Notes under the pieces: model-generated
The model's input: the letters and a program-made list of their open reading frames with translations, nothing else
Databases searched by the model: none
Told to the model about the DNA's origin: nothing
Shown: one piece after another, positions 1 to 39,658 of the stretch
Numbering within the stretch: the stretch's first letter is position 1
Layout: every line of letters starts with the position of its first letter
Source of the DNA: Prevotella sp.
GTDB lineage: Bacteria > Bacteroidota > Bacteroidia > Bacteroidales > Bacteroidaceae
Reading direction: 5' to 3'
DNA: 39,658 nt
Assembly: GCA_017415455.1 (NCBI GenBank)
Contig: JAFQGS010000051.1
Location: 1 to 39,658 of the forward strand
Translations under genes and position numbers: made by a program

Positions 1-677
1 CTTTTATAGGTAATGATCAATTAGATTCTTTTGATTTTAATGACGATTCATTGTCTGATATTTGTGCTTTGATTATTGTTATAGCAGATAATAATCATGC
101 CATATCTCTTTATAAAAAACTTTCTCCTGTTGAAGTTATTGGTAGAGGTAGTTATATACTTTGGAAAGCAAATCAAAGATTTGAACGTTTTAATAACCAA
201 TTATTACGCATTAGTGGGAATTTTCAATTAATACGTGTGGAAAGTAAAATTGTTATATTAGATTTAAATTTAATTGAAAAAAGTTTTGGTTTCCATGATG
301 TTATAAAACGAGAGGCTATTATTGGTTTAAATGTAATTAGAGAAAAGGGGATTGTAAGTAATATTAATGTTTTAGAAGATTTAATAGATAATGTTAGCTT
401 TGCTCGTAAGTTAACTAAAATAGCACGTAATTCACCTGTAATAAAAGAAAATATTCCCAATGTAAATATTATAAAATTCTCAAAGAATCATCCTGCTGTT
501 AAAGGAAAGATAAAATATACAGATGATGGTGGTCAATTTAAATTAGATACAAAAGCATCAAAGAATTTATTTATAAAATTGTTGAATGATGATTTTCTGA
601 CTTCTGAGTTAACAAGTTTGTATTACGATAGTTTAGCTAAAGATAATATTGAACTTCAAAAAGAACTCGTTAATTAA
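1..677 (+). CDS. kwaB: KwaB-like Kiwa anti-phage protein (DUF4868), C-terminal part
   Basis: The reading frame is open to the left edge, so only about 225 C-terminal residues are visible; the family is roughly 315 residues long. The TTG at 51 is not a credible start because the frame continues upstream. The text fits DUF4868 as I know it: a hydrophobic strand ending in [12 protein letters not shown], a run of helices with EAIIGLNVI, the stretch [13 protein letters not shown], and a C-terminal [17 protein letters not shown]. In Kiwa, KwaB works with the membrane protein KwaA against phage; kwaA would be expected just upstream, outside the window. The stop is 20 bases before hsdR, so the two are probably co-transcribed, matching the known habit of defence genes sitting inside type I restriction operons. 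Family call is from memory of the motif pattern. The gene is AT-rich compared with hsdR. Confidence 0.72.
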
Positions 678-697
678 CTATTTTCAATTACAGTTTA

Positions 698-3600
698 ATG
701 ACTATGCCAATCCTTACCGAATCCAAAATAGAAGAATTTGCAATCGGGTTATTTGAACAACTCGGGTATCGTTATCTTTATGGCCCTGACATTGCACCGG
801 ATGGAACAAATCCCAAACGTGTATCGTTTGAAGAGGTCGTAATGGTGGAATCATTGCGTCATGCAGTTTATCGAATTAATCATAAATTGCCTACAGAGGT
901 GTGTGATGAAGCTATCAGCCAAGTTCTCAGGATAGCTTCACCTGATTTATTGGCTAATAATGAAACTTTTCATCGGATGCTGACGGAAGGTATTTCGGTA
1001 TCGGTTCATCAAGATGGGGCAGAAAGAGGGGAGTTGGTGTGTTTAGTGGATTTTGACAATCCGCTAAACAATGATTTTACGGTAGTCAATCAATATACCA
1101 TTGTAGAGAATAATCATAACAAGCGACCTGATATTTTGTTGTTTGTCAATGGATTGCCTTTGGTCATAATAGAGTTGAAGAATGCTGCTAATGAGAATGC
1201 TACGGTGCAAAGTGCTTTCCGGCAGATGGAGGCTTACAAGGAAACCATTCCTTCCTTGTTTACCTATAATGCCATTATTGTGGTTTCGGATGGATTGGAA
1301 GCACGTGCTGGTTCGTTATCAGCTGGATTCAGTCGTATGATGGCATGGAAAAGTGCTGATGGGAAAGCGGAGGCATCTCGTCTGGTTAGTCAATTGGAGG
1401 TTCTAATAAAAGGAATGCTGAACAAAGATACTTTGTTGGATCTTATCCGTTCGTTTACGGTATTTGAAAAGACCAAGACGGAAGACAAGGAAACGAGTAT
1501 TACTACTTTGAAGACGGTAAAGAAAATTGCGGCTTATCATCAATACTATGCGGTGAACAAGGCGGTGGATTCAACGGTTCGTGCCACGGGTATTAATCTG
1601 AATGATATTTTAGTGCTAAAAGAACCGCCTGGTAATTATGGTCTCAAAGATGTAAAGGAGCAATCGAGGGGAGACCATAAGGCAGGTGTGGTATGGCATA
1701 CGCAAGGTTCTGGAAAATCACTTTCAATGGTGTTTTATGTAGGAAAGATTGTTCGCATATTGAGCAATCCTACCATTGTAGTAATTACTGACCGTAATGA
1801 CTTGGATGACCAATTGTTCGGTACGTTTGCTGATTGTCGTCAGTTATTGCGGCAGACACCTGTACAAGCAGACGACAGAAATACATTGAAGAATTTGTTG
1901 CGAGTGGCTTCGGGAGGGGTGATTTTTACTACCATCCAGAAATTCCAACCTGAAAGTGGTAATGTGTATGAAACGTTGACCGACCGAAGCAATGTGATTG
2001 TTATTGCTGATGAAGCTCATCGTACTCAATATGGGTTCAAGGCCAAGACGGTTGAAGTTCGCAATGAAGCGGATGAGGTGATAGGTTCGGAAATCAAATA
2101 TGGTTTTGCCAAATATTTGCGTGATGCCTTGCCTAATGCTACTTATTTGGGATTTACCGGAACACCGATTGAAGCGACGGACATCAATACACCGGCTGTA
2201 TTTGGAAACTATGTGGATGTGTACGATATAGCTCAAGCGGTGGAAGACGGTGCAACGGTACGTATTTTTTATGAAAGCCGGTTGGCTAAAGTAGAACTGA
2301 GCGAAGAGGGACGTAAATTAATCAGTAGTCTTGATAAGGAACTGGAAACCGAAGAACTGGATGAGGTACAGCAAGCAAAGGCTAAATGGACTCAACTGGA
2401 AGCACTTATCGGTAGTAAGTCGAGAATTAAGAATATAGCCAAGGATATAGTTGCTCACTTCGAACATCGGCAAGAGGTATTTGAGGGAAAAGCGATGATT
2501 GTAGCTATGAGTCGTCGTATTGCGGTTGAATTATATGATGCGATCGTGGCTTTACGTCCTCAATGGCATAATGATGATTTGGCGAAAGGGGCAATTAAAG
2601 TGGTGATGACATCAGCATCTTCAGATGGAGCAAGCATTTCAAAACATCATACCACCAAGGAGCAAAGACGAAAATTGGCAGACCGAATGAAAGATCCGGA
2701 TGATGAGTTGAAATTGGTCATTGTACGTGATATGTGGTTGACAGGATTTGATGCTCCGTGTCTGCATACACTTTATATTGACAAGCCTATGCAGGGGCAT
2801 AACTTGATGCAGGCTATAGCCCGAGTGAACCGTGTATATAAGGATAAACCAGGTGGTTTGGTTGTAGATTATTTAGGCATTGCTTCGGATTTGAAGAAGG
2901 CATTGTCGTTCTATTCGGATGCGGATGGAAAAGGTAATCCGACCGAACAACAGGAGCAAGCGGTAGCCTTGATGATGGAGAAGTTGGAGGTAGTTCAGCA
3001 AATGTTGGACGGTATGAGTTATGTATCTTATTTCAGTGCGGACGTTTCTACCAAGTTATCTTTGATTCTTCAAACGGAAGATTATATCCTCGGCTTGGAT
3101 GATGGAAAGAAACGGTTTGTCAATGAAGTCAATGCGTTATCCAAAGCATTTGCAATTGCCATTCCGCATGAAAAGGCCATGGATATAAAAGATGAAGTGT
3201 CTTTCTTCCAAGCGGTAAAGGCACGTTTGTGTAAGTTTGATGCTACATCGTCGGGTAGAACCAGCGAAGAAATAGAAACAACTATCCGTCAGGTCGTAGA
3301 TAAAGCATTGGTTTCGGAACAAGTGGTAGATATATTCGATGCTGCTGGTATCAAAAAACCGGATATATCCATTCTTTCAGAAGAATTTTTAATGGAATTG
3401 CGAGGAATGGAGCATAAGAATATAGCTTTGGAAGTCTTGAGGAAGTTGCTGAATGATGAAATTAGTGTTCGCATGCAGCGTAATTTGGTACAAGGGAGGT
3501 CCTTAATGGAAATGCTGGAGCATTCAATAGCCAAATATCACAACAAGGTGATTACTGCCGTTGAAGTGATTGATGAATTGATAGGGTTGAGTAAACACAT

Positions 3601-3931
3601 TGTTGCACAAGATGATGCAGCCAAGACATTGGGGCTTTCGGAATATGAATATGCTTTCTATTCAGCGGTAGCAGATAATGATAGTGCCATGGAACTGATG
3701 GGAAAAGACAAACTTCGTGAATTGGCTGTGGTATTGACTGAGACAATACGGAATAATGCGTCTATTGATTGGGAAATTAAAGAAAATGTACGTGCAAAGA
3801 TGCGTGTAGCCATCAAACGTTTATTGCGTAGATATGGTTATCCGCCTGATATGCAATTGTTGGCTACGGAAACGGTGATTAAGCAAGCGGAAATGATTTC
3901 TGCAGAACTGATCAGTACAAACAAAGAATAA
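698..3931 (+). CDS. hsdR: Type I restriction enzyme R subunit (HsdR)
   Basis: This 1077-residue protein is the motor and nuclease subunit of a type I restriction-modification complex; it translocates and cuts DNA lacking the host methylation mark. The N-terminal nuclease domain shows D145, then E159-L-K161 (PD-ExK pattern), followed by the QxxxY motif (Q176-Y180) typical of HsdR. The helicase core follows: Walker A HTQGSGKS near residue 335, DEAH in [13 protein letters not shown] near 437, FTGTPIE near 485, and QAIARVNR near 708. Length is normal for the family. An alternative ATG lies two codons in, at 704. No hsdM or hsdS is seen; they should be left of the window, with Kiwa genes in between. 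No frameshift or missing catalytic residue is visible, so it looks functional. Confidence 0.96.
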
Positions 3932-3971
3932 AATAATACAAAACTCAGAATAGATAATAGCCAGATAAATT

Positions 3972-4736
3972 ATGGATAATAAAGTTAATTCATCACAGGA
4001 ACCCAAGTATGCGAAATTATTCTTAATTGTATTAAGTCTATATACTATTGTATTTATGGGCTATCAAATATTTGCAATATGTAGTCTTAATACATCTCAG
4101 GATAAGATTAAAAACTATTACCTTGATCATATAGAAAGAGTAGATAGTTTATATTGTAATTTAGGTAGCAATAATAAAGCCATATTATCGACCTATATGC
4201 AAGATTCTATATATAATAACAATATAGAACAATTGTATATGGAATACGAAAAAGTATTAAAAGAAGACTCTTTGCGTTTATGTAATGAACGGACCTTGTT
4301 GGAAATACAAACCAAATCTATGATTGATTTACATCTTAATAAGGTAGAACATGAATATAGTAACTTAACTATATGGGCAGCCATTCTAACCATATTATTT
4401 CTTGTTTTCAGTTTTTATTCTATTTATAAGATGGACGAACTGCTACAGCAAGGAAATGAGGGTGTAAAAGACATTCGTAGCCTAAGGAAAGACGGTGAAA
4501 TTTTAATTGAAAAATTAGAGACAACAAGTAAATCTGAGTTTGAAAAGACGCGTAACCAAATAGATGTTTTTATCGAAGAGCAACAAAATAGAATGATACA
4601 GACACTTAGTTATTTTGAGAACGAAAGCACAAAAAAACTTAATGAAATTAATAAGTGTTTTGTTGAAGCCTGCAACATCGTGGAGCAAATAAAGAATGTG
4701 GAGGATAAAAGTAGAAACAATCAATCAAAGAAGTAA
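3972..4736 (+). CDS. Uncharacterised two-helix membrane protein with cytoplasmic coiled coil
   Basis: I do not recognise this 254-residue protein. It has two clear membrane helices, about residues 15-38 and 131-152, enclosing a roughly 90-residue polar segment with acidic and Cys residues. The second helix is followed by a long charged region (about 155-245) that looks like coiled coil (ILIEKLETTSKSEFEKTRN). The topology recalls sensor or chemoreceptor-like proteins: an outer domain between two helices and a cytoplasmic rod, but no signalling motif is seen. It begins 40 bases after hsdR and ends 3 bases before the next small gene, so the pair is likely translated together and may be part of the hsdR transcription unit. 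A membrane-bound effector or sensor in a defence island is plausible but is inference only. Confidence 0.72.
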   Translation: MDNKVNSSQEPKYAKLFLIVLSLYTIVFMGYQIFAICSLNTSQDKIKNYYLDHIERVDSLYCNLGSNNKAILSTYMQDSIYNNNIEQLYMEYEKVLKEDSLRLCNERTLLEIQTKSMIDLHLNKVEHEYSNLTIWAAILTILFLVFSFYSIYKMDELLQQGNEGVKDIRSLRKDGEILIEKLETTSKSEFEKTRNQIDVFIEEQQNRMIQTLSYFENESTKKLNEINKCFVEACNIVEQIKNVEDKSRNNQSKK

Positions 4737-4739
4737 ACT

Positions 4740-5213
4740 ATGGATTCAACCTTAATAAAGATTTTATATACAAACGCCTTTAATGATATTGAGTCCGCTA
4801 GGAGTTGTCAAAATTCCATTTCTCAAAAAGAAATGGAATTACAAATGATTAATATCAATAGTAAATATTCATCATTTGATAATTCTTATTTGAATAATAT
4901 GAAAAAACAATCTCTTAAAATGGAGATTGTAAATCTAATGAACAAACGGAATAATTATATAAATAGTTCGATTGGATATGCTTTAACAATAGCGGAAAAA
5001 GAAGTCCAAGAAAATAACACATTCTCGACTGCAGCTATTGTTATAGGGAGCATTTCATCTTTTATTTCTACAGTCAAGAATAGTTTTAATATATCAATCA
5101 CAAATAGTACAAACCTGTCTCTATTATCCAATAAACTTGTACTTTCAGGTTTTCATATGTTCCAACTAGAAAGAGCAATTGATGACTTAAAATCTTCATG
5201 TAATGTATTTTAA
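4740..5213 (+). CDS. Uncharacterised small helical protein, partner of upstream membrane gene
   Basis: This 157-residue protein is not recognised. It is rich in Asn, Ser and Ile. The N-terminal two thirds (about 1-90) are predicted helical by eye (KKQSLKMEIVNLMNKR, EKEVQENN). A weakly hydrophobic segment AAIVIGSISSFIST at about 98-111 could be amphipathic or a short membrane-inserting stretch rather than a full membrane helix. The ATG follows the stop of the upstream membrane gene by 3 bases, which supports a two-gene unit. AT content and codon use match the upstream gene and kwaB, not hsdR, suggesting shared transfer. A role in phage defence is inferred only from position beside hsdR and a Kiwa-like gene. 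Confidence 0.68.
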   Translation: MDSTLIKILYTNAFNDIESARSCQNSISQKEMELQMININSKYSSFDNSYLNNMKKQSLKMEIVNLMNKRNNYINSSIGYALTIAEKEVQENNTFSTAAIVIGSISSFISTVKNSFNISITNSTNLSLLSNKLVLSGFHMFQLERAIDDLKSSCNVF

Positions 5214-5236
5214 TTTGCGTATATTATATTAAACTT

Positions 5237-5310
5237 ATGACAGAAACTAACCGCATAGAATATAAAAGAGAATTGACCTCGTAACTTTATATTGAGAAGG
5301 AGTAGTATAA
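5237..5310 (+). pseudogene. 5' remnant of AlbA_2 (Schlafen-like) ATP-binding regulator gene
   Basis: The frame from ATG 5237 reads MTETNRIEYKRELT and then hits a TAA after one more codon. This is the very characteristic N-terminus of Bacteroidota AlbA_2-domain proteins. Past the stop the same frame still reads LYIEKE, which resembles the next family positions (LEKEV). This is therefore the worn start of a gene rather than a real peptide. The matching C-terminal end lies at about 5905-6022, with a truncated Fic gene between. Identification is from remembered family sequence; a protein search would settle it. Confidence 0.6.
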
Positions 5311-5351
5311 GTAAAGAGTAAAAGAGTGGAAATCAAAAACGAAATAGCAGT

Positions 5352-5924
5352 ATGACCAAAATATCCATTCGATTCTATAATGACCGTGAGGTGCGAGCTG
5401 TTTGGGATGAGGAGAATTCCAAGTGGTGGTTTTCTGCTATTGATATAATTCGTGCAATCAATGAAGAGACAGATTATGTCAAGGCGGGTAACTATTGGCG
5501 TTGGCTTAAAAAGAAACTGGCAGCCGATGGGGTTCAACTCGTGAGCGTCACTCACGACTTCAAATTTGAGGCACCCGATGGCAAGAAGCGTGCTGCCGAT
5601 GCACTCGACAATGAGTGTGTACAGATATTGGCAAAGCACTATCCCAACAATAAAGCTAATGAGTTTCTCGATTGGTTTACATACAGCGACAATACCATCG
5701 ACGGACAGAGCCGCAAGAAGGCATATACACTATGGGAAAGCGACCTTGTGGCAGACAAAGATGTGGGTAAAGTAAAATCATTACAGCAGATACATGCCTA
5801 TCTCTTTGGCGGTCTCTATGACTTTGCTGGTAAAATACGAACAAAGACGATAGCAAAGGGCAATACGCTGTTTTGTCCGGCAGAGCATCTGCATAATTAT
5901 CTAAAATTAGTAATGGTTATATAG
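5352..5924 (+). pseudogene. Truncated Fic-family protein with Bro-N-like N-terminus
   Basis: The first 170 residues follow a known Bacteroidota Fic protein type: an N-terminal Bro-N-like segment (IRFYNDREVRAVWDEE, SKWWFSAIDIIRAIN), a middle LDWFTYSDNTIDGQSRKKAY, then the start of the Fic fold (LQQIHAYLFGGLYDFAGKIR, KGNTLFCPAEHL). Fic enzymes transfer AMP or similar groups to target proteins and need HPFxEGNGRxxR. That motif and everything after it is absent: the frame leaves the family at about residue 183 (HNYLKLVMVI) and stops, and the DNA there continues as the 3' end of a different gene in another frame. So a deletion or recombination joined the Fic gene to an AlbA_2 gene remnant. No catalysis is expected. 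It may still be transcribed; a retained DNA- or partner-binding N-terminus is possible. Confidence 0.82.
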
Positions 5925-6022
5925 AACTTACAATTCCAGATAAGCCCAATAGCCGGAATCAAAAATACCGTCTTACAGCAAAGGGTATTGCTTTGAAAAA
6001 TAGCCTAATAAACAACAAGTAA
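5905..6022 (+). pseudogene. 3' remnant of AlbA_2 (Schlafen-like) regulator gene
   Basis: One frame away from the end of the Fic remnant, the DNA reads NGYIELTIPDKPNSR followed by QKYRLTAKGIALK, ending at TAA 6020-6022. This is the usual C-terminal winged-helix end of the AlbA_2 proteins whose N-terminus is found at 5237. The central several hundred codons are missing and a Fic fragment sits in their place. In-frame stops lie just upstream (taa at about 5892), so it cannot be translated as a fusion with the Fic part. Confidence 0.6.
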
Positions 6023-6029
6023 TTTTGCT

Positions 6030-6084
6030 CAACCTATCATATAATATACAAGGCCACGCTTTTCCTATATTTTATGATAGGTTG
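6030..6084. repeat. 19-bp inverted repeat forming a long hairpin
   Basis: Arms 6030-6048 and 6066-6084 match at 18 of 19 positions (arm begins CAACCTATCAT) around a 17-base loop that is GC-richer than the arms. It lies 7 bases after the stop of the AlbA_2 remnant. There is no T-run directly after it, so it is not a classic rho-independent terminator, though it could act as a two-way one. It could also be a leftover of a mobile element end or a boundary of the remnant gene cassette. Confidence 0.55.
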
Positions 6085-6310
6085 TAACAATTGGTTTATT
6101 AAGAAAATATCGGACACCTATAGTTTTTACATACCCACTGCATATACCATCATCAAGGGATGCGACTTCTAACTGTAACTTCTAAAAAAACTATGGTAAT
6201 AGGATTGTCATTTGATAACTTTTCGTATCTTTGAGGTAAACTTCGAAGATAGTGTGCACTCGCTGTGAAAAATATTGAAGTAATCTTCATATTTCTCGCT
6301 CTTTTCTTCG

Positions 6311-6318
6311 TATCTTTG
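6311..6318 (+). promoter_or_regulatory. Candidate -7 box for yegP-like gene
   Basis: TATCTTTG at 6311-6318 fits the Bacteroidota -7 consensus TAnnTTTG and lies 90 bases upstream of the YegP-family start. A second identical box within CGTATCTTTG is at 6226-6233, so two tandem promoters are possible. No convincing -33 TTTG is seen at the right distance for either one. The stretch 6085-6310 holds no gene that I can find. Confidence 0.4.
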
Positions 6319-6407
6319 TCGCAAATAGACATTTCATCGCTATGTTTGTATAAGACATGCAGTGTGATAGATGTCTAAAGTTATAAATCTATTAAACAAA
6401 TACAACT

Positions 6408-6743
6408 ATGGGAAAATTTGTAATCAAAAGACGTAAAAACGGAGAGTATCAGTTCAACCTCAAAGCCACAAACGGTCAGGACATCCTTGCCAGCGAAGGC
6501 TACACCACACTTGCAGCCTGCAAGAACGGCATAGAGTCGGTAATGAAAAATGCTGCTGACGAGAAACACTTTGAACGCAGAGAGGCAAAAGACGGCTCAC
6601 CATACTTCGTGCTGAAAGCCGGCAACGGACAGGTCATCGGTCAGAGCGAGATGTATTCAAGCGCAACAGCCTGTGAGAATGGCATCGCCTCAGTCATGAA
6701 GAATGCTCCCGAAGCAGAGATCATCGACGAAAGTGCTGAATAA
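6408..6743 (+). CDS. YegP-family protein, two DUF1508 repeats
   Basis: The 111-residue protein consists of two tandem copies of the roughly 48-residue DUF1508 unit: residues about 1-48 (KFVIKRRKNGEYQFNLKATN ... KNGIESVMKNA) and about 53-102 (FERREAKDGSPYFVLKAGNG ... ENGIASVMKNA). Each unit has the typical strand pattern followed by a helix with NGIxSVxKNA. The family is small, cytoplasmic and of unknown biochemical role, often linked to stress responses. Length is right for the two-repeat form. It has its own candidate promoter and its codon use is GC-richer than the defence genes to its left. Function cannot be stated beyond the family. Confidence 0.92.
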   Translation: MGKFVIKRRKNGEYQFNLKATNGQDILASEGYTTLAACKNGIESVMKNAADEKHFERREAKDGSPYFVLKAGNGQVIGQSEMYSSATACENGIASVMKNAPEAEIIDESAE

Positions 6744-6793
6744 GAGAGATGTTATATTCTTCTTGTAAATTCAACATATTTAATACTTTATTC

Positions 6794-6824
6794 TTGCATA
6801 AGAGACATATAAGTGATACTTTTG
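6794..6824 (+). promoter_or_regulatory. Bacteroidota-type promoter for the GH28 gene
   Basis: TTG at 6794-6796 (-33 element), a 20-base spacer and TACTTTTG at 6817-6824 (-7 box TAnnTTTG) match the sigma-ABfr promoter pattern closely. Transcription would start near 6831-6834, which places the upstream GTG at 6813 before the transcript and decides for ATG 6849 as the true start of the downstream gene. Confidence 0.7.
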
Positions 6825-6848
6825 CAGCCGAATAAACAAATCAGAATA

Positions 6849-8261
6849 ATGAAGAAAATTACACTAATTGCTATGTCACTGCTGACCGTAGTCATCTCGG
6901 CCGTGGCAGAAAACTACAGTAAGTATTACCAGAATCTACCCGTGGAGATGCCCGTACCCGTGTTGGCATCAATCCCTGACAACACCGTAAACATCAAGGA
7001 TTTCGGAGGCATTGGCGACGGTATCACTCTCAACACCGAGGCATTCCGCAAAGCCATCAGCGCACTTGAGAAGCAAGGCGGCGGACATCTTGTCGTACCC
7101 TCAGGAGTGTGGCTCACCGGGCTTATATCCCTCAAGGACAACATCGACCTCCACGTAGAGAAGAATGCCATCATCATGGCAACACCCGACAAGAGTCAGC
7201 ACTTCAAGGAGAGCAAAGGTGTAAGAGAAGATAAGACATCAACACTCATCAGCGCAAGCAAACGTAAGAACATAAGCATCACCGGCGAAGGTGCTATCGA
7301 CGGCAACGGTGCCCAGTGGCGTCCTGTGAAACGCTCCAAGGTGAGCGACGACGAGTGGAAGCAATTCACATACATGGGTGGCACCATCACAGACAACGGC
7401 ACCATCTGGTATCCATTCAACCTGAAACACTATGACAACATCGCAGACAGCTATAAGGCACAGGAGAAACAACGCACTCACATGATACGCTTTACCGACT
7501 GCGAGAATGTCTTCGTTCAGGGCGTGACACTTCAGAACTCACCCAAGTTCCACATCATCCCGACTCGCTGCAGCAACGTCATCATAGACAACATAAAAGT
7601 GCGCTGCCCATGGAACGCACAGAATGGTGACGCCATAGACATCAGCAGCTGCAGGAACGTACTCATCGTAAACAACACTGTAGATGCCGGCGATGACGGA
7701 ATATGCATGAAAGCAGGCGCAGGCGAGTCTGGTGTCAAATATGGTCCGTGCGAGAACATCCTTATCCAGGACAACATCGTCTATCATGCCCATGGCGGTT
7801 TTGTCATCGGCTCAGAGTATTCTGGCGGCATGAAGAACATCGTTGTCCGCAACAACCGCTTCAGCAACACCGATACCGGTCTGCGCTTCAAGAGTGGCAT
7901 CACACGTGGCGGCAAGACAGAGAACATCTTCATCAGCAATATCACGATGACCGACATCAAGGACGAGGCGATAGTCTTTGAATGCACCTATCAGGACAAG
8001 GCGGTAGGAAAGAAGGTAGAGGACAATACAACCGTAGCCACATCGGCACCGTTCGCTCCAGACTTCAGCGACATCCACATCACCGATGTGGTATGCCATA
8101 ACACCAAGACCGCCATATCCGCCCATGGCATCCCTGGTATGAAGTGTATTTATGATATTAACATTTCTAACAGCACCTTCTTCTATAGCAAGGCAGCCAA
8201 GGACGTCTCAGATGCCGAACTTAATATCACAGGATGCAAGTTCATAACATACGATAAATAA
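6849..8261 (+). CDS. Secreted glycoside hydrolase family 28 (polygalacturonase-like)
   Basis: The protein has about 470 residues and begins with a clear signal peptide (MKKITLIAMSLLTVVISAVA, cleavage likely before EN), so it is exported. The rest is a right-handed beta-helix of the GH28 type: KDFGGIGDGITLNTEAFRKA near residue 50, then the active-site region with NGDAIDISS (about 257; NGD in place of the usual NTD), GDDGIC (about 280, the paired catalytic aspartates), AHGGFVIGSE (about 313, the GHG-type His) and RFKSG (about 345, the RIK-type motif). GH28 enzymes hydrolyse pectin or rhamnogalacturonan backbones; the substrate here is unknown. The start was chosen because the promoter lies just upstream and the signal peptide begins here. 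It is a single-gene unit with its own promoter and terminator; no SusC/SusD pair is in view. Confidence 0.93.
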   Translation: MKKITLIAMSLLTVVISAVAENYSKYYQNLPVEMPVPVLASIPDNTVNIKDFGGIGDGITLNTEAFRKAISALEKQGGGHLVVPSGVWLTGLISLKDNIDLHVEKNAIIMATPDKSQHFKESKGVREDKTSTLISASKRKNISITGEGAIDGNGAQWRPVKRSKVSDDEWKQFTYMGGTITDNGTIWYPFNLKHYDNIADSYKAQEKQRTHMIRFTDCENVFVQGVTLQNSPKFHIIPTRCSNVIIDNIKVRCPWNAQNGDAIDISSCRNVLIVNNTVDAGDDGICMKAGAGESGVKYGPCENILIQDNIVYHAHGGFVIGSEYSGGMKNIVVRNNRFSNTDTGLRFKSGITRGGKTENIFISNITMTDIKDEAIVFECTYQDKAVGKKVEDNTTVATSAPFAPDFSDIHITDVVCHNTKTAISAHGIPGMKCIYDINISNSTFFYSKAAKDVSDAELNITGCKFITYDK

Positions 8262-8277
8262 CACAACCCTATAAACG

Positions 8278-8321
8278 CAATTACGGCGCAAGGTATATCA
8301 CCCTGCGCCGTAATTGTTTTG
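8278..8321 (+). terminator. Strong rho-independent terminator after GH28 gene
   Basis: Arms 8278-8293 and 8301-8316 pair at 15 of 16 positions (left arm CAATTACGGCGCAAGG) with a 7-base loop, followed by TTTTG. It starts 16 bases after the GH28 stop. The stem is nearly symmetric, so it may also stop transcripts arriving from the opposite operon. Confidence 0.85.
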
Positions 8322-8359
8322 TAACTATTAAAAGGAGTTAAGATGAGTATTCTTAGTGT

Positions 8360-8625
8360 TGGTAACAAGTTGACAAGTTGATGAGGAGCCTCTCTCCCCG
8401 CCCTCTCCTTGGAGAGGGAGCTTCAATACTTTCGGAAGTTGACGAGTCTTTATAAGAAGGTAGAGGAAGATAGAAGGAGATAGAGGACGATTGCGTGTCA
8501 AGCATGCGTCTGCACTCCTACACTCCTACACTCCTACACTCCTTAGTGTTAGTTGACGAGTTATTTGATTAGGGTATGAGTTTGTGAGGTTCTCGTTAAC
8601 GTTCTCGTTCACGTTAAACTTTAAA
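8360..8625. repeat. Intergenic mosaic repeat, copy 1 (inverted orientation)
   Basis: The gene-free stretch 8322-8717 is filled by modules that recur at 9.8-10.1, 11.2-11.5 and 12.4-12.7 kb, here on the opposite strand. They are: AACAAGTTGACAAGTTGATG (8-bp-period family), the block with the perfect palindrome CCCTCTCCTTGGAGAGGG at 8401-8418, a purine-rich segment (GTAGAGGAAGATAGAAGG, from about 8459), TTGCGTGTCAAGCATGCG, and four 8-bp units CACTCCTA (8513-8544). After that comes a 6-bp-period stretch, GTTCTCGTTAACGTTCTCG (about 8589-8612), running into TTAAACTTTAAAC. Nothing coding is apparent. It separates the convergent GH28 gene and polysaccharide operon. Confidence 0.75.
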
Positions 8626-8717
8626 CGCTTCTGCGCGTGTCAAGGACATGTCCTCTACCTTCTTCTAAAAAAGCACATGGCTTAACTTCCCTAACTTCTT
8701 AACTACAAAACTAAAAA

Positions 8718-9806
8718 TCAACCAACCCTCCTTCTCCAGAAGAAATGATACAGTCTGAAGAACGGTTCCGAGAGACATTCTGACGGGAAGTACGACATCA
8801 TCCTCACGTCACGCTTCAGTCGCAGAATATTCATCCTCAGTTTACTCTGCCTATCCCTCTCCCCTATTCTCTCGTCATAATGCCCGAAGTTTCCTGCCTT
8901 CATTATCTCCTCCAGCAGCATCCTTCCACATCGCTCATGCGGTTCCACAATAAGCCATTCGTCAGGCATACCAAACACCTCACGCAACACATACATCACC
9001 GCCCCAGACATCTTATACATTCCGAAACGCCTCATCAGCCCTCTGTACTCGCTGCGGTCCTCATCTGTAAATCCCTGTTTCAGAAGGAAGTAATAATCCA
9101 ACAGCTGTCGCAGCCCTATCCCCTCATGCAACACATGATTAGCGATATGACTCATCTGAAACACCCTGTTGAATCTTAACGTAGGCATCGCTATCCTACC
9201 AGCCCCGTCCGCCAGTTCCACAATATTCCCAAACTGCTCCGGGGCACACTCCCTGAACCATTTCTGCAGACGTCGGTTATGTATAAAGTTAAACTGAAAC
9301 GACGGTCTGTAATGCACCTCCACCGGTGTGCCCCCGAAAGCAGGCGCATCAATATGATGATAATACGCCACCGCCGTTGGCATTATCCTTCTTATATATC
9401 CTATTATTCCCCTGTCGTCACCCTCTATCCACGCATCAATATCACCTGGAGTACGCATAAAGGCGTCAGGGTAATATGTGCAGTTTCCTTGTCCCTTAAG
9501 CACACAACACCGCATGCCATCCTTAGCAAATCTCTCCGTCTGCCTTGCCGCATTCACATTCGCCTTTCGGTTCATGCCCACGATACGCTCACTCGCCATA
9601 AACCACGGCACAGCGACATCCCTTGCCGGCTGCACCTCATGCGGCAGCCTCTCTATTCCCCGGTACAACACCCCCAGCAAGGCATGCCGCTTAGCCAGCT
9701 CATACAAATCCAGCCAGTCATCCTTGCCAATACCCTCGGGCAGCGGCGCATCCGCAGAAATAGAAAAACGTATCAGAGAGAAAAAAAGCTCTGTCTTATT
9801 CACCAT
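8718..9806 (-). CDS. Nucleotidyltransferase-fold protein (NTP_transf_5 family)
   Basis: The 362-residue protein matches the uncharacterised nucleotidyltransferase family PF14907: an N-terminal helical part (residues about 20-80), the core CCVLKGQGNCTYYPDAF followed by RTPGDIDAWI (about 100-127, with the D-x-D metal pair in GDIDAW), then VEVHYRPSFQF and a helical C-terminus ending in FRLYHFFWRRR. Such proteins often sit in capsule or exopolysaccharide loci, but the substrate is unknown; transfer of a nucleotidyl or phosphosugar group is a family-level guess. It is the last - strand gene of the locus, separated by repeats from its neighbours on both sides, so it may be transcribed apart from the main operon. 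GC content is higher than in the right half of the window. Confidence 0.82.
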   Translation of the reverse strand: MVNKTELFFSLIRFSISADAPLPEGIGKDDWLDLYELAKRHALLGVLYRGIERLPHEVQPARDVAVPWFMASERIVGMNRKANVNAARQTERFAKDGMRCCVLKGQGNCTYYPDAFMRTPGDIDAWIEGDDRGIIGYIRRIMPTAVAYYHHIDAPAFGGTPVEVHYRPSFQFNFIHNRRLQKWFRECAPEQFGNIVELADGAGRIAMPTLRFNRVFQMSHIANHVLHEGIGLRQLLDYYFLLKQGFTDEDRSEYRGLMRRFGMYKMSGAVMYVLREVFGMPDEWLIVEPHERCGRMLLEEIMKAGNFGHYDERIGERDRQSKLRMNILRLKRDVRMMSYFPSECLSEPFFRLYHFFWRRRVG

Positions 9807-9825
9807 TATCTTTATGATAAGAAGT

Positions 9826-10110
9826 TAAGAAGTGAGAAGTCTTCTCACTTCTTAATTATGAATTGGGAATTATGAATTATGATTTTTTGCAGGAGGGATT
9901 AAACGAAAAGCAAAATTGTACTTTTCACGATTCACAGTTAATTGTTCACTTAATCAACTTGTCAATTTTATTAAGGAGTGCAGGAGTGCAGGAGTTTTTC
10001 GCTTTCGCTCAACAACACGTCAGGAGTTCAGACAATAGTCCTGCTACAATCAACTTGTTAACTCGTCAACTCGTTAACTTGTCAACTTAATCAATCAACT
10101 CGTCAACTTT
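9826..10110. repeat. Intergenic mosaic repeat, copy 2
   Basis: The gap 9807-10135 contains, in order: a perfect 14-bp inverted repeat TAAGAAGTGAGAAG (9826-9839) with its complement at 9841-9854; AATTATGAATT units ending in ATTATGATTTTTTGCAG (to about 9892); 8-bp AGGAGTGC units; and a 71-base block (9989-10059) repeated with one mismatch at 11258-11328 and in part at 12436-12485. The end is an array of 8-bp units of the type GTCAACTT/GTTAACTC (10051-10110). Reading frames through it on either strand are made of repeat text and are not genes. Confidence 0.8.
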
Positions 10111-10135
10111 ATTTAAAACACTCCTCCCCTGTGCA

Positions 10136-10621
10136 TTACTCAATTTTAACAGCTTCTATAAATCGCGCCTGTGCCAACGTTTTTTTTGTATGAAAAGACA
10201 CTTGATTATATAACACATGTGTTTTCAACTGCACAATGGCAGCCTCCACACTCAACTGACCATTTTCATACATACTGATTGTGGCATACAAATTGTCGTT
10301 TGCCACAGGTCCTAACACTATATCATAGTTATGCAATGCAGCAGAACGTCTGTTTGCCACCACAAAATTCAACCATTCCTCTGTTGCACCATTATATTCC
10401 ATAATGTGTAAATCCTCATTTGAGAGCAAAGCGTCATCAACCTCATACACAGAAACAACAGCCACTTCCGCTCTTGCCCGTTCTCTTCGTATGCGTGCCC
10501 AACGGGCAGCTTGCTCAAAATCGGTTGTCGTATAAAATCCCTTCCCAAAATCCGTATTTACACGTCCTGTACGTAATGCCGGTCGCTTGACTGCTACTGT
10601 TGAACCATGATATAATCTCAT
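10136..10621 (-). CDS. DUF3990 protein, probable ADP-ribosyltransferase-like toxin
   Basis: About 161 residues. The start MRLYHGSTVAVKRPAL, the central TDFGKGFYTTTDFEQAARWA and VVANRRSA followed by YDIVLGPVANDNLY are the hallmarks of DUF3990, a family related in fold to ADP-ribosyltransferases (HG in YHGS, the FGKGFYTT loop). These genes pair with DUF3791 genes, as here, and are thought to form toxin-antitoxin-like units. The start was set at ATG 10621-10619 because it forms an ATGA overlap with the stop of the upstream DUF3791 gene; the TTG nine bases earlier is unlikely. The pair interrupts the polysaccharide operon between two repeat blocks, which suggests an insertion. No experimental function is known to me for this pair. 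Confidence 0.85.
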   Translation of the reverse strand: MRLYHGSTVAVKRPALRTGRVNTDFGKGFYTTTDFEQAARWARIRRERARAEVAVVSVYEVDDALLSNEDLHIMEYNGATEEWLNFVVANRRSAALHNYDIVLGPVANDNLYATISMYENGQLSVEAAIVQLKTHVLYNQVSFHTKKTLAQARFIEAVKIE

Positions 10622-11037
10622 ATAGCACAATAATTTTTCAAAAATATTTCTATATCATTCAATATCGTGTCCTTTCCCTGCGTATGAAGCACATCATAAC
10701 CCTTTATCAAGTAATCATCAACCTTATGCTTTCTAAAAAGAGCATACGATTGTAGGGAAGAGATGTCATGCTTTTGTGCATAACGCTCAATACAGAAAGT
10801 GAGAAACGTCACAACATTATCTGAGACATTTATTTGAGATTGTACCCTTGCCCGTTCTATTTCCTGATAAAGGGACTCTGTATCAAGATACCACCATTTA
10901 GCTTTCTCGTCGTATAATCGTTCATAGAAAGGAGAATCATAAATATAACTGAGAGCCGCAGAAATAGGAATATGTTTTTTCTTAGCAACAAATATTGCTA
11001 TTTGTGATATTTTCAGAGGTATAATAGCATTATCCAT
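10618..11037 (-). CDS. DUF3791 protein, partner of DUF3990 gene
   Basis: The 139-residue protein has a C-terminal DUF3791 domain: VTFLTFCIERYAQKHDIS, FRKHKVDDYLIKGYDVLHTQ, then GKDTILNDIEIFLKN (about residues 77-136). The N-terminal part (KISQIAIFVAKKKHIPISAA, ALSYIYDSPFYERLYDEK, about 8-55) has a similar helix order, so the gene may be a fusion of two related units; many relatives occur as separate short genes. It is upstream and translationally coupled to the DUF3990 gene (4-base overlap) and is the likely antitoxin or partner. Its own promoter is suggested by TATATTTG on the - strand at 11126-11119. Cytoplasmic; no membrane segment. Confidence 0.82.
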   Translation of the reverse strand: MDNAIIPLKISQIAIFVAKKKHIPISAALSYIYDSPFYERLYDEKAKWWYLDTESLYQEIERARVQSQINVSDNVVTFLTFCIERYAQKHDISSLQSYALFRKHKVDDYLIKGYDVLHTQGKDTILNDIEIFLKNYCAI

Positions 11038-11118
11038 ATCTTTTAGTTTTATTTCCTAAATATATCATCAACGACATTCTATTACATCAACGAAAATCGT
11101 TTGCATACCAAGACGTTG

Positions 11119-11126
11119 CAAATATA
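11119..11126 (-). promoter_or_regulatory. Candidate -7 box for the DUF3791/DUF3990 pair
   Basis: On the - strand TATATTTG reads from 11126 to 11119, matching TAnnTTTG, 82 bases before the DUF3791 start. No -33 element is seen at the usual spacing, so this is a weak call. Confidence 0.35.
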
Positions 11127-11167
11127 CAAATATTTTTTCACAAATAAACACGATAACCGAAAAGTAA

Positions 11168-11530
11168 AAGTGAGAAGTCACTTCTCACTCTTAATTATGA
11201 GGAATTATGAATTATGATTTTTTGCAGAAATGTTCCTCTCTTAGGAGTTCTGAAGTTCAGGAGTTTTTCGCTTTCGCTCAACAACACGTCAGGAGTTCAG
11301 ACAATAGTCCTGATACAATCAACTTGTTTACTTGTCAACTTGTCGACTCGTTAACTTGTTAACTTTACCCAAGGAGTGTAGGAGTGCAGACGCATGCTTG
11401 ACACGCAATCGTCCTCTATCTCCTTCTATCTTCCTCTACCTTCTTCTAACTTCTTATAAAGACTCGTCAACTTCCGAAAGTATTGAAGCCCCCTCTCCAA
11501 GGAGAGGGGTTGGGGGGGTGAGGCCTCCTC
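11168..11530. repeat. Intergenic mosaic repeat, copy 3 (longest)
   Basis: The gap 11038-11533 holds nearly every module. AGTGAGAAGT forms an imperfect palindrome at 11169-11189 and is followed by AATTATG units and ATTATGATTTTTTGCAG (to 11226). The 71-base shared block is at 11258-11328. Six 8-bp units GTCAACTT/GTTAACTT occupy 11317-11366. AGGAGTGT/AGGAGTGC and GCATGCTTGACACGCAATCG come next, then a pyrimidine-rich tract, ACTCGTCAACTTCCGAAAGT, and the palindrome CCCTCTCCAAGGAGAGGG at 11491-11508. The block ends 3 bases before the stop codon of the WecG-like gene, so its edge coincides with the gene end. No coding potential beyond repeat-made frames. Confidence 0.8.
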
Positions 11531-11533
11531 TTT

Positions 11534-12337
11534 TCACCTCTCCTTCCATACATTCCACAAGAACAATACATTTCCCACGAGATAGCGCCTCCACATACGC
11601 TTCGGTTCCTTCAGCAGACGGTAGAGCCATTCCAGTCCATGCCTCTGCCACCACAGTGGAGCCCTTTTCACCATACCAGCGAAGAAGTCAAACACCGCAC
11701 CAACCGTCCCCACATGACAGGCAATCTCCAGTTCCTGCCAATGCTCATACGCCCACTTCTCCTGCTTCGGTGCCGTCATGCCGATCCACAGCAAGTCAGG
11801 CTTCGCTCTGTTTATAGCACTTATCATCGCCGCATTATCCTCATCCGTGAACACCGGTTTATATGGCGGCGAATACGTTATCACCTCAATATTACGGAAC
11901 GCATAAGACGCCTCCTGCCTTATCTTCTCAAGCACCGCCTCGCTGCTCCCCATAAACATCACCCTCTTCTTCCTTCCACGACTAACGCCCACGTTCCCGT
12001 TATCGTTCACGTCCTCGTTATCGTCATAATTCCTAATTACTAATTCATCATTAACGGCAACGCCGTTAACCCTCTCCATCTCATACACAAAGAGGTCCCA
12101 TCCCGCTATACGTTCCTTCGGTTGCGACTTAGCCCCCAGCCATTTGCAAGCCATCACTATACTCGCCCCATCCGGAATCAGCACATCCCCCTTCTGCAGC
12201 GCCTCCGCAAACTGCACATCCTTCTGCGCCACATTATACGAGTGTGCATTAATGGTATTTATCAGCAACTTACCCTCAGGCAAATTCCTCAGATCCTCTT
12301 TGCTTTCAAGAATCCTTATATCCTTAAGCTTAAGCAT
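11534..12337 (-). CDS. WecG/TagA/CpsF-family glycosyltransferase with in-frame repeat insert
   Basis: The 267-residue protein carries the GT26 family signature: LLINTINAHSYN (about 24-35), VLIPDGASIVMACKWLG (52-68), ERIAGWDL (75-82), then RVMFMGSS (125-132), WIGMTAPKQEKW, and the C-terminal AVFDFFAGMVKRAP plus GLEWLYRLLKEPKRM. These enzymes move N-acetylmannosaminuronic acid, N-acetylmannosamine or similar sugars from a UDP donor to a lipid-linked acceptor at the inner face of the membrane. Between ERIAGWDLFVYEMER and GRKKRVMFMG lie about 30 extra residues (90-119, containing NDELVIRNYDDNEDVNDNGN), encoded by AATTATG-type and AACGnn repeat text. The insertion lies on a family loop before the second Rossmann-like strand, so activity may be kept. 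The gene is bounded by repeat blocks on both sides. Confidence 0.88.
   Translation of the reverse strand: MLKLKDIRILESKEDLRNLPEGKLLINTINAHSYNVAQKDVQFAEALQKGDVLIPDGASIVMACKWLGAKSQPKERIAGWDLFVYEMERVNGVAVNDELVIRNYDDNEDVNDNGNVGVSRGRKKRVMFMGSSEAVLEKIRQEASYAFRNIEVITYSPPYKPVFTDEDNAAMISAINRAKPDLLWIGMTAPKQEKWAYEHWQELEIACHVGTVGAVFDFFAGMVKRAPLWWQRHGLEWLYRLLKEPKRMWRRYLVGNVLFLWNVWKER
11991..12069 (-). repeat. Repeat insert inside the WecG-like gene
   Basis: On the coding strand this stretch reads GTTAACGGC, AATGATGAATTAGTAATTAG, GAATTATGACGATAACGAGG and then AACGTG/AACGAT/AACGGG units. These are the AATTATG and AACGnn texts found in neighbouring gaps, kept in frame. It accounts for residues of about 90-116 that family members lack. 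Confidence 0.7.
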
Positions 12338-12361
12338 ATTCTATATTATTTTATGTTCAAG

Positions 12362-12690
12362 GGTTAACGAGAACGTCAACAATAACGATAACAAACCTTA
12401 AAACCTAATCAACTCGTCAACTGATTAAAGGAGTTCAGGAGTTTTTCGCTTTCGCTCAACAACACGTCAGGAGTTCAGACAATAGCTTGCCACGCAATCG
12501 TCCTCTATCTCCTTCTATCTTCCTCTACCTTCTTCTACCTTCTTATAAAGACTCGTCAAATTTTGAAAGCATTGAAGCTCCCTCTCCAAGGAGAGGGCGG
12601 GGAGAGAGGCTCCTCGTCAACTTGTCTACTCACAAACTTATCAACTTGTTCACTTAATCAATCAACTTGTCAACTTGTCTACTTGTCAAC
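12362..12690. repeat. Intergenic mosaic repeat, copy 4
   Basis: The gap 12338-12691 opens with 6-bp units (AACGAGAACGTCAACAATAA, about 12366-12385). It continues with an ACTCGTCAACTG stretch, the 50-base shared core at 12436-12485, and then the block CACGCAATCGTCCTCTATC through the pyrimidine tract. The palindrome CCCTCTCCAAGGAGAGGG is at 12580-12597, and a last array of 8-bp units (GTCAACTT, GTCTACTT, GTTCACTT) fills 12613-12690. In this copy the 50-base core is joined directly to the CACGCAATCG block, whereas in copy 3 about 80 bases lie between them: the modules have been recombined. Confidence 0.8.
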
Positions 12691-12691
12691 T

Positions 12692-14263
12692 TTAACCCTT
12701 ACCCCTCCTTCGTCTTTTCACTTTCCTTATCCTGTCCATCCTTGCGAAGTACCATCTATACATATAGTCCGCCTCCTCAGCAGTATATCCGAGGTCACGC
12801 TCTATGCCCCAGCACTGCTCCTGAATAGACAGATGTCTATGCCTGCGTGTCCAGTCCAGCATCTTCATTACCGAACCCGGAATAGGCGAAGCCATATACA
12901 TCTGTCCCCTCTCCGCAATCTCCTCAGATGACATCGGCGACAACCTGTCCGAAAGAAACTTAGCCTCCCATCCGGAGTCCCCCTGTATTACATCCACGAT
13001 GTTCGTATCATCATCACCGATATCCTTCAACTCCATATCCTCAACCTGATCCAATATAGAGCGTTTCAGTTTCCAGAACTCAAGAAACGGTATCTCCACA
13101 CATACCTCATCCTGCAGATACGTATTGTAAGTCTTTTTCTTATTACGCTTTATCGACTTATCATAAAGCACCACAACATAATTGCCTATGATAAGACGAT
13201 AAGGAGGATAACTCACATGATTACCCACCAGTCCCGTCAGTTCCCCTTTTATATTCTCACAATGATACAGACAATACCTGTAGTCGCCCAAGGCATCATC
13301 CGCTTTCAGCGAAGCCACATCCTTTGGATTATCCGGCAGATGCCTATCTAATATGTCACGGATGGCATCCTCATCCTGCTTAGACAATCTCACGCACATG
13401 TTAGCCACCGACAGGCGCCAGAACACAGACAGCCAGAACAGATACGCCACAACAGGGTTCAGCGCTTTCTTTCTGCCATTAAAGAAATCCGAATAAGCCT
13501 GCTCCAGGTAAGAGAAACGCTTCTCACAATGATTACAGAACAAGAAGTCACGCGTCAGAGCATTCTGTTTCAGCTCCGTCTTCTCCTCCTCCGGCACCTC
13601 CTCGCCAAACACCCTGTCAATCTCTTCCGCAGGCACATTCCTTCCCCACTTCCTTTCCGTCTTCAACGACGCCAGCGTCTCTTCATTCACAATCTCCTTG
13701 TCACGTCCCTTCGAGCCGTCATAACTCAGAAAAGACTGTATAAGAAAATGCGGAGCCAGATGCGACCCCTTGCATAAGTCCTCACGCTCATCACAGAGGA
13801 TACACCTCTCATGCCCGCCATTATCCTTACGATAACGCTTGGCACGTTTCCTTACATATCCGTCAAGATGCTCCGTGTCAAACTTCTTTCTCTCCGGAGT
13901 CCTTATTCCTTTTACAAACGCCGCCGCTTTATCCTCCAGTTCACTAACATACTGCTCCACCTTGTCAATCTGTTCCCCTGTCAGCAGCCCTGTACGCACT
14001 GCATCCTCGCACATCCGGACATACTCCTCATGCTTAAACACCACGTCATACGTATTACCCATGAAGATATGATACTCCAGAACCAGCTTAAATACCTGCA
14101 GCTGCAGCAACACATCATCAGGATCTGTCGTCTTCTGCGGGAACTCCCTTGCAAACACCTCCACAAGGTCATCAAATGCTGGTTGCACCCTATGCATGAA
14201 CTTACTGTCAAGCGCCTCCTGTGCCTTTACAGCCGCAACCCTTATGTTTTCAATATTTGACAT
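12692..14263 (-). CDS. Uncharacterised HNH-like/treble-clef zinc protein
   Basis: The 523-residue protein is not assigned to a named family, but has two paired Cys sites: RCILCDEREDLCKGSHLAPH (about residues 153-172) and FLFCNHCEKRFSYLEQAY (about 243-260). The arrangement CxxC, then SHxxP, then CxxCE with a following (S/Y)xxE is seen in a group of hypothetical bacterial proteins that resemble HNH endonucleases (treble-clef zinc fold, with SH in the place of the first catalytic His). The N-terminus (1-145) is helical and the C-terminus ends in a basic tail (RKVKRRRRGKG). It lies in the polysaccharide operon, 32 bases before the next gene upstream, with an unclear link to sugar synthesis. Cargo gene or regulator is possible; nuclease activity is inference. 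Confidence 0.6.
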   Translation of the reverse strand: MSNIENIRVAAVKAQEALDSKFMHRVQPAFDDLVEVFAREFPQKTTDPDDVLLQLQVFKLVLEYHIFMGNTYDVVFKHEEYVRMCEDAVRTGLLTGEQIDKVEQYVSELEDKAAAFVKGIRTPERKKFDTEHLDGYVRKRAKRYRKDNGGHERCILCDEREDLCKGSHLAPHFLIQSFLSYDGSKGRDKEIVNEETLASLKTERKWGRNVPAEEIDRVFGEEVPEEEKTELKQNALTRDFLFCNHCEKRFSYLEQAYSDFFNGRKKALNPVVAYLFWLSVFWRLSVANMCVRLSKQDEDAIRDILDRHLPDNPKDVASLKADDALGDYRYCLYHCENIKGELTGLVGNHVSYPPYRLIIGNYVVVLYDKSIKRNKKKTYNTYLQDEVCVEIPFLEFWKLKRSILDQVEDMELKDIGDDDTNIVDVIQGDSGWEAKFLSDRLSPMSSEEIAERGQMYMASPIPGSVMKMLDWTRRHRHLSIQEQCWGIERDLGYTAEEADYMYRWYFARMDRIRKVKRRRRGKG

Positions 14264-14295
14264 TTGGAATATTTATGTAAGACAAGAGCATGGCA

Positions 14296-15288
14296 CTACC
14301 GCTCATCGCTAAACATTTCAACTATATGACTACAGTAAGAATCCTTTATCCTCATTGCCTCCCGTTCCTTTCTATAGTTCATCTTATGAAAGCACACACT
14401 ACCAGTGACTGTTTCCCACCATCCCTCGTCAAATCTATCAGCCAGCCTATATCCCAGTTGCAGGCAAGGCACACACAAGCCCTTTGGCATCTCATCCACT
14501 ATCTGCGGCTTTATGGCAGCAATCAGCGAGAATAATCTGTGAAATATATAATAGTCCAAAACACAGTCATAGTCCTTCCAGTACTCCACCAACACATCCC
14601 TCAGAACCATCAGAGCCGTATTATTTGTCTTGGCAGCAATAAACCAGTTTCCTATCCCTGCAAACCTTTTCGTCTTTCCACTCACATATCTGAAAAAGAA
14701 CAAGTCACTATCCATTGCCGCCTCAGCGTTACGCCGCAACCACTCGTTATTCTCCCACCCGGTACACAACACCGTGGAGTCTATCCACACACCACCATGA
14801 GATATCAGCAGTTCCAGCCTCAACAAATCAGCAAACATCGCCGGAGGCATAATCCCCCTTTCCCATTTACCGACAATAAAATCCGGCAAAGACACATAAC
14901 TATTATAGTTCTCTTTTGTTATTACTATAACCTCCCTGTCCGGCATATTCGTCCTAACAGCATTCAGACAAGCCTTCACCAGTAACGGAGCATCCTCCAT
15001 TCCCTGTAGCCAACAAAACCACACCGTGCCACTACGCTTATGCTCCAATCCCATGCTGTCATACGACGCAAGCCTTTCTTCCGTAATTGCCCTGTATCTC
15101 TCACATAATATCCGGCTCGTCCTCTCACCTATCTGCGCATATATTCTCTTCAGGGAGTATCCTTTCAAGAGTCCCAGCAAGACTCTGTTCAGGACAAACC
15201 CAGCAAGCCCTAACCTGATATACTCACGCAATAGGCGCAAGCCACCGAAAGAGCGGAATCGTGAATATGCTTGTTTTACCAGACTCAC
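14296..15288 (-). CDS. Capsular polysaccharide synthesis glycosyltransferase (PF05704-type)
   Basis: The 330-residue protein shows the Caps_synth pattern: TVWFCWLQGMEDAPLLVKAC (about 88-107), EVIVITKENYNSYVSLPDFI (119-138), then the nucleotide-sugar site MFADLLRLELLISHGGVWID (152-171), where WID holds the DxD-like acidic residue. It would add a sugar from a nucleotide donor to the growing lipid-linked unit in the cytoplasm. The start is GTG 15288-15286, directly after the TAG stop of the upstream GT4 gene, which implies coupled translation. GC is similar to the neighbouring WecG-like and HNH-like genes. Confidence 0.86.
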   Translation of the reverse strand: MSLVKQAYSRFRSFGGLRLLREYIRLGLAGFVLNRVLLGLLKGYSLKRIYAQIGERTSRILCERYRAITEERLASYDSMGLEHKRSGTVWFCWLQGMEDAPLLVKACLNAVRTNMPDREVIVITKENYNSYVSLPDFIVGKWERGIMPPAMFADLLRLELLISHGGVWIDSTVLCTGWENNEWLRRNAEAAMDSDLFFFRYVSGKTKRFAGIGNWFIAAKTNNTALMVLRDVLVEYWKDYDCVLDYYIFHRLFSLIAAIKPQIVDEMPKGLCVPCLQLGYRLADRFDEGWWETVTGSVCFHKMNYRKEREAMRIKDSYCSHIVEMFSDER

Positions 15289-16362
15289 CTATACTAATGA
15301 ATATAAACCATTCAGCACCCTTGTATAGTTCTCAGGCGCAAACCTGTCAAAAATCACTTTCTTTGCGTTCTCTGACAGTTCCTTTACAATACCTCTGTTA
15401 TTATTGAGTTCCAACAGCACATCTACAATCGGCTCCGACTGTTTCAATGGCACAATAAAACCATTCTTCCCATGCTCAACAACAGAACTTATACTGCCAA
15501 CATCAGTACATACAGGTATCATTCCGAAACTCATACACTCTAACAGCGCAATGGGCAGACCCTCATAGAAAGAAGGCAGCAGAAACACGTCACATCTCTT
15601 CATCAGGTCATCCTTATCCTTACCAGATACTATTCCCTCATATATGAAATTCTTTTCCAGTCGTTTCTCTATCTCGCCAAGATAATCCTCCTGCTCCTTT
15701 CCTGCAATATGCAGTCTGAATCGTATACCGGCATCTTTAAGTCCCTCGCAAGCCTCTATGATATAGTCTATACCTTTGTTTTTCTCTATTCTTCCTATAT
15801 ATAGGATATCCATACACTCCTTATCGCCCAGGCATCTCTGATAGCAGGCTGCTACATCCAAAGGCACACAGTTTGGTAGCACAGTTATATTATCTTTGCC
15901 AAACTGCTCAGACAACAACACCTTCTCATTCTCGCTTAACACAATCAGCGGATAATCCCAAGAGAAGACAACTTTAAGAATTTTTGTAATTACCAATGGC
16001 CGGTCGGTCTTTGTCAGAAACAGGCCGCCGTGAATATGAATTATTATCTTCCGTTTCTTCAAATGCGCATAATACATAAAAAAGAAGTCTCTTATTATAG
16101 ACTTCCTCTCCAAAGGATAATTATAATGTATCAGGGCATCCTTCTCTTTCCCAAGCAACCTTACCCATTTCACAAGCACCAGTAATAGCTTGAATATCCT
16201 GACAAGAACATTCCCCGTCTCATCATCTTTCTTTCCAATAGTGAAATGCAAATACTCACATTCACTATTATTATCAACGATGAATTTCGTCACCGCAGAC
16301 ACTCCGGACACATTTTCGTCTGTGTTTAGCGACGGCGACGTTATTATAACACTTCTTCGCAT
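15289..16362 (-). CDS. Glycosyltransferase family 4
   Basis: The 357-residue protein has the two-domain GT-B layout of GT4 enzymes. The N-terminal half carries IIIHIHGGLFL (about 105-115) and LIVLSENEKVLLSEQFG. The C-terminal half carries ILYIGRIEKNKGIDYIIEAC and the donor-binding EX7E region in FYEGLPIALLECMSFGMIPV, followed by CTDVGSISSVVEHGKNGFIV. It is a retaining transferase acting at the cytoplasmic face; sugar donor and linkage cannot be read from sequence. It ends exactly where the next GT begins and starts 3 bases after the Wzy-like gene, a tight operon arrangement. Confidence 0.93.
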   Translation of the reverse strand: MRRSVIITSPSLNTDENVSGVSAVTKFIVDNNSECEYLHFTIGKKDDETGNVLVRIFKLLLVLVKWVRLLGKEKDALIHYNYPLERKSIIRDFFFMYYAHLKKRKIIIHIHGGLFLTKTDRPLVITKILKVVFSWDYPLIVLSENEKVLLSEQFGKDNITVLPNCVPLDVAACYQRCLGDKECMDILYIGRIEKNKGIDYIIEACEGLKDAGIRFRLHIAGKEQEDYLGEIEKRLEKNFIYEGIVSGKDKDDLMKRCDVFLLPSFYEGLPIALLECMSFGMIPVCTDVGSISSVVEHGKNGFIVPLKQSEPIVDVLLELNNNRGIVKELSENAKKVIFDRFAPENYTRVLNGLYSLV

Positions 16363-16365
16363 TTT

Positions 16366-17550
16366 CTACTTCAATCTATACTCATCACTTCCGTTTACCT
16401 TATTGGCATTCAGACATATCGCCAGTAGCATAAAGAATCCCATACCCTTGCCCGAGAGATATGAGGTGTCGGCAACACTCTCCAGAGCCAACGCAAGGAT
16501 ACACATCAGTCCCATCTTGTAATAGCGTTCATCCACTATGTTTCGCATACCTCTTATTCGTCTATACCAGAACACGCAGAACAACAACACTCCCACCCAT
16601 CCATACTGTGCCAGCACCGGAAAGAAGCAGTCTGCAAGGAACATCGGATTCTCCTTTGTCAGCCCCCAATAGTTATCAAGTTCATACTTAGGATACAAAG
16701 GTGAGTAATACACCGCCGCCGCATGACATGCAAACGTACCGAGCCCCGGACCGAATGGGAAATAATCACTCAGTATCTCCATACCCACGGCATACGTTGC
16801 CGGACGCGCCATCTCTTGCAGTCTCTCTTCTCCAAATCCCTCTACATAATAAGCATTAAACTTCTCCCATGTAAAGAATATCACGGCACCTGTCAGCACC
16901 GCCAGCTGCACCATTGTCTTCAGTGAGGCAAACCGTATTCGTTTATGCAAAAAACAGACAATAGCGATAAACACCACATATTCACCATAGAATTTACTCT
17001 TCGCACTAAGCAGTCCTATCGTAAGAATCAATATACTTATAATAATATTCTTCTTTGTCTTGGGCTTAAAGCAGAAGAACGCCATAGCCATAACCAACGC
17101 CAATTGACCTGTCACAGGAGTAACAAATGCTTGTCCGTAAAAACTCAATCGGCCTGAAAGCGTTAGCACAATATATGCAACAATTGTCACCGCCATCGTA
17201 TTCAGTATGATGCTCTTCTGACGCTTTGTGAACTCCGGTGCAAGCAACCAAGTACAGTAGAACACCGCATACGGTCTCACCTGCTGCTGCAAGTCCTGCC
17301 ACACCGCATTACTCACGTTCACAGCCATCAGCAGAGAGTAAATGACATAAAGCACCATTATCACCACATAAGCCCTTACCTCACGTATTCCCTTCTTGCT
17401 GGCATTCTTCTTCAGACTTATAAACGTAAAGAATATAAGTCCCAATGTCAGGAATTCATCTATATACTGAAAACTTATAGAATCATAGAAAGCTATACAT
17501 AGTGGAAAATAAATTATCCAGAATAATGTGTAAAATCTACTTATTGACAT
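16366..17550 (-). CDS. wzy: O-antigen/capsule polymerase-like membrane protein (Wzy type)
   Basis: The 394-residue protein has about ten to eleven hydrophobic segments with short loops and one large polar loop (about 225-310) that includes RPATYAVGMEILSDYFPFGP and GLGTF, typical of the O-antigen ligase/polymerase superfamily. Wzy enzymes join lipid-linked repeat units on the outer side of the inner membrane. No soluble enzyme motif is present. It is the only polymerase candidate in the window, so it probably polymerises the unit made by this locus. It follows a 90-base gap, after the hexapeptide acyltransferase gene, that contains partial AACGnn-like text. Low primary sequence conservation in this family limits certainty; a ligase role is the alternative. 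Confidence 0.8.
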   Translation of the reverse strand: MSISRFYTLFWIIYFPLCIAFYDSISFQYIDEFLTLGLIFFTFISLKKNASKKGIREVRAYVVIMVLYVIYSLLMAVNVSNAVWQDLQQQVRPYAVFYCTWLLAPEFTKRQKSIILNTMAVTIVAYIVLTLSGRLSFYGQAFVTPVTGQLALVMAMAFFCFKPKTKKNIIISILILTIGLLSAKSKFYGEYVVFIAIVCFLHKRIRFASLKTMVQLAVLTGAVIFFTWEKFNAYYVEGFGEERLQEMARPATYAVGMEILSDYFPFGPGLGTFACHAAAVYYSPLYPKYELDNYWGLTKENPMFLADCFFPVLAQYGWVGVLLFCVFWYRRIRGMRNIVDERYYKMGLMCILALALESVADTSYLSGKGMGFFMLLAICLNANKVNGSDEYRLK

Positions 17551-17640
17551 GATATGTGTTTTGTTTATTTAAGAATGGGAATGATAACGATGACAATCTT
17601 CAAAATGACGAAGATGGTATGAACGTGAACAAAAAATATA

Positions 17641-18327
17641 TTATCTTATGTAGTCTACAATTTTATCAATTCTTTTTGCATAATACTTTTCGTAATTCTT
17701 TTCTAGTTTGTATTGTGGTATTCGTTCATCCTCAGAATATAATTTCTTTTCATGTTCTATAATTTCATCTACAGAAAATTTAAAGCCTATTACTCTTGCT
17801 GGATTTCCTATTACAATAGAATACGGTGGTACATTATTCCGACATACAGAACCTGAACCTATAACAGAACCACGTCCAACTTTGACTCCTGCTAAAAGGG
17901 TTACATTCGATGCTATCCATACATCTTCTTCTACAACGACATCTTTATCCATATAAGTTTCTTTTTCTGAGTCTGAAATGAACCTACACCATACACCAAC
18001 GTGTGAGGTATGGCTGCCTGTAACAACAGTTAATCCTTCTGCTGCACCAGAATTTCGTTTCATTATGAATTTTGCTTTTGTCGTTAGGATTGTCGCATTT
18101 CCCAAGATGCTGGTGTATTCATTCAGATATACATTTTCTATTCCCTTTATTATAGCAGGGAATCTTACAAAGGCAGTTGGATGTATGTAACCGAATTTTC
18201 TTCTTGTATTTGCAAAATAACCTTTATATATAGATAGCAAAATACTAAATAATGTTGAATTTTTTATTCTTATCTTTATTTTCTCACTTAATCTAAGTTC
18301 ATCCCAAGATTTCATTTGAATCTGCAT
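17641..18327 (-). CDS. Hexapeptide-repeat (left-handed beta-helix) acyltransferase
   Basis: The 228-residue protein has the hexapeptide pattern of XAT/CatB-like acyltransferases: IHPTAFVRFPAIIKGIENVY (about 48-67), GSHTSHVG with the likely catalytic His near residue 105, VVVEEDVWIASNVTLLAGVK and VGRGSVIGSGSVCRNNVPPY, then SIVIGNPARVIGFKFS. It would put an acyl group on a sugar hydroxyl or amine. Its ATG overlaps the stop of the ketoacyl synthase gene by one base (TAATG), so it belongs to the ACP/SDR/KAS unit and is the best candidate for transferring the acyl chain made by that unit. It resembles the other hexapeptide protein at 24771-25385. The region is AT-rich compared with the genes to its left. 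Confidence 0.88.
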   Translation of the reverse strand: MQIQMKSWDELRLSEKIKIRIKNSTLFSILLSIYKGYFANTRRKFGYIHPTAFVRFPAIIKGIENVYLNEYTSILGNATILTTKAKFIMKRNSGAAEGLTVVTGSHTSHVGVWCRFISDSEKETYMDKDVVVEEDVWIASNVTLLAGVKVGRGSVIGSGSVCRNNVPPYSIVIGNPARVIGFKFSVDEIIEHEKKLYSEDERIPQYKLEKNYEKYYAKRIDKIVDYIR

Positions 18328-19328
18328 TATTTAAAGTTTAACATACAACCGCCCCAAGACAGGCCAACGCCAAATCCTGTTATCATCACATTCATACCTG
18401 ATTGTATTCTCTTGTTCTGTATACAGTCTTTCAACGCAATCATAACAGTAGAACTTACTGTATTTCCTGTTTCTTCCAAATTTATATGGAATTTATCCTT
18501 TGGCAATAAACACACTTTACGTATTGTGTTTAGCATAAATTTGTTTGCCTGATGAAAGACATAATAATCAATTTCGTCTTTTTCAATACCATTTTTCCTA
18601 AGAATTTCTTTCATCATGGCAGGAACTGCATCTAATGTGAAATTAAATATTGCAGAACCGTTCATATACAAATAATCATCATATCTTAAATGTCCGTCTT
18701 CATCTTCGACATAAATTCCTGTAGCATTTTTATGACGGGCCGCACCAGTCTTTACGATAAGGTTTTCTGCGCCAGTACCATCTGTTCCTAAAGAGAACTC
18801 TCCAACTTCTGCAAACCCTTCAGTAGAAACCAAACATGCAGCAGCTCCATCACCGAAAATAGAACGATTGCTTTTATCTGATGGATGTAGGTATTTTTGA
18901 TAGGTTTCTGCGGTTAATAATAAAACATTCTTTGCTATACCTGCGGTAATTAATCCTTTAGCTATAGCTAATCCATATATACAACCCGAACAACCTAAAT
19001 TATAATCAAAAGCCCCTGCTGTAGTCGGTATTCCTAAACGATTCTGCAAAATACAGGCAGTAGATGGCAAGAAATAATCAGGGCTTTGCGTACACAACAT
19101 GATAAAGTCTATTGACTTTGGATCTATATTATATTCTGCAAAAAGATTCCTTGCCGCTTTTTCTGCCATATCTCCTGCTGTTTCGTCTTCTGCGGCCAAA
19201 TGCCTTGAATTAACACCAACCTTTGCCGCGACCTTATCAACACTCCATTCAGGAAACTCCCTTAACAATTCATCATTGTTTACCCGTTTTTCTGGAAGAT
19301 AATATGATATGCCTTTAATATATGCCAT
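18327..19328 (-). CDS. 3-oxoacyl-ACP synthase III-like (FabH family)
   Basis: The 333-residue protein has the full thiolase-fold catalytic set: Cys113 in YNLGCSGCIYG, His259 in YVFHQAN and Asn289 in EETGNTVSST, plus FGDGAAACLV near 158-167 and the C-terminal GFGVGLSWGG. KAS III condenses acyl-CoA with malonyl-ACP to give a 3-oxoacyl-ACP. Placed with a dedicated ACP and a ketoreductase inside a polysaccharide operon, it most likely builds a short 3-hydroxyacyl group for sugar decoration rather than serving housekeeping lipid synthesis. It ends with a one-base overlap on the hexapeptide acyltransferase gene and starts 25 bases after the reductase gene. The exact acyl primer cannot be read from sequence. 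Confidence 0.93.
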   Translation of the reverse strand: MAYIKGISYYLPEKRVNNDELLREFPEWSVDKVAAKVGVNSRHLAAEDETAGDMAEKAARNLFAEYNIDPKSIDFIMLCTQSPDYFLPSTACILQNRLGIPTTAGAFDYNLGCSGCIYGLAIAKGLITAGIAKNVLLLTAETYQKYLHPSDKSNRSIFGDGAAACLVSTEGFAEVGEFSLGTDGTGAENLIVKTGAARHKNATGIYVEDEDGHLRYDDYLYMNGSAIFNFTLDAVPAMMKEILRKNGIEKDEIDYYVFHQANKFMLNTIRKVCLLPKDKFHINLEETGNTVSSTVMIALKDCIQNKRIQSGMNVMITGFGVGLSWGGCMLNFK

Positions 19329-19353
19329 AAATGAATAAAAATTTTAATGATAT

Positions 19354-20109
19354 TTATACAAGAATGCCTTCCCCTCCTCCAGAGATGTCAATTGCGCTAC
19401 CTGTCATCCATGTTGATGCATCACTTAATAGATATATCGTTAAATTAGCAACATCTTCTACTTTTCCAAATCTTTTTAAGGGGTAGTTTTGTTCAGCTGT
19501 TTTCAGGTCTTCCTCATTTAATACATTTGTAATTAAATCAGTCCAAACCATTCCTGGAGAGATGCAATTAACTCTAATTTGCCTTGACGCTAATTCCAAT
19601 GCCAAACATTTTGCATAACTAATAATTGCTCCTTTAGATGCGCTATAAATAGAGTTACCCATGGAAGGTGAATCTGCGGCACGAGATGCAATAAAAACGA
19701 TAGATGCAGACTTGCTTATTTTTTTTTGTTTTAGAAGTTCTGCTTGTAATAACATTGGAGCCTCAACATTCGTTTTCATTATGAAATCTATATCCGCTTG
19801 TTTAATAGCCTTACAAGGAATCCTGTTAGCAACACCAGCACAGTGAACTATGCCGTCAAGTTTAGGCATGTCAGAACACAACAAACGTATATCATCTTGA
19901 TTATTTAGGTCTGCGACAATATATTTATGTTCAGTACCATGCATAGAAGCAATAACATCTTTCAGCCGTTCCTCGTTTCTTCCGTTGATTATAATTGTTG
20001 CCCCTATCTTTGCGCAAGCAACAGCGATACCTCGTCCTATCCCAGACGAGGCACCTGTTACCAATATCACTTTTCCACTCAGAGAAAAAGGATTAAAGTT
20101 CTCTGACAT
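19354..20109 (-). CDS. Short-chain dehydrogenase, probable 3-oxoacyl-ACP reductase
   Basis: The 251-residue classical SDR has TGASSGIG at residues 18-25 for NAD(P)H binding, HCAG at 89-92 (NNAG variant), and the catalytic Ser142, Tyr155 and Lys159 (ASRAADS, YSASK). INGRNEERLK after the second strand suggests NADPH preference. With KAS III downstream and an ACP one base upstream, reduction of a 3-oxoacyl-ACP to a 3-hydroxyacyl-ACP is the likely reaction; a sugar-modifying SDR is the alternative but fits the context less well. Confidence 0.9.
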   Translation of the reverse strand: MSENFNPFSLSGKVILVTGASSGIGRGIAVACAKIGATIIINGRNEERLKDVIASMHGTEHKYIVADLNNQDDIRLLCSDMPKLDGIVHCAGVANRIPCKAIKQADIDFIMKTNVEAPMLLQAELLKQKKISKSASIVFIASRAADSPSMGNSIYSASKGAIISYAKCLALELASRQIRVNCISPGMVWTDLITNVLNEEDLKTAEQNYPLKRFGKVEDVANLTIYLLSDASTWMTGSAIDISGGGEGILV

Positions 20110-20110
20110 T

Positions 20111-20338
20111 TTATTTTGATGCTATTAATTCAAATAAGTCTTTTACGGTAACACAATCTTTGATTTCTTTTCCTGTAATTGTTTTACCATATTCTGTTTT
20201 TGCTAATGCAATAACTCCCATGCCAACTAATGAACTCCATTCCTCTAAATCGTGAAAAATTGTTGATGCTGTGATTTCTGATGCATCTGTATCATCAAAT
20301 TGATCTGCAAATACTGCAATAAATTCATTTAACTCCAT
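20111..20338 (-). CDS. Acyl carrier protein
   Basis: The 75-residue acidic helical protein has the carrier site FHDLEEWSSLVGM, with Ser36 (in SSL) as the probable phosphopantetheine site, although the usual DSL triad reads SSL. Length and helix spacing fit ACPs. It is the first gene of the ACP-SDR-KAS III-hexapeptide acyltransferase unit; one base separates its stop from the SDR start. The housekeeping ACP would be elsewhere beside FabF; this one seems dedicated to a sugar acylation pathway. No clear promoter box was found in the 448 bases upstream. Confidence 0.85.
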   Translation of the reverse strand: MELNEFIAVFADQFDDTDASEITASTIFHDLEEWSSLVGMGVIALAKTEYGKTITGKEIKDCVTVKDLFELIASK

Positions 20339-20397
20339 AATAAAATAATTTAAGTGAATATTTATATTAATCTAAATCTTATATTTTTGTCTCTTTA

Positions 20398-20530
20398 TAT
20401 AGAATCACCCACACTCAGGTTATGCAACCCCTTCATGTCACTCTGCGACGGCCGCACATACACCCCTCGCCACAATGCCTCATCGCCCTTCTGTAAAACC
20501 AAAACAGCACCTTATCATACAGATACGGCA
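20398..20530 (-). other. Non-coding stretch with a possible gene remnant
   Basis: The gap 20339-20786 contains a GC-richer piece whose - strand frame reads LVLQKGDEALWRG, VYVRPSQSDMKG, then LHNLSVGDSI and a stop, with stops just upstream. It looks like protein-coding text that has lost its start, but I cannot place it in a family. It may be the end of a degraded gene replaced when the acyl module was inserted. Confidence 0.25.
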
Positions 20531-20589
20531 GCACTGCGAACATCTATATTATAAATAATGATATCTTTTGCATAATATTTTTTAACGTC

Positions 20590-20681
20590 AAAGCCGAAGG
20601 CTTCGCCAGTTTGAGCAGCATACGTCAAACGAAATACGGGCGCAGCGCGTACCGTTTGGTGCGCAAACAGCTCATACTGGC
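20590..20681. repeat. Structured dispersed element with nested inverted repeats
   Basis: AAGCCGAAGGCTT (20591-20603) is a small hairpin. Then arms GCCAGTTTGAGCAG (20605-20618) and CAGCTCATACTGGC (20668-20681) pair at 12 of 14 positions. Between them CAAACG (20626-20631) pairs with CGTTTG (20653-20658), and TACG (20635-20638) with CGTA (20648-20651). The whole forms a long, imperfect stem-loop. Its - strand frame reads YELFAHQTVRAAPVFRLTYA, text I recall seeing as tiny hypothetical proteins in this phylum, which suggests a repeated element rather than a gene. Confidence 0.5.
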
Positions 20682-20703
20682 AACAGAAATTAAATGATAA
20701 CGT

Positions 20704-20825
20704 CAACCATTAACCGTTAAACATTAAACCCTAACCATTAGACTTTAAACATTAAACCTTAAACATTAGACTTTAAACATTAAACCTTAAACATTAAACT
20801 CCCTCCCGTTCACGTTCTCGTTAAT
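20704..20825. repeat. 7-bp degenerate tandem repeat running into 6-bp repeat and a gene end
   Basis: From about 20704 to 20800 the sequence consists of some fourteen 7-bp units of the type TAAACAT, TAAACCT, TAGACTT. It then passes into GTTCACGTTCTCGTTAAT (6-bp type). The last codons and stop of the downstream-listed glycosyltransferase (20787-21704, - strand) are made of this text: its C-terminal NENVNG comes from the 6-bp part, and EFNV with the stop from the first 7-bp units. Confidence 0.75.
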
Positions 20826-21704
20826 TATCCTATATCTCCTCCTCTTAATCTTATTATATAAAATCAACAATGACTCAGGTATGTAATGGTGAATATAATC
20901 CTTAATACCTTTATTCTTCTGTTCATTCCATGATGCCATATAACGATGTATACTCCTTGTGTTCTCTGTAATATGCAGCCTTCCCGTTATTGCGTTAATA
21001 GGCGCAAAATATTCTGACGGATAAATTGTTATCCCGCCAACCTCTTGAATACCTGGAATATTCTTCAATCCTAACTTTACAAGATTCTCCGTCGTATGAG
21101 CCACAATTGTTTTGCTGTATGGTGTCAGATTAGATATATCAAACTCAAGACTCTTATAATAATCCATTAGTTGTAGCATAAACGGATGTTTCGCTTCAAT
21201 ACCAAATCCTAAACCTAAGGCAACATCATAACTATACCTTGGCGCATACTTTTCTGGCGAATTCTCTCCGTCTGGGTCAACTTCAAATCCCATGAAAGCC
21301 CCTTGTGAGATAATATCATCCATTGGCTTTATAACCTCTACATCTGTATCAAAGTATATGCCGCCAAAATTATACAACGCCCATATTCTTGCATAGTCAC
21401 TTACAAAAGCATACTTCTTCTGTGCATACGCCTCCGCAGTATATGGAATGCTATTCACGTCAAACGCCATCTTCTTATCAAACAAATAGCCATCGTTGAC
21501 GTTTTCGTTTTCGTTGACGTTAATTCCCTCGTTCCCGTTAATTTTATTGTTCACGTTTTCGTTATCGTTCACGTTATCATCTTCCCTCCATTGCCATATC
21601 TCATAGTCGGGAAAGTATTTCCTCCATGAAGCGATGCACTCCAATGCCAATGGCGGCAGCGGATTCCCGCCGAACCAGCATAAATGTATTATCTTTGGTA
21701 TCAT
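20787..21704 (-). CDS. DXD-type glycosyltransferase (Gly_transf_sug) with Asn-rich repeat insert
   Basis: About 305 residues. The family start MIPKIIHLCWFGGNPLP, then SWRKYFPDYEIWQWRED (about 26-42), KKYAFVSDYARIWALYNFGG (96-115) and IYFDTDVEV with the DxD metal site at 119-121 mark a sugar transferase common in capsule loci. The start was moved 16 codons downstream of the longest frame to ATG 21704, where the conserved N-terminus begins. Residues about 44-71 (NVNDNENVNNKINGNEG, then INVNENENVND) are a low-complexity insert encoded by AACGnn repeats at a place where relatives go straight from the Trp-rich strand to an FDVN-type segment. The C-terminus INENVNGREFNV is also repeat-encoded. All catalytic parts are intact, so it is probably active. 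Confidence 0.87.
   Translation of the reverse strand: MIPKIIHLCWFGGNPLPPLALECIASWRKYFPDYEIWQWREDDNVNDNENVNNKINGNEGINVNENENVNDGYLFDKKMAFDVNSIPYTAEAYAQKKYAFVSDYARIWALYNFGGIYFDTDVEVIKPMDDIISQGAFMGFEVDPDGENSPEKYAPRYSYDVALGLGFGIEAKHPFMLQLMDYYKSLEFDISNLTPYSKTIVAHTTENLVKLGLKNIPGIQEVGGITIYPSEYFAPINAITGRLHITENTRSIHRYMASWNEQKNKGIKDYIHHYIPESLLILYNKIKRRRYRIINENVNGREFNV
21494..21577 (-). repeat. In-frame AACGnn repeat insert in a glycosyltransferase gene
   Basis: On the coding strand, 84 bases (28 codons) are built almost wholly of 6-bp units AACGTG, AACGAT, AACGAA, AACGGG and close variants. They encode alternating Asn with Val, Asp, Glu or Gly. The same units stand free at about 8589-8612 and 12366-12390, and at the 3' end of this same gene. 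Confidence 0.8.
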
Positions 21705-21714
21705 ATTTTTATGT

Positions 21715-21815
21715 TTAAGCACGCAGATTTTGCAGATGTTTTTTCCTCCCACGAATTACACAGAATGAACACGGATTTGTCTTTCTGTGCATTTCAGTGA
21801 CATCTGTTGTAAATA
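21715..21815. repeat. CACGGAT/ACGAATTACAC repeat, left flank of GxxExxY gene
   Basis: Contains CACGCAGATTTTGCAGATG, CACGAATTACACAGAATGAA and CACGGATTTG, a set of imperfect direct and inverted short words. Related words occur at 22233-22297 (ACAAATTACACGGATGAATA, CCATCCGTGGG) and at 23248-23330 (CACGGATGTCAAGGATTGG, CACGGATATTTG). Confidence 0.6.
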
Positions 21816-21819
21816 ATAT

Positions 21820-22206
21820 TTAAATGGGGTTATATCCATTTACTTTGTTCCATATGGAACTATTAATATTATCAGTATTGAAATTAACAAGCACACCTCT
21901 GTGCAATCCGGATATCCTCAGGTATGTTAATATTTGTAGGTGGAATACTTCTTTCATATCCATAACTGACTTTATTTCCACAATAACACACTGTTCTACA
22001 AGTAAGTCAATTCGTAGTTCTGTTTCTAACAAATGTCCGTCAACCACGATAGGGACAGGAACCTGTCGTTCAACCTTTAATCCTCGTTTCTTCAAAAAAT
22101 ATTCCAATGCCTCTTCATATACAGACTCCAAAAGACCTGGTCCAAGCGCATTATATGTATCGTATATAGCTCCCCGAATCTGATATGTTACGTTATCTTC
22201 TTTCAT
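21820..22206 (-). CDS. GxxExxY protein (PDDEXK_3 family)
   Basis: The 128-residue protein shows the signature GPGLLESVYEEAL (about 22-34; GxxExxY), then VDGHLLETELRIDLLVEQ and VIVEIKSVMDMKEVF (about 73-87), with the D-x(n)-ExK nuclease-like core, and the C-terminal LHRGVLVNFNT. The family is related in fold to PD-(D/E)xK nucleases; its role is not established. It has no evident part in polysaccharide synthesis. It is flanked on both sides by CACGGAT/CACGAATTACAC text, which I associate with these genes in other genomes, so it probably arrived as a small repeat-bounded insertion between two glycosyltransferase genes. Confidence 0.92.
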   Translation of the reverse strand: MKEDNVTYQIRGAIYDTYNALGPGLLESVYEEALEYFLKKRGLKVERQVPVPIVVDGHLLETELRIDLLVEQCVIVEIKSVMDMKEVFHLQILTYLRISGLHRGVLVNFNTDNINSSIWNKVNGYNPI

Positions 22207-22232
22207 CGCTAAAAGTTTATATACTTTCTATA

Positions 22233-22297
22233 CCCACAAATTACACGGATGAATAAGTATTTATTTTTCAGTGTATTCAGTGCCATCCGTGGGAAAT
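22233..22297. repeat. CACGGAT repeat, right flank of GxxExxY gene
   Basis: ACAAATTACACGGATGAATA near 22236-22255 and TCAGTGCCATCCGTGGGAAA near 22278-22297 form an imperfect inverted arrangement (CACGGAT against ATCCGTGG), mirroring the left flank. Confidence 0.6.
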
Positions 22298-22300
22298 ATA

Positions 22301-23236
22301 TCACACCTCATACCCGCACTCCGCAAGCCACCGCATCACATCACGCATACGTAGCCGCCAGTCTCCATGCTCCAGTGCTGCAGCCCTGTTCCTGTCCACT
22401 AGTTCCTGAAAATCCTCTATATGCATGAGGATATTCGTTATCTGCTGAATAGGATTCGCAGTGTCTATCTCTATCACGGGGTTATAACCTATAATATCTA
22501 TCAGTTCCTGTGGAGCATGCCCCACCATCACCATACGTGACAGCATATTCTCCCAGTACCGTTGTGTGAGTGTCTCTATATCACCTGCAATCTCTGGTTG
22601 CGTCATGCTACGTGGCAATGCTATGGTTACTTTCGTATCTCCCATAGCAGCATATAGCCGTTCATTATCATATATGAACTGTCCGTTCACCTTCGTACAT
22701 ATATGATTGACATCAGCAGGAAATGTCCCATTCAACACTTTCTCGTTACTGCGTCCGAATTCTAATACATCAATGCTGCGTTCTGCCAGCTGCTTACCCT
22801 CAGAATACACTGATGTGTCAATTCCTTCAGGGCAAAACATTATATTCATCTCAAGAAAACGCTTACGCATCCTCTCTGCTGTCTGGCTCGAAGTGAATAT
22901 CGCAGTACGTATGTCATGTTTTTCCAACCATGCGCATACCTTTTCAAAACAGCATGGCCAGCAGTCCCAGAACATGGGTATTATCTCATACGTTGCATAA
23001 TCAGGGAACGTGTCAAAGGACAGGGATACTGGTTCTACGAAACGCAGTCGTGCCTCCTTGCCGCATTTCCATAATGATGGCAGTTCGAATTTGTATGCCA
23101 TGCCGTGTAACGGCCGCCATGGATATTGTGCCTTGGCTGTCTTACCACCCTCTGCTATCCATGCCTCGTATGGCTTCGTCTTGAAGTTCAGATGCCCTGG
23201 GTGTATGTATGGCGCTACGGCCTTAATTGTTTTCAT
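22301..23236 (-). CDS. Probable glycosyltransferase (GT-B-like), capsule locus
   Basis: About 311 residues. The start was placed at ATG 23236 (MKTIKAVAPYIHPG) rather than twelve codons upstream. The protein has two Rossmann-like halves: an N-terminal part with IIPMFWDCWPCCFEKVCAWL (about 85-104) and AIFTSSQTAERMRKRF, and a C-terminal part with VTIALPRSMTQPEIAG and QRYWENMLSRMVMVGHAPQ that fits the donor-binding half, where an EN pair follows a Tyr-Trp. This type (DUF-like glycosyltransferase with YWE in the C-half) is common in exopolysaccharide clusters. The donor sugar is unknown. Downstream is the repeat-flanked GxxExxY gene; upstream is a 396-base gap. Confidence 0.7.
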   Translation of the reverse strand: MKTIKAVAPYIHPGHLNFKTKPYEAWIAEGGKTAKAQYPWRPLHGMAYKFELPSLWKCGKEARLRFVEPVSLSFDTFPDYATYEIIPMFWDCWPCCFEKVCAWLEKHDIRTAIFTSSQTAERMRKRFLEMNIMFCPEGIDTSVYSEGKQLAERSIDVLEFGRSNEKVLNGTFPADVNHICTKVNGQFIYDNERLYAAMGDTKVTIALPRSMTQPEIAGDIETLTQRYWENMLSRMVMVGHAPQELIDIIGYNPVIEIDTANPIQQITNILMHIEDFQELVDRNRAAALEHGDWRLRMRDVMRWLAECGYEV

Positions 23237-23247
23237 ATTGATATTTT

Positions 23248-23534
23248 GACCACGGATGTCAAGGATTGGCACGGATATTTGTTTTGTCAGTTTTATTCTG
23301 TTATAACCACAGACGGCTCGGATATTCGCAGAAATCCATGTTTTTGTTGACTTTTTTGATGTATCTTCTTTAATGCCAATGCGTTAGACGATTGATTGTC
23401 GGATTTGAAATGCAAGGCAGTTTCTTGGCATGTGAAAGACAACATTTGAAAAACTCATTCAGTGCTTTCTATTATATAAAAGACTACATCTTATCACCAC
23501 ATTAAACTTTAACCATTAAACATTAAACATTACT
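23248..23534. repeat. Gap with CACGGAT words and a 7-bp TAAACAT array
   Basis: The gap 23237-23632 has no credible gene. At 23248-23330 it carries CACGGATGTCAAGGATTGG, CACGGATATTTG and ACAGACGGCTCGGATATTCG. At 23501-23532 it carries five 7-bp units (TTAAACT, TTAACCA, TTAAACA, TTAAACA and a partial one). Between them a - strand frame of about 50 codons (QMLSFTCQETALHF onward) is open but not recognisable. Confidence 0.55.
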
Positions 23535-23632
23535 GTGGTCTCCTGCGGGTTGTGGTAATCACTAATCTCTTCAATAGTTTTGTGTGGTTGCATAGTATAT
23601 TCGTTTGATTTTATTATGTTGATTTTGTTTGA

Positions 23633-24778
23633 CTAATTATCAAGTAATTTTTCTACTTTTCTAATAATATCGTCATTAGAATATTCGTAAGAGCTGATAC
23701 TCTCTTTCATTTTTGTATATATGCCATTCTCATCATTAATTATTTCAACTAACAAATCAGGCATTTCTTCTAAGCTGCATACCCATCCGCAATCCTTCTC
23801 AACAACTTCGTTTGCCACAGGGAAATTATTTGAGACTACAGGTGTATGCAATATCTTAGATTCAAAAATTGTATATGAAAAACTTTCTGAATCAGACGTA
23901 CAAATATGTAAATCTGCATTTCTAAAATATGGATATGGATTATCTTTTGCCTCTAATATCTTTACAACATCTTCTAAATTGTATTTTTTTATTTCTTCTT
24001 TTGTCTGTTCTTGCATTTGACATCCAGCTCCAATTATATACCAAATAAATCTTTTGGTTACTAACTTCTTTATTTCATTTGACAATTGTGGTATTTTCTC
24101 AAATTGTTTTCCTTTTGCAAAACGTCCAATAGATATAATGTTAAAGTGAGATACCCTGGTATTGTATATATTGTCATTTATTATGTCTTGGGACATAGAC
24201 TTAATCTTGTCAACATTTAATGTGTTGTATATAGATAATGCCTTACCCTTACATTCTGGGATTAGGGATATAAAATCATTTACAGCTGTTTTAGAAACAC
24301 AAATTATATTGTTGAATTTCTGGTACATTTTAATATCTGCTGGAGTTCCTGCGGATGCCATTCTTGAATACATGCAGTGTATCCATGCAATTTTTCTCAC
24401 ATTTTCAAAATACGAGGCAAACTCTGTAGCAGTTCCTTCCTGATATGCTATGACAACATCAAAAATGTATTTATCTTGTAACCATTTTGCTTCCTTTTTA
24501 TATAGCCAGGAAAAGTCAGCCTCTTTATTTATTTTATGCCATAAACCACAAATTTTTCTTGTATAAAAGTTATCATGTACATAATTATATAATTTGCTCT
24601 TTTTAATTATATATGGTTTCAACACATCCTTGTAATATAGTCCCCCGTCTTCGTATAAACTATAGACCGATATCTCATATTTTTGTTTGTCTATTAACGA
24701 AAGTAGATTCTCAAGAGATTTATTCGTTCCTCCGTGAGAATACTCTGGGATTATAAAAAGTACCTTCTTTTTATTCAT
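23633..24778 (-). CDS. Glycosyltransferase family 4
   Basis: About 381 residues. The start is ATG 24778 (MNKKKVLFIIPEYSHGGTNK, the glycine-rich N-terminal loop of GT4 enzymes), eight codons inside the longest frame. Further features are the KIAWIHCMYSRM stretch, IICVSKTAVNDFISLIPECK, FNIISIGRFAKGKQFEKIPQ (donor domain start) and the C-terminal SDSESFSYTIFESKILHTPV with the EX7E-like glutamates. Typical retaining GT acting in the cytoplasm. Its start overlaps the stop of the hexapeptide acyltransferase gene upstream by 8 bases, so the two are translated together. AT-rich, as is everything to the right of about 23.6 kb. Confidence 0.92.
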   Translation of the reverse strand: MNKKKVLFIIPEYSHGGTNKSLENLLSLIDKQKYEISVYSLYEDGGLYYKDVLKPYIIKKSKLYNYVHDNFYTRKICGLWHKINKEADFSWLYKKEAKWLQDKYIFDVVIAYQEGTATEFASYFENVRKIAWIHCMYSRMASAGTPADIKMYQKFNNIICVSKTAVNDFISLIPECKGKALSIYNTLNVDKIKSMSQDIINDNIYNTRVSHFNIISIGRFAKGKQFEKIPQLSNEIKKLVTKRFIWYIIGAGCQMQEQTKEEIKKYNLEDVVKILEAKDNPYPYFRNADLHICTSDSESFSYTIFESKILHTPVVSNNFPVANEVVEKDCGWVCSLEEMPDLLVEIINDENGIYTKMKESISSYEYSNDDIIRKVEKLLDN

Positions 24779-25385
24779 GCCTATATTTTTCTTGTATTGC
24801 AACCATTTCGTCTAAAGAAAATCGTTCCGCTATTGGATAAAGTTTTTCTTCGTGTTCAACAATTTGTTGGGGAGTGAACAAGAAACGTTTTATACGTGCA
24901 GGATTACCAACTATAATGGAATATGGAGGCCATTCACCACTTACAACACATCCTGCTCCCACAATACATCCACGCCCTATGTGCGCACCATTAAGTAGTG
25001 TAACGTTTATTCCCATCCATACATCCTCTTCAACAATAATATCACGGTCATATCGTTTGTCTTTGTCCAATTCATCTTTTATAGCATCTGTAACGTCATG
25101 TTTTAGCATTCCGACAACAGCCATGTGATTTCCTGGACATACACACAGATTATATGAAGAGAAAGATCCACGCTTTATAATGAATTTTGAGCGAGGATTT
25201 AAGATTATAGCCCCCTCTGGTATAGAGACTTTTTCATGTAGAAATAAATTTTTCTTGCAGAAGACGATGGCGTCTTCTGCAAGATGCGCATCTTCGGCCA
25301 TATATCCATATTCATCTCTGCGATTGATATGAAACAGACGATATATTTTGTTTCGTATTCTTTGTTTAATTCCTATATAATGCAT
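24771..25385 (-). CDS. Hexapeptide-repeat acyltransferase (XAT/CatB-like)
   Basis: The 204-residue protein carries left-handed beta-helix repeats: MAEDAHLAEDAIVF, VSIPEGAIILNPRSKFIIKR (about 53-72), PGNHMAVVGM with the likely catalytic His near residue 87, IIVEEDVWMGINVTLLNGAH and IGRGCIVGAGCVVSGEWPPY, then SIIVGNPARIKRF. It acetylates (or otherwise acylates) a sugar. It is related to the protein at 17641-18327, sharing the order of motifs and the VGNPAR end, but it is not beside an ACP gene, so acetyl-CoA is the more likely donor. It lies 7 bases after the sialyltransferase-like gene. Confidence 0.9.
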   Translation of the reverse strand: MHYIGIKQRIRNKIYRLFHINRRDEYGYMAEDAHLAEDAIVFCKKNLFLHEKVSIPEGAIILNPRSKFIIKRGSFSSYNLCVCPGNHMAVVGMLKHDVTDAIKDELDKDKRYDRDIIVEEDVWMGINVTLLNGAHIGRGCIVGAGCVVSGEWPPYSIIVGNPARIKRFLFTPQQIVEHEEKLYPIAERFSLDEMVAIQEKYRHE

Positions 25386-25392
25386 AATTCTG

Positions 25393-26490
25393 TCAAACTA
25401 ATGGTTCTATCATTTTTAACATATTTTCCATATATGTCAGATTTGTAAGTCCTACTTCTTTACATTTTTTATATACAACAGGCATTAGCTTTATAAAGTT
25501 GGTTTTAGGGAATGCATACCCGTTATAAAAGAATGTAGCAGCATTAAAAAAATATATATCATCAAAATGATACTTTTGAAGATAGTATTCTACACAAATG
25601 TTTATTTCTTTAGAAAGCACCCTGAATTTCATGCCTGAGTCTTGGACTATTTGCAATATACGTTCACGTGATTCGTCTAATTCTCGTGGGTGAAACTTTA
25701 TATAGAGAGTTGTATCGGGGTTAATTCCTTCTACGCATTCTTTTATAGCCTCAAAATATAAATAAAGATATTCTTTCGGCATCAGTTCACGCATTGGATC
25801 TGTCATCAACATTACACGCCGTTCATTTTCGTATTGAATATTAGAGTCTATATATTCCTCTAATTTTGATGAAAACAATGGTTGTACATTTAAGCGGACA
25901 TCAAAAGGTTTGTTGTGATACGGAATAATACTGAATCGTTTGTCTATTGGAATGTCATCATATGGACGATTAGGGGCACAATGCCATTTTGCAAACTTTA
26001 CTCCAAATAAAGGCTCAAAGCAGAAATTATCAAAGATTAAATATTTGATTTTTTCAACGTAACTATTCTTCAGAGTATAAGGTCTATTAATATAATGACT
26101 TGTTCCTTCCTCAAAGAAAACCACTTTATATTTTCTTTTACTAAAGTACACCGCACTCATTCGGCAGGTCTGGTTTAATATCTCCCCTAAATAAATTGTT
26201 TTAACTTTATGCTGTCTTGCGATTTTATTTAATTGCTTGTATTTTTTATGCGCTTGCCAGAGTTCTTTCGGATTGTAAAGATTCAATTCCATTATCTTTT
26301 CAATACCTTCAAATTTTATCTTTTCTTTCCATAAGTCGTCAATGTACATAATATTATAAATCTCATAGAAATCATAATGATTACCGATATGAGTGTACAA
26401 TAGTATATTATTCCCCAGATTTTCCTGCTTAATAATCTGTTGTGCAACAAACAACTGCAAAGGAGTAAAAACGAAAAACAGATTTCCCAT
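25393..26490 (-). CDS. Sialyltransferase-like glycosyltransferase (GT52 / polysialyltransferase type)
   Basis: The 365-residue protein starts NLFFVFTPLQLFVAQQII, the N-terminal signature of the GT52/PF07388 group. It has the two motifs shared by bacterial GT-B sialyltransferases: FFEEGTSHY (about 125-133, D/E-E-G type) and KFHPRE (265-270, HP motif). The C-terminal IYFFNAATFFYNGYAFP fits the Ser/Ala-Ser/Thr motif region. These enzymes use CMP-activated sugars. A CMP-transferase (29550-30284), an aldolase and a KdsC-like phosphatase lie just upstream in the same operon, so this is the best candidate for adding the CMP-activated ulosonic acid they would produce. It lies 2 bases after the acyltransferase-3 gene. 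Confidence 0.8.
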   Translation of the reverse strand: MGNLFFVFTPLQLFVAQQIIKQENLGNNILLYTHIGNHYDFYEIYNIMYIDDLWKEKIKFEGIEKIMELNLYNPKELWQAHKKYKQLNKIARQHKVKTIYLGEILNQTCRMSAVYFSKRKYKVVFFEEGTSHYINRPYTLKNSYVEKIKYLIFDNFCFEPLFGVKFAKWHCAPNRPYDDIPIDKRFSIIPYHNKPFDVRLNVQPLFSSKLEEYIDSNIQYENERRVMLMTDPMRELMPKEYLYLYFEAIKECVEGINPDTTLYIKFHPRELDESRERILQIVQDSGMKFRVLSKEINICVEYYLQKYHFDDIYFFNAATFFYNGYAFPKTNFIKLMPVVYKKCKEVGLTNLTYMENMLKMIEPLV

Positions 26491-26492
26491 GA

Positions 26493-27458
26493 TTATTTCT
26501 TTTTCCCTATTAAGACTGGACAGTATTTCTCACAAAATACTATTAAAACATATGAAACAATCAATATGATGATAATGTTTAGCATTGATTGAATTACTTC
26601 TGGTACAGGTAGTGCTGGTATTTTCCAATAAATTATTAAATGTGTAGCTAAAATTAGCAGAGTGCCATTTGATAGTTTTTCAACTATTGGACTTGTTATG
26701 TTAAGGTGTATTGCACATAGAAGCATCAATGATGCAGATAAGCCTATAGTAGAGATATAAAATAAAATAATATTGATTCCTATTCTACAGTGATATACAT
26801 TTATGCCATTTTCATGTGTCGAGCTATTCAATAATCCGATAACAGCTGTAATAACAAATATAGTTATTGCAGAAAATGTCAATAAAGCAGTGTTATATTT
26901 TTTTATGATTCTAAAGTAGTCACGTTTCTTTATCATATATCCAACAATGAAAAATGGGAAACATAGACACATGGTCTTTAATTGGAAATAATCATTTGTT
27001 TGATCTATCTTTATAAGATCAAATAAAACATAAGATATTAACGAAAACAGAAAGAGGCTATACATATTTAATGTATTAAAAGCAGCAAGTACACGCATGC
27101 CCATTAATGCAACAAGAAACCATAGTGGGACCATTAAATAACATAAAGCTTCTTGATTGCCTAATAGAATATTTGTTATAAATCCTTTTTGATACCCACC
27201 TCCTAAAGGTAACGGGAGTATATATATGAAATTATAAATCAAATATGGCAGTAATAAAGACCATATCACAACCATTACTTCTTTTTTTATACTTCTTTTT
27301 CTATATAAATATCCGGAGATCATGAAGAACAATGGCATGTGAAAAAGAAATATAAAATTCCGAAAGACTGGTGATATATGTCCCCATACAGTCAAGGTTA
27401 TGGCAATGAATTTACACCAATCAATCCAAATAATTCTGTTGTTTGACGAATTGCTCAT
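26493..27458 (-). CDS. Acyltransferase family 3 membrane protein
   Basis: The 321-residue protein has about ten membrane helices and the family start IIWIDWCKFIAITLTVWGH (about 9-27), where the conserved His lies in WGH, followed by FIFLFHMPLFFMISGYLYRK (35-54). The family moves acetyl or succinyl groups across the membrane to sugars. Its ATG overlaps the TAA of the KdsC-like gene by one base, so it is embedded in the proposed ulosonic acid module and may acylate that sugar or its product. All family motifs are intact, unlike the related gene at 34647-35730. Confidence 0.9.
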   Translation of the reverse strand: MSNSSNNRIIWIDWCKFIAITLTVWGHISPVFRNFIFLFHMPLFFMISGYLYRKRSIKKEVMVVIWSLLLPYLIYNFIYILPLPLGGGYQKGFITNILLGNQEALCYLMVPLWFLVALMGMRVLAAFNTLNMYSLFLFSLISYVLFDLIKIDQTNDYFQLKTMCLCFPFFIVGYMIKKRDYFRIIKKYNTALLTFSAITIFVITAVIGLLNSSTHENGINVYHCRIGINIILFYISTIGLSASLMLLCAIHLNITSPIVEKLSNGTLLILATHLIIYWKIPALPVPEVIQSMLNIIIILIVSYVLIVFCEKYCPVLIGKKK

Positions 27459-27919
27459 TATTTTATGAATTGTTTGACGAATTCTCTAACGGCTCCTTCT
27501 CCACCTTTAGCATCACAAACATAATCAACGATATCTTTAATATCATCTTCCGCATCTTGAGGACATGCGGTGAACCCACATGCTTGCATGCACTCTACGT
27601 CATTATAGTCATCTCCGATATAGGCTATTTCGTCCAATGAAATATTATGCTTACCTGCTACCTCTTTTAATTTACTGAGTTTATCGCTTATTCCCTGATA
27701 TATTTCTTTTATTTTTAATTCTTCAGCACGTTTTGCAACAATATCAGACGAACGCCCTGTGATTATAACAGGTATCACGTTTATGCTATCTAATGTATAG
27801 ATAGTATAACCATCTTTAATGTTGAAGGCTTTGAACATCTCGCCATTTCCTGACATATATATATAGCCATCAGTAAGTGTACCATCAACATCCATGACTA
27901 GCATTTTAATTTTTCCCAT
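27458..27919 (-). CDS. KdsC-like HAD-IIIA phosphatase
   Basis: The 153-residue protein shows every HAD motif in KdsC order: MDVDGTLTDG with nucleophile Asp10 and Asp12, FNIKDGYTIY (about 32-41), VIITGRSSDIVAKRAEEL (motif II), a conserved Lys in SDKLSKL, YIGDDYNDVECM (motif III/IV, about 101-112), and the KdsC-type tail AKGGEGAVREFV. Family members remove phosphate from Kdo-8-phosphate or from nonulosonic acid 9-phosphates. Here the enzyme probably dephosphorylates the product of the neighbouring aldolase. It starts 3 bases after the aldolase gene and overlaps the acyltransferase gene by one base. It is shorter than Escherichia coli KdsC, as is usual for secondary pathways. Confidence 0.92.
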   Translation of the reverse strand: MGKIKMLVMDVDGTLTDGYIYMSGNGEMFKAFNIKDGYTIYTLDSINVIPVIITGRSSDIVAKRAEELKIKEIYQGISDKLSKLKEVAGKHNISLDEIAYIGDDYNDVECMQACGFTACPQDAEDDIKDIVDYVCDAKGGEGAVREFVKQFIK

Positions 27920-27922
27920 TTT

Positions 27923-29545
27923 TTATCCGAATAAATCTTTGTAAATACTTGGTGTGATAAATTTAATTCCTTTGGTCTCCCCTATGGAATCAATAAAATT
28001 CTTCAGATGCCTTGTGATTGCTTTATTAATTTCATCGTATTTCGGACGGAATCGTTCTTCGTCAAAAATATTAGACTTAAAATAACTGCCCTGTTCAGAA
28101 AAACCATCGAATCCAGCAATGAAATATGATATTATCCCTATTCGCTGAAGAATACGAAGAAGCATCAAAGTTGTATTGTCTGAATATTCTTCTGTTCGGT
28201 CAACATAAGAATCATAATTAACGATGATGTCAGAGAGATTATCTGATTTTACGTTTGAAGTAATTATAGATTGAACTTTTTTCCGCAGATCTTTATACTT
28301 ATCATATCGTTTATTGCTTCCCCAGAATACAAAGCATTTATATTTAAGGTAATCTTCATCAATAAAGTTTACCATTATAACAGTAAGATCTTTGTTTTCA
28401 ATTTCCTGTATAATGCTATCTTTATTATTTGCAATAGAACTGCCAGGCATAAGTAAAAGTATATTTTTATCCAAGAGCCTCTTTTTTAGAAGAGTCAATG
28501 CTTCCTTATCATCAACCTTAACATTATTATATTCTTGATATAACCGTTGAATGTTATCATAATCATAACGCATTCTGAGTTGAGGGTCTATCATGCTTAT
28601 AATATACTTAACATCTTTGGTTGCCAGTCTAAATTTCTCTGTTAGGTAAATAATATTATTTGGATGTGACTTGTATATTCCTCCCATCAGTGCAGGAATG
28701 GAATATCCCCATTTATGCTCTAATTGATATTTGTATATATGATTGTCAATAATATCAAGTACTCCATCAAAATCATAGTCATAATTACGTTTACGCACCA
28801 AATAATCTACAATAAGTTCTGTATTTAAATTTCCTGCAACTTTTCCCATTCCATTTAATGTGCAATCAATAATAACCTCACGCTTGCCATTGCTGAGTCT
28901 GATTATTTCTTGAGCAAATGCAAATGATAGTTGGTAGTTGTTATGGGAATGAAAGTCTATGGCGATGTTTTCATCAAGATTGTGGTCAACCAACGTATAT
29001 AAGCGGTCTACGTCATCCATATACATTGCACCGTAAGTATCTACAATACCAAATCCAGTTGGCTGTATCTCGTTAACAAGGTCCACAACCTCAAGTAATT
29101 CTCTATCTGTATATCCCAAGGAATTCACTCCTTGTACAAAAAGCAAATATCCTTTTTCTTTTACCGACTGTAGGCATTGAATTATCTGTTCCCTGTCTGT
29201 CTCGAAATTCTTTCGGGTAAAACCAATTCGCAGGCCATCTATAGATGTACCGTCATACGGCTTCAGACTATCCCAGTCATACATACCATAGTCTATAAAA
29301 GCAACATATTTTGTATTTCTGCTTCTATCAACGAATGGGCGTATTTGATCAACATCTGTAAAGAACGTAGTGTTGCCATTATAATTGGTGTTATGACGAT
29401 CGCGTAAAAAACCTATTTCAACAATATCAATATTTGCAGCTGCGAGATGATAAGATATGTCTCTTATCTCACTATCTGGAAATTTACAGTCAATTATACG
29501 ACCTCCATCTCTAAGAGTACAGTCTAAAATCTTAATATTTTTCAT
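27923..29545 (-). CDS. DRE-TIM (HMGL-like) aldolase fused to an unassigned C-terminal domain
   Basis: Residues about 1-300 are a DRE-TIM metallolyase domain: KILDCTLRDGGRIID (metal-binding Asp8, Arg12, Asp13), DIVEIGFLRD (40-49), the metal-ligand pair DFHSHNN (His199, His201) and GMGKVAGNLNTE (232-243). Such enzymes make or break carbon bonds next to a 2-oxo acid, for example pyruvate with an aldehyde. Residues about 355-540 (ILLLMPGSS, VIMVNFIDEDYLKYK, FVFWGSNKRYDK, IITSNV, end IKFITPSIY) form a Rossmann-like domain that I cannot name. The gene lies between KdsB-like and KdsC-like genes, exactly where a KdsA or NeuB synthase would be expected, so it probably makes a 3-deoxy-2-ulosonic acid phosphate from pyruvate and a sugar aldehyde. 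Substrate is inference. Confidence 0.88.
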   Translation of the reverse strand: MKNIKILDCTLRDGGRIIDCKFPDSEIRDISYHLAAANIDIVEIGFLRDRHNTNYNGNTTFFTDVDQIRPFVDRSRNTKYVAFIDYGMYDWDSLKPYDGTSIDGLRIGFTRKNFETDREQIIQCLQSVKEKGYLLFVQGVNSLGYTDRELLEVVDLVNEIQPTGFGIVDTYGAMYMDDVDRLYTLVDHNLDENIAIDFHSHNNYQLSFAFAQEIIRLSNGKREVIIDCTLNGMGKVAGNLNTELIVDYLVRKRNYDYDFDGVLDIIDNHIYKYQLEHKWGYSIPALMGGIYKSHPNNIIYLTEKFRLATKDVKYIISMIDPQLRMRYDYDNIQRLYQEYNNVKVDDKEALTLLKKRLLDKNILLLMPGSSIANNKDSIIQEIENKDLTVIMVNFIDEDYLKYKCFVFWGSNKRYDKYKDLRKKVQSIITSNVKSDNLSDIIVNYDSYVDRTEEYSDNTTLMLLRILQRIGIISYFIAGFDGFSEQGSYFKSNIFDEERFRPKYDEINKAITRHLKNFIDSIGETKGIKFITPSIYKDLFG

Positions 29546-29549
29546 ACTG

Positions 29550-30284
29550 TTACGGGGTTAATCTCTTTTCTATAATCATCCTTACCTTTTCCAAGTCATT
29601 TTTTGTATCGACAGACAATGACTCTGATTCAATTTTCTTATAATAGATAGGTATTCCATTCTCAAGAAATCTCAGATGGTCAATATCCTCTATTTTCTCT
29701 AATGTACCCATCCCAGCATGCGCAAAAAAATCAAGAGCTTTTTTGTTAAAGCATTCTATTCCTATGGCTTTTTTATATGTGAAAAGCAAAGAACCCTTAG
29801 GACATGGTATTGGGTATCGGCTTTGGTACATACACGCACCTTCTTTATTAAGAACAATCTTTACATTTGCAATATCCATAAGTTCTGCAGGATCTTTTAA
29901 CTCTCTATATACACTTTGGAAAAATGGCCTGTCGTTAATTATTCTATCAGGAAATGCCTGACTGATATTCTCTGGTGATATCAATGGCTCATCACCATTA
30001 ATACTTATATAGTAATCAGCTTCAACAAGTTCAGTTACTTCCCATATTCGATGTATATGATTAGGTGTATCTGTACCTGTCATTACATATTTCATATTGT
30101 ATTGTTTACAACATTCTGCAATGCGTTCATCATCAGTTGCAATGTATACATCTGAAAACTCTTTTACTTGGGTTACTTGATTGTACACCCACCAAATCAT
30201 TGGTTTTCCACAAATGTCCGCTAATGGTTTTCCTGGGAAACGGCTTGATGCGTAACGAGCAGGAATTACTCCTATTACTTTCAT
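29550..30284 (-). CDS. KdsB-like CMP-ulosonate cytidylyltransferase
   Basis: The 244-residue protein follows KdsB: VIGVIPARYASSRFPGKPLA (3-22, nucleotide loop), DVYIATDDERI (about 45-55), YISINGDEPLISPENI (about 91-106; NGDEP in place of the usual QGDEP metal site), the YPIPCPKG substrate region and the C-terminal ESESLSVDTKNDLEKVRMII. KdsB joins CMP from CTP to Kdo or a related 2-ulosonic acid in the cytoplasm. The NGDEP variant and the neighbouring aldolase rather than KdsA suggest a different acid than Kdo. It starts 16 bases after the GT2 gene upstream and ends 4 bases before the aldolase start. Confidence 0.9.
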   Translation of the reverse strand: MKVIGVIPARYASSRFPGKPLADICGKPMIWWVYNQVTQVKEFSDVYIATDDERIAECCKQYNMKYVMTGTDTPNHIHRIWEVTELVEADYYISINGDEPLISPENISQAFPDRIINDRPFFQSVYRELKDPAELMDIANVKIVLNKEGACMYQSRYPIPCPKGSLLFTYKKAIGIECFNKKALDFFAHAGMGTLEKIEDIDHLRFLENGIPIYYKKIESESLSVDTKNDLEKVRMIIEKRLTP

Positions 30285-30300
30285 AGTTAGTTAATTATTT

Positions 30301-31224
30301 TTATATCCAATGTATGAAATCACATGAATATATGTATTTGTAATATTTGATTTTGTATAATGCATTTAATATTTTTCCCTTGACTTTATTATTTCTCCAG
30401 TACATTTTTTTCCATAAACAAAGATATTGTATTTGTTCTTGGGATAATTTTTTGTTTCTTTCCAAGATTGCATTGATTATATAAATTCTGTCTTCATAGA
30501 AATGATGATTTCGCCATGCAAGTATTTTATTTCTACGTTTGTTTTTTATTCCAGTAACACTAGATGAAAGCCTTCTATATTTCAACAAAGATTCTTTTAT
30601 GTAATTTATCCCTCCATAGAATGAGGCATATGCCGCTAGCCATTCATCATGAAAACCTACATTTTCAGGAACAGGTCCTGCTTGTATAAATAATTCTTTT
30701 CTAATCATCATTGAGGCTCCTTGAAATGGATTACGAAATAATATAATCGTCATTGCTTTGTATAAGTCATTCTTAGGAATGTAATCAAATGCATCTTGAT
30801 AACTTAAAGTCATCCCCATTGGTGTTCCATCCTCATATATCATATCAGAATTTCCACAAGCCATCATTTTATCTCCTATGGTATTCATAAGTAACTCTAT
30901 GTGGTCATGTCGCCATATGTCATCTTGATCAGAGAATGCAATCAAATCACAATTTGACAAAGATATACCTCTTTCAAAATTTCGTTTAACACCTATATTT
31001 ATATTGTTTGGGAAAATAGAAATACGTTTATCGCGTTCTGAATATTCATTTAATATATCAAGTGTTCTATCTGTAGAACAATCATCACATATGATTAATT
31101 CAAAATTCTGCACACTTTGATTAAGTATTGAATCAAGTTGTTCTTTTAAATATCTTTCGCCATTATATGTGGCCATTACTATTGAAACCAAAGGTTTCTC
31201 GTAATTAACGTATTGCGTTTTCAT
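30301..31224 (-). CDS. Glycosyltransferase family 2
   Basis: The 307-residue protein shows a GT-A fold with VSIVMATYNGERYLKEQLDS (13-32), ELIICDDCSTDRT (42-54), the SDQDD metal site at 98-102 and DEWLAAY (catalytic acidic region, near 192). This rhamnosyl/GlcNAc-like GT2 subgroup is frequent in O-antigen and capsule loci. The donor cannot be deduced. Upstream lies a 218-base gap that holds AT-rich inverted repeats but no gene; this gene could start a new transcript, though no TAnnTTTG box is visible. Confidence 0.92.
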   Translation of the reverse strand: MKTQYVNYEKPLVSIVMATYNGERYLKEQLDSILNQSVQNFELIICDDCSTDRTLDILNEYSERDKRISIFPNNINIGVKRNFERGISLSNCDLIAFSDQDDIWRHDHIELLMNTIGDKMMACGNSDMIYEDGTPMGMTLSYQDAFDYIPKNDLYKAMTIILFRNPFQGASMMIRKELFIQAGPVPENVGFHDEWLAAYASFYGGINYIKESLLKYRRLSSSVTGIKNKRRNKILAWRNHHFYEDRIYIINAILERNKKLSQEQIQYLCLWKKMYWRNNKVKGKILNALYKIKYYKYIYSCDFIHWI

Positions 31225-31442
31225 ATTAAATATTAAATCATACAGTGGGAATATTTCAGTTGCATCTAAATTATCATTACTTTAAAAAGAGCCATTGTTT
31301 CAACACGCTGATTATATTGTTCCGTTACGAACGTTTTAAAATCAGCATGGTGTCTAAAAAACTAAGTTTTTTAATAATTCAACACTTTAAAAATCTGACT
31401 AAATTTACTAATAAGAATTGACACTAATAAAATATTCTATAC

Positions 31443-32495
31443 TTAAAAAAATAAATCCGTTGTAGAATTCTTTAACATCCGTTTAATTCGATTCTGAAGT
31501 CTGTACATGATAAACAAAGGAGATTTATATAATTGTTTTTTACTTTTTCTTCTTCTCCACATTTTCACAAATGGTATTTCTTTGTTTAAAATTTTGTCCG
31601 GCAACATAATACTCTCTGCATAAGAATAGTATTCTGGATATTCTTTTAATCTATTGTCAAATGACAAAATATCATAAGAAACATTCTTATATAATAGCCC
31701 CATAGTATAAATAGTCTTAATACGTCCTTCAATCATATTATTCAAGTATTTATATGATTTGTTTTCCTGGGGGATATTTATCATTATTTGTATTTGATTT
31801 AATAATCCCTTTTCTATATTATCAATACGTTTTAAACGTGCTGTGAAATCAATAGTTTGTCCATTTCGTCCAATTAGATATTTATATATTACTGATTTAA
31901 AATAAAATACAGTATTAACGCATGACATCGGATGAAATATCCATTCCATGTCTGTATATGAGACTCCTTCTGTTTGATGATATACTATTTTTTTAAAAAT
32001 ATCAGTATTATAAGTTACTGAGTGCATTGGCAGAAACGTCTTATAATCTATATCCTCAAATAAAAACTCCTTATTTGATGGGAATTTGAATTTATGATAA
32101 TCCCTCCTTTTCCCTGTTTCGTCTACTGTTATAAAATCAGATATAACCAAATCCGAATTTATTGTCGCCAACAAATCTATATATATTTGCAGATTTTCAG
32201 TATCATATGTATCGTCCGCATCCAATATTTTCACAAACTTTCCTTGTAGGTGAGGAAGTGCTGCGTTAATACACGATCCGTAGTTACCATTGGTTTTATC
32301 AATTACACGAAAGACATCTGGGTATTTTTCTTTATAATGGTGAGCAATATTTGAAGAGTTGTCTTTACTTCCATCATTAACAATAAGCACGTCTAACCGT
32401 TCTCTCCCTTTTTTTATTATTAATGATTCTAAACATAATGGTAAAAATTCCTCCATATTATATGTAGGAATAATTATTGATAGAATTTTATTCAT
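31443..32495 (-). CDS. Glycosyltransferase family 2
   Basis: The 350-residue protein has a typical GT-A N-terminal half: LSIIIPTYNMEEFLPLCLES (5-24), DVLIVNDGSKDNSSNIA (35-51), NGNYGSCINAAL (69-80) and the LDADD metal site at 91-95. The C-terminal half (from about 180) is less conserved, with YTDMEWIFHPM as the probable catalytic region and a basic tail (WRRRKSKKQ). Some relatives with this NYGxxxN pattern act on teichoic or capsule polymers. It is followed by a 218-base gap and preceded by a 262-base gap that may hold a remnant of another sugar gene. Confidence 0.9.
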   Translation of the reverse strand: MNKILSIIIPTYNMEEFLPLCLESLIIKKGRERLDVLIVNDGSKDNSSNIAHHYKEKYPDVFRVIDKTNGNYGSCINAALPHLQGKFVKILDADDTYDTENLQIYIDLLATINSDLVISDFITVDETGKRRDYHKFKFPSNKEFLFEDIDYKTFLPMHSVTYNTDIFKKIVYHQTEGVSYTDMEWIFHPMSCVNTVFYFKSVIYKYLIGRNGQTIDFTARLKRIDNIEKGLLNQIQIMINIPQENKSYKYLNNMIEGRIKTIYTMGLLYKNVSYDILSFDNRLKEYPEYYSYAESIMLPDKILNKEIPFVKMWRRRKSKKQLYKSPLFIMYRLQNRIKRMLKNSTTDLFF

Positions 32496-32565
32496 ATATT
32501 TATTCGTATAGCTTTAATACAAGTTCTATTAGGAGCTGTGTCATAATAAAAACGTCCGCAGAGAA

Positions 32566-32670
32566 TCAAATCGTTTCTTTACCCACAACTCTCTGTAGAG
32601 TTCGACTAATTAATTTACGCTCATCACTTACTGGATAATATGGTTCCATTCCATCTCTTTTTATAAATTA
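32566..32670 (-). pseudogene. Possible remnant of a UDP-galactopyranose mutase-like gene
   Basis: On the - strand a 33-codon frame between stops reads FIKRDGMEPYYPVSDERK, then LISRTLQRVVGKETI. GxEPYYPVxDExN is a well known stretch of UDP-galactopyranose mutase (Glf). The surroundings are otherwise non-coding. This may be what is left of a glf gene lost from the locus. The match is short, so the call is tentative. Confidence 0.3.
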
Positions 32671-32757
32671 CGCAGACGTTGCGCCTAATGTACAGAAGCA
32701 ACAATGAGATAATTGAAGTATTTCATTTTAACAGGTTCCTGTCTTTTGTAAATTTTA

Positions 32758-33717
32758 TTATTGATTACCTAAACGATATTTATTTTTTATTTTATATGGA
32801 TAAAGATATTTCCAACGACTTGCCATATAAAAGACAAAATCCCCAATAGTTCTTACATCTCTCAGATTAAATGAAGATTTGTAATATTGCAGAGCTCCCT
32901 TTATATAAGTTTTATGATTAAAATATTTTCGAATCAGAAGCCGTTTGTGTAAATTTACACAGTATCTTATTGCCTGCCCTATCTCAGAATTGGAATCAAT
33001 ATTAAATTTGTCTTTTATATCTAACATGTTAAGAACAAATTCTTCGTATGATTTGATACGCGCTACTATATCTTTATTATGCGTTAAGGAAAACGAATTA
33101 TACCTATAGTGGTAAGTCGCTACAGGTATGTATGCTACTTCATTTGCATACATCATTAACGAAATTGAAGTATGCATGTCCTCAAAATAGTCATACTTCG
33201 GATATGATATTTTGTTTTCTTCAAAAAGTGCTCTTCTATATAATTTATTCCATAATCCAGCATGAATTTTTCCATTAAAAAAATCTAAGATTATTTGTCT
33301 AGGCTCAATGGAAGTCGGAATGTTATTTATATATACCTGTCTTTCGTTTTCATTCCTAAAAAAATCAGCAAATGAAATATCTGCATTTTCTTTTTTTATT
33401 CCTTCATATAATACTTGAAGATGATTAGGCTCCAACCAATCATCTGAATCAATATTGGATATATATTCTCCAGATGACACTTCAAATCCAACTTTACGCG
33501 CAGAAACAAGCCCTCCATTAGGTTTGTGGACAACTCGTATTCGATTGTCTTTATTTGCATATTCATCACAGATTTTTCCTGAAGAATCAGTAGAGCCATC
33601 ATCAACAAGAATAATTTCAAAATCCTGAAATGTCTGAGATAATACGCTGTCTATACACTGACGCAGATATTTCTCAACATTGTAGACTGGAATAATCACA
33701 GAAATATTAGTAGCCAT
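32758..33717 (-). CDS. Glycosyltransferase family 2
   Basis: The 319-residue protein is a GT-A enzyme with ISVIIPVYNVEKYLRQCIDS (5-24), EIILVDDGSTDSSGKICDEY (34-53), KPNGGLVSARKVGFE (65-79) and the NIDSDDWLEP metal-site region (88-97), followed by NKLYRRALF and YFEDMHTS (catalytic acidic region near 178). It belongs to the WcaA/EpsJ-like group used in capsule repeat-unit building. Its start overlaps the end of the next upstream GT2 gene by 11 bases, so they are coupled. The downstream gap of 262 bases before the next gene separates it from the rest. Confidence 0.93.
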   Translation of the reverse strand: MATNISVIIPVYNVEKYLRQCIDSVLSQTFQDFEIILVDDGSTDSSGKICDEYANKDNRIRVVHKPNGGLVSARKVGFEVSSGEYISNIDSDDWLEPNHLQVLYEGIKKENADISFADFFRNENERQVYINNIPTSIEPRQIILDFFNGKIHAGLWNKLYRRALFEENKISYPKYDYFEDMHTSISLMMYANEVAYIPVATYHYRYNSFSLTHNKDIVARIKSYEEFVLNMLDIKDKFNIDSNSEIGQAIRYCVNLHKRLLIRKYFNHKTYIKGALQYYKSSFNLRDVRTIGDFVFYMASRWKYLYPYKIKNKYRLGNQ

Positions 33718-34639
33718 ATTTTTTTATAAAATCTGTTATACGATTATTTTTAATCTTTATCATTAATTTATCCCAGAAGCCATATTCCCAGTATTTGTAT
33801 AAATCATTTTTAAGAATCGGATCCGTCAAATATCTATATATGTAAGTACGTACGTATTTATAACTAATTTTTTTCTTCTCTTTTTTTGATATGTATCCTC
33901 TATTATATATATAATCCAAAATTAGTTTGTCTTCTCTTTGATTTATCCCTTGGAGATAATTCCTTTTTGTAGAATTATTTGGATGTGAACGCATACAATT
34001 TAACCAGAGGTTAACAACTGCAATCTTTCCATATTCTGACACCTCTGTCCAAAACATTCTATCTCCAGCACCTATAAAGTTCATATAAAGAGGTTCTATC
34101 TTGTTAATCACCTCTTTTTTAAATAGGCATGCACTGGCATTTAACATAGGACATCCCATACTCATCTCTTTTGATATAAAAGTACTTCCTTCATATATGA
34201 ATGTCCTTCCCTTAATAGGTAATGGGTCTGATTTTGATATATTACCACAATCATCAAAGATATTTGTTTTACAGAATGCCAAGATTAGTTCATTTTCTCT
34301 TTCAAATTCTGTCACTAAAGTTCTTAATAATGTATGCTCACATTTATCGTCGCTTTCAGCAATCCATACCAAATCTCCTTTTGCAAGTTCAAATCCTTTG
34401 TGCCATTGCGAAAATATCTTGCCACTGTTCTGTTCATTGTATACAATATGAGAAATATGCTTATTATTGCGATAACGTTCAATTACTGCACGACTTGCTC
34501 CATTATCTGGCGAACAGTCATCAAGAATAATAACCTCAAAATTTTGATATGTCTGATTTAGCACACTCTGAATTCTTTCATCAAGATAGCGTGCATGATT
34601 ATAATTCGGTATTATTACCGATACTAAAGGGTTTGTCAT
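33707..34639 (-). CDS. Glycosyltransferase family 2
   Basis: The 310-residue protein is a GT-A enzyme with VSVIIPNYNHARYLDERIQS (6-25), EVIILDDCSPDNG (35-47), NSGKIFSQWHKGFELAKGDL (71-90) and WIAESDDKC (92-100; ESDD in the metal-site position). GAGDRMFWTEVSEYG near 190 is the probable acceptor/catalytic segment. It starts 7 bases after the broken acyltransferase gene and overlaps the following GT2 gene by 11 bases. Donor unknown. Confidence 0.92.
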   Translation of the reverse strand: MTNPLVSVIIPNYNHARYLDERIQSVLNQTYQNFEVIILDDCSPDNGASRAVIERYRNNKHISHIVYNEQNSGKIFSQWHKGFELAKGDLVWIAESDDKCEHTLLRTLVTEFERENELILAFCKTNIFDDCGNISKSDPLPIKGRTFIYEGSTFISKEMSMGCPMLNASACLFKKEVINKIEPLYMNFIGAGDRMFWTEVSEYGKIAVVNLWLNCMRSHPNNSTKRNYLQGINQREDKLILDYIYNRGYISKKEKKKISYKYVRTYIYRYLTDPILKNDLYKYWEYGFWDKLMIKIKNNRITDFIKKYGY

Positions 34640-34646
34640 AATTTCT

Positions 34647-35730
34647 TTATAGTTTAAGCCAAGGGCTTTTTATCCAACGATTGCTGTAGGCTATCCCACA
34701 TGTAGCAAGCATGGCAAAGAGGATATAAGCAAGCCACCAGCCTTTTACGGAGTATTCTGTTATAACGGGGAATTCTGCAAGACGCTCTATAGGAAGGCCG
34801 TATATAAATATAATCAGTAATGACACAAACTTAAATGAAAGGAAATGCCATGTCAGGATGGTGAGAGTGTTATTTCCTATGAATTGTAGCACATATGCAA
34901 ATTTCCCTTTTATTCTGTCCCACGGCAGACTGTATAACATCCATGTGCCAATTGTGCCTGTTACGATATAAGGAAGCATTCGGCTGTTTTCGTATGTTAT
35001 AGCACCCATACCCATTTTCCATGCTACACTTCCTATTGCAATTAAGATAATTGAAAGAATGATTTTTGTCTTATTGAATGTCTTTACATTTTTATACTTG
35101 AACCAATATCCTATCAGGAAAAATATAGAAGCTAAAAGAAGTTGCGGAGTAATGTGCAGAATTGTTAGCGAGCGGTGTTCATGATTGAGCCACAAACAGA
35201 CAATAAGCACAACTACCCCCCCCTGATAATGAGACAGTTAAACGATTAAACGTTTTTATTCTTGCAGAAACAAATATTATTACGAAACCAATTATACTTC
35301 CATACAGAAGGGCTTTCATGAACCAATACCCACCCAACAACTGTTCATGACCGTTCATACGTACAAGTATACTTTCTATACGAGATAAAAAATCATCATA
35401 GGTATATAAACTTGACACTCCTCCATTGTACCCGTATTCGCCATTATAAATATTCAGGTCAAAGAATACATTATGTAAAGCCAGAAACAAGAGACTCCAT
35501 TTTATGTAAGGCCACCAAATCCCTTTAATCCGCTGCCATACAAATTTGAATGGCTCTTGCACGTATCTCTCCTTGAAACAGTAACCAGATACGAAAAAGA
35601 ATAAGGGCATGTGGAACATGTAGACGAAATCATTCATTAATGTAATTCCATGTCTGCAGTGACAAAGGACCATTAGGAAGATTCCACTTGCTTTAAGATA
35701 TGTAATATTTTTATTTGAATGAACTTTCAT
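34647..35730 (-). pseudogene. Acyltransferase family 3 gene, frameshifted at a G8 tract (possibly phase-variable)
   Basis: Two overlapping frames together make one complete acyltransferase-3 protein. The first (35730-35179) has the family start ITYLKASGIFLMVLCHCRHG and YMFHMPLFFFVSGYCF, and the second (to 34647) the C-terminal membrane helices, for example IGNNTLTILTWHFLSFK. They are out of register by one base at a run of eight C on the + strand (35216-35223, G8 on the coding strand). With seven G the frame runs on as SLSGGVVVLIVCLWLNHEH and gives a 360-residue protein of normal length. As read, the protein stops at 35179 after 183 residues and lacks the later helices. Slippage at the tract could switch it on and off; a sequencing error is the alternative. 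It overlaps the pyruvyl transferase gene by 20 bases. Confidence 0.85.
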
Positions 35731-36952
35731 TTTTATTTATCCATTCCATGAACTTGTCCATGCAACTGGCTGCAATCTGTTTTGCTCTGTCTCTTACCTG
35801 AACATCAGGCTTAAGTTTTGGAATTATATCTTTTATTTCAGACAAACATTTTTCTTGGTTTTCTTCATTATCAAGTGTTTGGGTGAAATCAACACACCAT
35901 TCAGATTTACCTAATGTTTCAAGCAAGCCTGCTATCTTATGTTCATAACTGAGAGCTATGCATGGTACACCTTGATTAATGGCAAAGACGATAGAATGAT
36001 AACGTGCACCTATAACAAACTTTGCTCCACTAATTATTGTTTGTTGAATGTCACTGCTGTAACAATCTGCCGTAACAATGACACGCTTGTCATTTTTCTT
36101 CTCGGCAAGTTCACGAAATAGCAACACATCATTTAATGCATAATTATTTGCACAGAATAACTGAGGTAACATTACAATATTCAATTCTGGATTGCATTGC
36201 CAGATAGTGTCTATGACTTTGCTATAAAAATCAATTACTGTTTCATGGGCGATCCTATCCTTATAAGCATAATGCCAAAGAAGATAATTAGGTACAAAAA
36301 CCACATACGGCTTATCACCTATTACATATTTTAATTCATATGGAATCTCAACTTGCGGGGAATCAAGGAACGCTGAATCTACTGTTGATACATAAGACAC
36401 TCCTAACTTTTCTGCCAGTTGCTCACTTTTACGATCCCTTATTGAAAGAAAACTAAAATAATTCAACATCTCAAGACTAATTCTCTTGAACGTACGATGG
36501 CTTTCTGTTTCTGTTGGGAATGGTCCAAAAGAACGACCATAATACACAAGTGGTTTATTAAAAGTTTTGGCAAGTTTCAAATGCATTAAATGATTCCAGT
36601 CTTGAAATCCTCCCATGCAAATACCACCAGGAGCACAAAGGACACAGTCAGCCCAGTCATATATTTCCTTTATTTTCATAAACCGAGGGCGATATTTCCA
36701 TAAATTAAATTTTTCCAAATTAATTCCATGCCAATATAGCACACTATGCCCAATATAAGAAATCGGACTTTGTAAATAGTCTACATTGGGACTATATACA
36801 GCATATTGTCTTATACTTTCTACTAGATCTTTTGAGTATAACACCCTGATTTTTGCACTTGGGAATTTATTAACCAAAGTCCTTATCAGTCCCTTATGTG
36901 CCGACTCATCCCCTCTGTTAAAAGGAGGCTGATTTATTATTAATATATTCAT
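35711..36952 (-). CDS. Polysaccharide pyruvyl transferase family protein
   Basis: The 413-residue protein fits PF04230 (WcaK/CsaB type): ILIINQPPFNRGDESAHKGL (3-22, the glycine and Asp loop), DCVLCAPGGICMGGFQDW (about 102-119), LVYYGRSFGPF, FSFLSIRDRKSEQLAEKLG (near 170-188), and the C-terminal GAKFVIGARYHSIVFAINQG, then VPCIALSYEHKIAGLLE. Members put a pyruvate ketal on a sugar from phosphoenolpyruvate, making the polymer acidic; some relatives have other transferase roles. It begins 6 bases after the nitroreductase-like gene. The pair of a PF04230 protein with a nitroreductase-like protein recurs in Bacteroidota capsule loci to my knowledge. Confidence 0.92.
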   Translation of the reverse strand: MNILIINQPPFNRGDESAHKGLIRTLVNKFPSAKIRVLYSKDLVESIRQYAVYSPNVDYLQSPISYIGHSVLYWHGINLEKFNLWKYRPRFMKIKEIYDWADCVLCAPGGICMGGFQDWNHLMHLKLAKTFNKPLVYYGRSFGPFPTETESHRTFKRISLEMLNYFSFLSIRDRKSEQLAEKLGVSYVSTVDSAFLDSPQVEIPYELKYVIGDKPYVVFVPNYLLWHYAYKDRIAHETVIDFYSKVIDTIWQCNPELNIVMLPQLFCANNYALNDVLLFRELAEKKNDKRVIVTADCYSSDIQQTIISGAKFVIGARYHSIVFAINQGVPCIALSYEHKIAGLLETLGKSEWCVDFTQTLDNEENQEKCLSEIKDIIPKLKPDVQVRDRAKQIAASCMDKFMEWINKNESSFK

Positions 36953-36958
36953 AGTTAC

Positions 36959-37969
36959 TTAGTTGTGAAATGTATTTGTCAGAGAAATGTCTTTCCGCGT
37001 AGATACGGCAACATTAAAATCTTCTTTTAAATTACCAAAAGCGACAATAACAATTGGAACTTCATGCTCTGGTATTCCAAAAGCTTTTAAACCCCTTAAT
37101 TTATTTTCATAAAATCCGCAAGATAACGGAATACATCCCAGGCCTAATGAATGAAGGGCATTTATCAGATTCATACTATAAAGTCCTCCATCAATATAGC
37201 ATTGATGAACCTCATATGATAAAAATGCTTTTAAGTTCGCTGTAACGAGTATTGAGTTTTTAAGTTCATCTTCAAAGCCATTACATCCCCCCTGCCAACG
37301 CATGAGCCTGACGCTTTCTTCTCCTTGGAATACATGCGTTTTCCATCCTTGCCGATTACATGCAGAAGGTGTACATTGCGCAAGTTGCAGAGCTTTGATA
37401 ATCTTTTCTTTGCTAACAGGCTCTTCAGAATAATATCGAATGGAATGTCTGCTCTTTAATATTGACTCGTAGTCAGCGTTGCATTGATTGTGCAAATCGT
37501 TTTTGTAAACTTTTACAATTCCTGCATGAGATGTTATTTCTAACCTTGTAAGTTTGACGATTTCTTTAAATTTGGATTTTATATCGTCTATTTGAACACC
37601 ACTATTTTCCGTATACTCTATATAGTTTTTTATTGTTGATAGTGGATATTGCAGAAATCCTAAATCTTTATTCCCGTAGGATCTATAATATTTCTTTAAT
37701 CTATGAAGTAGGCTAATAACCTTTTCTTGACCAAACCCTTTTCGGGGATTCCTCATAGACATCCCCTTCTCTATGACATGATTCTCACGCAATATCGTAT
37801 ATTGCATCTTTTCTATATCATCATCAGTATCCACAGAAGCATTGTATAATGATGTTTTTTTTAAGAATGAATATGATTCTTTTAAAAAAAACTCCTGCAA
37901 CGTGATGTCTCTACCTGGGAAAATAATTTTGAGACATAACTTTTTAATAAATTGTTTAATTGTAATCAT
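36959..37969 (-). CDS. Nitroreductase-family protein with N-terminal extension
   Basis: Residues about 165-336 form an FMN-binding nitroreductase domain: ESILKSRHSIRYYSEEPVSK (166-185), CTPSACNRQGWKTHVF (198-213), ILVTANLKAF, YIDGGLYSMNLINALHSLGL (256-275) and the CGF motif that binds flavin. About 160 residues before it are an extension seen in capsule-locus members (HVIEKGMSMRNPRKGFGQ). It is cytoplasmic. Its redox substrate is unknown; context suggests a sugar or pyruvyl-linked step. The start codon overlaps the flippase stop (ATGA, 37969-37966), so it is translated in step with it. Confidence 0.88.
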   Translation of the reverse strand: MITIKQFIKKLCLKIIFPGRDITLQEFFLKESYSFLKKTSLYNASVDTDDDIEKMQYTILRENHVIEKGMSMRNPRKGFGQEKVISLLHRLKKYYRSYGNKDLGFLQYPLSTIKNYIEYTENSGVQIDDIKSKFKEIVKLTRLEITSHAGIVKVYKNDLHNQCNADYESILKSRHSIRYYSEEPVSKEKIIKALQLAQCTPSACNRQGWKTHVFQGEESVRLMRWQGGCNGFEDELKNSILVTANLKAFLSYEVHQCYIDGGLYSMNLINALHSLGLGCIPLSCGFYENKLRGLKAFGIPEHEVPIVIVAFGNLKEDFNVAVSTRKDISLTNTFHN

Positions 37970-39402
37970 TGTGCATTTTTAAAGAACATTGATACTGTAT
38001 CTTGCAGTAAACTCTTAAAAAATATTCTTGAGAATAATATATAATACAATAAGCCAACCAAGACTCCTGAGATTAATTGCATATATATATTGGGCAATAT
38101 ATATACGATAGTAAACATTATAACACCCATTGCTATAGAGTTTAGAAGAATAGGTAACACATCTTGTATCTGATGCCAAAATGACAAATCCAAACATTTA
38201 CTTGTGTATATGGTGTTTAATACAAAACAATATAAATACCAGAGACTAAAGGCTATACACATTCCCGTTACACCAAATGGTATTGCACCAAACAAACTTA
38301 ATAAACCGACAGAGCGCTTATATACTTCCAACTTCAAGATAACATCAGTTCTGTTCACTACCTTTAGAATACTAAGATGTATGTAACTTAACGGTTGCCA
38401 TATTAATGCTATGCAGAGTATCTGTAGCATTATAATACATCCATACCATTGCTCATTCAGAAGGATTTTCACGAAAGGGGATGCTAATGAGGAGAGGCCT
38501 AGCATCATTGGAAAGACAACGAATGCGGTAGACCTTATCATACGACGATAAATATTTATCAAGTGAGGAACATCATTGTTTAACTTACTCAAAATAGGGA
38601 ATGATACATTTCCTACAATTCCACTAAAGTTAGTAGATGGCAATGACGCAAATCCCATAGCACGAGAATACAGCCCAAGCTGACTGGCATTAAAATATTT
38701 TCCTATTACAAGAGGATATAGATTATCATATGCCTGCTGAATCAAGGAAGCACCTAGGATCTTACTACCATATCCCCACAAGTATTTGAATGAATCTCTT
38801 GAAAATTCCAGAGTAGGACGCCAACCTGCAAGAATCCATAGCAATATGCAGTTGAAGAATCCTCCTACTACTTGTTGAAAGACCAAGGCCCATACCCCAT
38901 ATCCTTTGTATGCTAAAATGATGCCGATTACTCCTGAAAAGATTTGTGTACTTATACTTAATTTGGCAGGTGTACTAAAATCAAGTCTTATTGCAAACTG
39001 GGCACTCTGCACAACACAAAGTGAATTTATTATAACACCAATACCTATCACTCTAAGTACGGGTGTCAATATTGGCATATCGTAGAAATCAGATATAAAA
39101 GGTGCAGAAACGAATAATATAAAATATGCTAATATACCGACAGCAATATTAAAGAAGAATTCTGTGGAGAAATCTATTTGCTTTCTGTCCTGTTTGCATA
39201 TTAATGCCTGAGAGAAACCACAATCAATAAATACACTGATTATGCATATGAAAACTCCAAGTATACCTAATACCCCATAGGCATCAGGGGAAAGAAGACG
39301 AGCAAGAATGATACCAAAGGTAAAATGTATACCTTTGTTTGCGATATTTCCAGCCGCGCTCCAATATAACCCTTTTTTTGTCTGTTCTTTAATACTACTC
39401 AC
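37966..39402 (-). CDS. wzx: Wzx-type polysaccharide flippase (PST family)
   Basis: The 478-residue protein has twelve to fourteen membrane helices and the WzxC-like start TKKGLYWSAAGNIANKG with ILARLLSPDAYGVLGI (about 33-48), RLDFSTPAKLSISTQIFSG and YNLYPLVIGKYFNASQLGLY. Flippases of this group carry lipid-linked repeat units from the cytoplasmic to the outer face of the inner membrane, where the Wzy polymerase (16366-17550) takes over. It is the first full polysaccharide gene read in from the right edge; a short gene of unknown role lies 18 bases upstream, so transcription comes from outside the window. Confidence 0.94.
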   Translation of the reverse strand: MSSIKEQTKKGLYWSAAGNIANKGIHFTFGIILARLLSPDAYGVLGILGVFICIISVFIDCGFSQALICKQDRKQIDFSTEFFFNIAVGILAYFILFVSAPFISDFYDMPILTPVLRVIGIGVIINSLCVVQSAQFAIRLDFSTPAKLSISTQIFSGVIGIILAYKGYGVWALVFQQVVGGFFNCILLWILAGWRPTLEFSRDSFKYLWGYGSKILGASLIQQAYDNLYPLVIGKYFNASQLGLYSRAMGFASLPSTNFSGIVGNVSFPILSKLNNDVPHLINIYRRMIRSTAFVVFPMMLGLSSLASPFVKILLNEQWYGCIIMLQILCIALIWQPLSYIHLSILKVVNRTDVILKLEVYKRSVGLLSLFGAIPFGVTGMCIAFSLWYLYCFVLNTIYTSKCLDLSFWHQIQDVLPILLNSIAMGVIMFTIVYILPNIYMQLISGVLVGLLYYILFSRIFFKSLLQDTVSMFFKNAQ

Positions 39403-39420
39403 CCTTTTGATTATAAAAAC

Positions 39421-39654
39421 TTAAACATTCCGCATCTCATCTATCAACTTCGAAAGAGCGTCTGCTGCCTTCTTTATCTCTTCAACTAATCGTTGCTCCT
39501 CAACTTTTTGGTTTGGAGTAAGATGAAAATTATTCTTCTTTACAACGTTCTCATTGAACTCTTCGGCCTTCTTAATTGACTCACGCAGTGCGTCAAAAGC
39601 CTCTTGCTGCTTCTCCTGCAAGTCTTTGACTTTGTTAATGTAATCTTCAATCAT
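39421..39654 (-). CDS. Small coiled-coil protein at the right edge
   Basis: 77 residues, almost entirely charged helix: KVKDLQEKQQEAFDALRESI (9-28), then a short break with Pro (LTPNQ, about 45-49) and EEQRLVEEIKKAADALSKLI. No membrane segment or catalytic motif. It lies 18 bases upstream of the flippase gene and reads the same way, so it is probably in the same operon. The ATG is only 4 bases from the window end, so a longer form starting outside cannot be excluded. I do not recognise a family; a small structural or regulatory partner is all that can be said. Confidence 0.6.
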   Translation of the reverse strand: MIEDYINKVKDLQEKQQEAFDALRESIKKAEEFNENVVKKNNFHLTPNQKVEEQRLVEEIKKAADALSKLIDEMRNV

Positions 39655-39658
39655 AGGA

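Follow-up and report, generated by a model that had tools for sequence, protein, structure and literature searches.

Three touching genes in the window, the whole 39,658-nucleotide stretch of Prevotella sp. DNA that was analysed, probably encode a CMP-ulosonic acid pathway in which a metal-dependent DRE-TIM aldolase replaces the PEP-dependent synthase (KdsA or NeuB). The aldolase would condense a phosphorylated aldehyde with pyruvate or a closely similar 2-oxo acid, yielding a 2-keto-3-deoxy-aldonic (ulosonic) acid phosphate. The phosphate would be removed by the KdsC-like phosphatase and the free acid coupled to CMP by the KdsB-like enzyme, and the adjoining polysialyltransferase-like glycosyltransferase would then add the ulosonic acid to the surface polysaccharide that the remaining genes of the locus produce. 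The pyruvate donor, phosphorylated aldehyde, reaction direction, product and order of steps are those that we infer for such a pathway. The same replacement of synthase by aldolase is found in many bacteria that are only distantly related, and it is therefore probably the mark of a route to acidic surface sugars that has yet to be described. Among the matches listed in open-licence PubMed Central (titles and starts of abstracts), none described an aldolase in this role, reported an enzyme activity for the aldolase family or dealt with the putative aldolase of PDB entry 3dxi, although the role may have been described elsewhere; passages of PMC13410964 concern an unrelated aldolase.

The gene row in the window

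The genes lie on the minus strand in the order KdsB-like cytidylyltransferase, DRE-TIM aldolase, KdsC-like phosphatase, acyltransferase-3 and polysialyltransferase-like glycosyltransferase (Table 1). The first-pass annotation had described them as in order and almost touching, and the open reading frame coordinates bear this out, with gaps of 4, 3, −1 and 2 nucleotides from the KdsB-like gene to the glycosyltransferase. Its assignments of the individual products also stood. The NGDEP variant of the KdsB-like enzyme occupies residues 96–100, the metal residues of the aldolase are intact (D13, H199 and H201), the phosphatase is KdsC-like, and the EEG and HP motifs of the glycosyltransferase were found at residues 127 and 267 respectively. 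The aldolase, KdsB and KdsC genes are part of a surface-polysaccharide (sugar-coat) gene cluster, and the Acyl_transf_3 protein, to judge from its position, could possibly be responsible for O-acylation of the glycan.

Table 1. Positions of the gene row, its two neighbours and the extra aldolase domain in the window, with the supporting matches.
Feature	Position	Strand	Evidence
KdsB-like cytidylyltransferase (CMP-ulosonate synthetase) of 244 aa, with the NGDEP variant	29550..30284	-	PF02348 7e-41; best PDB match 1gq9; branch of aldolase-locus KdsBs 99/96
DRE-TIM aldolase (HMGL-like/HOA-like) of 540 aa with an additional domain at the C terminus; proposed C-C bond former	27923..29545	-	PF00682 1e-20; 3dxi 8e-17
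Aldolase C-terminal domain, residues about 352-540, distantly MptE-like	27926..28492	-	Alignments; profile comparison 95.5%
KdsC-like HAD phosphatase, 153 aa	27458..27919	-	TIGR01670 163.6 bits (cut-off 106.95); KdsC relatives in PDB
Membrane acyltransferase (Acyl_transf_3)	26493..27458	-	PF01757 6e-21
Polysialyltransferase-like glycosyltransferase, candidate CMP-ulosonate transferase	25393..26490	-	PF07388 2e-10; EEG and HP motifs
Hexapeptide-repeat acetyltransferase, next gene after the glycosyltransferase, same direction	24771..25385	-	PF00132 7e-7
GT2 glycosyltransferase, immediately upstream of the KdsB-like gene and in the same direction	30301..31224	-	PF00535 4e-30

The phosphatase scored above the TIGR01670 subfamily cut-off and below that of the KdsC equivalog model NF007019 (154.6 versus 208). 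The glycosyltransferase exceeded the gathering score of PF07388 (41.1 versus 23.3 bits), and its EEG and HP agree with D/E-D/E-G and HP, which we take to be the motifs of bacterial polysialyltransferase-like glycosyltransferases. Similar proteins are encoded in 11 of 80 related loci, and a sequence search of the PDB gave no match for it. The PF06002 (CST-I) search gave no match in any genome, controls included, and thus shows nothing; the PF01973 search at 1e-15 found nothing in 99 genomes of the class.

The aldolase family and its neighbours

Residues R12, D13, H199 and H201 were invariant in an alignment of 73 full-length aldolases, the window copy included. The window protein thus carries the R-D at the first strand and the HxH metal ligands that we take to be the signature of the DRE-TIM metallolyase superfamily. 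Its best PDB match and closest solved structure by sequence is 3dxi, annotated 'Putative aldolase' and presumably BVU_2661 of Bacteroides vulgatus. The best-scoring models were those of HOA aldolases, at scores below their cut-offs (TIGR03217, 68.7 versus 286 bits; NF006049, 79.2 versus 229). It is most improbable that the aldolase is instead a Claisen-type condensing enzyme, using an acyl-CoA donor like isopropylmalate synthase to make a branched or carboxylated acid for activation by KdsB. Weak matches to isopropylmalate and citramalate synthase models would fit such an enzyme, but the best matches are to HOA aldolase models and 3dxi, and GxGER, presumably the signature of the DRE-TIM Claisen-condensing group (isopropylmalate and citramalate synthases), is absent from the aldolase. 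The window protein reads GMGKVAGN at this motif and the family GMG[RK]xxGN or similar, whereas both DRE-TIM relatives in the same genome carry GxGER (GIGERAGN and GLGERCGN).

Family and motif together suggest pyruvate as the donor of the aldolase. The 4-hydroxy-2-oxovalerate aldolases have catalytic His residues; no such His was seen after the DGG motif of the window protein, so its catalytic base would differ from that of the HOA aldolases. A degradative HOA operon was considered and rejected, as the 30 window proteins scanned include no aldehyde dehydrogenase and the model scores are far under cut-off.

The aldolase has a second, C-terminal domain, overlooked in the first-pass annotation, which on profile comparison is distantly related to MptE-like domains. 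In an alignment of this domain comprising 48 of the 73 rows, 7 of the 48 sequences matched Pfam MptE-like with E ≤ 1 (lowest value 8e-5); the copy in the window had no Pfam match. The profile comparison value in Table 1 was obtained with three aldolase rows removed from the set, the 99.7% reached with them being partly circular and therefore set aside. A PDB profile search with the domain returned insignificant matches only (best E 0.2). Eight of 80 loci, in which the best segment was short, are left out of the alignment of 73, and the occurrence of the domain in every row therefore reflects selection. The domain is missing from L051 and from several single-domain relatives (L008, L010–L016 and L024), and in L008 a KdsB gene is still adjacent.

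The first-pass annotation had proposed a neighbourhood survey of KdsB, HMGL and KdsC genes, and its outcome favours the pathway. We surveyed the best 80 of at least 565 aldolase relatives in public genomes, a sample that leans to the subfamily of the window and to full-length copies. Adjacency was taken as a distance of up to 300 bp between tblastn segments; for locus L082 the evidence is an incomplete KdsB match at the edge of a contig. A PF02348-type cytidylyltransferase lay upstream of the aldolase within this distance in 62 of the 80 loci (34 KdsB-type and 28 NeuA-type), a HAD phosphatase lay downstream in 44, and 38 loci had both. Six of the 36 loci without the phosphatase are at contig ends. 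All 10 NeuA-type partners tested scored above the PF02348 cut-off. In a control within the same loci, which counts open reading frames although ORF calling splits some genes, a cytidylyltransferase was directly upstream of 51 of 93 frames overlapping the aldolase versus 8 of 571 others, and chance adjacency was rejected on these figures and the survey count. The linkage is conserved across phyla.

Across the aldolase tree, partner type switches between KdsB and NeuA no fewer than 10 times, seven of these forced by well-supported branches, and the pairing of aldolase and cytidylyltransferase is therefore probably kept by function. An adjacent cytidylyltransferase was absent from 18 of the 80 loci; seven of these had none in the stretch examined, besides one at a contig edge. 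An acetolactate-synthase-like TPP enzyme is encoded in 8 of the 80, six of them among those 18, and together these loci indicate that CMP activation of the aldolase product does not always follow. With KdsB as the starting point, a search recovered an aldolase-KdsB-HAD row on an alphaproteobacterial plasmid (Leisingera). This aldolase shares 24% identity across the main part of the alignment and so may represent a parallel subfamily.

The KdsB-type partner and the occurrence of KdsA and NeuB

The window KdsB-like protein scored below the KdsB equivalog TIGR00466 (124.8 versus 155.2 bits) and above the cut-off of the subfamily model PRK05450.1-5 (230.3 versus 193). Its best PDB matches are KdsBs, headed by 1gq9, which we take to be KpsU, and its nucleotide-site residues are those of KdsB. 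In a tree, the aldolase-locus KdsBs, including that of the window, fell on one side of a branch from nine reference KdsBs, six annotated as KdsB (L167, L168, L170, L171, L172 and L175) and three unannotated (L165, L169 and L174). Position 201 is I in all 38 aldolase-locus copies versus L in all nine references. Q203 is absent from all 38 and R180 from 37, while R10, K19, D98 and D226 are kept throughout. No aldolase match was found in the stretches examined around the nine reference genes; in contrast, kdsA adjoins kdsB on a Pseudomonas plasmid and lies one gene from it on a Streptomyces plasmid.

The first-pass annotation had placed the aldolase in the position of the synthase, and tblastn with three KdsA queries, and for NeuB, found neither enzyme in the operon, the window or the 80 loci; PF00793 (the KdsA test) matched none of the 30 window proteins scanned. 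Together with the locus survey, this absence supports its reading that the locus makes an unusual 2-ulosonic acid. In the genome of the window PF03102 (NeuB) is absent, no KdsD exceeded its cut-off, and the single DAHP_synth_1 match resembles DAHP synthase/chorismate mutase, at scores under the cut-offs of those models. This genome is among the four of 30 in the genus without a KdsA over cut-off. As the other 26 have KdsA and the assembly is 91% complete, its absence means little alone, and we rejected it as a strong argument.

The KdsA of those 26 genomes would be expected if the KdsB and glycosyltransferase used ordinary Kdo from the cell's own KdsA, KdsD and KdsC, the aldolase making or breaking something else for the same polysaccharide; the KdsB-like nucleotide site and PDB matches would also agree with this. 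We nevertheless consider it unlikely, because a second KdsB in the genome clusters with the references, the aldolase-locus KdsBs form a separate branch with conserved residues changed, and the gene row is also present in genomes that lack KdsA and with NeuA-type partners.

KdsA and NeuB were sought genome-wide in 50 genomes of the 80. PF03102 was over Pfam's cut-off in 44, and in 29 of these the match exceeded 100 bits, which indicates a NeuB elsewhere. Sixteen genomes, five of them named as strains, had no KdsA over cut-off and no NeuB match above 100 bits, and in all 10 of the 16 in which it was tested, including the five strains, the weak match was a DAHP synthase over cut-off. Bacillus sp. 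EAC and Proteocatella sphenisci DSM 23131 are examples of cultured strains that carry the gene row but have neither KdsA nor a strong NeuB match. These numbers bear on whether the aldolase runs in the cleaving direction, or edits or salvages ulosonic acids made elsewhere. The 4-hydroxy-2-oxovalerate aldolases cleave in catabolism, and the 29 genomes with a strong NeuB match could supply a substrate. However, the aldolase gene sits among polysaccharide genes beside activation enzymes, and the 16 genomes lack KdsA or a strong NeuB as a source, though incompleteness may affect many of these assemblies; cleavage or salvage thus appears very unlikely.

Wider meaning and comparison with known systems

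We lean towards a second branch of CMP-ulosonate biosynthesis built on DRE-TIM aldolases, spread over at least six phyla to judge from sequence record titles, with interchangeable KdsB- and NeuA-type activators. Its products would be acidic sugars of the cell surface, perhaps with an unusual chain length (C5 to C8), which Kdo and sialic-acid annotation at present misses or miscalls as Kdo. KdsB- and NeuA-like genes are commonly taken to indicate Kdo and sugars of the sialic-acid type. If the proposed branch exists, many of them would activate other, aldolase-made ulosonic acids, including genes in Gram-positive bacteria where no KdsA or NeuB was found, and part of bacterial surface chemistry would have been misread. 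The branch would also provide pyruvate aldolases working synthetically on sugar aldehydes, useful for making ulosonic acids, and a three-enzyme in vitro test of the pathway follows.

The Kdo pathway (KdsD-KdsA-KdsC-KdsB) shares with the window a KdsC-type phosphatase and a KdsB-type cytidylyltransferase, which makes CMP activation and transfer by the glycosyltransferase probable. It differs in that the window has a non-homologous DRE-TIM aldolase in the place of KdsA, a KdsB on a separate branch and no KdsD over cut-off in its genome. The NeuB/NeuA pathways for nonulosonic acids (sialic, Kdn, pseudaminic and legionaminic) have the same CMP-ulosonate logic, with NeuA-type partners recurring in the related loci and a polysialyltransferase-like glycosyltransferase in the window, but here the proposed C-C bond former is the aldolase, NeuB being absent from the window's genome and, by tblastn, from the loci. 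With the HOA aldolases, as DRE-TIM metallolyases, the window protein shares the barrel family, the metal-binding D and HxH, and GxGxxxGN without GxGER; it differs in its scores far below the curated cut-offs, its extra C-terminal domain and the lack of an aldehyde dehydrogenase among the proteins scanned. The 3dxi chain, the closest in sequence, has 320 residues versus 540 in the window aldolase. A relative of about 512 residues (L017) adjoins a PF02348 protein, and three further such loci are alike by eye.

Gene row in the window

On its minus strand the window carries a surface polysaccharide locus that encodes many glycosyltransferases together with modifying enzymes and a flippase-like protein. 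Within it, five genes, from a KdsB-like cytidylyltransferase to a polysialyltransferase-like glycosyltransferase, almost abut. The coordinates and motifs reported for this row in the first-pass annotation were correct: NGDEP in KdsB, EEG and HP in the glycosyltransferase, and, in the aldolase, D13, H199 and H201 as metal residues.

Features of the window; the five nearly abutting genes come first, in order of transcription
Position	Strand	Feature	Remark
29550-30284	-	KdsB-like cytidylyltransferase	first of five
27923-29545	-	DRE-TIM aldolase	540 aa
27458-27919	-	KdsC-like phosphatase	
26493-27458	-	acyltransferase-3	
25393-26490	-	polysialyltransferase-like glycosyltransferase	last of five
37966-39402	-	flippase-like gene	
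35711-37969	-	polysaccharide pyruvyl transferase and nitroreductase-domain protein	adjoining genes
34647-35730	-	second acyltransferase gene	two overlapping ORFs, each half of Acyl_transf_3; looks split by frame change or sequence error
21820-22206	-	PDDEXK_3 nuclease-superfamily protein, 128 aa	amid polysaccharide gene row
18327-20109	-	FabH-like ketoacyl synthase III and SDR reductase	pairing unusual in a polysaccharide locus
698-3931	+	Type I restriction enzyme R subunit-like gene	1077 aa

Linkage of the aldolase to cytidylyltransferases

For the genomic neighbourhood survey called for in the first-pass annotation, one genome per species was scanned, at least 565 aldolase relatives were found, and the 80 best were retained together with as much as 8 kb of flanking sequence per side. 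Linkage was scored as the nearest same-strand tblastn match within 300 bp of the aldolase, and the counts were redone. A cytidylyltransferase lay upstream in 62 of the 80 loci, of KdsB type in 34 and of NeuA type in 28, the latter label being assigned here by similarity to three seed proteins; all ten NeuA-type proteins tested exceeded the PF02348 cut-off. A phosphatase lay downstream in 44 loci (25 KdsC-type, 19 other HAD), and 38 loci had both partners. As a control, a cytidylyltransferase was found directly upstream of 8 of 571 other ORFs in the same loci.

Among the remaining 18 loci, one (L051) lies at a contig edge. In five, a NeuA-type match lies farther upstream, at 1.2 to 4.5 kb; four have a KdsB (3) or NeuA-type (1) match 6 to 8 kb downstream, and one (L098) has KdsB 7 kb away on the opposite strand. 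In the other seven (L076, L096, L097, L102, L103, L105 and L107) no cytidylyltransferase was found within the surveyed stretch. An acetolactate-synthase-like TPP enzyme is present in 8 of the 80 loci, six of them lacking any cytidylyltransferase in the surveyed stretch; in L103 and L105 its gene immediately precedes that of the aldolase. Hence the aldolase may yield a 2-oxo acid with two alternative fates, CMP activation or use by a TPP enzyme.

On a tree of 73 full-length aldolases, 57 of them labelled KdsB or NeuA, the partner switches at least 10 times, 7 of these forced by well-supported branches. The window's aldolase itself groups with NeuA-linked copies (13 rows, 11 NeuA and 2 KdsB; support 96/97). 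Next to this one type of aldolase, two distantly related cytidylyltransferase subfamilies have been swapped repeatedly, a pattern hard to account for unless both act on the aldolase's product. By record titles, many of them of MAGs, the pairing occurs in Bacteroidota, Bacillota, Synergistota, Melainabacteria, Verrucomicrobiota and Fusobacteriota. A KdsB-seeded search also recovered an aldolase-KdsB-HAD row on a Leisingera plasmid, the aldolase showing 24% identity.

Other contexts were seen among the relatives. Single-domain relatives in L010, L011 and L016 adjoin ORFs whose first residues, by eye only, resemble acetolactate-synthase-like TPP enzymes or CDP-glucose dehydratase, a different sugar context. 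On a Desulfobaculum plasmid (L024, 6191-9014) two transketolase-annotated genes directly precede a single-domain relative, a hint of another precursor route. A viral-classed contig (L108, 1579-3144), which may be a misclassified bacterial piece, encodes an aldolase that aligns to query residues 1-535 and so has both domains.

Domains of the aldolase

Residues R12, D13, E43, R106, D169, H199, H201, N239, E243, W279 and Y281 were invariant in 73 of 73 aldolases. The nearest solved structure is 3dxi, 'Putative aldolase', and the window's protein scores far under the cut-offs of 4-hydroxy-2-oxovalerate aldolase models. It has the motif GMGKVAGN and lacks GxGER, which two DRE-TIM relatives encoded elsewhere in its genome possess; this absence favours the aldolase reading.

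Residues from about 352 to 540 form a second domain, in which G368, N431, G478, D480 and G481 were invariant in the 73 rows, these having been selected for length. The domain is not indispensable, since single-domain relatives exist, including one (L008) with KdsB adjoining. The window's own copy matched no family. Weak matches were obtained to MptE-like PF01973 (7 of 48 members at E<=1, best 8e-5) and to D-lyxose isomerase (4 of 48, best 9e-4). Profile-profile comparison with 24 MptE-like domains, from 20 of the 80 loci, gave 95.5% at 11% identity, against 0.4% for a KdsB control. MptE/DUF115 domains are found in Maf flagellin glycosyltransferases, which use CMP-nonulosonates; by analogy, we would guess that the C-terminal domain may bind or transfer a CMP-sugar.

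KdsA, NeuB and the two KdsB branches

A kdsA or neuB homologue elsewhere in the operon, supplying the substrate, had been named in the first-pass annotation as evidence against its reading. Three KdsA and six NeuB-type tblastn queries, which do recover one another's kin, gave no match in the window or in the 1.17 Mb of the 80 loci, and a profile scan of 30 window proteins found none.

Both synthases were also sought in 50 of the 80 genomes. PF03102 exceeded Pfam's cut-off in 44 (above 100 bits in 29) and KdsA its own in 9; 16 genomes had neither KdsA nor a PF03102 match above 100 bits. In ten of ten tested among these 16, the weakly matching protein was a DAHP synthase over cut-off. All five of the 16 that bear strain names instead of MAG labels belong to these ten: Paenibacillus sp. 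HB172176, Lactimicrobium massiliense, Flavonifractor sp. An82, Bacillus sp. EAC and Proteocatella sphenisci. In none of the five was a known PEP-dependent synthase found to serve the aldolase-adjoining KdsB or NeuA.

NeuB was absent from the window's own genome (2.5 Mb assembly, 91% complete), whose single DAHP_synth_1 match resembles DAHP synthase/chorismate mutase yet falls below those models' cut-offs. Of 30 genomes belonging to the genus, 26 have KdsA above its cut-off, the window's own being among the four without. The window's genome has two PF02348 genes, that of the window and one on another contig, which groups with reference KdsBs. The organism is therefore probably a diderm making Kdo by the usual route; the missing KdsA may be an assembly gap, and the window's KdsB is a second copy.

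Of the 38 KdsBs from aldolase loci, 34 adjoin the aldolase and 4 lie at other places in the locus; together they split from nine reference KdsBs with support 99/96, and no aldolase match was found in the stretches around the references. Position 201 is I in 38/38 aldolase-locus copies and L in 9/9 references. Q203 and R180, present in all nine references, occur in 0/38 and 1/38 respectively, and position 96, Q in every reference, is N in 21/38 and Q in 14/38. R10, K19, D98 and D226 are retained in all 38. The altered positions would fit a changed sugar-acid substrate. In L042 (5167-7227) and L048 (5117-7201) the gene upstream of KdsB fuses CDP-glycerol glycerophosphotransferase and MptE-like domains.

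The linkage, tree, genome and KdsB results support and widen the earlier proposal that a DRE-TIM aldolase replaces KdsA or NeuB in a candidate CMP-ulosonic acid pathway, and the window's gene row appears to exemplify a widespread gene module of this kind. Among the papers listed in searches of an open-licence library, no title or abstract opening describes such a module, which is not proof that it is unpublished.

On a Streptomyces plasmid (L175, 2545-4720), kdsA, a SIS-domain protein and kdsB follow in sequence, seemingly a complete Kdo route in a Gram-positive. In contrast to the aldolase loci, Kdo operons have kdsA adjoining kdsB in Pseudomonas and one gene from it in Streptomyces.
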